Of a stretch of 64,000 nt of DNA, positions 1 through 64,000 are shown in pieces. A program made the translations under genes and the position numbers. Under the pieces are notes generated by a model. The model saw only the letters and a list, made by a program, of their open reading frames with translations, searched no databases and had not been told where the DNA came from. This DNA comes from Zoroaster sp. YZ-2022 (Eukaryota > Echinodermata > Asteroidea > Forcipulatida > Zoroasteridae). Within the stretch, counting starts at the first letter, position 1. Each line of letters opens with the position of its first letter. Where the stretch lies: assembly GCA_029582265.1 (NCBI GenBank), contig CM055837.1, positions 11,111,926 to 11,175,925 on the forward strand, in the 5' to 3' direction.

Positions 1-324
1 AATTTCGCTGGCCAAAATCGCGATTCACAGTAGATACTATCTGAAGATCAGGATCGGCTTGGGGGTTTTAAATTTTTGGCTAGTTGGCTTACCGCCGGGA
101 AAAACTGCGGTTTAATACATCCCCACTTGATCACGTTTTGTCCAATAAGATTGTTTTAAGTGTCTTAAGTATCATGTGAATATCACATACATCTTAGTAC
201 AATGTTATCCCCAAAAATTATATAAAACTATCATAAGGTAAAGAGTACCCATCGTCAGCTTGCAACTTTGAACTGAAATTGAAATTAACACATTTTAATT
301 GAAAATATTAATTTATTTTAACAG

Positions 325-458
325 AACAAGGAAAGGCTGGAAGGGCTATGCCATTGGACAAGCCGAGGCAACAAAGGAATTCCAGCCGCAGGAAGGGAAA
401 AGGCGCCGTAGAGTCAACTCAAGATATTTGTAGTGTTCCTGGTGCCAGTTTTATGTGA
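325..458 (+). CDS. possible terminal coding exon of an unidentified gene
   Basis: A candidate splice acceptor (pyrimidine-poor but ending in AACAG) at 320-324 is followed by an open stretch ending in TGA at 456-458. It would encode a basic tail of about 44 residues containing an RRKGKG cluster. The rest of the gene would lie left of the window. I recognise no family. An AT-rich stretch resembling a 3' UTR follows. The open frame is short and could be chance. Confidence 0.2.
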
Positions 459-659
459 TTATTTATTGTATTAAACTTTCATATTTATTTTGTTTATTTC
501 ACAAAGTTAATATATACAATACTTAAAGCCTATGACCCTATTTATACTACTCTTAACATCGTCGTTTTATATTTTACTTAGTCAACTTGTTTTAATTCGT
601 TTTCTATTTATGTTGGCCTACACAGTTTTATATGCAATTTTTTGTAATTAAATTTTTTT

Positions 660-803
660 AAGTAAGACTTGTGGTGACACCATATTAAATGTTCATTTGA
701 GTAGTAATTAGTTCTGAAAAGAACTGGGGGTACAACTCTACGTTTCGATCAGTATGCTCTGATCGTCCTCAGGACGATCAGAGCATACGGATCGAAACGT
801 TGA
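660..803 (+). mobile_element. short repeat with AAGTAAG start and 29-bp terminal hairpin
   Basis: The left part (660-735) runs from AAGTAAGAC through GGTGACACC and GTAGTAATTAGTTC to GAAAAGAAC. It matches the insertion in the IBTK exon at 32338-32403. It continues into a near-perfect hairpin with arms 741-769 and 771-799 (29 bp, one mismatch, one-base loop). Related partial copies lie at about 29315-29430 and, more diverged, near 32840-32915. This is a dispersed non-autonomous repeat with no coding capacity. Confidence 0.6.
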
Positions 804-1590
804 GTTTTTTTTATTGTAATTTAATTTAACTCATTCACTTTATTATTTTGTTCGACTTGACGAAATAAAATTATGAGGAATTTTAGATTGTGTTTCTTGT
901 CCTTTTTGTAATGAGTATTTAAGTACATTGAAATTTTTCAATATAAAAACACATAAACAAACCGCCAAAAAAGGATGGGAATGATGTCGTCGTAATAAAC
1001 CACTGCCGCATAAATGGAGTTAAAATTCTTGGGCTTTACACAATTCTACAAATGCTAGGCATATGCTAGTGTTCGTTTTTTGGGGAATTGCATGTATATG
1101 ACCGGCTGACACTAAGTGACAGTATAGGGGTGACGATACTGAAATTTTAATCGTACGATATTATTTACCGGTACCCAAGACTCAATCTACATGTTTTCAA
1201 ATCGAATGGCCCCGGCCCTCACATGGTGCACTGCCTTCGCGCACACTAGGATCTGAAAAAATATCCTGTCTCTTCTACACATTTCCCCAATTTGACCAAT
1301 CGGTCATTATTGGTACGTTCATATACAAAAAAGCCTACTATTCCCACAAAACTCATTGTCAAGACTATGAACCCATTCAGCACGCATGCGCGCGAAGGGA
1401 ATTTCGACACGCAAAAAAAACCTACCATCAACGGAGAGGGAATGGCTCCATGAGTTCCACTGCAGAGCGCGCGCCTAGGGTTTCGTAGTCTCTCACTCAA
1501 GACCGGAATTGGCACTTTTACTGCACAAAACCCGTCGCTGCGGTGTAAAAGAAAAATACGCTTCCTGGTACATTTTCCCCAGGCACCCGA

Positions 1591-3794
1591 TCAGTATTTT
1601 TGCCCCAAAAATGATTACGCTTGTTTTCAACTTAAAAACCAAAAAGTCATGATATCGCGACAGGAGTTCACATCATGTCTGAAAATTTCAACGTGGTACA
1701 TGCACAAAATAAATTGTTATGGAGAAAATTGAAAAAAATTAAGAATTATACTCTATGGAGTAGGTGGCAATCCTATTTTCAGTATTTTTGCTCCAAAAAT
1801 GATTACGCTTGTTTTCAACTTAAAAACCAAAACGTCATGATATCGCGACAGGAGTTCACATCATGTCTGAAAATTTCAACGTGGTACATGCACAAAATAA
1901 ATTGTTATGGAGAAAATTGAAAAATTTTTAGAATTATACTCTATGGAGTAGGTGGCAATCCTATTTTCAGTATTTTTGCCCCAAAAATGATTACGCTTGT
2001 TTTCAACTTAAAAACCAAAAAGTCATGATATCGCGACAGGAGTTCACATCATGTCTGAAAATTTCAACGTGGTACATGCACAAAATAAATTGTTATGGAG
2101 AAAATTGAAAAAAATTAAGAATTATACTCTATGGAGTAGGTGGCAATCCTATTTTCAGTATTTTTGCCCCAAAAATGATTACGCTTGTTTTCAACTTAAA
2201 AACCAAAAAGTCATGATATCGCGACAGGAGTTCACATCATGTCTGAAAATTTCAACGTGGTACATGCACAAAATAAATTGTTATGGAGAAAATTGAAAAA
2301 ATTAAGAATTATACTCTATGGAGTAGGTGGCAATCCTATTTTCAGTATTTTTGCCCCAAAAATGATTACGCTTGTTTTCAACTTAAAAACCAAAAAGTCA
2401 TGATATCGCGACAGGAGTTCACATCATGTCTGAAAATTTCAACGTGGTACATGCACAAAATAAATTGTTATGGAGAAAATTGAAATTTTTTTAGAATTAT
2501 ACTCTATGGAGTAGGTGGCAATCCTATTTTCAGTATTTTTTGCCCCCAAAATGATTACGCTTGTTTCAACTTAAAACCAAAAAGTCATGATATCGCGACA
2601 GGAGTTCACATCATGTCTGAAAATTTCAACGTGGTACATGCACAAAATAAATTGTTATGGAGAAAATTGAAAAATTAAGAATTATACTCTATGGAGTAGG
2701 TGGCAATCCTATTTTCAGTATCTTTGCCCCAAAAATGATTACGCTTTGTTTTCAACTTAAAACCAAAAAGTCATGATATCGCTGACAGGAGTTCACATCA
2801 TGTCTGAAAATTTCAACGTGGTACATGCACAAAATAAATTGTTATGGAGAAAATTGAAAAAAATTAAGAATTATACTCTATGGAATAGAGGTGGCAATCC
2901 TATTTTCAGTATTTTTGCCCCAAAAATGATTACGCTTGTTTTCAACTTAAAAACCAAAGTCATGATATCGCGACAGGAGTTCACATCATGTCTGAAAATT
3001 TCAACGTGGTACATGCACAAAATAAATTGTTATGGAGAAAATTGAATTTTTTTTAGAATTATACTCTATGGAGTAGGTGGCAATCCTATTTTCAGTATTT
3101 TTGCCCCAAAAATGATTACGCTTGTTTTCAACTTAAAAACCAAAAAGTCATGATATCGCGACAGGAGTTCACATCATGTCTGAAAATTTCAACGTGGTAC
3201 ATGCACAAAATAAATTGTTATGGAGAAAATTGAAAAAAATTAAGAATTATACTCTATGGAGTAGGTGGCAATCCTATTTACAGTATTTTTGCCCCAAAAA
3301 TGATTACGCTTGTTTTCAACTTAAAAACCAAAAAGTCATGATATCGCGACAGGAGTTCACATCATGTCTGAAAATTTCAACGTGGTACATGCACAAAATA
3401 AATTGTTATGGAGAAAATTGAAAAAAATTAAGAATTATACTCTATGGAATAGAGGTGGCAATCCTATTTTCAGTATTTTTGCCCCAAAAATGATTACGCT
3501 TGTTTTCAACTTAAAAACCAAAGTCATGATATCGCGACAGGAGTTCACATCATGTCTGAAAATTTCAACGTGGTACATGCACAAAATAAATTGTTATGGA
3601 GAAAATTGAAAAAAATTAAGAATTATACTCTATGGAGTAGGTGGCAATCCTATTTTCAGTATTTTTGCCCCAAAAATGATTACGCTTGTTTTCAACCTAA
3701 AAACCAAAAAGTCATGATATCGCGACAGGAGTTCACATCATGTATGAAAATTTCAACGTGGTACATGCACAACATAAATTGTTATGGAGAAAAA
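1591..3794. repeat. 188-bp tandem satellite, about 11.7 copies
   Basis: A unit of about 188 bp repeats head to tail; the string CATCATGTCTGAAAA or a close variant recurs about every 187-188 bp (near 1671, 1859, 2047, 2235 and so on to 3736). Units are nearly identical. Differences are mainly in an A/T homopolymer at the unit junction, a GTAGG/ATAGAGG variant, and single indels. The 81-codon open frames in each unit are by-products: 188 is not a multiple of three and the frame breaks at each junction. Confidence 0.95.
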
Positions 3795-4083
3795 AAGCTA
3801 CAAAGCCTTGCACATCTACGAGTTCGAGTGAATCACGCTCATCGCCAGTGTGCCGACAAGGCAAGCTTTTTAACCGGGCCCAACTCAGGCTGATGGTACA
3901 GTGGTCAACTCGTTCATCACACTGGCACCCGACTAATGTCAGTACATGTACAATGTACATGTACAGAGTACATAATTACACATTGTACATTGCAACCGTA
4001 CTGGCTGGGTGGATGCCGGGTGTTGATCAATATGCTTAACTTCATCCTTCATTCCGTCTACCTCTTTCAATACTCTCATAGCC

Positions 4084-4136
4084 TTGGTTTACGCTTGTTT
4101 TCAACTTTAAAAAAAACAAAAAGTCATGATATCGAG
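4084..4136 (+). repeat. isolated diverged fragment of the 188-bp satellite unit
   Basis: TTTACGCTTGTTTTCAACTT, an A-rich run and AAAGTCATGATATCG match the middle of the satellite unit. About 290 bp of unrelated sequence separates it from the array. It may be an old outlying unit or the source sequence of the array. Confidence 0.7.
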
Positions 4137-4952
4137 GCCTTTTTGTGAGTAACATGATCCAAATCGCTTAACAAATATTTCTATTGCATGACAAGGTATG
4201 TGTTCTCGTTCGACCAATAAGAAAACGTTTTACGCGCTATAGGCATTGTACACAGCGCGTAACGAATATTTATATTGGTTATTATGATGACGTATTGTTC
4301 TCGTTGGCCAATAGAACAAATTGTTACGCGCTATGCATAGGGCATTGCACACGTGCTAACTCGTACATACCCTGAGTGCCTTCCAATGACTGGATCAAAT
4401 TAGCGCGCGCGCTGGAACTTAGGATGAGAATGTAATTCCAGTTGGACGATAATTTGTTTGGTGACAATCAGTATTTTACACGCAAAGATCTAAATTACAG
4501 GTACACGTACATCATCTGACCAAAACATTTAAAGAAAAGTAGGATGCATGATATCTATTTATTTATTTACTTATATTCATAGTTACTTTTTAATAATAAT
4601 AAAGTGCAGGATTTATACCCGAAATACCGCCACAAATACCGCCGAAATACCGGTTTTCAAAAATAAAACCGCGGTTTTATAAAATCATCCGTTTTTGAGC
4701 CCCAGAGCGGGTCAATTTATCCCGACAGTCGAGGCTTACGTTTACTGGTCCTCATCGTATCCTTGTTCTTCGGCAACGATTATTAAAACAACCCATGATA
4801 ATTAGGAACCCCGATGGATGAATTGTTATTTTAAGTCCAATTGTTAGTATCTGTTTGGCCCGCAACATACCTCAGTTCGGTAATCAATGCATTATAATTA
4901 TTGTCCATTTCCTAATTACACTCTGGAATATGATATATATTATTCTAAACGT

Positions 4953-5010
4953 AATAATAATAATAATAATGTGTGGATTTATATAGCGCACGTATCCACC
5001 AACTAAGTGG
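4953..5010 (-). mobile_element. SINE 3'-tail fragment
   Basis: A (TAA)n run is followed by ATTTATATAGCGCACGTATC and a CACC. This is the same 3' end as the fuller tRNA-derived SINE at 30595-30960 and the fragment at 34145-34205. Only the tail survives here. Confidence 0.5.
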
Positions 5011-5403
5011 ATGAAAAACAGATTAACAAGTAGGCCTATACCTAAATATACACCTATCACGTACGCCTATCACAGCACGCCAACCCATTCTCAGCGGCAA
5101 GGTCAGTGGTATTCTGAGCAAATTGCGTGCATGTCCCCCGGCCGTTGTATACCACTACCAGTGTTTTTTAGATTGGAAATTTACAGACACTTCGTAAGTG
5201 TTTTTAATCTCTTTATCGCCTCTTGTGTGCAAGTTGTACCGGTACGTGTTATACTCGGTTAAACCACGGTTAAACTTGCATCCTCATTATCACATTGAAC
5301 AAAGGTTTACAGTTATGAATAACAAAAGAAATCCTGGCCGGAAACCACTCGGTTAAAACGCGGTGAGAATGCGGTTGAATAGCCAGCTGAAATCAAAGGG
5401 TTA

Positions 5404-5437
5404 AACCATGGAGGAAGGAGTTCCTTCCTCCATGGTT
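5404..5437. repeat. perfect 16-bp-arm palindrome
   Basis: Arms 5404-5419 and 5422-5437 are exact reverse complements around a GT centre. It lies in the CGGTTAAA-rich patch just left of the truncated gene A, so it is close to the breakpoint that removed that gene's first coding exon. Confidence 0.85.
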
Positions 5438-5531
5438 AAACATGGGTTAAAACACGGTTAAAAAAACGTTTAACCGAGACTCTTTATATTTTAACCGAGG
5501 GGATTTTCACAGTGTTCTCTCCCTCCTCCAG

Positions 5532-7240
5532 TGTGCACAGTGTAACAATACATGGTACTGTAATATGGAGTGTCAACAGCGTGACTGGGCAGCTCATAAA
5601 AAGACATACAGAAAAATGAAGGATATTATAAAATCATGTGCAATAGAAATTGGTACAAGAAACCTTAAACTTGCAAAAGCCGAGAGAGTTTGTGATTCAC
5701 CTCATTACTTTGGAAACACCCTATCTATTGACTTTCTTAAACTTGATGGCAACGAATGGTCCGAAGAAGGTAAAACAAAAGAAGAGTTCACTAGAGACTA
5801 CCATGTCTTATCTGCTGGTTGTGGAGACTTGCACAACACTGTGTTAACGGCTGCTTCCTTGCCTGCCAGATACCAAGGAAAACTTCACATCACCCTAGAT
5901 GACTTTGATGCTTTTGTCATGGCAAGAAATGTCTTGTTTCTCTACATGTTGGTTCGGTTTGCAGACACTGAGGACATTGAGAGCAGTTTGACTACCATCT
6001 GGTACTCACTCCACATTTCAAAGAGAGAGTATGACCTGATCAAGACAAGCTTGGACGAGCTCATTCAGATGAGCGGTCAAAGTCTCCATGATGTCACTAA
6101 AGGGCTGGTCAGTGTTCTGGATACAGATCTTAGCTATCTGCGTCAGGTTTGGGAAAAGTGGCGATTATTAGAATGTCAACGAGACAAAAGCACCTGTATC
6201 AATCTAAGAAAACAAAGGAAGGCAATGTTTGAGGATGACCCCCGCACAATGAATCAATCAGTGCCCATTTATCTGAATCGTTTGCCTTTAGAAGAAAGAG
6301 AGGTTATGAAAGAGTGGTTCGACCATGGGCTATTTTTGCCTCTTGAAACTAAACAAACAGACATGCCATTTGACAACATGACACTAACTGGAAGACAATC
6401 TTTAGTGTATCGGCGTGGCAGAAATTTAATTCGTAGATCAGACACTTTAGATTTAACATTAAAGGCACCGAAAGATTACAAATTTGTCTATTGCATCAAC
6501 GTACTTTCATTTCCCTTCGTAGCATGGGATTGCTTGAGAGTGAGAGAGTCCACTTCCAGATCCTACTCATCCCCGATGGTAATGTATCACACCTACGTAA
6601 CAAACCTTCTCCAAAATATGAAAAGTCTTATCCTTCAGGGAAGGCTTTATGTCCACATTTCACTGGCCAACTGTCTGGAAAACCTAATCATCATTTGTCT
6701 TTAGAGATGCCAAACTATGACCGGATCTTTACATCCAATCTTGCTGACTACATTGGCATTGCTAAGCTCCTCCAGACTTTCAAGCCATTGTTAAATTGTA
6801 GTAACAGCTACTCAACTATTGTCACTGAGACAATGAACTGGCTTCGAAATATACCTAAGGCTGACCTTCAAGATCTTGAGGGCACTAGTCCGGAGCCAGA
6901 GAAATGCTACTCAGCATTCGTCTCAGATAGGAAATTTCAATCTTCATTTCCTAACAAAGGCTGCATCTACATGTATATGTTGGAGTATTATAACAACATG
7001 TCTCACTTCCTCATGTATATGCGAGCAGATATCATGGGAGGGGGACTTGGGATACAACCACTCAAAGATGTGCCAACATTTAAAACAGTGATGACATATC
7101 ATGGTATGCAGATGCGTGACTTCAGGAAGGAACTGAACCGACTTGTCCCTTTTCGGTATCGTGTGAATGTATGGGACCTGAACTTGATGCAGGGCCAAGA
7201 CAGAGCAATAGAGTGGTATCTGCCACACAAGGACACTTAG
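5532..7240 (+). pseudogene. gene A: double-MYND/DUF4470 paralogue, 5'-truncated and frameshifted
   Basis: Only the last coding exon is present. It starts after a CTCCTCCAG acceptor at 5531, and the second half of MYND finger 2 is intact (TWYCN, DWAAHKKTY). The last finger ligand is changed: AAHKKTYRK has Y where every other copy has C, so zinc binding would be impaired. The DUF4470 motifs follow (SAGCGDLHNTV, ITLDDFD, MARNVLFLYML). Neither the 5' exon nor the first coding exon with finger 1 is found upstream; that DNA is unrelated CGGTTAAA-rich sequence. A one-base deletion near 6680 (CTGGAAAACC against CTGGACTTTCC elsewhere) shifts the frame, which ends at 6704 although the old frame stays open to 7240. 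A poly(A) signal AATAAA is at 7521-7526. The 3' half most resembles gene E (shared HTYVTNLLQNMKS). Broken by truncation, a finger-ligand change and a frameshift. Confidence 0.85.
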
Positions 7241-9760
7241 AAGTGGCATTTTTATTTGAATTATTATTTATTTCACTACTATTATTATTACTTTTTTGTG
7301 GTGAGTGGTGGGGATATTTGAGCAAGAGGATGTTGTGAATGTATCAAAGAGCCAATTTGACCAACGCATAGGGGTAAGGGGAAGATATTGCCTCTCTGCA
7401 CCCCCCCCCCCCCTCAAGATTAAGACTAATTGGGCTGTGCCTCCCAATGATAAAGAACCTCACCATTATCACAAGTGACCACACCCCAAGAATAACACCC
7501 ATCAAACATTTATTCCAATTAATAAATGCCTATCCTGATTTCATTTACAACATTTTAGTATTAAGTGATTTTTGTTGAAAAAGATCAAATGTGAAACTTT
7601 CAAATTCACATTTTTGAGACACATGAAACATCAACTGTGCCGTTGATTCAGTGTGAGACAATTTAACAAACATTGTGGGTCGCCATGAGGTACAGCTGGC
7701 ATGACAAGTGACTCATATATATGTGCTGGTCCAATTTTGATAATGACCGGTCTATTATGACGGTTAATACATCTCCATGTGAACTTCCTGGGGGCATTTA
7801 TAGATACATGTAGTACTACTATGAACCAATTTGTTGATATTTCAGTAAGTTGAAGGCAAAATACCATTCATTCATGCATTGTCTTATATACAGGAAAACA
7901 AATCAGTGGTGTTTGTAAATAAATAAAATTTGAAGAGATCTTTCCAGACATGGCACATCAAATAATTAATGCTGAAAGTTCAATATCAAAATGGTGAAGA
8001 ATTATAGTGAAACGTGACCGAGGACGCTGTTTCACAAAAAGAACAGCAGCAATAACAGTGGACACAAAAACAAATCCAAACCATGCCCAAGAAATCATTG
8101 TTTCTTCAACAAAAATAACGACTGGAAAAACCCTACTTAGTTACCACAAAACACAAACAGTTCAGAGAACTAACTGGCAATTAAAATATTGTTTCATGCA
8201 GAAACCAACCATGATGTTGCATCTGTTCCAACTATGACATCACACCTGAACTCATGAATATGCAAATTTTTATGAGCATAAACATCAACAAATTGCCTCA
8301 AACAAATGTTATACACCCACACCAACATTTACAATAAAAAAGGTAGCAAACTGGTAACCATACATTACGGTTACCAGTTAAATCATTGCTATTGCATAGG
8401 TCCTTTAAACAATGACTTTACTTTACATAATCAACAGTTGCGATGGGTATTGTCTGCAGGTTTAACATGCCCCAAATGGAATGTCAGCATTTCATTGGAT
8501 AAATATCAATTTAAAGATGTGTCTATCGCTCATGTTTTTTACTATTTTTACAGACATTTTATCATTCATCGAAACATTGCTATTTTACTTGAGAATGTGA
8601 ATACAAATGCTGAAAAATGACACATTTCTCAAAATAATCGTAGGAAACAGATATGAATATGTACCAAAATAACTTTATCGCGGGTTCCGTTGTAAATTAA
8701 TTTTGGCCATTTTTATTTTTACAGTTAAACCAAGCTTCTGACAACTATTCTGTGAAATATCTCATTTCAAAGTATATGTTTTCCTTTCTAATTATAATAG
8801 GAAATTTTCAATGTTCCTAACGAAAACAAAACAATTCGGAAATTGCATGAGCGATACATACATTCCCAAAAACCTTTGGTCTGAAACAAATTTTTTATCT
8901 TAAAAACTGTAAATAAAACATAATGAATGAAATGTCCATTACTGTTGAAATTGGACAGGTAGCCCACACAAGTTGTCCTGATGACATAATAAAACATTGA
9001 ATATCATGTTCAATTGCATTGTTCGCTGATTCGTCTTTTTTCTAAAAATAGATTGACCTCCCAATTGTTTGGCATAGTTAAATCATGGAGGTAGAATATG
9101 ATTGTGCCATCATTGTTGAAGAATATTATTCAAACATACCAATACAGCGTTGGTAATATTTTGCTTACATATTAAATTGTATTTCAATAATACTGTGAAA
9201 TGATATATCTTGCTTGTATGGGTTTTTCTGCTTTAATAATTAATAATAATTTAGTTGTGATTATTGAAATGCACACACACAAAAAATGTACTCTCAAAAT
9301 TACTGTCCCATATTAGGCCAAAGAAAAAAGTCTCTGGTTTCTGGTCAGTTCAAAATCGGTGCGGTGACACACTTTTTTTTCGGCCATCTTTTTTTTTTTT
9401 GGACAACAGGAAAATACATAATATATGTATACGTGGGGACCAAATTTCCCATATACAAAGTATGGTGGCTAGTAGAGGCTTCACAAACTGGGCAAACGCT
9501 CATACCCCTATGTGAAAAAGTCGTTTAAAGCACTTAATGGCAGAATTCCAATCAATTTTGGCTGTGACGCGTACAGAAACCGGAGACATTTTTTTCTTTG
9601 CCTTAGCATTCTATGCCAAGCTAATATGACACATGAGGGCGCTGTTTGTGTTTCAGTTTTTCTCATTGGGGGAAATCCCTTATTGGCAATCACACTACAT
9701 ATGGAGAATTACGTTGTTTGTGCAATGTGATTATATATTCAGATCAACCCACATTATTTT
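7241..9760. other. array spacer A-B (3' UTR and flank)
   Basis: This spacer is shared, with indels, by all array members. It includes the AATAAA at 7521, a C homopolymer (7400-7413) and a conserved inverted repeat AACTGGTAACC/GGTTACCAGTT near 8349-8380. It also holds a PIF-type MITE (9316-9602). Open frames in it (for example 8306-8620) recur only as broken remnants in sister spacers, so they are not genes. Confidence 0.7.
9316..9602. mobile_element. PIF/Harbinger-type MITE in the spacer upstream of gene B
   Basis: The left end GGCCAAAGAAAAAAGTCTC and the inverted right end (GGAGACATTTTTTTCTTTGCC) are flanked by TTA on both sides, the TWA target duplication of PIF/Harbinger elements. The inside contains CCATACACAAAGTATGGTGG-type sequence shared with all family members. 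No transposase is present. Confidence 0.75.
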
Positions 9761-9765
9761 TGTCA

Positions 9766-9883
9766 GCCATTTATAACTGGAATCCTGAACATTACGGACG
9801 GACCACAAGCATCACCTAAAGTAACTCAGCTTTTTCATCTTGTGGATTAATAGGTCTAAATTCAAGAATATATTCACAAAAAG
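9766..9883 (+). promoter_or_regulatory. gene B putative core promoter and 5' exon
   Basis: TTTATAA at 9770-9776 resembles a TATA box. The conserved block after it ends in TTCACAAAAAG followed by GTGAGT, a strong splice donor at 9883/9884 kept in all six copies that have exon 2. I infer a short, probably untranslated, first exon. In genes D and E the same block is open in frame with the downstream ATG, so a longer N-terminus is possible there. In B a TAA interrupts that frame. Confidence 0.45.
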
Positions 9884-10154
9884 GTGAGTTTTTAAAATCT
9901 TAATTGTGCAAAACAGTAAAGAACAAACAATCAATTCTAATAAATATTAACCACAACAAAAGTAGCATTTCGTGTGAAAATGTTTTTAAAAAACCTCAAA
10001 AGAAATTTATGATGTATACCTTTCATTGTTCATAATTAGTTTCTGTTTACACTGGATAAGAAATTAATTACATGCTCACTCTCTAAAGTCTGTCATTTTG
10101 GCTAACTATTGAGTGCTTCAACATTGTTTTATCACTTCTCATACAGTGATCATC

Positions 10155-12927
10155 ATGGATGTTCAGCGTGGACACTGTTGGCGTTGTGAGAAGGTTCTCC
10201 CCAAACATTTAGTGCATTGTGATGACTGCCCAATGGCTGAGTATTGCACCACATCATGCCGAGATAGAGACAGAGTTAGACACAGCTCTGTTGAGTGTCA
10301 GGTATTTGGACCAAAGAAGTGCAACACTTGCGGCAAGACTGGTGATGTGAAAGAGGTAATTTTTGTTTTACAGCAGAAATCTATGTGTGACTACTTGAAT
10401 GCGTTTGTTTTTCAATTTCATTCTGTCTGTCTGTATATTTGGGAATGCCTTCACATATTTGGGGATAAATATAGGCCAGTTCCAAGTGAAGGTGGACACG
10501 ATTTAACCCAAGAAAAATAGAAAGAATTTCACAGGAAAAACGCTGTTCTCAAAAGAGGAATATTTTGATGATTCAAATCAAGAATAATTTTTGTTGAGTT
10601 TCTTTGTATTCTTAAGTTTTTTTTTTTTTGCTTTAAAAATATTTATATTGCACTAACTGTCATTATTCTGCACAGAACATTTTCGTAATTCATTTAATAG
10701 CTCTAATATATTGTAATGTCCATACTTTTCTGCAACAGGTAAAATATTAATTGCATTCATTTAGTTAGCATTTTATGTAGCTGTCAGAAAGGGATGTACA
10801 TACTATGTAAGAGGCTGTGACACAACATCCTAGTTTAAATGGTCCATGCAGTATTTGCCATCTGTGATAAAGACACTTAGTGCAAACAAATATTTTATCT
10901 TCACAGAATTTTTGAAACACTCAAGTCTTTCAAGGCTTGGACTCAAGTTGAGTCAAGTCTTTGGGGAAGAGACTCATGTCAGGTCAAGTCATTTTGTGGC
11001 AGAGACTTGTGTCATGTGGATTCAGCCAAAAATTGCGACTTCAGTCTGTCTCGAGTCAAGTCATTGGCTCATGTCAATGACTTATGTAGTTTGAAAATTG
11101 CCGAGAGCTGGAAGCGCTAGGCTTGGAATGATCTCAGTATCCTTGGTGAGTGAGACTTATGGTCATGAGTGTTTTTAGTTTGCATACATATTTTTATTTC
11201 TCTCTCTCTTTCTCTCCCTCCTCCAGTGTGCACAGTGTAACAATACATGGTACTGTAATATAGAGTGTCAACAGCGTGACTGGACAGCTCATAAAAATAC
11301 ATGCAGAGAAATGAGGGATACTATCAAATCCTGTGCAACAGTAATTTTTCAAAGAAACCTTCAACTTGGAGAAGCCGAGAGAGTTGGTGATTCACCACAT
11401 TACATTGGAAATACTCAATCTAATAACTTTCTTAAACTTGATGGCAACGAATGGTCCGAAGAAGGTAAAACAAAAGAAGAGTTCACAAGAGATTACCATG
11501 TCTTATCAGCTGGTTGTGGAGATTTGCGCAACACTGTGTTAACGGCTGCTTCCTTGCCTGCCAAGTACCAAGGAAAACTTCACATCACCCTAGATGACTT
11601 TGACCCTTTTGTCATGGCGAGAAATGTCTTGTTTCTCTACATGTTGGTTCGGTTTGCAGACACTGAGGACATTGAGAGCAGTTTGACTACCATCTGGTAC
11701 TCACTTCACATTTCAAAGCGGGAGTACGACCTGATCAAGACAAGCTTGGATGAGCTCATTCAGATGAGCGCTCAAAGTCTCCATGATGTCACTAAAGGGC
11801 TGGTCAGTGTTCTGGATACAGATCTTAGCTATCTGCGTCAGGTTTGGGAAAAGTGGCAATTATTAGAATGTCAACGAGACAAAAGTACCTGTATCAATCT
11901 AAGAAAACAAAGGAAGGCAGTGTTTGAGGATGACCCCCAAACAATGAAGGAATCAGTGCCTCTTTATCTGAATCGTTTGTCTACAGAAGAAAGAGAAGTT
12001 ATGAGAGAGTGGTTCGACCACGGGCTATTTTTCCCTATTGAAACTAAACAAACAGACATGCCATTTGACAATATGACACTAACTGGAAGACAATCTTTAG
12101 TGTATCACCGTGGTAAAGATTTTGTTTACAGATCAGACACCAGTGATTTAACATTGAAGGCACCTAAAGATTACACATTTGTCTATTGCATCAACGTAAA
12201 TTCATTTCCCTTCGTAGCATGGGATTGCTTGAGAGTGAGAGAGTCCACTTCCAGATCCTACTCATCCCCGATGGTAATGTATCACAACTACGTGACAAAC
12301 CTTCTCCAAAAGATGAAAAGTCTCATCCTTCAGGGAAGGCTTTATGTCCACATTTCCCTGGCTAACTGTCTGGACTTTCCTAATCATCATTTGTCCCTAC
12401 AGATGCCAAACTATGACCGGATCTTTACATCCAATCTTGCTGACTACGTTGGCTTTGCTAAGCTCCTCCAGACTTTCAAGCCATTGTTAAATTGCAGTAA
12501 CATCTACTCAGCTATTGTCACTGAGACAATGAACTGGTTTCAATATACACCTAAGGCCAACATTGCAGATCTCGAGGGCACTCCAGAGTTTAAAAAATAC
12601 TTCTTTTCATTATTCTTAGATAGAAGAATTCAACCTTCATTCCCTCTCCCTGGCTACAACAGTATCAGAGAGTATTATAACAATATGTCTCACTTCCTCA
12701 GCTATATGCGAGCTGAAATCATGGCAGGGGGTCTTGGGATACAACCACTCAAAGATGTGCCATCATTTAACACAGTGATGACATATCATGGTATGCAGAT
12801 GCATGACTTCCGTAAGAAACCGAATCGACTTGTCCCATTTCAGTATCGTGTTAATGCACGGGACTTAACCATGATGCATGGCCATGACAGAGCAATAGAG
12901 TGGTATCTGCCACACAAGGACACTTAG
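10155..12927 (+). CDS. gene B: double-MYND zinc finger / DUF4470 protein, 633 aa
   Basis: Coding exons are 10155-10355 and 11227-12927, joined in phase 0 across a GT-AG intron. The ATG has a good start context (ATCATCATGG) eight bases after an acceptor (TCATACAG). Finger 1 uses C8, C11, C22, C25, C31, C35, H43 and C48. Finger 2 begins with C56 and C59 in the first exon and is completed by C68, C71, C77, C81, H89 and C93 in the second, so the intron splits the finger. A DUF4470-type domain follows at about 155-255 (GCGDLRN, ITLDDFD, MARNVLF); this domain is known from MYND proteins and from the dynein assembly factor DNAAF3. The C-terminal 370 residues have no motif I recognise. AATAAA is at 13176-13181. 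MYND fingers usually bind proline-rich partners; the function of this family is unknown to me. Closest sister: F. Confidence 0.85.
10920..11100 (+). repeat. GACTCAAGTC-type degenerate repeat in intron 2
   Basis: The intron between the two coding exons holds a patch of imperfect ACTCAAGT/GTCAAGTC repeats. It is present in the same place in genes C, D, E, F and G. Just before the acceptor lies a CT-rich tract that works as the polypyrimidine tract and varies in length between copies. Confidence 0.6.
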
Positions 12928-14902
12928 AAGTGCCGTAGGCAAGATCTATTATTATTTTTATTTGAATTATTATTACTTTTTTTGTGTTGAGTGGTGGGGG
13001 TAGTCCGGCAAGAGGATTTAGCGAATGTACAGACAGATCATTTTGACCAACACATTGATTAAGACTGATTGGGCTGTGGCTACCGATGATAAAGAACCTC
13101 ACCATTATCACAAGTGACCACACCCCAAGGAGGTCTTTGTTTAAGAATGACACCCATCAAACATTTATTCCAATTAATAAATTCCTATCCTGATTTCATT
13201 TACAAAATTTCAGTATTAAGTGATTTTTTGTTGAAAAAGATCAAATCTGAAACTTTCAAATTCACATTTTTGAGACACATGAAACATCAACTAGTATGCG
13301 GTTGATTCAGTGTGAGACAATTTAACCAACATTGTGGGTCACCATGATGTACAGCTGGCATGACGAGTGACTCATATGTGCTGGTCCAATTTTGATAATG
13401 ACCGGTCTATTATGATGGTTAATACATCTCCATGTGAACTTCCTGGGGGCATTTATGCATACATGTAGTACTACTATGAACCAATTTGTTGATATTTCAG
13501 TAATTTGAAGGCAAAATACCATTCATTTCTATGTAATAATTTTAAATATGACTGCCGCATTGTCTTAATTGCAGGAAAACAAATCAGTGGTGTTTGTTAA
13601 TACATCAAATTTGAAGAGACCTTTCCAGCCATGGCACATCAAATAATTAATGCTGGAGGTTCAATATCAAAATGGTGAAGAATTATCGTGAAACATGACT
13701 GAGGGCACTGTTTCACAGCAGCAATAACAGTGAACACAAAAAAAATCCAAACCATGCCCAAGAAATCATTGATTTCCTCAACACCGATTGGAAAAAATAC
13801 CACACTTAGTTAACACAAAACACAAACAGTTCAGAGAACTGACTTGTAAATACAATGACAATTAAAATATTGTTTCATGCAGAAACCAACCATGATGTTG
13901 CATCTGTTCCAACTATGACATCACACCTGAACTCATGAATATGCAAATTTTCATGAGCATAAACATCAACAAATTGCCTAAAACAAATGTTAAAACATCC
14001 ACACCGACATTTACAATTAAAAAAGGTAGCAAACTGGTAACCATACGTTATGGTTACCAGTTAAATCATTGCTATTGCATATTGTAGGTCCTTTAAACAA
14101 TTACTTTACTTTACATATTCAACAGGTGCGATGAGTATTGCCTCTAAATTTAACATGCCCCAAATGGAATGTCAGCATTTCTTTGGATGATATCAATTTA
14201 AAGATGTTTTTTGCTATTTTAACAGACATTTTTATCTTTCATCGAAACATTGCAATTTTACTTGAGAAACAGATATGAAAGTGTACCAAAATTTATTTAT
14301 GGTACATGTACATGTAGGTTCCATTCTAAATTAATTTTGGCCTTCTTTTTTACTGTTAAACCAAGCTTCTGATGACTATTTTGTGAAATATTTCATTTTG
14401 AAATATTTATTTTCCTTTCTAATTTTAATAGGAAATTTCATGTTCCAATGAAAATAAAACAATTCAGAAATTGCTGGTAAAACATGAGCGATACATACAT
14501 TCCCAAAAACCTTTGGTCCGAAACAATTTTTTATCTTAAAAACTGTAAATAAAACATAATGAATGAAATGTCCATTACTGTTGACATTGGACAGGTAGCC
14601 CACAAGTTGTCCTGATGACATAATAAAAATATTGAATATCATGTTCAATTGCATTATTCACTGTTTCGTCTCATTTCTAAAAATAGATTGACCTCCCAAT
14701 TGTTTGGCATAGTATTTAATTATTGTGTGATCGTTGTTAAAGAATGTTATTCAAACATACCAATACAGCATTGGTAATATTTTGCTTTGAAATGATATAT
14801 CTTGCTTGTATGGGTTTTTCTGGTCAAATAATTAATAATAATTTAGTTGTGATTATTGAAATACACAAAAAAATGTATTCTCAAAATTACTGCCCAATAT
14901 TA
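12928..14902. other. array spacer B-C
   Basis: 3' UTR and flank homologous to 7241-9300, without a gene. It is nearly identical to 54753-56668 downstream of gene F, including the conserved GGTAACC inverted repeat. This supports pairing of the B-C segment with the F-G segment. Confidence 0.7.
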
Positions 14903-15199
14903 GGCCAAGAAAATAAAGTCTCTGGTTTCTGGTCATCGGTCAGCTTCAAAATCAGTGCGGTGATACACTTTTTTTTCGGCCATCTTTTTTTTTTTTTTAC
15001 ACAATATATGTATACGTTGCGATCAAATTTCCCATATACAAAGTATGGTGGCTAGTAGAGGCTTCACAAACTGGGCAAACGTTCATACCCCTATGTGAAA
15101 AAAGTCGTTTAAAGCACTTAATGGCAGAATTCCAATCAATCCAGCAATTTTGGCTGTGACGCGTGCAGAGACCAGAAACCAGAGACTTTTTTTTTGGCC
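14903..15199. mobile_element. PIF/Harbinger-type MITE upstream of gene C
   Basis: The termini are clear here: GGCCAAGAAAATAAAGTCTC and further TIR sequence at the left, mirrored by GACCAGAAACCAGAGACTTT and a T-rich GGCC end at the right. TTA flanks both sides. The TIR is about 28 bp. No coding capacity. Confidence 0.85.
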
Positions 15200-15689
15200 T
15201 TAGCATTCTATGTCCAATGGATCTCTCTTGTGAAACACTGCAAAGCAAATTTGACACATGAGGGCGCTGTTTGTGTTTCAGTATTTCTCATTAGGGGAAA
15301 TCCCTTATTGGCAATCACACTACATATTCAGGTCAGCCTAAAGTAACTCAGCTTTTTGATCTTGTGGATTAATAGGTCAAAATTCAAGAATATATTCACA
15401 AAAAGGTGAGTTTTTAAAATCTTAATTATGCAAAACAGTAAAGAGCAAACAATACCATTTTCAGACAATCAATTCTAATATTAATAATTTTATATTAACC
15501 ATAACAAAAGTAGCATTTTATGTAAAAATTTTTTTAAATTTATGATGTATACCTTTCATTGTTCATAATTATAGTTTCTGTTCACATTGGATAAGAAATA
15601 AATCACATGCTCACTCTCTAAACTCTACCATTTTGGCTAACTATTGAATTTTTCAATGTTGTTTTATCACTTCTCATACAGTGATCATC

Positions 15690-16569
15690 ATGGATGTTCA
15701 GCGTGGACACTGTTGGCGTTGTGAGAAGGTTCTCCCCAAACATTTAGTGCATTGTGATGACTGCCCAATGGCCGAGTATTGCACCACATCATGCAGAGAT
15801 AGAGACAGAGTTAGACACAGCTCTGTTGAGTGTCAGGTATTTGGACCAAAGAAGTGCAACACTTGCGGCAAGACTGGTGATGTGAAAGAGGTAATTTTTA
15901 TTTTACAGCACAAATCTATGTGCGACTACTTGAACTTGTTTGTTTGTCATTTTCATTCCGTCTGTCTGTTTATTTGGGAATGCCTGCCACATGTTTTTGC
16001 ATGGCCAATTCCATACGAAGGTGGACACGATTTAACTAAAAGAAGTTTCTTTATATTCTTAGGTTTTTTGCTTTAAAAATATTTATATTGCATTAACTTT
16101 CATTATTCTGCACAGAACATTTTGGTAATTCATTTAATAGCTCATTATCTATTGCAACTTTTTAAAATTTTGCTTTTCTACAACAGGTAAAACATTAATT
16201 GTAACCATTTAGTTAGCATTTTATATAACTATCGGAAAGGCATGTAAGAGTCTGTGACACAACATCCTAGCGTCAAGGTCCCATGGAGTATTTGTCGTCT
16301 GTGATAAAGACACTCAAGTTGAGTCAAGTCTTTGGGGAAGAGACTTGAGGCAGGTCAAGTTTTTTTGTGGCAGAGACTCGAGTCATGTTCACTCATCCAA
16401 AAATTGTGACTTCAGTCTGTCTTGAGTTACGTCACTGGCTCATGTCAATGACTCATGTAGTTTAAAAATTGCCAAGAGCTAGAAGCACTTGGCTTGCAAT
16501 TATCTCAGTATCCTTGGTGAGTGAGACTTATGGTCATGAGTTTTGTTAGTTTGCATACATATTTTTAAT

Positions 16570-16603
<34 letters not shown>

Positions 16604-18323
16604 CCTTCTCTCACTCCCCCAGTGTGCACAGTGTAACAATACACGGTACTGTAATAAGACCTGTCAACAGCATGACTGGGCAGCTCATAAAAATACATGC
16701 AGAGAAATGAGAGATACTATCAAATCCTGTGCAAGAGAAATTGGCAAAAGATACCTTCAACTTGGAAAAGCCGAGAGAGTTGCTGCTTCACCTCATTACT
16801 TTGGAAACACCCTATCTATTGACTTTCTTAAACTTGATGGCAACGAATGGTCTGAAGAAGGTAAAACAAAAGAAGACTTCACAAGAGACTACCATGTCTT
16901 ATCTGCTGGTTGTGGAGACTTGCGCAACACTGTGTTAACGGCTGCTTCCTTGCCTGCCAAGTACCAAGGAAAACTTCACATCACCCTAGATGATTTTGAT
17001 GCTTTTGTCATGGCAAGAAATGTCTTGTTTCTCTACATGTTGGTTCGGTTTGCAGACACTGAGGACATTGAGAGCAGTTTGACTACCATCTGGTACTCAC
17101 TCCACATTTCAAAGAGAGAGTATGACCTGATCAAGACAAGCTTAGATGAGCTCATTCAGATGAGTGCTCAAAGTCTTCATGATGTCACTAAAGGGCTGGT
17201 CAGTGTTCTGGATACAGATCTTAGCTATCTGCGTCAGGTTTGGAAAAAGTGGCAATTATTAGAATGTCAACGAGACAAAAGCACCTGTATCAATCTAAGA
17301 AAACAAAGGAAGGCAATGTTTGAGGATGACCCCCGCACAATGAATGAATCAGTGCCCGTTTATCTGAATCGTTTGCCTTTAGAAGAAAGAGAGGTTATGA
17401 GAGAGTGGTTCGACCATGGGCTATTTTTGCCTATTGAAACTAAACAAACAGACATGCTATTTGACAATATGACACTAACTGGAAGACAATCTTTAGTGTA
17501 TCAGCGAGGCAGAAATTTACTATGCAGATCAGACACTTGTGATTTAACATTAAAGGCACCTAAAGATTACAAATTTGTCTATTGCATCAACGTACATTCA
17601 CTTCCCTTCGTAGCATGGGATTGCTTGAGAGTGAGAGAGTCCACTTCCAGATCTTGCTCATCCCCGATGGTAATGTATCACAACTATGTGACAAACCTTC
17701 TCCAAAAGATGAAAAGTCTCATCCTTCAGGGAAGGCTTTATGTCCACATTTCACTGGCCAACTGTCTGGACTTTCCTAATCATCATTTGTCCTTAGAGAT
17801 GCCAAACTATGACCGGATCTTTACATCCAATCTTGCTGACTACGTTGGCTTTGCTAAGCTCCTCCAGACTTTCAAGCCATTGTTAAATTGCAGTAACAGC
17901 CACTCAGCTATTGTCACTGAGACAATGAACTGGTTTCGAAATATACCTAAGGCTGACCTTCAAGATCTTGAGGGCACTCCGGAGTCAGACAAATGCTACT
18001 CATCATTCGTCTCAGATAGGAAAATTCAATCTTCATTACCTTACATAGGCTGCATCAATTTGTGCGAGTATTATAACAACATCTGTCACTTCCTCATGTA
18101 TATGCGAGCAGATATCATGGGAGGGGGACTTGGGATACAACCACTCAAAGATGTGCCATCATTGAACACAGTGATGACATATCATGGTATGCGAATGCGT
18201 GATTTCCGTAAGAAACTGAACCGACTTGTCCCATTTCAGTATCGTTTGAATGCACGGGACCTGAACATGATGCATGGTCAAGACAGAGCAATAGAGTGGT
18301 ATCTGCCACACAAGGACACTTAG
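15690..18323 (+). CDS. gene C: double-MYND zinc finger / DUF4470 protein, 633 aa
   Basis: Coding exons 15690-15890 and 16623-18323 join in phase 0. Both MYND fingers are complete (second-finger half reads CAQCNNTRYCNKTCQQHDW). DUF4470 motifs lie at about residues 163-200 (SAGCGDLRN, TLDDFDAF, MARNVLF). The frame is uninterrupted to TAG, and AATAAA follows at 18613-18618. Intron 2 is short and ends in a (CT)n tract. Unlike B, D, E and F, the region before the 5' donor (15405/15406) has lost the TTTATAA block: the spacer runs from CACTACATATTCAGGTCAGC straight into the conserved exon end. Transcription may therefore depend on another promoter. Apart from scattered indels it is almost identical to G. 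Confidence 0.85.
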
Positions 18324-21300
18324 AAGTGGCATTTTTATTCGAATTATTATTTATTTCACTATTATTATTATTACTTTTTTGTGGTGAGTGGTGGGAATAG
18401 TTGAGCAAGAGGATGTTGTGAATGTATCAACGGGCCATTTTGACCAACGCATAGGGGTAAGGGGAAGAAATTGCCTCTCTGCACCACCCCCTCAAGATTA
18501 AGACTGATTGGGCTGTGCCTCCCAATAATAAAGAACCAATGGTAAAGAACCTCACCATTATCACAAGTGACCACACCCCAAGAATAACACCCATCAAACA
18601 TTTATTTCAATTAATAAATGCCTATCCTGATTTCATTTACAACATTTTAGTATTAAGTGATTTTTGTTGAAAAAGATCAAATGTGAAACTTTCAAATTCA
18701 CATTTTTGAGACACATGAAACATCTACTATGCCGTTGATTCAGTGTGAGACAATTGAACAAACATTGTGGGTCACCATGAGGTACAGCTGGCATGACAAG
18801 TGACTCATATATGTGCTGGTCCAATTTTGATAATGACCGGTCTATTATGACGGTTAATAAATCTCCATGTGAACTTCCTGGGGGCATTTATAGATACATG
18901 TAGTACTACTATGAACCAATTTGTTGATATTTCAGTAAGTTGAAGGCAAAATACCATTCATTCATGCATTGTCTTATATTCAGGAAAACAAATCAGTGGT
19001 GTTTGTAAATACATCAAATTTGAAGAGATCTTTCCAGCCATGGCACATCAAATAATTAATGCTGAAAGTTCAATATCAAAATGGTGAAGAATTATAGTGA
19101 AACGTGACTGAGGGCGCTGTTTCACAAAAAGAACAGCAGCAATAACAGTGGACACAAAAACAAATCCAAACCATGCCCAAGAAATCATTGTTTCCTCAAC
19201 AAAATAACGACTGGAAAAACCCTACTTAGTTAACACAAAACACAAACAGTTCAGAGAACTAACTGACAATTAAAATATTGTTTCATGCATGAAACCAACC
19301 ATGATGTTGCATCTGTTCCAACTATGACATCACACCTGAACTCATGCTTTAAACTGACTGTGTTTAAATAGTACCTTTGCTTTAAACTGACTGTGTTTAA
19401 ATAGTACCTTTGCTTTAAACTGACTGTGTTTAAATAGTACCTTTGCTTTAAACTGACTGTGTTTAAATAGTACCTTTGCTTTAAACTGACTGTGTTTAAA
19501 TAGTACCTTTGCTTTAAACTGACTGTGTTTAAATAGTATCTTTGCTGTGTTTAAATAGTACCTTTGCTTTAAACTGACTGTGTTTAAATAGTATCTTTGC
19601 TGTGTTTAAATAGTACCTTTGCTTTAAACTGACTGTGTTTAAATAGTACCTTTGCTTTAAACTGACTGTTTAAATAGTACCTTTGCTTTAAACTGACTGT
19701 GTTTAAATAGTACCTTTGCTTTAAACTGACTGTGTTTAAATAGTACCTTTGCTTTAAACTGACTGTTTAAATAGTACCTTAGCTTTTAAACTGACTGTGT
19801 TTAAATAGTACCTTTGCTTTAAACTGACTGTGTTTAAATAGTACCTTTGCTTTAAACTGACTGTGTTTAAATAGTACCTTTGCTTTAAACTGACTGTGTT
19901 TAAATAGTACCTTTGCTTTAAACTGACTGTTTAAATAGTACCTTTGCTTTAAACTGACTGTGTTTAAATAGTACCTTTGCTTTAAACTGACTGTGTTTAA
20001 ATAGTACCTTTGCTTTAAACTGACTGTGTTTAAATAGTGCCTTTGCTTTAAACTGACTGTGTTTAAATAGTACCTTTGCTTTAAACTGACTGTGTTTAAA
20101 TAGTATCTTTGCTTTAAACTGACTGTGTTTAAATAGTACCTTTGCTTTAAACTGACTGTGTTTAAATAGTAAGTTTGCTTTAAACTGACTGTGTTTAAAT
20201 AGTACCTTTGCTTTAAACTGACTGTGTTTAAATAGTATCTTTGCTTTAAACTGACTGTGTTTAAATAGTATCTTTGCTTTAAACTGACTGTGTTTAAATA
20301 GTACCTTTGCTTTAAACTGACTGTGTTTAAATAGTAAGTTTGCTTTAAACTGACTGTGTTTAAATAGTATCTTTGCTTTAAACTGACTGTGTTTAAATAG
20401 TACCTTTGCTTTAAACTGACTGTGTTTAAATAGTGCCTTTGCTTTAAACTGACTGTGTTTAAATAGTAAGTTTGCTTTAAACTGACTGTGTTTAAATAGT
20501 ATCTTTGCTTTAAACTGACTGTGTTTAAATAGTACCTTTGCTTTAAACTGACTGTGTTTAAATAGTACCTTTGCTTTAAACTGACTGTGTTTAAATAGTG
20601 CCTTTGCTTTAAAGTGACTGTGTTTAAATAGTGCCTTTGCTTTAAACCGACTGTTTAAATAGTACCTTAGCTTTTAAAATGACTGTGTTTAAATAGTACC
20701 TTTGCTTTAAACTGACTGTGTTTAAATAGTACCTTTGCTTTAAACTGACTGTTTAAATAGTACCTTAGCTTTTAAACTGACTGTGTTTAAATAGTACCTT
20801 TGCTTTAAACTGACTGTGTTTAAATAGTACCTTTGCTTTAAACTGACTGTGTTTAAATAGTACCTTTGCTTTAAACTGACTGTGTTTAAATAGTACCTTT
20901 GCTTTTAAACTGACTGTGTTTAAATAGTACCTTTGCTTTAAACTGACTGTGTTTAAATAGTACCTTTGCTTTAAACTGACTGTGTTTAAATAGTGCCTTT
21001 GCTTTAAACTGACTGTGTTTAAATAGTACCTTTGCTTTAAACTGACTGTGTTTAAATAGTATCTTTGCTTTAAACTGACTGTGTTTAAATAGTACCTTTG
21101 CTTTAAACTGACTGTGTTTAAATAGTAAGTTTGCTTTAAACTGACTGTGTTTAAATAGTACCTTTGCTTTAAACTGACTGTGTTTAAATAGTACCTTTGC
21201 TTTAAACTGACTGTGTTTAAATAGTAAGTTTGCTTTAAACTGACTGTGTTTAAATAGTACCTTTGCTTTTAAACTGACTGTGTTTAAATATTATCTTTGC

Positions 21301-23255
21301 TTTAAACTGACTGTGTTTAAATAGTACCTTTGCTTTAAACTGACTGTGTTTAAATAGTATCTTTGCTTTAAACTGACTGTGTTTAAATAGTACCTTTGCT
21401 TTAAACTGACTGTGTTTAAATAGTAAGTTTGCTTTAAACTGACTGTGTTTAAATAGTATCTTTGCTTTAAACTGACTGTGTTTAAATAGTACCTTTGCTT
21501 TAAACTGACTGTGTTTAAATAGTATCTTTGCTGTGTTTAAATAGTACCTTTGCTTTAAACTGACTGTGTTTAAATAGTATCTTTGCTGTGTTTAAATAGT
21601 ATCTTTGCTTTAAACTGACTGTGTTTAAATAGTACCTTTGCTTTAAACTGACTGTGTTTAAATAGTACCTTAGCTTTTAAAATGACTGTGTTTAAATAGT
21701 ACCTTTGCTTTAAACTGACTGTGTTTAAATAGTACCTTTGCTTTAAACTGACTGTTTAAATAGTACCTTAGCTTTTAAACTGACTGTGTTTAAATAGTAC
21801 CTTTGCTTTAAACTGACTGTGTTTAAATAGTACCTTTGCTTTAAACTGACTGTGTTTAAATAGTACCTTTGCTTTAAACTGACTGTGTTTAAATAGTACC
21901 TTTGCTTTAAACTGACTGTTTAAATAGTACCTTTGCTTTAAACTGACTGTGTTTAAATAGTGCCTTTGCTTTAAACTGACTGTGTTTAAATAGTGCCTTT
22001 GCTTTAAACTGACTGTGTTTAAATAGTACCTTTGCTTTAAACTGACTGTGTTTAAATAGTATCTTTGCTTTAAACTGACTGTGTTTAAATAGTACCTTTG
22101 CTTTAAACTGACTGTGTTTAAATAGTAAGTTTGCTTTAAACTGACTGTGTTTAAATAGTACCTTTGCTTTAAACTGACTGTGTTTAAATAGTATCTTTGC
22201 TTTAAACTGACTGTGTTTAAATAGTACCTTTGCTTTAAACTGAATGTGTTTAAATAGTAAGTTTGCTTTAAACTGACTGTGTTTAAATAGTATCTTTGCT
22301 TTAAACTGACTGTGTTTAAATAGTACCTTTGCTTTAAACTGACTGTGTTTAAATAGTACCTTTGCTTTAAACTGACTGTGTTTAAATAGTGCCTTTGCTT
22401 TAAACTGACTGTGTTTAAATAGTATCTTTGCTTTAAACTGACTGTGTTTAAATAGTACCTTTGCTTTAAACTGACTGTGTTTAAATAGTAAGTTTGCTTT
22501 AAACTGACTGTGTTTAAATAGTACCTTTGCTTTAAACTGACTGTGTTTAAATAGTATCTTTGCTTTAAACTGACTGTGTTTAAATAGTACCTTTGCTTTA
22601 AACTGACTGTGTTTAAATAGTAAGTTTGCTTTAAACTGACTGTGTTTAAATAGTACCTTTGCTTTAAACTGACTGTGTTTAAATAGTACCTTTGCTTTAA
22701 ACTGACTGTGTTTAAATAGTACCTTTGCTTTACATTCAACAAGTGCGACGTGGATTGCCTGCAAGTTTAACATGCCCTGAATAGAATGTCAGCATTTCAT
22801 TGAATGAATATGAATGTAAAGTTTATTCCCCAAACAAAATTTGAAAAATGTAACTAATACATAAGAATAAAAATTATTGTTGAAATTGGACAGGTAGCAC
22901 AAAAACTGTCCTGATGATATAATGAAACATTTAATATCACGTCCAATTGCTGATTCTTCTTATTTCTAAAAATAGATGAACCTCCTGATTCTTTGGCGCA
23001 GTATTCAATTATTGCGCCGTCATTGCTAAAGAATGCTATTCAGACATGCCAACAAAGAGCTGCAAATGTTTGCTTAATATTTGCATTCCTAGTCCAATAC
23101 AAAGCAAATCTGACAAATGATGAGGTCACTGTTACATGTGTTTCTCATGTGGGGCACTCCCTTATTGGCAATCACACTACATACATAGAAAATTACTTTT
23201 TTTTGCAATGTCATAAGCTATTCAGATCAACTATGGATCAACTCGGATTTTGTCG
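18324..23255. other. array spacer C-D containing the minisatellite
   Basis: Up to 19346 this is the usual 3' flank. From 22732 it resumes with TACATTCAACAAGTGCGACG, the same point as CTTTACATTCAACAGTTGCG in other spacers. The sister spacers have CCTTTAAACAATGACTTTACTTTACAT at that place. The PIF-type MITE found upstream of B, C, F and G is absent here (near 23085), as an unoccupied or diverged site. Confidence 0.7.
19347..22731. repeat. 33-bp minisatellite, about 100 copies
   Basis: The unit is CTTTAAACTGACTGTGTTTA plus AATAGTACCTTTG (33 bp). It repeats about 100 times with a small set of variants at one site (TACC, TATC, TAAG, TGCC), a 31-bp form lacking GT, a form with TTAGCTTTTAAA, and a truncated form ending TTTGCTGTG. 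Blocks of variants recur in the same order, which points to higher-order duplication. Each unit carries a 7-bp inverted repeat, TTTAAAC/GTTTAAA, around TGACTGT. Because 33 is divisible by three, long artificial frames run through it on the minus strand. It replaces part of the C-D spacer. Confidence 0.97.
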
Positions 23256-23373
23256 GCCATTTATAATTGGAATCCAGAACAGTACGGACAGACCACAAGC
23301 ATCACCCAAAGTGACTCAGCTTTTTCATCTTGTGGATTAATTGGACTAAATTCAAGAATATATTCACAAAAAG
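23256..23373 (+). promoter_or_regulatory. gene D putative core promoter and 5' exon
   Basis: TTTATAA lies at 23260-23266 and the conserved donor AAAAAG/GTGAGT at 23373/23374. In D the whole block reads openly in the frame that joins to the MDVQRG start (...YNWNPEQYGQTTS...RIYSQK then VIIMDV). This leaves open whether it is a coding first exon or a 5' UTR. Confidence 0.45.
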
Positions 23374-23661
23374 GTGAGTTTTTAAATCTTATTTATACAA
23401 AATAGTAAAGAGCAAACAATACCATTTTCAGACAATCAAATCTAATAAATATTAACCATAACAAAAGTAGCATTTCATGTAAAAATGTTTTTAAAAAACC
23501 TCAAAAGAAATTTATGATGTATACCTTTCATTGTTCATAATTATAGTTTGTGTTTACACTGGATAAGAAATAAATCACATGCTCACTCTCTAGACTCTAC
23601 CATTTTGGCTAACTATTGAATTTTTCAATGTTGTTTTATCTCTTCTCATACAGTGATCATC

Positions 23662-26630
23662 ATGGATGTTCAGCGTGGACACTGTTGGCGTTGTGAGAAG
23701 GTTCTCCCCAAGCACGTAGTGCGTTGTGATAACTGTCCAATGGCTGAGTATTGCACCACATCATGCAGAGATAGAGACAGAGTCAGACACAGCTCTGTTG
23801 AGTGTCAGGTATTTGGACCAAAGAAATGCAACACTTGCGGCAAGACTGGTGATGTGAAAGAGGTAACTTTTGTTTTACAGCAATCTATGTGCAACTACTT
23901 GAATGTGTTTGTCATTTTTCATTCCATCCGTCTGTTTATTTGGGAATGCCTTTGCATATTTTCGGATAAATATATGGCCAATTCCATGCGAAGGTGGACA
24001 TGATTTAACCAAAAAGTTGGAAAGAATTTTCACAGGAAAAACGCCGTTCTCAAAAGAGAAATATTTTGATTATTCAAATCAAAAATTATTTTTGTTGAGT
24101 TTCTTTATATTCTTATTATATTGCATTAACTTTCATTATTCTGTACAGAACATTTTGGTAATTCATTTAACCCTCATACTTTTGCTGAACTTGAGTGGCA
24201 AGTAGCTATCGTGGTCAAAACCAGTCAACTGCCTGTTCACCCAAATGTGCACACAGGGGCATTTTTGGCTGGTTTTTACTGTCATTTTGACCACCCTCAA
24301 CAATACAAGACAATGTTTTTACCAGTCAAAAATGATCGACTCATTTTGACCTGTAAATGTACTTACTACACATAAGGTTTGACAGTGTTTGACTTATACC
24401 CTGGCAAATACGTATATCAACATATTGACTGATTTTTACCATTGCAGTAACAGGAGGGATAATAGCTCATTATCTTTTGTTTGTTTGTTGCTTTTATGCA
24501 GTATGTTAAATATTAATTTCTGAGGCTCTTTTTAATCATTCATTTAGTATTTTATGTAGCTGTCAGAAAGAGATGTAAGAGTCTGTGACACAACATCCTA
24601 GTGTAAATGGTCCATGGAGTATTTGCCATCTGTGATAAAGATAATCAGTGCATACACATTTTATCTTAACAGAATTTTGGGAGGACTCAAGTCTTTCAAG
24701 CCTTGGCCTCAAGTTGAGTCAAGTCCTTGGGGCAGAGACTCAAGTGAGGTCGAGTCATTTTGTGGCAAAGACTTGAGTCGTGTGGAGTCAGCCAAAATTG
24801 CAACTCGAGTCTGTCTTGAATCAAGTAGTTTAAAGTACTAGGCTTGGGATGATCATAAAATCCTTGACGAGTGTTATCAGTTTGAATACATATTTTTAAT
24901 TCCCTCTTTCTATCCCCTCCGCTCTCCCTCCCCAGTGTGCACAGTGTAACAATACATGGTACTGTAATAAGAAGTGTCAACAGCGTGACTGGACAGCTCA
25001 TAAAAATACATGCAGAGAAATGAGAGATACTATCAAATCCTGTGCAATAGAAATTGGTACAAGAAACCTTGAAATTGCAAAAGCCGAGAGAGTTTGTTTT
25101 TCACCTCATTACTTTGGAAACACCCTATCTATTGACTTTCTTAAACTTGATGGCAACGAATGGTCTGAAGAAGGTAAAACAAAAGAAGACTTCACAAGAG
25201 ATTACCATGTCTTATCTGCTGGTTGTGGAGACTTGCGCAACACTGTGTTAACGGCTGCTTCCTTGCCTGCCAAGTACCAGGGAAAACTTCACATCACTCT
25301 GAATGATTTTGACCCTTTTGTCATGGCAAGAAATGTCTTGTTTCTGTACATGTTGGTTCGGTTTGCAGACACTGAGGACATTGAGAGCAGATTGACTACC
25401 ATCTGGTACTCAGTCCACATTTCAAAGAGAGAGTACGACCTGATCAAGACAAGCTTAGATGAGCTCATTCAGATGAATGCTCAAAGTCTCCATGATGTCA
25501 CTAAAGGGCTGGTCAGTGTTCTGGATACAGATCTTAGCTATCTGCGTCAGGTTTGGAAAAAATGGCAATTATTAGAATGTCAACGAGACAAAAGCACCTG
25601 TATCAATCTAAGAAAACAAAGGAAGGCAGAGAACCCTATCACAATGAATGAAACAATGCCTGTTTATCTGAATCGTTTGCCTTTAGAAGAAAGAGAGGTT
25701 ATGAAAGAGTGGTTCGACCATGGGCTATTTTTGCCTCTTGAAACTAAACAAACAGACATGCCATTTGACAATATGACACTAACTGGAAGACAATCTTTAG
25801 TGTATCAGCGTGGCAGAAATTTACTTGGTAGTTCAGACACCTTAGATTTAACATCAAAGGCACCGAAAGATTACAAATTTGTCTATTGTATCAACGTACA
25901 TTCATTTCCCTTTGTAGCATGGGATTGCTTAAGAGTGAGAGAGTCCACTTCCAGATCCTACTCATCCCCGATGGTAATGTATCACACCTACGTGACAAAC
26001 ATTCTCAAAAAGATGAAAAGTCTCATCCTTCAGGGAAGGCTTTATGTCCACATTTCCCTGGCCAATTGTCTGGACTTCCCTAATCATCATTTGTCCCTAC
26101 AGATGCCAAACTATGACCGGATCTTTACATCCAATCTTGCTGACTATGTTGGCTTTGCTAAGCTCCTCCAGACTTTCAAGCCATTGTTGAATTGTAGTAA
26201 CAGCTACTCCACTATCGTCACTGAGACAATGAGCTGGTTTCGAAATATACCTAAGGCTCACCATCAAGATCTGATCTATGGCACTCCGGAGTCAGACAAA
26301 TGCTACTCATCATTCTTCTCAGATAGGAGAATTCAACCTTCGTTATTACCTGTAGCCCCCATCAATTTGTTGGAGTATTATAACAACATCTCTCACTTCC
26401 TCATGTATATGCGAGCAGATATCATGGGAGGGGGACTTGGGATACAACCACTCAAAGATGTGCCATCATTGAAGACAGTGATGACATATCATGGTATGCA
26501 GATGCGTGACTTCAGGAAGGAACTGAACCGACTTGTCCCTTTTCGGTATCGTGTGAATGCACGAGACCTGAACTTTATGCATGGCCATGACATAGCGGTG
26601 GAGTGGTATCTGTCACAAAAGGACACTTAG
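23662..26630 (+). CDS. gene D: double-MYND zinc finger / DUF4470 protein, 631 aa
   Basis: Coding exons 23662-23862 and 24936-26630 join in phase 0. Both MYND fingers are complete; finger 1 differs slightly from the others (KHVVRCDNC against KHLVHCDDC). DUF4470 motifs are present (GCGDLRN, TLNDFDPF). It is two residues shorter overall: MFEDDP before TMNE is replaced by a shorter ENPI, and a residue is gained in the variable C-terminal patch (DLIYGTPESD). Intron 2 carries an extra element of about 290 bp at 24170-24461. The AATAAA seen about 280 bases after the stop in sister genes is missing here; the 3' flank is rearranged from about 26900. This is the last gene of the left array. Confidence 0.84.
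24170..24461. mobile_element. MITE-like insertion in intron 2 of gene D
   Basis: CCCTCATAC at the left and GGAGGG at the right are inverted, flanked by TAA. Sister introns are continuous across this point (CATTTAATAGCTCATTATC), so the empty site is visible. The interior is shared, in opposite orientation, with 41190-41605. Confidence 0.65.
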
Positions 26631-26913
26631 AATCATCATAGCCAAGATCTATTAATTTTTATATTATTATTAATTTCACTATTATTATTATTACTTTTTT
26701 GTGGTGGGGGTAGTCGGGCAAGAGGATTTTGTGAATGTACCAACAGACCATTTTGACTATAAGGGGTAGGGGAATATATTGTCTCTCTGCACCACTACCG
26801 ATGATAAAGGACCTCACTGTTATCACAAATGGCCATGCACCAAGAGGTCTTTATTCAACAGTAACACCCATCATCAAACATTTATTCCAATTAATTCCAA
26901 AATTTCAGTATTA

Positions 26914-27190
26914 GGTGAAAAAAGTCTCCGGTTTTTGGTCATAGGTCAGTTTCAAAATCGGTGCAATGATACACTTTTTGGTGGTTCTTTTTGGTATTTT
27001 TTGTTTTGTTTTTGCCAACCAGCGAAATACGTGTTACATGTACACACAGTATTTGGAACCAGACCCATACACCAAGTATGGTGGCTAAGAGAGGCCTTAC
27101 AAATCAGGCAAACGTTCATACCCCTATGTGAAAAAGTAACTTAAAACACAGGAAGGCAGACTTCCAATTGATCCAGCAATTTTAGATGCA
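26914..27190. mobile_element. PIF-type MITE, partial copy in the 3' flank of gene D
   Basis: AAAAAAGTCTCCGGTTTTTG and CCAAGTATGGTGGCTAAGAG match the family in the other spacers, but the terminal GGCC ends are not kept. It sits in the 3' flank, not the 5' spacer, so it is a separate insertion. It may explain the loss of the usual AATAAA. Confidence 0.55.
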
Positions 27191-27730
27191 ATTGGACATC
27201 GTTTCATACCAACAAAAAAATAAAAATAAAAATGCCGATGTGCAGGCCTGAAGTGATTATTGTTGAAAAACATAAAATGTGAAACCTTCAAATTCACATA
27301 TTTGAGATACATGAAACATCAACTGTGCAGTTGAGTCAGTGTGACACAAAACAAACTGGTACACTCTTATCAGTTCAATTGTGGGTCACCATGATGTATA
27401 GCTGGCATGACAAGTGACTTATATATGTGCTGGTCCAATTTTGATAATGACCGGTCTATTATGACGGTTAATACACCTCCATGTGAACTTCCTGGGGGCA
27501 TTTATAGATACATGTAGTACTACTAGGAACCAATTTGTTGATATTTCAGTAAGTTGAAGGCAAAATACTGTTCATTTCTATGTAATAATTTTAAATATGA
27601 TTGCCGCATTGTCTTAATTACAGGAAAACAAATTAGTGGCGTTTGTAAATAAATAAAATTTGAAGAGACCTTTCCAGCCATGACACATCAAATAATTAAT
27701 GCTGGAGGTTCAATATCAAAATGGTGAAGA

Positions 27731-28270
27731 GTTTTTGTAGTCATAGACACTCCAAAAGCACCGAGTATAAAGTGCTTCATATATTACTTCGGTATAAGGT
27801 CAAAATCAAATTAATTAGTTATAGTAACAAAACATAGTTTACATCATGGTGTATGGTAAGCATGAATTTCAAAAATAACTCCTTGGCAATGAAATAAAAT
27901 AAATTGAAATTTGCATTAAAAATGTGGTGAAACGATGTACGTTTCTGTATATTTACAGGTACGTTTCTGTCTATTTACAGGTACGTTTCTGTATATTTAC
28001 AGGTACGTTTCTGTATATTTACAGGTACGTTTCTGTATATTTACAGTAATGCTTCGTTCATTTACAGGCACGCTTTCTGTCTATTTACAGGCACGCTTCT
28101 CGTATATTTACAGAATGCGTTTCTGTATATTTACAGGCAATGCTTCTGTATATTTACAGGTACGTTTCTGTATATTTACAGGTATGTTTCTGTATATTTA
28201 CAGGTATGTTTCTGTATATTTAAAAGTAGTTTCTGTATATTTAGAAGTGGTTTATGTATATTAAGTCAGT
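27731..28270. other. junction of left MYND array with IBTK intron, including a 22-bp repeat
   Basis: Up to AATGGTGAAG at about 27730 the sequence is array spacer; after it comes single-copy DNA. From 27935 to 28262 about 14 copies of a 22-bp unit, GTACGTTTCTGTATATTTAC plus AG, follow. The same junction occurs at 60911. Confidence 0.75.
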
Positions 28271-28570
28271 CACCATCGTTCCCCCTCGCCACAGTGGCAG
28301 ATACCTACCGCAACCCAACAAATTTCATCCCCACGAAGTAACACATCCACCCAGTTGTTGGACTTTGATGAAATAAGTACACCTAGCCTCATGCACAGCA
28401 TTAATGGCTGGGCTGTACAGTACTTATCCATCCAATTCAAAACAAAACCAGTCAATGGAGTTTGATGGGTTAATGTATACATGTATGTATAATATCTCCT
28501 TATATGCACGCATGCCTGTCTTTCTTCAGTCTATACATCTGTATGTCCCCCCTTTACCCTTAAGGTTTAC

Positions 28571-31500
28571 CTGAACTGTTCGGCACCTCTTCTTGATTTG
28601 GTTGGCGGTGACGTTGCCATGGTTACAGAGGCATTTTCCATGAGCCTCTGCTCTGCCATCTGTAGCTCCCTGAATGACGCAGAGGACAGTGGGACTATTC
28701 CCGGTGAACTACCCCTGAAATTGGAAACAAATACAATGAAGATATTTTCATGAAAAGATTACCACCGATCAAACCGTTTAAAGGGGCCGTAACGTCACAA
28801 TCAGAGCAGACATTCAACAGGGCATGGAATTCGTGTCCTAGTTTAAGATGAGCACAGTGACTGAACATTACTGGCTCATTTATGCAGCAGCAACAGTAAT
28901 ATGACCTTATCATGTGAGGTATTATTTTCAGTCACTTAGCCAATCTGAAACTACCGTTCAAATGAAACAAGCATTTTAATGCCCTGTTGATCATTACGAT
29001 ATTGTCCCTTCAACACTTATGTTATGTACAGTTGAAACAGAGATTTGTTCAAAATAACAGGAAGACTTCAATGGATATATGGCACTCTTTTGTGCATTTT
29101 TGAATTGATCAAAACATTGAAATTGTTGACTTGTTTTGTCAAACTTACTTTGTTTTAAACCTTACGATTGAATCAATCTTCCCTAGAAATAATTTTGTCG
29201 AAGATGCTGTCACTTTTAAGAAAAGTAAAATAATTTTTCTTTTTCATTTTCAATTTTCAATGTTACAATGAACACATTTATTTTTATTAATAACACAATG
29301 TAATTATTGTTAAGTAATATGTTGAAAGACCGTTTGCGGTGAAAAAAATCTCTTTTGCGTAGTAATTAGTTCTGAAAAGTACTTGTGGTCATAAATCGAC
29401 GTTTCGGTCAGTATGCTCTGATCGTCTTCTGGACAATGTAATTATTGTTTTTGTTTCATTGTCAATAGGAAATCTAACCAAAATGGCCGCAGCATGTAAA
29501 GACCAGACATGCAACTTTGTAATTGCAAAAAAAGAGGAAATGGCCGAGCACACAAAACTTTGTACAGTGTTTTCAGTTTTCTATAGCACTATTATTAACC
29601 CTCCTACTGATAGACCATTTGAAACCATTCAAAATTTCCACTTTCAAAAATGCCCATTGGTTTTGTACACACATGGTGATAACATTTGAACAGTGTTGGT
29701 AGCAAGCTTTACAACCATTCAAATCCATTCAAATGCATAGAGGGTCCATTGATTCACCACTTAGAAGTATCCAAACAAGGTTTTGTATTAGCTGTACTAC
29801 CATTTGGAAAGATCCAAACAAGGTTTTGTATTAGCTGACCTACCATTCAAAACCATTTGGGGAATCAATACTGTACACAGTTATTTCACCATTCAAAACC
29901 ACAAAAGCGAATGGTTTCAAATGGTGCATCAACTTGTATGAAAAAAGGTACCAAAAGTAGGAGGGTTAAAGAAAAAAGAGGAAATCAGCTGATCAGCTGA
30001 AAAGTTGCATGCCTGTAGAACTATATAAATGCTTAAATGTAGTCATTTTCATGACCTATAGTGCCTCACCATGGGCATGCTGGCTTATTTTCTCCCACTG
30101 GAGACACGGGGGTGGGTGACGTGGCGCTATCTGCCGGCCTCTCCTGTTCTTTCTTGCGCTGTTTCTGTGACTTTTTGGCTAGAGGGTTGCCAATTCTCGA
30201 GGATGACTTCCTTGGGGACGGCGACAAGAATGCTTCCGATTGCATAATGCTGCGTAAATCTGGTCCTGTTACATCTGGCATACTAGGACTGACAAAAGAA
30301 ACCACATGTTTTTTTAAACGAGAATTTTATTTGTCCCAAAAATACAAAAACATCAATATATTGGGTTTTTTTCCTGAGTGGAAGCAGAGAAGTCCATGGA
30401 CCCATTGTCAAACACCAGAATGGCACTTAAATAACTCCATCGGTTCTTAATGAGACGTGACATATAATATTCTGCAATAGAAATTTCATTATTGAATCTC
30501 TTTCTTGAATCCCTTTTATGGATTGGTGGTCCTACGAACAACAGAGTCATCAACACGGTTCTTCTCAGAACCAACAACTTATAAAAAATTTACACAACAA
30601 CAACGACGACGACGACGACGACGACAACAACAACAATTTAGACTTATATAGCACATTTATCCACCAAGCTGGTGCTCAAGGCGCATTACATTATTACCCC
30701 TGCTCATCAGGCTCATAAATCATTCCTGAAACCATCTCAGCTCCCTGGGGAGTATACAGCTCAATTGCTGCCATTTCGGCGCATATCAAACAACAACCAA
30801 CTCTGCCCTCACAGGTACCCATTTACACCTGGGCGGAGGTAAAGTGTCTTGCTCAAGGACACTAGCACCATGGTCGCAGCCAGGATTCGAACCCACATTC
30901 TGACAACTCGGCCATCAGAACACAAATCCGATGCACTAAACCGGTCGGCCATGGCACTCCATGCTATCAATGCAAACCTATTTGACCCTATAATAATGGA
31001 TAATTGGATTTCTGTTGTAAATAATCAAACAGTTGAATCCATTTGTTGGGGTATTTAGGAATGATCATTAATTGAATGAATCCACAGTCACACTGCTATG
31101 TTCAGTAGTGTACATGGAATATCCCATCAGTCTCTTTACCTTTGCCATTTTTTCACCTGGTTGTCTTCCTTATCCATGTTCTTATCAGGAATGGTCTGGC
31201 CGGTCTTCTTCCTCTTGTCGGCAATGACCTCTGACCTCTCTTTCTTAATCCACTCTCCCTGTAGACTCTGTAAGCCCGAGGATGCATCCCGGTCACCGGG
31301 ATGCATCATGGCGACTTCCGATTCCCTGGTCCCACGATTCTGTTCTCCTTGAAGTACCTTGATGATATCGGCACTCGGTGGATCCGTCGGTGAGGACACC
31401 GGGCTAGCACTTGTGGAGCTATTTCCCGCTTCAGTGGTGCCTTCTGCCATCTCATTTATCGTAAATGCTAAATCATCAGTTTCCATGGAAACAGTTCTGG

Positions 31501-34500
31501 GAATCACATCCGGTAGTGCGGCAGCCGCCAGGTGTTCCCCCGACTCGCTGAAGGACAAGCTCTTTCTGATCTTTCTTCCGACTTTCCTCCTCGCTTTGGC
31601 CTTCTTGATTATGTCGTCGAAGTTCCCCTGGTCAAAGCTGATCATCTCGCTTCCTGTGACCTCTTGACCTTTGACATTGGTGGCGTTGTGGACCTGTGCT
31701 GAGGGTTCCTCTTCGATGTGGCTGATGTCTGGTCCTTCTTGATACGGTGTGATGATGCGATATGGCATAGATGGAATCTGTTATAAAATACAGGTCTTAA
31801 ATTATATGAGTTATGACTTTGATGCACATATTGTTCAATGCAGCTATTCATTTTGTGAACATCTGGTGGTGAAGTGCACTCAGGCTACAAGTTTGGGGCA
31901 TTTTGCAGCATAGTTCTATAGCAATGTTTTGACGCAAAAGAAAAGAAATCTGAAAATATTTGGTCAAATAGCAGAAAAAACAGGCAGTACATCTTTAACC
32001 CTAACCACCCCAAATCCTGCAAAATCCTCCAAGGGGCACATTTGGGGGAAAATTCAGCACTGTTGGAATCTGGTACTTTCACCTCTTCAAATGGGGCAAA
32101 ATTACTACCTGCCAAGAAGTACAGGCCATAAGTGCTGTATATAAAAGATCAATGAAAATGCACTGTGCATTTTGTAGATAAGGGCATGTTTCCAAAAGAG
32201 CACTGATGGATTTTGGAGGATTGAGGAAGGTTCCTAGCCAGAATACCTAGGGGGTTAGGGTTAATTTCTCCTTTGCCTTACCATATCTTTGTACGCCTTA
32301 GTAAGGTCCAGGAGAACGTCATTACTCAGTATCTCCAGTTCTTTTCAGAACTAATTACTACTCAATTGAGATTCCACATGGTGTCACCGCAATTAGTCTT
32401 ACTTATCTCCAACGTCCTCGCTTCAAGTAAGCATGCTAGGTTCAGACCGATGTACTGATGGCATGTCTTCTTGAGCTGGTCGGCTCGATAGACCGAGGCA
32501 AACTGGAGAAGCTCTGCAACATTCCTCAGGGAAACTATCACAAGAATAGGGAAACAGGTTTGTTTATTTGTTTGCTTTATGTTCATAATACTTCCCATTC
32601 TACACATAATCCCAGCAAATACTATTTAAGGAGCTGCATCGGCAAACCTCTTCATTCTCCTGACGAAGATTAGAGCAGGCTAATGGAAACGTTGAGAATA
32701 ACCCGTGAAGTCCCCATTGAAGTCCCCATGGTTCTCCCTGAACCATATTTCTCACTTAGCGACAGTAGAGAAAAAACAAGTTGCCCGAAATTGGTTCTCC
32801 CTTGAACCTTTCTCACTTAACGAAGGTTGAGATATGAGTTGTGCGATAAGGTTCTTTTCAGAACCTGTACCTCAGCTTCGCGTTAGTTGAGATAAACACA
32901 TGGTGTTACCGCAAACCGAAACGATATCGATATTCCACCATGCAAAGCCTCAAAACTTATAACATCACAATTCACAATAATATTGATAAATGCAATGAGG
33001 GAGTATAAACACTCATGTCAATTAATAATTATAATACTGCTGAAATAATAGAATTTGAATTCACAGTCCACATTAGTTAACCAGTTCGCGTCAGAGGCCG
33101 TGTATACACGCAATTTTTTTTTGCACCGTGGATCGGAGTGTCTAAACACGCCATAGGAAACTCCGGAATATTTGTATGCATGCTCGGTTGAGCCACGCGT
33201 GTACGGTGACATGCTCGGAAGACGTGGCCACGCACTGTGGAAGCTTCCATTAACATGTGTGTGGGAAAAAGAAACCCGCACAGGGGCCCAGAAAAACTTT
33301 TTTATTCCCGACGCGAACTGGTTAAAGAAGTCTACCCAAATTCAGCCAACCAGCCAGCATGGCCAGTGGGCAGAGAAAAGCCAAAGAACCAACAAATCAT
33401 TTTGTTCAGTACAGGGACTAGCTAAAAAAGAAAAAAGACATAGATTCAACAACTTCATTTTGTTCAGTGCAAGTACCAAGTAAAAAATTTCAAAAAGTAG
33501 ATCAAAATCAAAAATTTTCAAATGAACATCGTAATGTCAAAACCCGTTTTTGCAGTGAATCTCAAGTTTTGATGACAATTCATTTCACATTTGTGTTCGA
33601 GTATGAACCTGCCTTTACTTCACGTGCAAAAAACATTTCCTTCGTTAATATATCCTTGATTTCAGTTTGTGTCTATTTCTATGCATTATCAAAAATTTGC
33701 TGAAGGAATAATCCCGAAAAAAACAAAGATTGGGAGTTAAAAATGGTTGCTAAGTAACTTACTTAAGTCGACAAGAGCCACCTCGCATATCTCCTTGAGT
33801 CGACCAATGAGAAGCTGCTCGGCCGTGGTTAGCGTGTTACACAGCAACTCGATGTCAGTGCAGGACCTGACCAATGGGGCGTCATCAGTGTAGATGTACT
33901 CTAGAATGATTGACAGGATGGAGCCGGGGAGGGGCATCTTTAAGGGGTCACTCGACGAGGCCTGATTCAAAGAAAAGCCATATCGATTCAGGTTCAACCA
34001 ATGGATACTAAGCTTGGGCGAATTTTTTTTTTTATCCACGATATATATCGGCAAATATATGTTGCGATTTTCGATAATATCGCGATAATTTTTTCATTCA
34101 TGCAGGATTGCTTTAGAGCCGATAACCACAGGTATGTACCCCTAATAATAATAATAAAGATTTGTAGCGCGCACATATCCACCCTGCTGGGCGCTCAAGG
34201 CGCGGAAACAAAGAAAAACATGAATTACAAACAATATACAATGATAGCATAGGGAAAAAACAAAACAAACAAGCGTCACAATAAATTGCAAATTCGTTGG
34301 CAGTGCGTGTATGTACTTCTGAAGATTCTGAAGTTCGCTTTTGTTTCTCACTTCCAAAAGCTGAAAAGACTGTTCTAATTTGTTCTAAATTGAATCACAT
34401 TGTCGATTTTTTTTTTAATCGCGATATATTTGCTGATATCTCGATAACTTAAAAGGTTCTCGATATCATAATCAAATAAAAAAGGTATCGCAATATATGA

Positions 34501-36430
34501 TATTATCGTGTTATCACCCAAGCTTAATGGATACAGATGAACAGTGGGACTCAGCTTCAACAAACAACACAGGGTCTACACAAAATATTCACTCTAGTGG
34601 TTGTTTGTTATTATGATTCATGGCTGCAATGCAAATACATAAAATAGGAGCCGTATTCAGTTAAACCAAATGTTCATTATATTGGGCCCCCATGCGATTG
34701 CTCATGGCTACTTACTTATTATTGGTCATTAAAACCCTCCTACAATCAGTGCAATTTTTGAAACAACCCATTCAGGCCACTCCAAGTCATTAGCTGTTGT
34801 TAGTGGCCTCCTATGGTTACCCTTCTGTGCACTGTCACGTCATTGAGATTGCAGGGTAAGGTGGTCTCCCATTGATACAGTGCAGGCCATACTAATATGT
34901 TCAAACATTTACAGTGGCCTTGGGTGGCACTCAGTTGATTTTGTAAGATTACTTGGAAAGGACAGCAGGCTTGTACATTTATGTACTGAAGGTTGCTCAA
35001 GAACAGAATTTTGTGGATCGGAGTGGCCTCCATGTGTAGGAGGGTTAAACTATAAAGACTGTGTGACGTAAGGCACCCCCACATGATCAAGTCTCAACCA
35101 ATCACAATGTCTGAACTGTTGTAAAATCACGATGAAAATATTTTAATACAAAAAATGTAAAATACAATGTATCATACCTCTATCCAGCCACACCCAAGCA
35201 TGCCCTGAAAATACTCAAGTCTGGCAACCAGGATACACTTATGGCATGGATATAACGTTCCTTCCTCCGAGCAGAGCACCACGTCGCACAGCTGGGAGAG
35301 CTGCCGTCGGTTGAACGCATCAAGTGTTTGGCATCAAGTGTTTTTTTTTTTTTTTTAATTTAAATTTAAACACTGCCCAAAAGAACAAGAAGCATGAGGG
35401 ATGCCGAAGCTAAAGTTCATATATTCTGAGTAGGTGGCAGATTAACCCTAACTCCCTAGGCCCATTTGCTTACACATAACCTGAATCCTTCCTAACTCCC
35501 TAGGCCCATTTGCTTACACATAACCTGAATCCTCCAAAATCCTTCAGTAGTAAAGCAAGCACATGACATGTATGCACACATGTGTTTCTAATGTGTGATA
35601 CATGTACATGGCCAGGGACCCTCCCTGCATGCATGGAGCAATAAACAGTGTCCACTGACCTTGCAATCACCACAACAAACATGGATGTACATGTACCATG
35701 GAAAGGCAAGTATGCCTAATAACCTCAATCCTCCAAAATCCTTCACTTTAGCAAAGAGCATGTAGCATGTAACCTCAATCCTTCAAAACCCTTCACTTTA
35801 GCAAAGAGCATATAGCATGTAACCTCAATCCTTCAAAATCCTTCACTTCAGCAAAGAGGATTTTGGAGGATTTGGGAAGGTTGGGGTTAATCAGATGATG
35901 ATGAACATTAGATTTGAAGGACTGACCAGATGGAACATTCACAACAGAGGCAGGTAAAGTGTTCCAGAGCCTGGCATGAGAAGCTAAAAAGGACCTCTGA
36001 TGCTGTGAGGTACAAGATTTTGGAATAACAAGTGTATGTTGATGGGAGGCAGATGACAGCCTGGTAGAACGGTATGCTTTAAGCTGAGGTAGTTTAAGAC
36101 TGTCCAGTGGATGAGGCAGCAGAGAACACGGCCTTTTGCGGAAGACTGTGAGACCAGCAACTTGTCTACAATGCCTCGGAGATTGAATACCAAGTGCACG
36201 TATGTTATGGTATTACACATGTGTATTTTTGCCAATAAAATACACACTTGCCACTGAATTGAGTCAGTATACCAGACATCATTCAAATGATGCAATTTTG
36301 CAAAGGACTTATTGAGCATTTACCTTGAGTACAATATCATGAATAGGGTCTGTTGTATCACCCTCGGAGAGAAGCTGCGACATATGTTTCACAATCAGAG
36401 ATGGTCCTACCACCGGAACTTCGGTTAAAA
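28571..36430 (-). CDS. IBTK: IBTK-like gene, left copy: BTB2 to linker exons (partial)
   Basis: Seven exons on the minus strand with GT-AG borders. 36324-36430 (VPVVGPSLIVKHMSQLL). 35178 to about 35330 (CDVVLCSEEG, CHKCILVARLEYF, start of BTB2). 33763-33961 (ILEYIYTDD, AEQLLIGRLKEICEVAL). 32282-32534 (NVAELLQFASVYRADQLKK, BACK-like), interrupted by an insertion. 31140-31777 (ITPYQEGPDIS, long linker). 30070-30288 (GPDLRSIM, KKSQKQRK). 28571-28714 (SSASFREL). Phases agree at every junction I could check; a Trp codon is split between the last two. The order and motifs match vertebrate IBTK, an ankyrin-RCC1-BTB protein that in mammals acts as a CUL3 ubiquitin-ligase substrate receptor. The ankyrin, RCC1 and first BTB exons are not in the 3 kb to the right, so this copy looks 5'-truncated. 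Its C-terminal exons are not downstream in this window. The acceptor of the 35.3-kb exon is not clear. Confidence 0.85.
29313..29448. mobile_element. AAGTAA-start repeat with long target duplication
   Basis: An element of about 120 bp begins AAGTAATATG, includes GTAGTAATTAGTTCTGAAAAG and ends in CAGTATGCTCTGATCGTCTT. It lies between two copies of ACAATGTAATTATTGTT (about 16 bp). It belongs to the family at 660-803 and 32338-32403 and sits in an IBTK intron. Confidence 0.65.
29595..29969. mobile_element. MITE with TTAACCCTCCTAC termini
   Basis: The 13-bp ends TTAACCCTCCTAC and GTAGGAGGGTTAA are exact inverted repeats. The interior is rich in ACCATTCAAAACCATT motifs. About 375 bp, non-coding, in an IBTK intron. 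A second member with the same ends is at 34733-35048. Confidence 0.8.
30595..30960 (-). mobile_element. tRNA-derived SINE
   Basis: On the minus strand an A-box-like TGGCCGACCGG (30941-30951) is followed about 50 nt later by a perfect B box GGTTCGAATCC (30884-30894). These are the internal RNA polymerase III promoter parts. The body continues to GCGCC-type sequence and ends in a simple (GTC/GTT)n tail at 30595-30640. Tail fragments of the same family lie at 4953-5010 and 34145-34205. It sits in an IBTK intron in the gene's own orientation. Confidence 0.85.
31995..32264. mobile_element. MITE with TTAACCCTAACC termini
   Basis: The inverted ends TTAACCCTAACC and GGTTAGGGTTAA enclose about 270 bp. 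The interior has TCCTCCAA/TTGGAGGA subterminal repeats. A related, longer element is at 35452-35890. The telomere-like CCCTAA at the tip is part of the terminal repeat. Confidence 0.75.
32338..32403 (-). mobile_element. 66-bp insertion in an IBTK coding exon, candidate introner
   Basis: Read on the minus strand, the exon motif LLEARTLEI is followed by this insertion, then by ILSNDVLLDL. The target sequence TGGAGATA occurs on both sides (32404-32411 and 32330-32337), an 8-bp duplication. The insert begins AGTAAGAC and ends GAAAAGAAC. Unspliced, it puts a stop in frame (AAT TGA). Using its GT (32402) and AG (32341) as splice sites removes 62 nt and leaves 12 nt, four codons, in frame. It matches the first part of the dispersed repeat at 660-735. 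Confidence 0.7.
34009..34526. mobile_element. MITE with TAAGCTTGGG termini, carrying a nested SINE tail
   Basis: TAAGCTTGGGCGA at the left and TCACCCAAGCTTA at the right are inverted repeats; subterminal ATCGCGATAT motifs are also mirrored. Inside, 34145-34205 is a SINE tail fragment ((TAA)n then GCGCGCACATATCCACC and GGGCGCTCAAGGCGC). It lies in the IBTK intron between 33961 and 35178. Confidence 0.7.
34733..35048. mobile_element. MITE with AACCCTCCTAC termini, second copy
   Basis: Inverted ends AACCCTCCTAC and GTAGGAGGGTT match the element at 29595-29969, while the interior differs. About 316 bp, in an IBTK intron. Confidence 0.75.
35452..35890. mobile_element. MITE-like element with internal AATCCTTC repeats
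   Basis: TTAACCCTAACTCC at the left and GGTTGGGGTTAA at the right are imperfect inverted ends. Inside, ACCTCAATCCTCCAAAATCC and variants recur six or more times. It is related to 31995-32264. Confidence 0.65.
35891..36290 (-). mobile_element. LINE reverse-transcriptase C-terminal remnant
   Basis: Minus-strand translation gives LPHPLDSLKLPQLKAYRSTR, then QRSFLASHARLWNTLPASVV and SFKSNVHHHL. The RLWNTLP...SFK pattern is the usual C-terminal end of the ORF2 polyprotein of CR1/L2-type LINEs. No catalytic part is present and the frame opens only here, so it is a dead 5'-truncated insertion in an IBTK intron. A poly(A)-like run on the same strand at 35341-35357 may be its tail. Confidence 0.75.
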
Positions 36431-36578
36431 CTACATAAGAAAAAATGTACAGGATAGGAAAGATAATGTTTCATGACAAAGAGGCTATGAGTTTGGTTGA
36501 AGGGGCTGCCCTTCCGCCAAAGATAAGTAAATGAAAGGAGTTTGCAAGGAACATTCAGCCAGTTCCAAACTAATCTAA

Positions 36579-36838
36579 GGGAGGAGGGCCAAAGTCATGG
36601 TACAGCCAAGCCTTTGAGAAGCCTGGCCAGGCCCGGGCTTTGCCTAGGCCCAGAGGTCTATATAATCCTCTAGCAGAGCACAAAAAACCCTCTACTAATG
36701 AATAGATGTCTAATCTATTTTGTTCACAACTGCGGCCATTATAATGAGCTCTACTTGGCTGGGCTAGAGTGCCAGGTAGCCTGGGCCAGGCCGGGCTTCT
36801 CAAAGGCTTGGCTGTACCATGACTTTGGCCCTCCTCCC
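36579..36838. mobile_element. PIF/Harbinger-like MITE with about 45-bp perfect termini
   Basis: The left arm GGGAGGAGGGCCAAAGTCAT and onward (36579-36625) is repeated in inverse at 36792-36838. Both ends are flanked by TAA. 260 bp, non-coding. The long intact arms suggest recent insertion. Confidence 0.85.
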
Positions 36839-37084
36839 TAAAACATGTTTGAAAATTATCAGACAAATTACAAAAAATTACACATTTAAAGCCACTATGC
36901 ACTATTCTGGAATATTAAAAAACATAAATGATCTCAGTTTTACATGAAAATTACTTGGTGTTAAGCTCATGATGGTATCAAGCATCCCTTGAAATATTTC
37001 TGTCTCGGGTCCAATCCGAGGACAGAAATTCCCTGTTGGAATGACTACAAACAATCTGAATGCATTTTGACTATTTTCTCATTT

Positions 37085-37450
37085 AAATAAAGCTGAAACT
37101 TGGTTTTTATCCATATCTCTTGATTGTTATAAAGTATGGATGCATTTACAGACATTGGTTGGTTTCTGTACATATCTCTTGATTGTTATAAAGTATGGAT
37201 GCATTTACAGACATTGGTTGGTTTCTGTACATATCTCTTGATTCTTATAAAGTATGGATGCATTTACAGACATTGGTTGGTTTCTGTACATATCTCTTGA
37301 TTCTTATAGAGTATGGATGCATTTACAGACACGGGTTGGTTTCTGTACATATCTCTTGATTCTCATCAAGTATGGATGCATTTACAGACACCGGTTGGTT
37401 CCTCTACATATCTCTTGATTCTTATCAAGTAGGGATGCATTTACAGACAT
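37085..37450. repeat. 60-bp tandem repeat, about six copies
   Basis: The unit contains CATATCTCTTGATTGTTATA, AAGTATGGATGCATTTACAG and ACATTGGTTGGTTTCTGTA. Copies diverge to the right. It abuts a TA microsatellite. Confidence 0.9.
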
Positions 37451-37467
37451 ATATATATATATATATA

Positions 37468-37739
37468 CTGAGACGCAATAGAAACTTACCACTTTTTCGA
37501 CCTTAAATTATCAGTAATCACAATGCACAAATGTAATATGTGCACTCATTTTGGCAACGTGACCCTCTGACGTTTCGCGGTGAAGTGGATACAGATGGGA
37601 TCGAGTACAGTGGACAAAACGTCGACATTTCCTCAATAAAATGCCAACATTTCTAATCCAAATTGTTGTGTTGTCTCATTTTGAACCATTACAATTTTAT
37701 GCTATTCCAAAACAAGTGGTAAGTTTCTATTGCGTCTCA

Positions 37740-37740
<1 letters not shown>
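37468..37740. mobile_element. Tc1/mariner-type MITE in a TA microsatellite
   Basis: CTGAGACGCAATAGAAACTT and ACCACTT at the left are mirrored exactly at the right end (27-28 bp). The element is flanked by TA runs, as expected for TA target sites. 273 bp, no transposase. Confidence 0.85.
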
Positions 37741-37803
<63 letters not shown>

Positions 37804-37826
37804 ATATCTATATCTATATCTATATA

Positions 37827-37866
<40 letters not shown>
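37741..37866. repeat. (TA)n microsatellite
   Basis: About 125 bp of TA dinucleotides with a central TATATC variant block. The IYIYIY open frames on both strands are artefacts. A second (TA)n tract is at 41053-41100. Confidence 0.95.
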
Positions 37867-37869
<3 letters not shown>

Positions 37870-38540
37870 TTTGACTGTGAGTTCGGTAGATTGTGCTCTT
37901 TTATTTTTAAACAAGTGGTTTCACATTTCACATCATTTATATAATACTCAGTCTCAACTTCAATACAAACTATTTGTATATGGAAACCAAATAGCTACCA
38001 CTTCAAAGAACAGGCACACAATTATTTGCAGAAAATGTCTCTATATACATTGTTTTAATATCTGTTATAACATTAATTGTGATATTAAGCCTCAGTTTGT
38101 TAGCCACAGTGTTATAATTTAATCAACAGTTGATTAACACTGTGATGGATTTATGAGTAAAAATTAATTTTGGAAAAATTGCTGTGAAGTGAATTCTGGG
38201 TCAAAAATGATAACAAATAAAAGAGTAATAAAAATAATAATTTAAAATTTATAGAGCGCTATTTTCATAAAGTGATCAATGGTGCTTCACAAATTGCATG
38301 CCACCAACACAAAATTACAACTTAAATAAAAATAAAACGGATCTCTATCAACAAAGTATCAATACAGTTTAGCTGGTCTAAATGTAGTTTAACTGGTCTA
38401 AATGTGGGCAAAACATAAAACACAATCAAATTTGAAACTAACATCAGGTCAACTGATCAGAACAAAATATTTTCTTAATTGAATTGCCAGGCAGTTCAAC
38501 TTATTTATTTTTTTCATAATGAACAATATATATGTGTATA

Positions 38541-38827
38541 TGTGACCCCGCACGGCGGATGTTTATTTCACGAAGTGTGTGAAAAAGAGAAATTCCGAGA
38601 ACCATTTTGCGGCTGTTAGTGCATTTTTTTTTTCAAAACATCCTGTATTTCTCGAAATGGTAATTTCATTGTTTTTCGACTTTCAAAGTCCATAACTTCC
38701 AACAGAATGCATGATGGATATAATTTTTTCACCACTGAAAAGCTAAAGAGTTGCCCTTTAATATGATACCAATAACTTTTTTTTCTTTTCTGGGACGTTT
38801 TTGTGGGTTTTGTCATGCTAGGTCACA
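38541..38827. mobile_element. MITE with TGTGACC termini
   Basis: TGTGACC and GGTCACA end a 287-bp segment with TA on both sides. No coding capacity. The short terminal match leaves some doubt about the exact borders. Confidence 0.55.
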
Positions 38828-38861
38828 TATGTTACTGTTCCATATGTTTATGGGTAATATA

Positions 38862-39123
38862 CTACTCAAAACAATTTAGGGAATACCGGAATAATCTCAG
38901 TTAAAGCAAGATCATTTATTTCAGATAAACACAATGTTTCACATAATTGATGAGAAACAACTGCACAATGAAACAGATGATAAAGGATGCATGTAGTGAT
39001 TACACATTTCATGACATGACTACTGAAAGAGAGAGGGGGTTGCAAATGAAAATCCCGGTTCATGGAACATTTCAAATCTATTTGATGTTAAAAATCCGGT
39101 GTTCCATAAATTGTTTCGAGTAG
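38862..39123. mobile_element. Tc1/mariner-type MITE
   Basis: CTACTCAAAACAATTTAGGG and AATACCGG at the left match, inverted and with about four differences, CCGGTGTTCC ATAAATTG TTTCGAGTAG at the right. TA flanks both ends. 262 bp. Confidence 0.8.
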
Positions 39124-39319
39124 TATACAACAGACAGATGGACAGAAGAACAAACTGAATTAGGGGTGTAGTCAGGTCTTTTTTATATTGCTGTGGCTAT
39201 CATTACGTGCCCGTAATAAATAAAGTCAATCAAACAGCACGACAGTCTTGAGAGTGGGTAGACTTAAGTTTCCCCTGGCTACACTCAACCTGACATATGA
39301 GGCCCTTTCATATTAACCA

Positions 39320-39690
39320 TAACCCCCTTCAACATCTGGCTAGACACCCTGCTCAACGCAACAACATCCATCAGTTGTCCAAGTGTGAAGCTGCCCTAAC
39401 CCCCTTCAACATCTGGCTAGACACCCTGCTCAATGCAACAACATCCATCAGTTGTCCGAGTGTGAAGCTGCCCTAACCCCCTTCAATAACTGGCTAGACA
39501 CCCTGCTCAATGCAACAACATCCATCAGTTGTCCGAGTGTGAAGCTTCCCTAACCCCCTTCAATAACTGGCTAGACACCCTGCTCAATGCAAGAACATCC
39601 ACCAGTTGGCCAAGTGTGAAGCCTGCTCAGTTCAACAAGATCCATCAGCAAGAACAAAGGATCTTTTGTTCTCTGCTCACTTCAACAAGA
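39320..39690. repeat. 77-bp tandem repeat, four to five copies
   Basis: The unit has CCCCCTTCAACATCTGGCTA, GACACCCTGCTCAATGCAAC and CATCAGTTGTCCGAGTGTGA. The later copies are shortened and diverged. It lies just beyond the 3' end of the IBTK C-terminal exon. Confidence 0.85.
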
Positions 39691-39748
39691 TCCACAAGAT
39701 GTTTATATTTGTTGCGTTCAGCATGGTTAGGGTTAAAGCAGCCTCTTG

Positions 39749-41051
39749 TTAACTTGTGTCCTTGTCTTTCTTCCAAAGGGGTGTTGCAATGACTTGTGTA
39801 GCCCGTTCTACAGTGATATACTCATCAGTTCTGTCCTGTATGTGGTAATGGGCTCGGAGTTCCTCCAGTGCTTTTTCCTCAATCTGTAAAATGGAGGGTA
39901 AGTCATTCATTCACTGATGTGATTTTAATTGATTTGAATTCAAATTTGTGCTTAAAACTTCTGATAACTAATATCTGTTCATCATAATGAAGTTGTGATC
40001 TAACATTCGGATTTGTTAGCACGCATTCAATTGTGGAAAAATGAATCACAGCATTGATCCATTTCAAGTTTGTAATATCACCAGAAGTCTATTACCTACA
40101 TGAAGTGTGACAGCCAGCTGTAGTCCATACCATGGTATTGTACTCCAAATGCGCACACGCACAACCAGCATGGTTACGAGTTTTGCTACACTGCCCGGCC
40201 TGCCGTGGGGCATCATGGGATCAGGCGCTTGACACGCAAAGCTAGTTCCGAGAACTAGATCTAGACGTGGGCAAACCATCAGCTGTGGGGAGAATGCGAT
40301 AAACGCAAAGGTGTGTGCACGACATATATCCTCTCATATACCGGGTAAGTCTCCCAGAATGCACTGCTTCTTTTAGAGTCCTTGCGTGTACGTAAGTCTG
40401 TGGAACAAAATGTCATGAATGGACCAATTCCATTGTTCTTGGAGTACTATGCCATGGACTAGGTTAGTACATGTGTGGCACACTTTATGTGTAGGTAATA
40501 GACTTCTGGTATCACATTTTGTCAAAAATGACACCATGTCAGACGGAATTTCTTGCGACATATAGTCACATCACCAACTTCACATCCAAATAGTTTTGTG
40601 ATTAGAATTCAATAATTTTGTAATCAAGTAATTACCAAAGGTTTACACTTTATAATATGTAAACACTTGGCAACTAAAATTAGACGTTTTTTGGTGAATT
40701 TTGTGAAAGTTTTCACCTGGATGAGAGAAAATGGTTTCTTGAGAGTCTTGGCGAGCGTCGCTTGCTGCTCGTTCTCCGTCTGGATGATTTTGGAGAAGCT
40801 GACATGACCCACTGGAGGAGAACTGGCTTGAAGATGCCAAGGACTAACAAGAAAACAAGGGGAAAAAAGATACTTATGTAACTAAGTGTAGACATCTGTC
40901 TCAAATGTACAAATTTTGCAACGTGTGCCCTCAACAGCTCATGCACGGTACGAATACCAGCATTAAAGGTACGGTATAAAAATAACCAAAAAGTCAAATT
41001 GTAATGTGATACTTATTTGGTGTAAAGTGGATGAGGGTATTAATTTTCCCC

Positions 41052-41087
<36 letters not shown>

Positions 41088-41887
41088 ATATATATATATT
41101 TCTGTCTGAGCTGCTGTCACTTTTAAGAAAAGTAATTTCCAGTTACAATTTAGGAAAGAGTACTCTGTCATAAATTCCTTTTGTGACTGCAAGGGTCAAA
41201 ATCAGTCAACATTTTGAAATACTTGCCAAGGTATATCTAGTGCACTTAAAAGTCGAACACTGTCAAACCTAAGTACGTTTATAGGTCCAAGTGAGTCAAC
41301 CGCTTTTGACTGGTAAAAGCATTGTCTGGTATTGTTGAGGGTGAGCGGCGTAGCCAGGACTTTTTCAGTGGGGGGGTGGGCACAGGGGGGCATTGCTTTT
41401 CAGTGGTTTTTTTCCCTTTTCTATTTTTTTTTTTTTTGAGGCACTATCAGGATTTTTTGTGGGGGGGGGCAATGCCACTGTTGAGGGTGGTCAAAATGAC
41501 AATAAAAAAAACAGTCAAAAATGCCCGTGTGTACATTTGGGTCAACAGTCAAAACAGGCAGTTGACTGGTTTTGACCTCTACAGCTACTTGCCACTGAAG
41601 TTAATAGAATGTATACAAAACATGTGCGTTCACTCTTTTCTCGTGAACCACATCAAGGAATAAGCTGAAACTTTCACAGGTTGGTTGATTTATGTAACCT
41701 CATTGGTGTAACTTTTTATTATTTATCAATATCAATATCAATAACACGCAATCATAAATGAAATGAAAATCAATCTTACTTTTCAGGTGTTTCTGGATGA
41801 CTTATCTCTTGAGAGGATGCTTCAGTTGATGACCAGAGACTGTGATCAGACTCCGAGGCTTGTCTTGTGCGAGATACGATACCAAAA
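39749..41887 (-). CDS. IBTK: IBTK-like gene, right copy: last three coding exons
   Basis: Exons on the minus strand: 41780-41887 (FGIVSRTRQASESD), 40717-40843 (NPWHLQASSPP, HVSFSKIIQTENEQQ, KPFSLIQ) and 39749-39883 (IEEKALEELRAHY, DEYITVERATQV, PLWKK, then TAA). All borders are GT-AG and the phases are continuous. The NPW, SLIQIEE and YITVER motifs and the final PLW match the conserved C-terminus of vertebrate IBTK. These exons should come after one like 28571-28714, whose phase fits 41887, but that exon lies to the left here. With the corrupted copy at 61.7-64 kb placed upstream on the minus strand, the order becomes correct and genes E-G fall inside the intervening intron. Confidence 0.85.
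40080..40510. mobile_element. MITE with ACCAGAAGTCTATTACC termini
   Basis: ACCAGAAGTCTATTACCTAC and its inverse near 40489-40510 bound a 431-bp segment in the last IBTK intron. ATC occurs on both sides. The interior holds mirrored CATACCATGG/CCATGGACT pieces. No gene inside. Confidence 0.75.
41190..41605. mobile_element. MITE-like repeat, interrupted by a nested insertion
   Basis: The sequence from CAAAATCAGTCAAC to GCTACTTGCCACTGAAGTT is homologous, inverted, to 24170-24461. It is split by a 135-bp G-rich insert (41344-41478) flanked by an 11-bp duplication, TGTTGAGGGTG (41333-41343 and 41479-41489). Confidence 0.7.
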
Positions 41888-42026
41888 CTGTAACCAAGTA
41901 TAGGAACATTTTAAAGGGATGAATTACTATTCATGGGTGGCAATAACTGCACTGGTATGTGGGAACGTACGTTCATTTGAACATGCTAGTTTTCAAGAAA
42001 TATATCAATCCTAAAACTATCACTAA

Positions 42027-42399
42027 GGCCAACAAAAAAAAGTCTCCAATTTCTGGTATCCACGCGCGTCGCCTCAGAGCCACACGTCACCATTTTTAAT
42101 TTTCCTTTTTTTTTGGGTTATAAAACGATGTCCAATTGTATCAAAAATTGCTGGATCGATTGGAATTCTCCCGTGCTATTTTTTAACGACATTTTCACAT
42201 TAGGGTATGAACGTTCGTCCGATTTGTGAGGCCTCTCTTAGCCACCATACTTTGTGTATGGGAAATTTGGTCTGGTTCCAATAACTGTGTATACATGTAT
42301 CACATATTTTACTGGCTGGTAAAAAATAAAATAATAAAAAAATAAATAAATAAAAAAAGCATTACCACACTGATTTTGAAGCCTTTTTTTTGGTTGGCC
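42027..42399. mobile_element. PIF/Harbinger-type MITE, copy outside the array
   Basis: It starts GGCCAACAAAAAAAAGTCTC and ends TTTTTTTTGGTTGGCC, with TAA on both sides. Internally it is the reverse complement of the MITEs upstream of the MYND genes (CCACCATACTTTGTGTATGG). It lies upstream (on the minus strand) of the 41.8-kb IBTK exon, in the intron that holds genes E-G. Confidence 0.85.
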
Positions 42400-42712
42400 T
42401 AATGGGGTCGATTTCAACTGTACTATCCTGATCAGTATATACTTTTATCCTGATTGAATTCCTACTCTCCTAATGGACAATATTACCCTAAGTGCCATAT
42501 ACCATTGGGAATCTTGCTTATGCTCAACCCAGTGTTAGTGACAGAAATCTGAACTTTGGCTTGTTGCCACCTTCCACTCATTTTTGGATGCCAAGTATCA
42601 TATTCCAACATTTACGTATACAAATGTTTCTTTATGGTCACCAAGACAGCTTGAATTGTAATTTGACAAAGGGATGAATCATATTCAAAGCATGTAATTA
42701 TATTTAAAAGCA

Positions 42713-42778
42713 TTAGGAACAAATTGAGATTTTCTTGGGTACGTACATGTACCTCAGAAAATCTCAATTTGTTCCTAA
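42713..42778. repeat. perfect 23-bp-stem hairpin
   Basis: Arms 42713-42735 and 42756-42778 are exact inverse repeats with a 20-nt loop that is itself GTACATGTAC-rich. It could be a small foldback element or a structured RNA. Nothing else marks a gene. Confidence 0.8.
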
Positions 42779-43295
42779 AGGTTTCCAATATACGAAATGC
42801 ATGTAATTACAGCTTGGTACAGTCACATAGTACTGTAAATTTGAAGATGGTTGGTATCATGGGTTGGTATCACATGATATAACAATGCTTATTTTTGGAG
42901 GAGGTGAACTTTCTCTATTATGACTGTGCCGGGTATTCGGGTACCCGGGTACCCGGATACTTGACCGAAACTGTCATTACCCGGTTCCATTTTCCAGTTC
43001 AGCCACATAAATGGAAGTGTCAGATTTTTTGTTTACAATATATGTGTGTGGGGAATGGGGATGCTATGAGTCATTTTTAATATAGAAGCGGGAAATTATT
43101 ACAGTAAGTCCACATTTATTATGAGTCTAATAAATGAAGAAAAACTTGTGTTCATGTTGATTATTTTAATTCATTGTTGAAGAATGTTATTCTAACATAC
43201 GTGAATACAGCACTGATAACATTTTGCTAACTTATTATTATTAAACTGTATTTCAATAACATTGTGAAATGATATATCTTGTATGTGTTTTTCTG

Positions 43296-44352
43296 CAGAG
43301 ATGCCAACATTGAACTCCAAAAAATAGTAGCATCTATTGAAAAAAAAAATCGCAAAAATCTAACGCTAAAAAATGCATGTCCGGATTTTGGGCAATTTCA
43401 GCGCCGCACTCGGTGTGAACCCCGCTGGCGGTAGTGGGACTGGGGGCAGAGTAAATTGGAGGAAAATACTCAATGAAAAAATTATGAAATTATAACAATG
43501 CTAGACGTATCTTATCTTAAAAAGCTCACAATAATGATCTTCCGAATTAGTAATCCATGCATCAATCACGTTACAATTTTGATTATAATACTAACTGTTC
43601 TCTTTCTTGGGGTCTCGAAGGCAAATAACAAATTGATAGCCTTAGCTAGGCCTAGCCTAGCCCTAGCTCACCTGGGCCCAATTTCATGGCGCTGCTTACC
43701 ACAGAATTCTGCGCTTACGGCGCCATAAAAAGCGTGTGATTCTATGCGCCGTAAGCGCAGAATTCTGCAGTAAGCAGTGCCTGCTTGCCTGACACTGAAG
43801 TCGCACTTGCAAAGAAGCTTCGAGAAATTAAAAGGTTGTGCGCGAGCACAATAATGTGCGCATGTACACGTGTGCGCATGTACACGTGTACACACAAGCT
43901 ACCTCACCGACAACCTCATTCCCCACGGGTATGCTCATTATTCCCCATTTTTTATATGTAATAGAGATCAATGGGTACGATCTTGCAAATAATGTACAGA
44001 TGTACAGGCAGGGTACATGTGGTAGGTAGGCGGTCGAATCCAGCGCGCTCGATCGCGCTTGTGTGTGATACGTAATCGTGTGAATTCGCCGCTAATCCCG
44101 CTATCGTCGCTTTTTACCACCACTGCGGTTTATATTTAAAAGGTTGTTGTTTTGTTTTTTCATTTTTAAAATTATTTTTCATCATTTTTATTTCCACTTA
44201 ATAGTTCATTCATTGTTTGCTTGTATTGTAACTATCTACAATTATACTGGGGCGGCTTGTTTAGCGTATTTCAATGAAGTATAATCGTAGAGTCGTATTC
44301 ACGGCTCAAAATCGTATTTGCTACACCCAAATCGTCTATGTTGGCATCTCTG
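43296..44352. mobile_element. hAT-like non-autonomous DNA transposon upstream of gene E
   Basis: CAGAGATGCCAACAT at the left and ATGTTGGCATCTCTG at the right are inverted. The flanks TTTTCTGC and GTTTCTGG agree at six of eight positions, as for an aged 8-bp hAT target duplication. Sister spacers are continuous here (GGGTTTTTCTG followed by the TTTAATAATTAA or GTCAAATAATTAA type). A nested foldback with CAGAATTCTGCGCTTACGGC arms lies at about 43690-43785. No transposase seen. 1,057 bp. Confidence 0.75.
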
Positions 44353-44469
44353 TTTCTGGTCTAATAATTAACTAGAAAAGCACTCATTGAAATGCACACA
44401 CAATGTACTCTCATAATTGGTGCCCCATATTTGCATTTAAGTCCAATGTGCAATGTGATAAGCTATTCA

Positions 44470-44607
44470 GATCAACCCACATTTTGTCAGCCATTTATAA
44501 CTGGAATCCAGAACATTACGGACAGACCACAAGCATCACCTTAAGTAACTCAGCTTTTTCATCTTGTGGATTAATAGGACTAAATTCAAGAATATATTCA
44601 CAAAAAG
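44470..44607 (+). promoter_or_regulatory. gene E putative core promoter and 5' exon
   Basis: TTTATAA is at 44494-44500 and the donor AAAAAG/GTGAGT at 44607/44608. As in D, the block stays open in frame with MDVQRG (YNWNPEHYGQTTSITLSNS...RIYSQK). The upstream spacer is short here because the PIF-type MITE is absent. Confidence 0.45.
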
Positions 44608-44794
44608 GTGAGTTAACCGTAACAATAAGCAGCCTATCATGTAAAAACAAATTAAAAAAGTGAAAAGATTTTTTGACAATGATAATTTCTGTTTACACTG
44701 GATAAGAAATTAATTACATGTTCACTCTCTAGACTCTGCCATTTTGGCAAACTATTGAGTGCATTGTTTTATCACTTCTCATACAGTGATCATC

Positions 44795-47546
44795 ATGGAT
44801 GTTCAGCGTGGACACTGTTGGCGTTGTGAGAAGGTTCTCCCCAAGCATTTAGTGCATTGTGATGACTGCCCAATGGCTGAGTATTGCACCACATCATGCA
44901 GAGATAGAGACAGAGTCAGACATAGCTCTGTTGAGTGTCAGATATTTGGACCAAAGAAATGCAACACTTGCGGCAAGACTGGTGATGTGAAACAGGTAAT
45001 TTTTGTTTTACAGCAGAAATCTGTGTGTGACTACTTGAACTTGTTTGTTTGTCAATTTCATTCTGTCTGTCTATATTTGGGAATGCCTTGACATATTTGG
45101 GGATAAATATATGGCCAGTTCCAAGTGAAGGTGGACATGATTTAACCAAAAAAATAGAAAGAATTTCACAGGAAAAACACTTTTCTCAAAAGAGGAATAT
45201 TTTGATGATTCAAATCAAAAATAATTTTTGTTGAGTTTCTTTGTATTCTTAAGTTTGTTTTTTTTGCTTTAAAAATATTTATATTGCATTAACTGTCATT
45301 ATTCTGCACAGAACATTTTCGTAATTCATTTAATAGCTCTAATCTATTGTAATGTCCATACTTTTCTGCAACAGGTAAAATATTAATTGCATTCATTTAG
45401 TTAGCATTTTATGTAGCTGTCAGAAAGGGATGTAAGAGTCTGTGACACAACATCCTAATTTAAATGGTCCATGGAGTATTTGCCATCTGTGATAAAGACA
45501 CTCAGTGCCAACAAATATTTTATCTTCACAGAATTTTTGAAGCACTCAAGTCTTTCAAGGCTCTTTGGGTAAGAGACTCATGTCAGGTCAAGTCATTTTG
45601 TGGAAGAGACTCGTGTCATGTGGATTCAGCCAAAAATTGCAACTTCAGTCTGTCTCGAGTCAAGTCATTGGCTCATGTCAATGACTCATGTTGTTTGAAA
45701 ATTGCCGAGACCTGTAAGCACTAGGCTTGGAATGGTCCCAGTATCCTTGGTGCGTGAGACTTATGGTCATGAGTGTTTTTAGTTTGCATACATATTTTTA
45801 ATTCTCTCTCTCTCTCTTTCTCTCTCCCTTCTCTCCCTCCTCCAGTGTGCAGAGTGTAACAACACACGGTACTGTAATAAGGAGTGCCAACAGCGTGACT
45901 GGACAGCTCATAAAAAGACATGCAGAGAAATGAGGGATACTATCAAATCCTGTGCAGCAGTAATTTTTCAAAGAAACGATCAATTTGGAAAAGCTGAGAG
46001 AGTTGGTGATTCACCTCAATACTTTGGAAATACCCAATCTATTGACTTTCTAAAACTTGATGGCAACGAATGGTCCGAAGAAGGTAAAATAAAAGAAGAG
46101 TTCACAAGAGATTACCATGTCTTATCTGCTGGTTGTGGAGACTTGCGCAACACTGTGTTAACGGCTGCTTCCTTGCCTGCCAAGTACCAAGGAAAACTTC
46201 ACATCACCCTAGATGACTTTGATGCTTTTGTCATGGCAAGAAATGTCTTGTTTCTCTACATGTTGGTTCGGTTTGCAGACACTGAGGTCATTGAGAGCAG
46301 TTTGACTACCATCTGGTACTCAGTCCACATTTCAAAGAGAGAGTATGACCTGATCAAGACAAGCTTGGATGAGCTCATTCAGATGAGCGCTCAAAGTCTC
46401 CATGATGTCACTAAAGGGTTGGTCAGTGTTCTGGATACAGATCTTAGCTATCTGCGTCAGGTTTGGGAAAAGTGGCGATTATTAGAATGTCAACGAGACA
46501 AAAGCACCTGTATCAATCTAAGAAAACAAAGGAAGGCAATGTTTGAGGATGACCCCTGCACAATGAATGAATCAGTGCCCATTTATCTGAATCGTTTGCC
46601 TTTAGAAGAAAGAGAGGTTATGAGAGAGTGGTTCAACCATGGGCTATTTTTGCCTCTTGAAACTAAACAAACAGACATGCCATTTGACAACATGACACTA
46701 ACTGGAAGACAATCTTTAATGTATCGGCGTGGCAGAAATTTACTTAGTAGATCAGCCACCTTAGATTTAACATCAAAGGCACCGAAAGATTACAAATTTG
46801 TCTATTGCATCAATGTACTTTCATTTCCCTTCGGAGCATGGGATTGCTTGAGAGTGAGGGAGTCCACTTCCAGATCCTACTCATCCCCGATGGTAATGTA
46901 TCACACCTATGTGACAAACCTTCTCCAAAATATGAAAAGTCTTATCCTTCAGGGAAGGCTTTATGTCCACATTTCACTGGCCAACTGTCTGGACTTTCCT
47001 AATCATCATTTGTCCTTAGAGATGCCAAACTATGACCGGATCTTTACATCCAATCTTGCTGACTACGTTGGCTTTGCTAAGCTCCTCCAGACTTTCAAGC
47101 CATTGTTAAATTGCAGTAACAGCTACTCAGCTATTGTCACTGAGACAATGAACTGGTTTCGAAATATACCTAAGGCTAACCTTCAAGATCTTGAGGGCAC
47201 TCCGGAGTCAGACAAATGCTACTCAGCATTCGTCTCAGATAGGAAAATTCAATCTTCATTACCTTTAATAGGTTGCATCTATATATTTGAGTATTATAAC
47301 AACATCTCTCACTTCCTCATGTATATGCGAGCAGATATCATGGGAGGGGGACTTGGGATGCAACCACTCAAAGATGTGCCATCATTGAAGACAGTGATGA
47401 CATATCACGGTATGCAGATGCGTGACTTCAGGAAGGAACTGAACCGACTTGTCCCTTTTCGGTATCGTGTGAATGTACGGGACCTAAACTGGATGCAGGG
47501 CCAAGACAGAGCAATAGAGTGGTATCTGCCACACAAGGACACTTAG
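44795..47546 (+). CDS. gene E: double-MYND zinc finger / DUF4470 protein, 633 aa
   Basis: Coding exons 44795-44995 and 45846-47546, phase 0. Finger 1 is standard. The exon 2 end reads GDVKQ instead of GDVKE, as in F. Finger 2 is complete (CAECNNTRYCNKECQQRDW, H and C present). DUF4470 motifs are intact. Near the N-terminus of exon 3 it resembles B and F (AAVIFQRN); from the middle it resembles A (YRRGRNL, INVLSFPF, LLQNMKS), so it looks mosaic. The frame is open to TAG, with AATAAA at 47825-47830. It is the first gene of the right array and the only one there whose reading frame is intact. Confidence 0.85.
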
Positions 47547-48118
47547 AAGTGGCATTTTTATTTGAATTATTATTTATTTCACTACTATTATTATTATTAC
47601 TTTTTTGTGGTGAGTGGTGGGGATAGTTGAGCAAGAGGATGTTGTGAATGTATCAACGGGCCAATTTGACCAACGCATAGGGGTAAGGGGAAGATATTGC
47701 CTCTCTGCACCCCCCCCTCAAGATTAAGACTGATTGGGCTGTGCCTCCCAATGATAAAGAACCTCACCATTATCACAAGTGACCACACCCCAAGAATAAC
47801 ACCCATCAAACCTTTATTCCAATTAATAAATGCCTATCCTGATTTCATTTACAAATTTTTTAGTATTAAGCGATTTTTGTTGAAAAAGATCAAATGTGAA
47901 ACTTTCAAATTCACATTTTTGAGACACGTGAAACATCTACTATGCGGTTGATTCAGTGTGAGACAATTTAACAAACATTGTGGGTCACCATGATGTACAG
48001 CTGGCATGACAAGTGACTCATATATATGCTGGTCCAATTTTGATAATGACCGGTCTATTATGACAGTTAATAAATCTCCATGTGAACTTCCTGGGGGCAT
48101 TTACAGATACATGTAGTA

Positions 48119-48494
48119 TTAAAGTATTAAATTAGTGTGCTTGTAAGTGTTTGGGACTAAAATGCATTTTTTTTACGGGCCTGCATGTTTATGTTAACTT
48201 TTCTGCACTTACCTTGTAGGCTTGTTTGGGTTCTGAACATTTTTTTTAGCTACGGTGATTTCTAGTGTTTTTCAAATGTTTAGAATTGGAACGTGTTTGC
48301 ATGGTGGGAGGAGTCGGTGGACCATGTGGGACCGTATGTTTTTCCCTTTCACATAATAATACTATTAATATTATAATATTGTTGGTATATATTGTTTTCA
48401 GTAGTTCTTTTTTATGTATTTTTGACGCACCGCCGGGTAGGCGTGTGCCACTGTTTTAAAAGTGTATGTTCAAATAAATAAATAAAAAAATAAA
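48119..48494 (+). mobile_element. retroposon fragment with AATAAATAAATAAA tail
   Basis: 376 bp interrupt the conserved spacer string ACATGTAGTACTACTATG, with TAGTA on both sides. The right end is an (AAATA)n tail preceded by CACCGCCGGGTAGGCGTGTG. This fits the 3' end of a non-LTR element inserted by target-primed reverse transcription. All sister spacers lack it. Confidence 0.75.
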
Positions 48495-49703
48495 TAGTAC
48501 TACTATGAACCAATTTGTTGATATTTCAGTAAGTTGAAGGCAAAATACCATTCATTCATGCATTGTCTTATATTCAGGAAAACAAATCAGTGGTGTTTGT
48601 AAATACATCAAATTTGAAGAGATCTTTCCAGCCATGGTACATCAAATAATTAATGCTGAAAGTTCAATATCAAAATGGTGAAGAATTATAGTGAAACGTG
48701 ACTGAGGGCGCTGTTTCACAAAAAGAACAGCAGCAATAACAGTGGACACAAAAACAAATCCAAACCATGCCCAAGAAATCATCGTTTCCTCAACAAAATA
48801 ATGACTGGAAAACCCCTACTTATTCAACACAAAACACAAACAGTTCAGAGAACTAACTGGCAATTAAAATATTGTTTCATGCATGAAACCAACCATGATG
48901 TTGCATCTGTTCCAACTATGACATCACACCTGAACTCATGAATATGCAAATTTTCATGAGCATAAACATCAACAAATTGCCAAAAACAAATGTTAAAACA
49001 CCCACACCGACATTTACAATAAAAAAGGTAGCAAACTGGTAACCATACATTACGGTTACCAGTTAAATCATTGCTATTGCATAGGTCCTTTAAACAATGA
49101 CTTTACTTTACATTCAACAGTTGCGATGGGTATTGCCTGCAGGTTTAACATGCCCCAAATGGAATGTCAGCATTTCATTGGATGAATATCAATTTAAAGA
49201 TGTATCTATCACCCATGTTTTTTGCTATTTTTACAGACATTTTATCTTTCATCGAAACATTGCTATTTTACTTGAGATTGTGAATACAAATGCTGAAAAA
49301 TGACACATTTTATGTAAATAAAACATAATGAATGAAATGTCCATTACTGTTGAAATTGGACAGGTAGCCCACACAAGTTGTCCTGATGACATAATAAAAC
49401 ATTGAATATCATGTTCAATTGCATTGTTCGTTGATTCGTCTTATTTCTAAAAATAGATTGACCTCCCAATTGTTTGGCCTAGTTAAATGATTGTGCCATT
49501 ATTGTTGAAGAATATTATTCAAACATACCAATACAGCGTTGGTAATATTTTGCTTACATATTAAATTGTATTTCAATAATACTGTGAAATGATATATCTT
49601 GCTTGTATGGGTTTTTCTGCTTTAATAATTAATAATAATTTAGTTGTGATTATTGAAATGCACACACACAAAAAATGTACTCTCAAAATTACTGTCCCAT
49701 ATT

Positions 49704-50024
49704 AGGCCAAAGAAAAAAGACTCCGGTTTCTGGTCATCGGTCGGCTTCAAAATCGGTGGGGTGACATGCTTCTTTTTTTTCGGCCATCGTTTTTTGTTTT
49801 TTTTTGCCAACAGGGAAATACATGAAACATGTACACGCAGGGACCAAATTTCCCATACATATACAAAGTATGGTGGCTAAGAGAGGCTTCACAAATCGGG
49901 CAAACGTTCATACCCCTATGTGAAAAAGTCATTTAAAGCACAGAATGGCAGAATTCCAATCAATCCAGCAATTTTGGCTGTGACGCGTGCGGAGACCAGA
50001 AACCAGAGATGTTTTTTTTTTGGC
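49704..50024. mobile_element. PIF/Harbinger-type MITE upstream of gene F
   Basis: Same family as 14903-15199. Left end GGCCAAAGAAAAAAGACTCC, right end GACCAGAAACCAGAGATG followed by a T run and GGC, with TTA on both sides. Confidence 0.8.
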
Positions 50025-50386
50025 TTAGCATTCTATGTCCAATGGATCTCTCTTGTGAAACACTACAAACCAAATTTGACACATGACTGTGCTGTTTGTA
50101 TTTCAGTATTTCTCATTAGGGGAAATCCCTTATTGGCAATCACACTACATATGGGGAATTACATTGTTTGTGCAATGTGATTATGTATTCAGATCAACCC
50201 ACATTTTGTCAGCCATTTATAACTGGAATCCTGAACATTACGGATGGACCACAAGCATCACCTAAAGTAACTCAGCCTTTCCATCTTGTGGATTAATAGG
50301 TTTAAATTCAAGAATATATTCACAAAAAGGTGAGTTTTTAAAATCTTAATTATGCAAAACAGTCAAGAGCAAACAATACCATTTTC

Positions 50387-50606
50387 GATTTATTTAATTT
50401 TGCCCTACACCGACGTGTGTATAGCACTGTATACTCGGTGCTTTCTGAGTGTCTGTGAAGAAACTACACAGGCAACTCGGGCGGGATTCTTTTTTCACAG
50501 ACACTCGGAAAGCACTTAGTATACAGCAGTGCTATACACACGTCGGTGTAGGGCAAAATTAAATCAATTGTTTATCTCCCGATGCAAGAATTTCACCAAT
50601 CTATAA
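50387..50606. mobile_element. foldback element in intron 1 of gene F
   Basis: 220 bp with long inverted arms (TTTAATTTTGCCCTACACCG and onward for about 60 bp), flanked by an 11-bp duplication ATACCATTTTC (50376-50386 and 50607-50617). The other copies have one ATACCATTTTC and no insert, so the empty site is visible. The right arm extends about 40 bp beyond the left, suggesting the left end is truncated. Confidence 0.85.
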
Positions 50607-50849
50607 ATACCATTTTCAGACAATCAATTCTAATAAATATTAACCGTAACAAAAGAAGCATTTCACGTAAAAATGTTTTTTAAAACCTCAAAAAGAAATT
50701 TATGATGTATACCTTTCATTGTTCATAATTATAGTTTCTGTTCACACTGGATAAGAAATAAATCACATGCTCACTCTCTAGACTCTGCCATTTCGGCTAA
50801 CTATTGAATTTTTCAATGTTATTTTATCACTTCTCATACAGTGATCATC

Positions 50850-53800
50850 ATGGATGTTCAGCGTGGACACTGTTGGCGCTGTGAGAAGGTTCTCCCCAAA
50901 CATTTAGTGCATTGTGATAACTGCCCAATGGCCGAGTATTGCACCACATCATGCAGAGATAGAGACAGAGCCAGACACAGCTCTGTTGAGTGTCAGGTAT
51001 TTGGACCAAAGAAGTGCAACACTTGCGGCAAGACTGGTGATATGAAACAGGTAATTTTTGTTTTACAGCACAAATCTATGTGCGACTACTTGAACTTGTT
51101 TGTTTGTCAATTTCATTCTGTCTGTCTGTATATTTGGGAATGCCTTCACATATTTGGGGATAAATATATGGCCAGTTCCAAGTGAAGGTAGACATGCTTT
51201 AACCAAAAAAATTGAAAGAATTTCACAGAAAAAATGATGTTCTCAAAAGAGGAATATTTTGATGATTCAAATCAAGAATAATTTTTGTTGAGTTTCTTTG
51301 TATTCTTAATTTTTTTTTGCTTTAAAAATATTTATATTGCATTAACTTTCATTATTCTGCACAGAACATTTTGGTAATTCATTTAAAAGCTCATTATCTA
51401 TTGTAATGTCCATACTCCATAACTTTTTAGGTGTTCGGGTATGTACCCGAAACACCTATTGTTTTTGTTCGTTTTTTTTTACTTCTTCTTCTCCCCCGCG
51501 ACTTTCCGGTAACAAACACATACTTGCAAACTTCACATGAACTTGAAACTTGGCATGTATAGAACTTAACAAGTAGATGAAATACGAGTTGTGAGTGACC
51601 CCAATTTGACCTTACTTCCTGTCCAAACCGGAAGTCAAAGTTTAATATTTAAAAAATCATATCTCAACAACCACAACAGGTAAGTTCACAATTTTTGTAC
51701 CATTGTACAGACCGTTAATTGTCAAAGAATATTTACAAAAAGATGACCCCAATTTAACCTTACTTCCTGTCCAAACCGGAAGTCAAAGTTTAATATTTTA
51801 AAAAATCATATCTCAACAACCACAAGAGGTAAATTCACAATTTTTGTACCATTGTACAGATCGCTAATTGTCAAAAAATATTTACAAAAAAATTACCCCA
51901 ATTTGACATTACTTCCTGTCCAAACCGGAAGTCAAAGTTTAATATTTAAAAAAATCATATCTCAACAACCACAAGAGGTAAATTGACATTTTTTGCACCA
52001 CTGTACTCATCGTTAATTGTCAAAAAATATTTACAAAAAGGTGACCCCATTTGACCTTACTTCCTGTCCAAAGTCAAAGTTTAACATTTAAAAAAAATCA
52101 TATCTCAACAACCAAAAGAGGTAAATTCAGAGTTTTTGCACCGTTGTACTGATCGTTAATTGTCAAAAAATATTTACAAAAAGGTGACCCCAATTTGACC
52201 TTTACTTCCTGTCCAAACCGGAAGTCAATGTTTAATTTTTTTTTTTTAAAGTCATATGTCAACAACCACAAGCGGTAAATTCACAATTTTAGCACCATTG
52301 TACAGATCGTTAATTGTAAAAACAATTTTACACAAAGGTGACTCCAACTTGACCTTTACTTCCTGTCCAAACCAGAAGTCAAAGTTTAATATTTAAAACA
52401 AAATCTTCCACAAGAGGTAAATTCACAATCTTTGCACCATTGTACAGATCGTTAATTGTCACAAAATATTTAAACAAAGTTGACCCCAATTTGACCGTTA
52501 CACCCTCCCGAACACCTAGAGTTTGTGTCAAAACAAACTCTGAATCTCTAGTTTAAATTTTGCTTTTCTGCAGCAGGTAAAACATTAATTGTAACCATTT
52601 AGTTAGCATTTTATGTAGATGTCGGGAAGGGATGTAAGAGTCTGTGACACAACATTCTAATGTAAATGGCCCATGGAGTATTTGCCATCTGTGATAAAGA
52701 CACTCAGTACCAACAAATATTTTATCTTCACAGAATTTTTGAAGCACTCAAGTCTTTCAAGGCTTGGACTCAAGTTGAGTCAAGTCTTTGGTTAAGAGAC
52801 TCATGTCAGGTCAAGTCATTTTGTGGAAGAGACTCGTGTCATGTGGATTCAGCCAAAAATTGCGACTTCAGTCTGTCTCGAGTCAAGTCATTGGCTCATG
52901 TCAATGACTCATGTAGTTTGAAAATTGCCGAGAGCTGGAAGCACTAGGCTTGGAATGATCTCAGTATCCTTGGTGAGTGAGACTTATGGTCATGAGTGTT
53001 TTTATTTTGCATACATATTTTTAATTCTTTCTCTTCCTTCTCTCCCTCCTCCAGTGTGCACAGTGTAACAATACATGGTACTGTAATATGGAGTGTCAAC
53101 AGCGTGACTGGGCAGCTCATAAAAAGACATGCAGAGAAATGAGGGATACTATCAAATCCTGTGCAACAGTAATTTTTCAAAGAAACCTTGAAGTTGGAGA
53201 AGCCGAGAGAGTTGGTGATTCACCTCATTACTTTGGAAATACCCAATCTATTGACTTTCTAAAACTTGATGGCAACGAATGGTCCGAAGAAGTTAAAACA
53301 AATGAAGACTTCACAAGAGATTACCATGTCTTATCTGCTGGTTGTGGAGATTTGCGCAACACTGTGTTATGACTGCTTCCTTGCCTGCCAAGTACCAAGG
53401 AAAACTTCACATCACCCTAGATGACTTTGACCCTTTTGTCATGGCAAGAAATGTCTTGTTTCTCTACATGTTGGTTCGGTTTGCAGACACTGAGGACATT
53501 GAGAGCAGTTTGACTACCATCTGGTACTCACTCCACATTTCAAAGAGAGAGTACGACCTGATCAAGACAAGTTTGGATGACCTCATTCAGATGAGCGCTC
53601 AAAGTCTCCATGATGTCACTAAAGGGCTGGTCAGTGTTCTGGATACAGATCTTAGCTATCTGCGTCAGGTTTGGGAAAAGTGGCAATTATTAGAATGTCA
53701 ACGAGACAAAAGCACCTGTATCAATCTAAGAAAACAAAGAAAGGCAGTGTTTGAGAATGACCCCAAAACAATGAAGGAATCAGTGCCTCTTTATCTGAAT

Positions 53801-54752
53801 CGTTTGTCTACAGAAGAAAGAGAAGTTATGAGAGAGTGGTTCGACCATGGGCTATTTTTCCCTATTGAAACTAAACAAACAGACATGCCATTTGACAACA
53901 TGACACTAACTGGAAGACAATCTTTAGTGTGTCATCAGCGTGGTAAAGATTTTGTTTACAGATCAGACACCAGTGATTTAACATTGAAGGCACCTAAAGA
54001 TTACACATTTATCTATTGCATCAAAGAAAATTCATTTCCCTTTGTAGCATGGGATTGCTTAAGAGTGAGAGAGTCCACTTCCAGATCCTACTCATCCCCG
54101 ATGGTAATGTATCACAACTACGTGACAAACCTTCTCCAAAAGATGAAAAGTCTCATCCTTCAGGGAAGGCTTTATGTCCACATTTCTCTGGCCAACTGTC
54201 TGGACTTTCCTAATCATCATTTGTCCTTAGAGATGGCAAACTATGACCGGATCTTTACATCTAATCTTACTGACTGCGTTGGCTTTGCTAAGCTCCTCCA
54301 GACTTTCAAGCCGCTGTTAAACTGCAGTAACAGCTTCTCAACTATTGTCACTGAGACAATGAACTGGTTTCAATATACACCCAAGGCCAAGATTGAAGAT
54401 CTCGAGGGCACTCCAGAGTTTAGAAAATACGTATTTTCATTATTCTTAGATAGGGGAATTCAACTTCAAATCCTCCCCGGCTACAACAGTATGAGAGTAT
54501 TATAACAACATCTCTCACTTCCTCAGCTATATGCGGGCTGAAATCATGGGAGGGGGTCTTGGGATACAACCACTCAAAGATGTGCCATCATTGAACACAG
54601 TGATGACATATCATGGTATGCAGATGCGTGACTTCCGTAAGAAACTGAATAGACTCGTCCCATTTCAGTATCGTGTGAATGCACGGGACTTAACCATGAT
54701 GGATGGCCATGACAGAGCAATAGAGTGGTATCTGCCACACAAGGACACTTAG
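50850..54752 (+). pseudogene. gene F: double-MYND/DUF4470 paralogue, frameshifted
   Basis: Exon 50850-51050 is intact (finger 1 and half of finger 2, ending GDMKQ). Exon 53055-54752 opens normally, then a one-base loss near 53368 (GTGTTAACGGCTGC becomes GTGTTATGACTGC) creates a TGA right after LRNTVL. A second lesion near 54490 (two bases lost from CAGAGAG) shifts the frame again. Between them the sequence is otherwise B-like (HQRGKDFVYRSDTSDL). Intron 2 is enlarged by a 1.1-kb Helentron-like insertion. AATAAA at 54984-54989. As written, the product would be about 170 residues with both fingers but a cut DUF4470 domain. Whether the lesions are real is open. Confidence 0.75.
51429..52551 (+). 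mobile_element. Helentron-like (HINE-type) element with about 150-bp core repeats
   Basis: It begins AGGTGTTCGGGTATGTACCC as part of a hairpin. Near the 3' end the first 11 bp return in inverse (CCCGAACACCT), followed by a stem-loop GAGTTTGT/ACAAACTC and then CTAG. The core is about six and a half tandem units of roughly 150 bp, each with ACTTCCTGTCCAAACCGGAA and ATATCTCAACAACCACAAG. It sits in a T run between TTTTT and TTT, where gene G has an uninterrupted CATAACTTTTTTAAATTTTG. Terminal and subterminal inverted repeats, central minisatellite and 3' hairpin are the layout of Helentron-associated non-autonomous elements. Confidence 0.75.
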
Positions 54753-57110
54753 AAGTGCCGTAGTCAAGATCTATTATTATTTTTATTTGAATTATTATTA
54801 CTTTTGTGTGTTGAGTGGTGGGGGTAGTCCGGCAAGAGGATTTAGTGAATGTACAGACAGACCATTTTGACCAACACATTGATTAAGACTTATTGGGCTG
54901 TGGCTACCGATGATAAAGAACCTCACCATTATCACAAGTGACCACACCCCAAGAATAATACCCATCAAACATTTATTCCAATTAATAAATGCCTATCCTG
55001 ATTTCATTTACAAAATTTCAGTATTAAGTGATTTTTTGTTGAAAAAGATCAAATGTGAAACTTTCAAATTCACATTTTTGAGACACATGAAACATCTACA
55101 TGTACTATGCGGTTGATTCAGTGTGAGACAATTTAACAAACATTGTGGGTCGCCATGAGGTACAGCTGGCATGACAAGTGACTCATATATGTGCTGGTCC
55201 AATATTGATAATGACCGGTCTATTATGATGGTTAATACATCTCCATGTGAACTTCCTGGGGGCATTTATAGATACATGTAGTACTACTAGGAACCAATTT
55301 GTTGATATTTCAGTAATTTGAAGGCAAAATACCAGGAAAACAAATCAGTGGTGTTTGTAAATACATCAAATTTGAAGAGACCTTTCCAGCCATGGCACAT
55401 CAAATAATTAATGCTGGAGGTTCAATATCAAAATGGTGAAGAATTATCGTTAAACATGACTGAGGGCGCTGTTTCACAAAAAGAACTGTCACAGCAGCAA
55501 TAACAGTGAACACAAAAAACTCCAAACCATGCCAAAGAAATCGTTGATTTCCTCAACACCGATTGGAAAAAAAAAAACACACTTAGTTAACACAAAACAG
55601 TTCAGAGAACTGACTTGTAAATAGACTGACAATTAAAATATTGTTTCATGCAGAAACCAACCATGTTGCATCTGTTCCAACTATGACATCACACCTGAAC
55701 TCATGAATATGCAAATTTTCATGAGCATAAACATCAACAAATTGCCTCAAACAAATGTTAAAACATCCACACCGACATTTACAATAAAAAAAGGTAGCAA
55801 ACTGGTAACCATACGTTATGGTTACCAGTTAAATCATTGCTATTGCATATTGTAGGTCCTTTAAACAATGACTTTACTTTACATATTCAACAGGTGCGAT
55901 GAGTATTGCCTCTAAATTTAACATGCCCCAAATGGAATGTCAGCATTTCTTTGGATATCAATTTAAAGATGTTTTTTGCTATTTTAACAGACATTTTTAT
56001 CTTTCATCGAAACATTGCTATTTTACTTAAGAAACAGATATGAAAGTGCACCAACATTTATTTATGGTACATGTACATGTAGGTTCCATTCTAAATTAAT
56101 TTTGGCCTTCTTTTTTACTGTTAAACCAAGCTTCTGATGACTATTTTGTGAAATATTTCATTTTGAAATATTTATTTTCCTTTCTAATTTTAATAGGAAA
56201 TTTCATGTTCCAATGAAAATAAAATAATTCAGAAATTGCTGGTAAAACATGAGCGATACATACATTCCCAAAAACCTTTGGTCCGAAACAATTTTTTATC
56301 TTAAAAACTGTAAATAAAACATAATGAATGAAATGTCCATTACTGTTGAAATTGAACAGGTAGCCCACACAAGTTGTCCTGATGACATAATAAAATATTG
56401 AATATCATGGTCAACTGCATTGTTCACTATTTCGTCTCATTTCTAAAAATAGATTGATCTCCCAATTGTTTGGCATAGTATTTAATTATTGTGTGATCGT
56501 TGTTAAAGAATGTTATTCAAACATACCAATACAGCATTGGTAATATTTTGCTTTGAAATGATATATCTTGCTTGTATGGGTTTTTCTGGTCAAATAATTA
56601 ATAATAATTTAGTTGTGATTATTGAAATACACAAAAAAATGTATTCTCAAAATTACTGCCCAATATTAGGCCAAGAAAATAAAGTCTCTGGTTTCTGGTC
56701 ATCGGTCAGCTTCAAAATCAGTGCGGTGATACACTTTTTTTTACACAATATATGTATACGTTGCGATCAAATTTCCCATATACAAAGTATGGTGGCTAGT
56801 AGAGGCTTCACAAACTGGGCAAACGTTCATACCCCTATGTGAAAAAAGTCGTTTAAAGCACTTAATGGCAGAATTCCAATCAATCCAGCAATTTTGGCTG
56901 TGACGTGTGCAGGGACTTTTTTTTTGGCCTTAGCATTCTATGTCCAATGGATCTCTCTTGTGAAACACTGCAAAGCAAATTTGACACATGAGGGCGCTGT
57001 TTGTGTTTCAGTATTTCTCATTAGGGGAAATCCCTTATTGGCAATCACACTACATATTCAGGTCAGCCTAAAGTAACTCAGCTTTTTGATCTTGTGGATT
57101 AATAGGTCTA
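54753..57110. other. array spacer F-G
   Basis: Nearly identical to 12928-15380, apart from small indels. No gene. As upstream of gene C, the TTTATAA block is missing (CACTACATATTCAGGTCAGC joins directly to the exon end; donor at 57135/57136). Confidence 0.7.
56669..56929. mobile_element. PIF/Harbinger-type MITE upstream of gene G, internally deleted
   Basis: Same insertion as 14903-15199, but lacking the CGGCCATC segment and most of the right TIR, where the ACCAGAAACCAGA part is gone. TTA is still present on both sides. Confidence 0.8.
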
Positions 57111-57418
57111 AATTCAAGAATATATTCACAAAAAGGTGAGTTTTTAAAATCTTAATTATGCAAAACAGTAAAGAGCAAACAATACCATTTTCAGACAATC
57201 AATTCTAATATTAATAATTTTATATTAACCATAACAAAAGTAGCATTTTATGTAAAAAATGTTTAAATTTATGATGTATACCTTTCATTGTTCATAATTA
57301 TAGTTTCTGTTCACATTGGATAAGAAATAAATCACATGCTCACTCTCTAAACTCTACCATTTTGGCTAACTATTGAATTTTTCAATGTTGTTTTATCACT
57401 TCTCATACAGTGATCATC

Positions 57419-60144
57419 ATGGATGTTCAGCGTGGACACTGTTGGCGTTGTGAGAAGGTTCTCCCCAAACATTTAGTGCATTGTGATGACTGCCCAATGG
57501 CTGAGTATTGCACCACATCATGCCGAGATAGAGACAGAGTCAGACACAGCTCTGTTGAGTGTCAGGTATTTGGACCAAAGAAGTGCAACACTTGCGGCAA
57601 GACTGGTGATGTGAAAGAGGTAATTTTTGTTTTACAGCACAAATCTATGTGCGACTACTTGAACTTGTTTGTTTGTCATTTTCATTCTGTTTGTCTGTTT
57701 ATTTGGGAATGTCTTCCACATGTTTTTGCATATACATATGACCAATTCCATGCGAAGGTGGACATGATTCAACCAAAAAAACTGGAAAGAATTTCACAGG
57801 AAAAAAGCTGTTCTCAAAAGAGGAATATTTTAATGATTCAAATCAAGAATAATTTTTGCTGAGTTTCTTTATATTCTTAGGGTTTGTTTGCTTTAAAAAT
57901 ATTTATATTGCATTAACTTTCATTATTCTGCACAGAACATGTTGGTAATTCATTTAATAGCTCATTATCTATTGTAATGTCCATACTCCATAACTTTTTT
58001 AAATTTTGCTTTTCTGCAACAGGTAAAATATTAATTGTAACCATTTAGTTAGCATTTTATATAACTATCGGAAAGGCATGTAAGAGTCTGTGACACAACA
58101 TCCTAGCGTCAAGGGCCCATGGAGTATTTGTCGTCTGTGATAAAGACACTCAAGTTGAGTCAAGTCTTTGGGGAAGAGACTTGAGGCAGGTCAAGTTTTT
58201 TTGTGGCAGAGACTCGAGTCATGTTCACTCATCCAAAAATTGTGACTTCAGTCTGTCTTGAGTTACGTCACTGGCTCATGTCAATGACTCATGTAGTTTA
58301 AAAATTGCCAAGAGCTAGAAGCACTTGGCTTGGAATGATCTCAGTATCCTTGGTGAGTGAGACTTATGGTCATGAGTTTTGTTAGTTTTCATACATATTT
58401 TTAATTCTCTGTCTCTCTCTCTCTTTCTCTCCCTTCTCTCACTCCCCCAGTGTGCACAGTGTAACAATACACGGTACTGTAATAAGACCTGTCAACAGCA
58501 TGACTGGGCAGCTCATAAAAATACATGCAGAGAAATGAGAGATACTATCAAATCCTGTGCAAGAGAAATTGGCAAAAGATACCTTCAACTTGGAAAAGCC
58601 GAGAGAGTTGCTGCTTCACCTCATTACTTTGGAAACACCCTATCTATTGACTTTCTTAAACTTGATGGCAACGAATGGTCTGAAGAAGGTAAAACAAAAG
58701 AAGACTTCACAAGAGACTACCATGTCTTGTCTGCTGGTTGTGGAGACTTGCGCAACACTGTGTTATGACTGCTTCCTTGCCTGCCAAGTACCAAGGAAAA
58801 CTTCACATCACCCTAGATGATTTTGATGCTTTTGTCATGGCAAGAAATGTCTTGTTTCTCTACATGTTGGTTCGGTTTGCAGACACTGAGGACATTGAGA
58901 GCAGTTTGACTACTGTCTGGTACTCACTCCACATTTCAAAGAGAGTATGACCTGATCAAGACAAGCTTAGATGAGCTCATTCAGATGAGTGCTCAAAGTC
59001 TTCATGATGTCACTAAAGGGCTGGTCAGTGTTCTGGATACAGATCTTAGCTATCTGCGTCAGGTTTGGAAAAAGTGGCAATTATTAGAATGTCATGACAC
59101 AAAGCACCTGTATCAATCTAAGAAAACAAAGGAAGGCAATGTTTGAGGATGACCCCCGCACAATGAATGAATCAGTGCCCGTTTATCTGAATCGTTTGCC
59201 TTTAGAAGAAAGAGAGGTTATGAGAGAGTGGTTCGACCATGGGCTATTTTTGCCTATTGAAACTAAACAAACAGACATGCTATTTGACAATATGACACTA
59301 ACTGGAAGACAATCTTTAGTGTATCAGCGAGGCGAAATTTACTATGCCAGATCAGACACTTGTGATTTAACATTAAAGGCACCTAAAGATTACAAATTTG
59401 TCTATTGCATCAACGTACATTCACTTCCCTTCGTAGCATGGGATTGCTTGAGAGTGAGAGAGTCCACTTCCAGATCCTGCTCATCCCCGATGGTAATGTA
59501 TCACAACTATGTGACAAACCTTCTCCAAAAGATGAAAAGTCTCATCCTTCAGGGAAGGCTTTATGTCCACATTTCACTGGCCAACTGTCTGGACTTTCCT
59601 AATCATCATTTGTCCTTAGAGATGCCAAACTATGACCCGGATCTTTACATCCAATCTTGCTGACTCGTTGGCTTTGCTAAGCTCCTCCAGACTTTCAAGC
59701 CATTGTTAAATTGCAGTAACAGCCACTCAGCTATTGTCACTGAGACAATGAACTGGTTGAGAAATATACCTAAGGCTGACCTTCAAGATCTTGAGGGCAC
59801 TCGAGTCAGGCAAATGCTACTCATCATTCGTCTCAGATAGGAAAATTCAATCTTCATTACCTTACATAGGCTGCATCTATTTGTACGAGTATTATAACAA
59901 CATCTCTCACTTCCTCATGTATATGCGAGCAGATATCATGGGAGGGGGACTTGGGATACAACCACTCAAAGATGTGCCATCATTGAACACAGTGATGACA
60001 TATCATGGTATGCAGATGCGTGACTTCAGGAAGGAACTGAACCGACTTGTCCCATTTCAGTATCGTTTGAATGCACGGGACCTGAACATGATGCATGGCC
60101 AAGACAGAGCAATAGAGTGGTATCTGCCACACAAGGACACTTAG
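57419..60144 (+). pseudogene. gene G: double-MYND/DUF4470 paralogue, multiple frameshifts
   Basis: Exon 57419-57619 is intact. Exon 58451-60144 is seven bases shorter than in C, and every difference can be placed. One base is lost near 58766 (the same GTGTTATGAC change as in F), two near 58947 (AGAGAGAG shortened), two near 59095, a one-base loss and a one-base gain around 59332-59352, one gained at 59637 (ACCCGG), one lost at 59666 and two lost at 59808. Between these it is almost base-identical to C, including the variable patches. The first finger and finger 2 are intact; DUF4470 is cut. AATAAA at 60416-60421. The 3' flank switches to the D type from about 60530. Confidence 0.8.
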
Positions 60145-60910
60145 AAGTGGCATTTTTATTTGAATTATTTATTTCACTACTATTATTATTACTTTTTTGT
60201 GGTGAGTGGTGGGGATAGTTGAGCAAGAGGATGTTGTGAATGTATCAACGGGCCATTTTGACCAACGCATAGGGGTAAGGGGAAAATATTGCCTCTCTGC
60301 ACCCCCCCTCAAGATTAAGACTGATTGGGCTGTGCCTCCCAATGATAAAAAACCTCACCATTATCACAAGTGACCACACCCCAAGAATAACACCCATCAA
60401 ACATTTATTCCAATTAATAAATGCCTATCCTGATTTTATTTACAAAATTTTAGTATTAAGTGATTTTTGTTGAAAAAGATCAAATGTGAAACTTTCAAAT
60501 TCACATATTTGAGATACATGAAACATCAACTATGCAGTTGATTCAGTGTGACACAAAACAAACTGGTATTCTCTCATTGGTTCAATTGTGGGTCACCATG
60601 ATGTACAGCTGGCATGACAAGTGACTCATATTATGTGCTGGTCCAATTTTGATAATGACCGGTCTATTATGACGGTTAATAAATCTCCATGTGAACTTCC
60701 TGGGGGCATTTACAGATACATGTAGTACTACTATGAACCAATTTGTTGATATTTCAGTAAGTTGAAGGCAAAATACCATTCATTCATGCATTGTCTTATA
60801 TTCAGGAAAACAAATCAGTGGTGTTTGTAAATACATCAAATTTGAAGAGATCTTTCCAGCCATGGCACATCAAATAATTAATGCTGAAAGTTCAATATCA
60901 AAATGGTGAA

Positions 60911-63900
60911 GAGTTTTTGTGTCTGAACTCCAAAAGCACCCAGATAAAGTGCTTCAATATTACCGGGATAAGGGGAAAAAAAAAATCAATTGTTATGTAA
61001 AAAAAATAGTTTAATCATGGTGTTGGTAATAATCAAAATTTCAAAAAAACCCCCAAGAAAAAAGTTTTAACAAAAAAATTTAAATTTGCATTAAAAAATT
61101 TGGTGTTTTCCCCTTCAAATTGAGCAGTTTTAAGTCAAAAAAAAAATTTGTAGTTCATTAAAAGGCAACTTTAAAAAATTATTTTTGAAGAGTTTCTGTA
61201 TTTTGAAATATGTTTTGTATAAAAATGTTTCGTATTTAAAATAGTTTTGATATTTAGAAGATGTTTTTGTATATTTAAAAAGTTTCATATTTTGAAATGG
61301 GCTGTATATTTAAAATAGTTTTGTATATTTAGAAATATTTCATATTTAGAAGTAGTTTCTGTAATTTAGAAGATACTGTATATTTAAATTTTGTTTTGTA
61401 TATTTAAAAGTTTCTGTATATTTAAAATATATTTTGTATTTTACGGTATGTTTCTGTATATTTAAAGAGTTTCGTATATTGTCACCCCCATGGGAGATCC
61501 TCACAACCCCAAAAAATTTTATCCCCCAATAAACATCCACCAGTTGTTGGACTTTTAAAAAAAAGACCTACCCCATCACACATCAATGGTTTGGGTGTAC
61601 AGTATATCCCTCCCAAATTTAAAAAAAAAACCAGTTGGAGTTTAGGTTAAAGAATGTATAATATTTCCCTTTTATAGATTGTTTTTTTCGTTTTAAAATC
61701 TGTATGTCCCCCTTTTCCCTTAAGGTTTATGAACTGTTGGGGACCTCTTCTTTATTTTGGGGTGACGTTTTGGGTTTCAGGGATTTTCCAACCCTGCTCG
61801 CCACCCTTTCCCTGAAGACGGAAGGCGGGACTATTCCTTTAAACCCGTGGAAAAAATAATGAAATTTTCATGAAAAAAATTCCCCCAACAAACCGTTTTA
61901 AAAACCCAATCAGAGAGACATTCAACGGGGGTGGAATTTGTCCCGGGTTTAAGATGACACAGGACTGAACCTGGGCCTTTTGCGGCAAAATAATATTGAT
62001 TTTTTCGTCACTGAGCCAATCTGAAACAAAATTTTAATCCCTGTTGATCAAAGAATTGTCCCTTCAACACTTATGTTATGTACAGTTGAAACGGTTTTTT
62101 CAAAATAACAGGAAGACTTCAATGGATATTGGCACTCTTTTGTGCATTTTTTAATTGATCAAACATTTTTGTTTTTATTCAAACTTACTTTGTTTTAAAG
62201 CTCGATTGAATCAATTTCCTAGAAATAATTTTTGGGAAAATCTGTCACTTTTTAAAAAAAGTAAAATAATTTTTTTTTTCATTTTCAATTTTTAATTTAG
62301 AATCATTTGTTTTCATTAAAAACTGTAATTATTTTATTATGTTAAAAGACCCCTTTGTGAAAAAAAATTTCTTTTGGGGAGTAATTGTTCGAAAAGTTTG
62401 GTTATAAACCGTTTGGCGTATGTCTGATGCCCTTTTACAAAGTAAATTACTGTTTTTTTTTTATTTTCAAAGGGAAAACTAACCAAAAACAAAGTAAAGA
62501 CCAATTTCAACTTTTTAAATTCCCAAAAAAAGGAAAAAGAACAAAACTTTGTCAGTGTTTTCGTTTTACCTTTTTTATTAACCCCCCTACTGTTTGACCA
62601 TTTGAAACCATTTAAAATTTCCACTTTCAAAAATGCCCATTGGTTTTTTTTTGGTGAAACATTTGAACAGTGTTGGACAAACTTTTCAACCATTCAAATC
62701 CATTCAAATGCATAAAGGGGCCATTGATTTCCCACTTAAAATATCCAAAAGGTTTTTTAAGTGACTCCCTTTGGGAAAAATCCAAAATTTTGGGGAAATC
62801 AATATTAAAGTTTTTCACCATTCAAAACCACAAAACGAATGGTTTTAAAAGGTGCATCAACGAGAAAAAAGGGCCAAAAAATAGGGGGTTAGAAAAAGGA
62901 AATCAGCGATCGCTGAAAAGTTTATCCTGAAGAACTATATAATGTTTAAAAAGTCTTTTGACCTGGTGCCTCCCGGGGCCGGCTTTTTTCTCCCCCTGGA
63001 GACCGGGTGGGTGACGGGACTATCTGCCGGGCCCCCCGTTCTTTTTTGGGGGCCCGTTTCTGTGACTTTTGGCCGGGGTTTCCAACCGGGAGGATGCTTT
63101 GGGGGGGGCCCACAAAAATGCTTCTGATTGCAATCGCGAATCTGGGCCCAAACGGCATGGACGACAAAAAAAACCCCATGTTTTTAAACGAAATTTTTTT
63201 TGTCCAAAAAAACAAAAAATCGATTTTTGTTGTTTTTTTTTTCCGGCTGAAAAGGGAAATCCATGGACCCCTTGTCAAACCCGGGGAAAGGAAAAAATAT
63301 CGTTCTTAATGAGCGTGACTTTTGCAATAAAATTTTTATTGAATTTTCTTGAATCCTTTTTTTTTGGGGGGTTTTTTCAAAAAATTCTCCCGGTTTTCTG
63401 AAACCCAAAACACGAAATTAATAAAAATAAAAATTTAAAAATAATAATAATAATAATAATAAAAATAAAAAATTAAAAATTAAAAATTATAAAAATAATT
63501 TGATTTTAACTTTATCAACAAACTGGGCTCAACTTATTACTTTTCCCCCCTCATCAGGCATAAAAATTTTTTGAAACCATCTCAGCTCCCCCGGGGATCA
63601 GCTCAAATTTCGCCATTTTCATTGGGCTAACAAAAACAACAACCAATTCTGCCCTCACGGTCCCCCCTGGTGGGGAAAAAGGGTTTTGGTAAAGGTTTTC
63701 AAAGGGCCGCACCTGGTGGCCGGGGTTTGCCAATTCTGGCGACTGCCTCAGAACACAACCGATACACTAAAAAGCCAGCCTCACCCATCCGCAAACCTAT
63801 TTATATAATAATGGATAATTTTTTCTGTTGTAAATAATCAAAAAGTTAATCCATTTGTTGTATTTTGGGAAAGTTTTAAGAAAGAATCCATGTCAATAGT

Positions 63901-64000
63901 CACACGTATGTTTAGTATTAATGGAATATCCCATCAGTCTTTTACCTTTTCCATTTTTTTCCCCGGTTGTTTCCCTTTTCCATGTTCTTTTGGAATGGTC
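60911..64000 (-). pseudogene. IBTK: corrupted copy of the 27.7-31.1 kb IBTK region
   Basis: From the junction AATGGTGAAG the sequence follows 27731-31160 in order: the 22-bp repeat remnant (61190-61480), the exon 28571-28714 counterpart (about 61730-61840), the ACCATTCAAA MITE (about 62585-62890), the exon 30070-30288 counterpart (about 62970-63160), the SINE (about 63440-63780) and the start of exon 31140-31777 (from about 63945). Nearly every line has deletions and stretched homopolymers, so no exon is translatable. The pattern resembles uncorrected read errors more than natural decay, because coding and non-coding parts are hit alike. Confidence 0.75.

Follow-up and report, generated by a model that had tools for sequence, protein, structure and literature searches.

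The locus analysed here, a window of 64,000 nucleotides from the sea star Zoroaster sp. YZ-2022, raises the question of whether a short mobile repeat that entered a coding exon of IBTK has made a new intron or has simply broken the gene. A preliminary description of this DNA proposed the former and named the insert a candidate introner. The idea is reasonable, since its splicing arithmetic equals that of the Aureococcus type described in the available part of PMC9860276. If spliced, the insert would represent an intron gained from a retroelement in which the start of reverse transcription fixes the 3′ end, in a phylum for which no introner report was found in the open-licence literature. Otherwise the exon has merely received an ordinary insertion, and the case warns against calling exon inserts introns from GT–AG arithmetic alone. 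Until RNA shows otherwise, we consider an ordinary damaging insertion to be more likely than a new intron.

The insert and its target-site duplication

The interrupted exon comprises the following features.

32282..32534, minus strand: IBTK exon c with the insert, equivalent to Patiria residues 883–941 (boundaries from sequence, not RNA)
32330..32337, strand not applicable: left copy of the target-site duplication TATCTCCA, 8 bp
32338..32403, plus strand (element sense; antisense to IBTK): the insert, 66 bp, from sequence
32404..32411, strand not applicable: right copy of the target-site duplication TATCTCCA, 8 bp

Both copies of TATCTCCA are exact and enclose the 66-bp insert, and a T at its edge leaves a one-base ambiguity in the exact cut. 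The duplication adjoins both ends of the match to the repeat family described below exactly, which argues against chance. Read on the minus strand from 32534 to 32282, the exon encodes ...LLEARTLEI, is broken for 66 bp, continues as ...LSNDVLLDLTKAYKDM and ends at a GTAAGG donor. The empty site translates without interruption (LEARTLEI/LSNDVLLDL), and retention of the insert gives SKTNCGDTMWNLN and a stop after 13 codons; that retention brings a stop had been claimed. There is good support for the central observation of the preliminary description, that a mobile repeat entered a coding exon and duplicated its target.

Homologues were sought with the joined exons as the query; 7993 candidates were scored and 140 proteins were found, of which 120 were listed. 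All 120 span the site and none has an inserted residue there, a comparison made at the protein level. Three of them are sea-star proteins, which are also the best matches among those listed: Patiria miniata (70%), Asterias amurensis (66%) and Acanthaster planci (64%). Since the highest identity is 70%, the species of the window itself seems not to be represented. The exon had been described as otherwise continuous with vertebrate IBTK; the continuity stands, but the gene is that of a sea star and its nearest proteins are the three just named. As the listed homologues lack an extra residue at the site, the insert is a gain in this lineage or individual. We take it to be a genuine insertion into an IBTK exon, specific to the lineage, of what is probably a retroelement fragment.

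Relatives of the insert and its probable origin

Three further clean copies of the repeat lie in the window, none of them inside a recognised exon, so that the family has a single exonic copy there.

660..806, minus strand: related copy; 660–724 matches the insert, and 734–769 and 771–806 are 36-nt inverted arms with a hammerhead-like core
29312..29432, minus strand: related copy; exact 17-bp direct repeats adjoin both sides (29295–29311 and 29433–29449)
32660..32915, plus strand: related copy in the neighbouring intron; a hammerhead-like core (32660–32690) and hairpin units are followed by 32851–32915, which matches the insert

With the insert as the query, the matches were 661–724 (85%, E 1e-13), 29326–29382 (75%, E 1e-7) and 32851–32914 (72%, E 0.001). 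A profile search of the window, using a family profile built from the same four clean copies that it recovers, gave no further clear copy, only weak matches, including a noisy one at 62396–62364. Departures from the family majority number four at 62 scored sites in the exon copy and 8/64, 6/55 and 15/53 in the others; having the fewest, the exon copy is possibly young, and four copies are too few for dating the insertion. Neither a comparison of the element letters with paper texts nor a scan of viral contigs with four patterns gave a match.

Three of the four clean copies (exon, 660 and 29312) share the 3′ end TTACTT and have different 5′ starts, the match of the exon copy at this end being subject to the one-base ambiguity of its duplication; the 3′ side of the 32851 copy continues beyond this common end. 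The preliminary description took AAGTAAG, an antisense form of this end, as a donor-like start common to relatives at 660 and 29330 and hence as a family trait. This holds for the 660 copy but not for the other, which begins AAGTAATAT, and thus for one of the two relatives named. Exact, abutting duplications flank the exon copy (8 bp) and the 29312 copy (17 bp). The 660 copy is accompanied by 14-nt direct repeats (93%, one mismatch) at 642–655 and 814–827, four and seven bases off its ends; no exact flanking duplication was found for the 660 and 32851 copies, nor any flanking repeat for the latter. The common 3′ end, the variable 5′ ends and the unequal duplications point to target-primed reverse transcription as the probable mode of insertion.

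A small non-autonomous DNA transposon of hAT-like type is suggested by the 8-bp duplication at the exon and by the resemblance of many published introners to DNA elements (in the available part of PMC9860276). Such an element would be expected to show a constant 8-bp duplication and terminal inverted repeats, but inverted repeats of at least 10 nt were not found at the insert ends, the duplication at the 29312 copy measures 17 bp, and the 5′ ends vary although the 3′ end is common to three of the four copies. Both the duplication lengths and the ends thus make this origin very improbable.

The features of the family agree with those of a Penelope-like retroelement (PLE). The parts of the PLE literature available to us describe target duplications with lengths of 8, 9 and 10 bp, pseudo-LTRs (pLTRs) inverted head to head, with palindromes, microhomology at a 5′ junction and a tail that extends into the first codons of the ORF (PMC3846280), minimal type I hammerheads (PMC7761336) and reverse transcription that begins at fixed internal sites (PMC11167929). 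As in the pLTR/tail insertions covered there, the family combines a 3′ end common to three of four copies with 5′ truncation and short, unequal duplications, and it further resembles PLEs in a palindrome in one copy and a likeness at the 5′ junction, and possibly in a hammerhead-like core. The head-to-head palindrome, formed by the arms of the 660 copy, is present in one of the four clean copies. The core (CTGANGA, stem, GAAAC) lies upstream in two of the three other copies, and when a stem of five or more pairs is required it occurs once in the window versus none in 60 Markov windows. In the core at 32660, stem I was assigned by eye as six bases in front of the core paired with the six that follow GAAACGTT; the stretch that was folded (32652–32697) stopped after four of the latter and kept those four pairs, and in this form was no more stable than its shuffles (z = −0.08). 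An Rfam search returned no hammerhead match. At the 5′ junction, the gene sequence GTATCTCCA and that of the 660 copy, GTACCCCCA, agree at seven of nine bases, a likeness of the kind left by microhomology joining; only CCA matches without a break at the junction of the exon, and the 29312 copy has no such likeness. Points of difference are that the insert is only 66 bp and that the 17-bp duplication exceeds the 8–10 bp given in the available text of PMC3846280. No reverse-transcriptase or GIY-YIG ORF, as full PLE copies would carry, was seen with Pfam applied to four window ORFs, and no full copy was recognised.

We somewhat favour the reading that the insert is the 3′ end (pLTR/tail region) of a PLE, most likely disruptive where it lies. 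The 3′ end of a PLE RNA would have been copied by target-primed reverse transcription, copying would have been truncated 5′ at the foot of a hairpin, and the truncated piece would have landed antisense in the coding exon. The gene copy would be disrupted, by a stop if the insert is retained or by a shifted frame if splicing uses its strong donor alone, and the insertion would be recent, perhaps segregating, or would lie in an incomplete copy.

The related copy in the neighbouring intron contains, at 32729–32915, three hairpins of the form GGTTCT...GAACC in tandem; after each comes sequence resembling CTCACTTA...TTGAGATA. The element hairpin GTTCTTTTCAGAAC resembles the histone 3′ stem-loop (RF00032), with matches at 684–730 (21.6 bits) and 30552–30596 (27.7 bits), the second of which lies near the IBTK 3′ exons. 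Both are below the gathering score of 34, and a histone origin was rejected; they are read as hairpin units of the element and not as histone genes. In a test for a conserved RNA fold, the insert itself folded only mildly better than shuffled sequences (z = −1.84).

Splice signals and the state of the gene copy

The proposed removal concerns one further feature.

32341..32402, minus strand: hypothetical 62-nt GT–AG intron, donor TAA/GTAAGA at 32402, acceptor GAAAAG/A at 32341

The claim that splicing at the GT and AG of the insert removes 62 nt and leaves four codons is arithmetically right. The frame is kept, LEI-KLEI-LS is read with 12 additional nucleotides (four extra codons), and GGAGATAA would be joined to AACTGGAGATACTG at the predicted junction. 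This arithmetic is weak evidence when taken alone, and the pair of scores is unusual rather than extreme, because among 20,000 random 66-mers of the window placed at the site 14.6% provide an in-frame, stop-free GT–AG pair and 2.2% reach the observed summed score.

The signals were scored with a vertebrate-type matrix and ranked against the GTs and AGs of the minus strand of the window. The insert donor scores 4.9 (95th percentile of 3873 GTs). The acceptor scores −0.4 (61st percentile of 3567 AGs), which is background; it ends in AAG and has no pyrimidine tract. Five native acceptors of the gene score 2.3–7.4 (81st–97th percentile), their boundaries being taken from the sequence and two of them uncertain. 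Native acceptors c and d are weak too (3.0 and 3.8), and native donor b, TAA/GTAAGT, with a score of 6.5 is almost identical to that of the insert, so that the insert may be spliced. The 62-nt pair is not singled out, because a 47-nt in-frame pair inside the insert scores almost the same (4.4 versus 4.5). Three other GT–AG pairs outscore it, none of which keeps the frame: two use a downstream exonic AG, and the third lies within the insert and meets a stop. Joining the insert donor to the next exon, which starts near 31777, likewise shifts the frame; the preceding exon lies near 33755–33964. The insert-matching part of the 660 copy is shorter by two bases, offers the same donor and acceptor and would also add 12 nt; that of the 29312 copy offers no GT–AG pair, and the insert in the opposite orientation offers only a poor one. 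Judged by these signals, the insert has a donor but no evident efficient acceptor, and the chance of mis-splicing or retention would be no lower than that of clean removal.

The possible effect of four extra residues was considered on a structure model for homologue P0105, built with 16 sequences, which was used for local helix boundaries only; its mean pLDDT is 55 overall but about 93 around the insert. The insert site follows residue 196 and separates a short helix (193–196) from a helix at 199–212, and Leu194 and Leu197 beside it are invariant in the 16 sequences. On this model, four extra residues might be tolerable. A working introner, in which the antisense donor and acceptor remove a 62-nt intron and KLEI is added to a hinge of the protein, would accord with this position, with the strength of the donor, with the rarity of the summed score and with the equivalent pair in the 660 copy, and it would follow the published Aureococcus arithmetic. 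The background-level acceptor, the competing pairs, the invariant leucines, the pairless 29312 copy and the lack of another exonic copy in the window speak against it, as does the incompleteness of the IBTK copy, and we regard it as unlikely.

The remainder of the gene was located as follows.

28573..36428, minus strand: IBTK exons, covering Patiria residues ~540–575 (36.4 kb) and 770–1283 (35.3–28.6 kb), by mapping of three sea-star proteins
39752..41892, minus strand: last three IBTK exons, covering Patiria residues 1283–1411; upstream of the other exons, so that the order is not collinear
61376..64000, strand not applicable: noisy second copy of 28168–31196, 71% identical

Patiria residues 1–528 and 576–769, searched separately with permissive settings, have no convincing match in the window. 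The noisy copy has 458 versus 54 gap columns, deletions far outnumbering insertions, and its error is equal in exons and introns; it probably represents long-read sequence left unpolished, or else a false duplication, and its counterpart of exon c would be expected just beyond base 64000. The locus is thus either partly duplicated or wrongly assembled. Because the IBTK copy is incomplete and out of order in the assembly, it can no longer be argued here that the insert has to be spliced for the gene to work. The reality of the insert is unaffected by this disorder, because its duplication is exact.

The insert may accordingly lie in a partial duplicate without function, or in sequence that the assembly has duplicated falsely, where neither function nor constraint need be assumed. 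The misplaced last exons, the missing residues and the noisy second copy all fit this explanation, which is compatible with disruption by a PLE fragment. The exons themselves speak against it. Those found are open, the splice sites read for exons a–e are usable, and exons a–c are 83–91% identical to Patiria and Asterias and 80–86% to Acanthaster; exon c itself shares 83–88% identity with the three sea stars, a level fitting a working gene, and exon d is lower (49–57%). The IBTK copy is thus not old debris, and a partial or false duplicate is a tenable explanation but not the one we would expect. With a PLE fragment as the favoured identity, the insertion most likely disrupts the gene, or has no effect if the copy is an incomplete one.

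Where the long IBTK intron before the last exons would be, there are repeated blocks (about 80–98% identical) carrying plus-strand MYND-finger/DUF4470 genes, assigned by Pfam on two; the blocks lie at 5515–19346, 24472–26895 and 44613–60921. A long tandem minisatellite at 19779–22788 is open in more than one minus-strand frame (KHSQFKAKVLF and LNTVSLKQRYY units).

Comparison with known introners

Searches of the literature found no report of a transposable element that was inserted in an exon with a target duplication and spliced out, and no Penelope-linked intron gain in an exon as far as titles and the opening parts of abstracts tell. A more general role of PLEs as intron makers in an echinoderm can be outlined. 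The start of reverse transcription would set the TTACTT end, which in antisense is the donor AAGTAAG in two of the three copies ending there, and truncation at a conserved hairpin would leave an AG. Antisense exonic copies of this kind could be removed and, with 8-bp duplications, would add four codons whatever the length between. We hold this extension to be unlikely, slightly more so than splicing of the present insert. If true, retroelement-made introners would widen a field dominated, in the accessible text of PMC9860276, by families resembling DNA transposons.

The nearest published counterpart is the introner of Aureococcus, which carries both splice sites and adds 12 bp, four from the element and eight from the duplication (PMC9860276, in the part available). 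In the same text, animal introners are reported from two groups only and most introner families look like DNA transposons. Membership in the class would call for introns of similar sequence in several genes, alike as far as both splice sites and removed from the mRNA. The sea-star insert resembles the Aureococcus introner in that 4 bp of element and the 8-bp duplication would remain in the transcript as four codons. It differs in that the Aureococcus introns form a family described there as such, whereas here a single exonic copy with putative splicing and a weak acceptor is found, its source is probably a retroelement and its host is an echinoderm.
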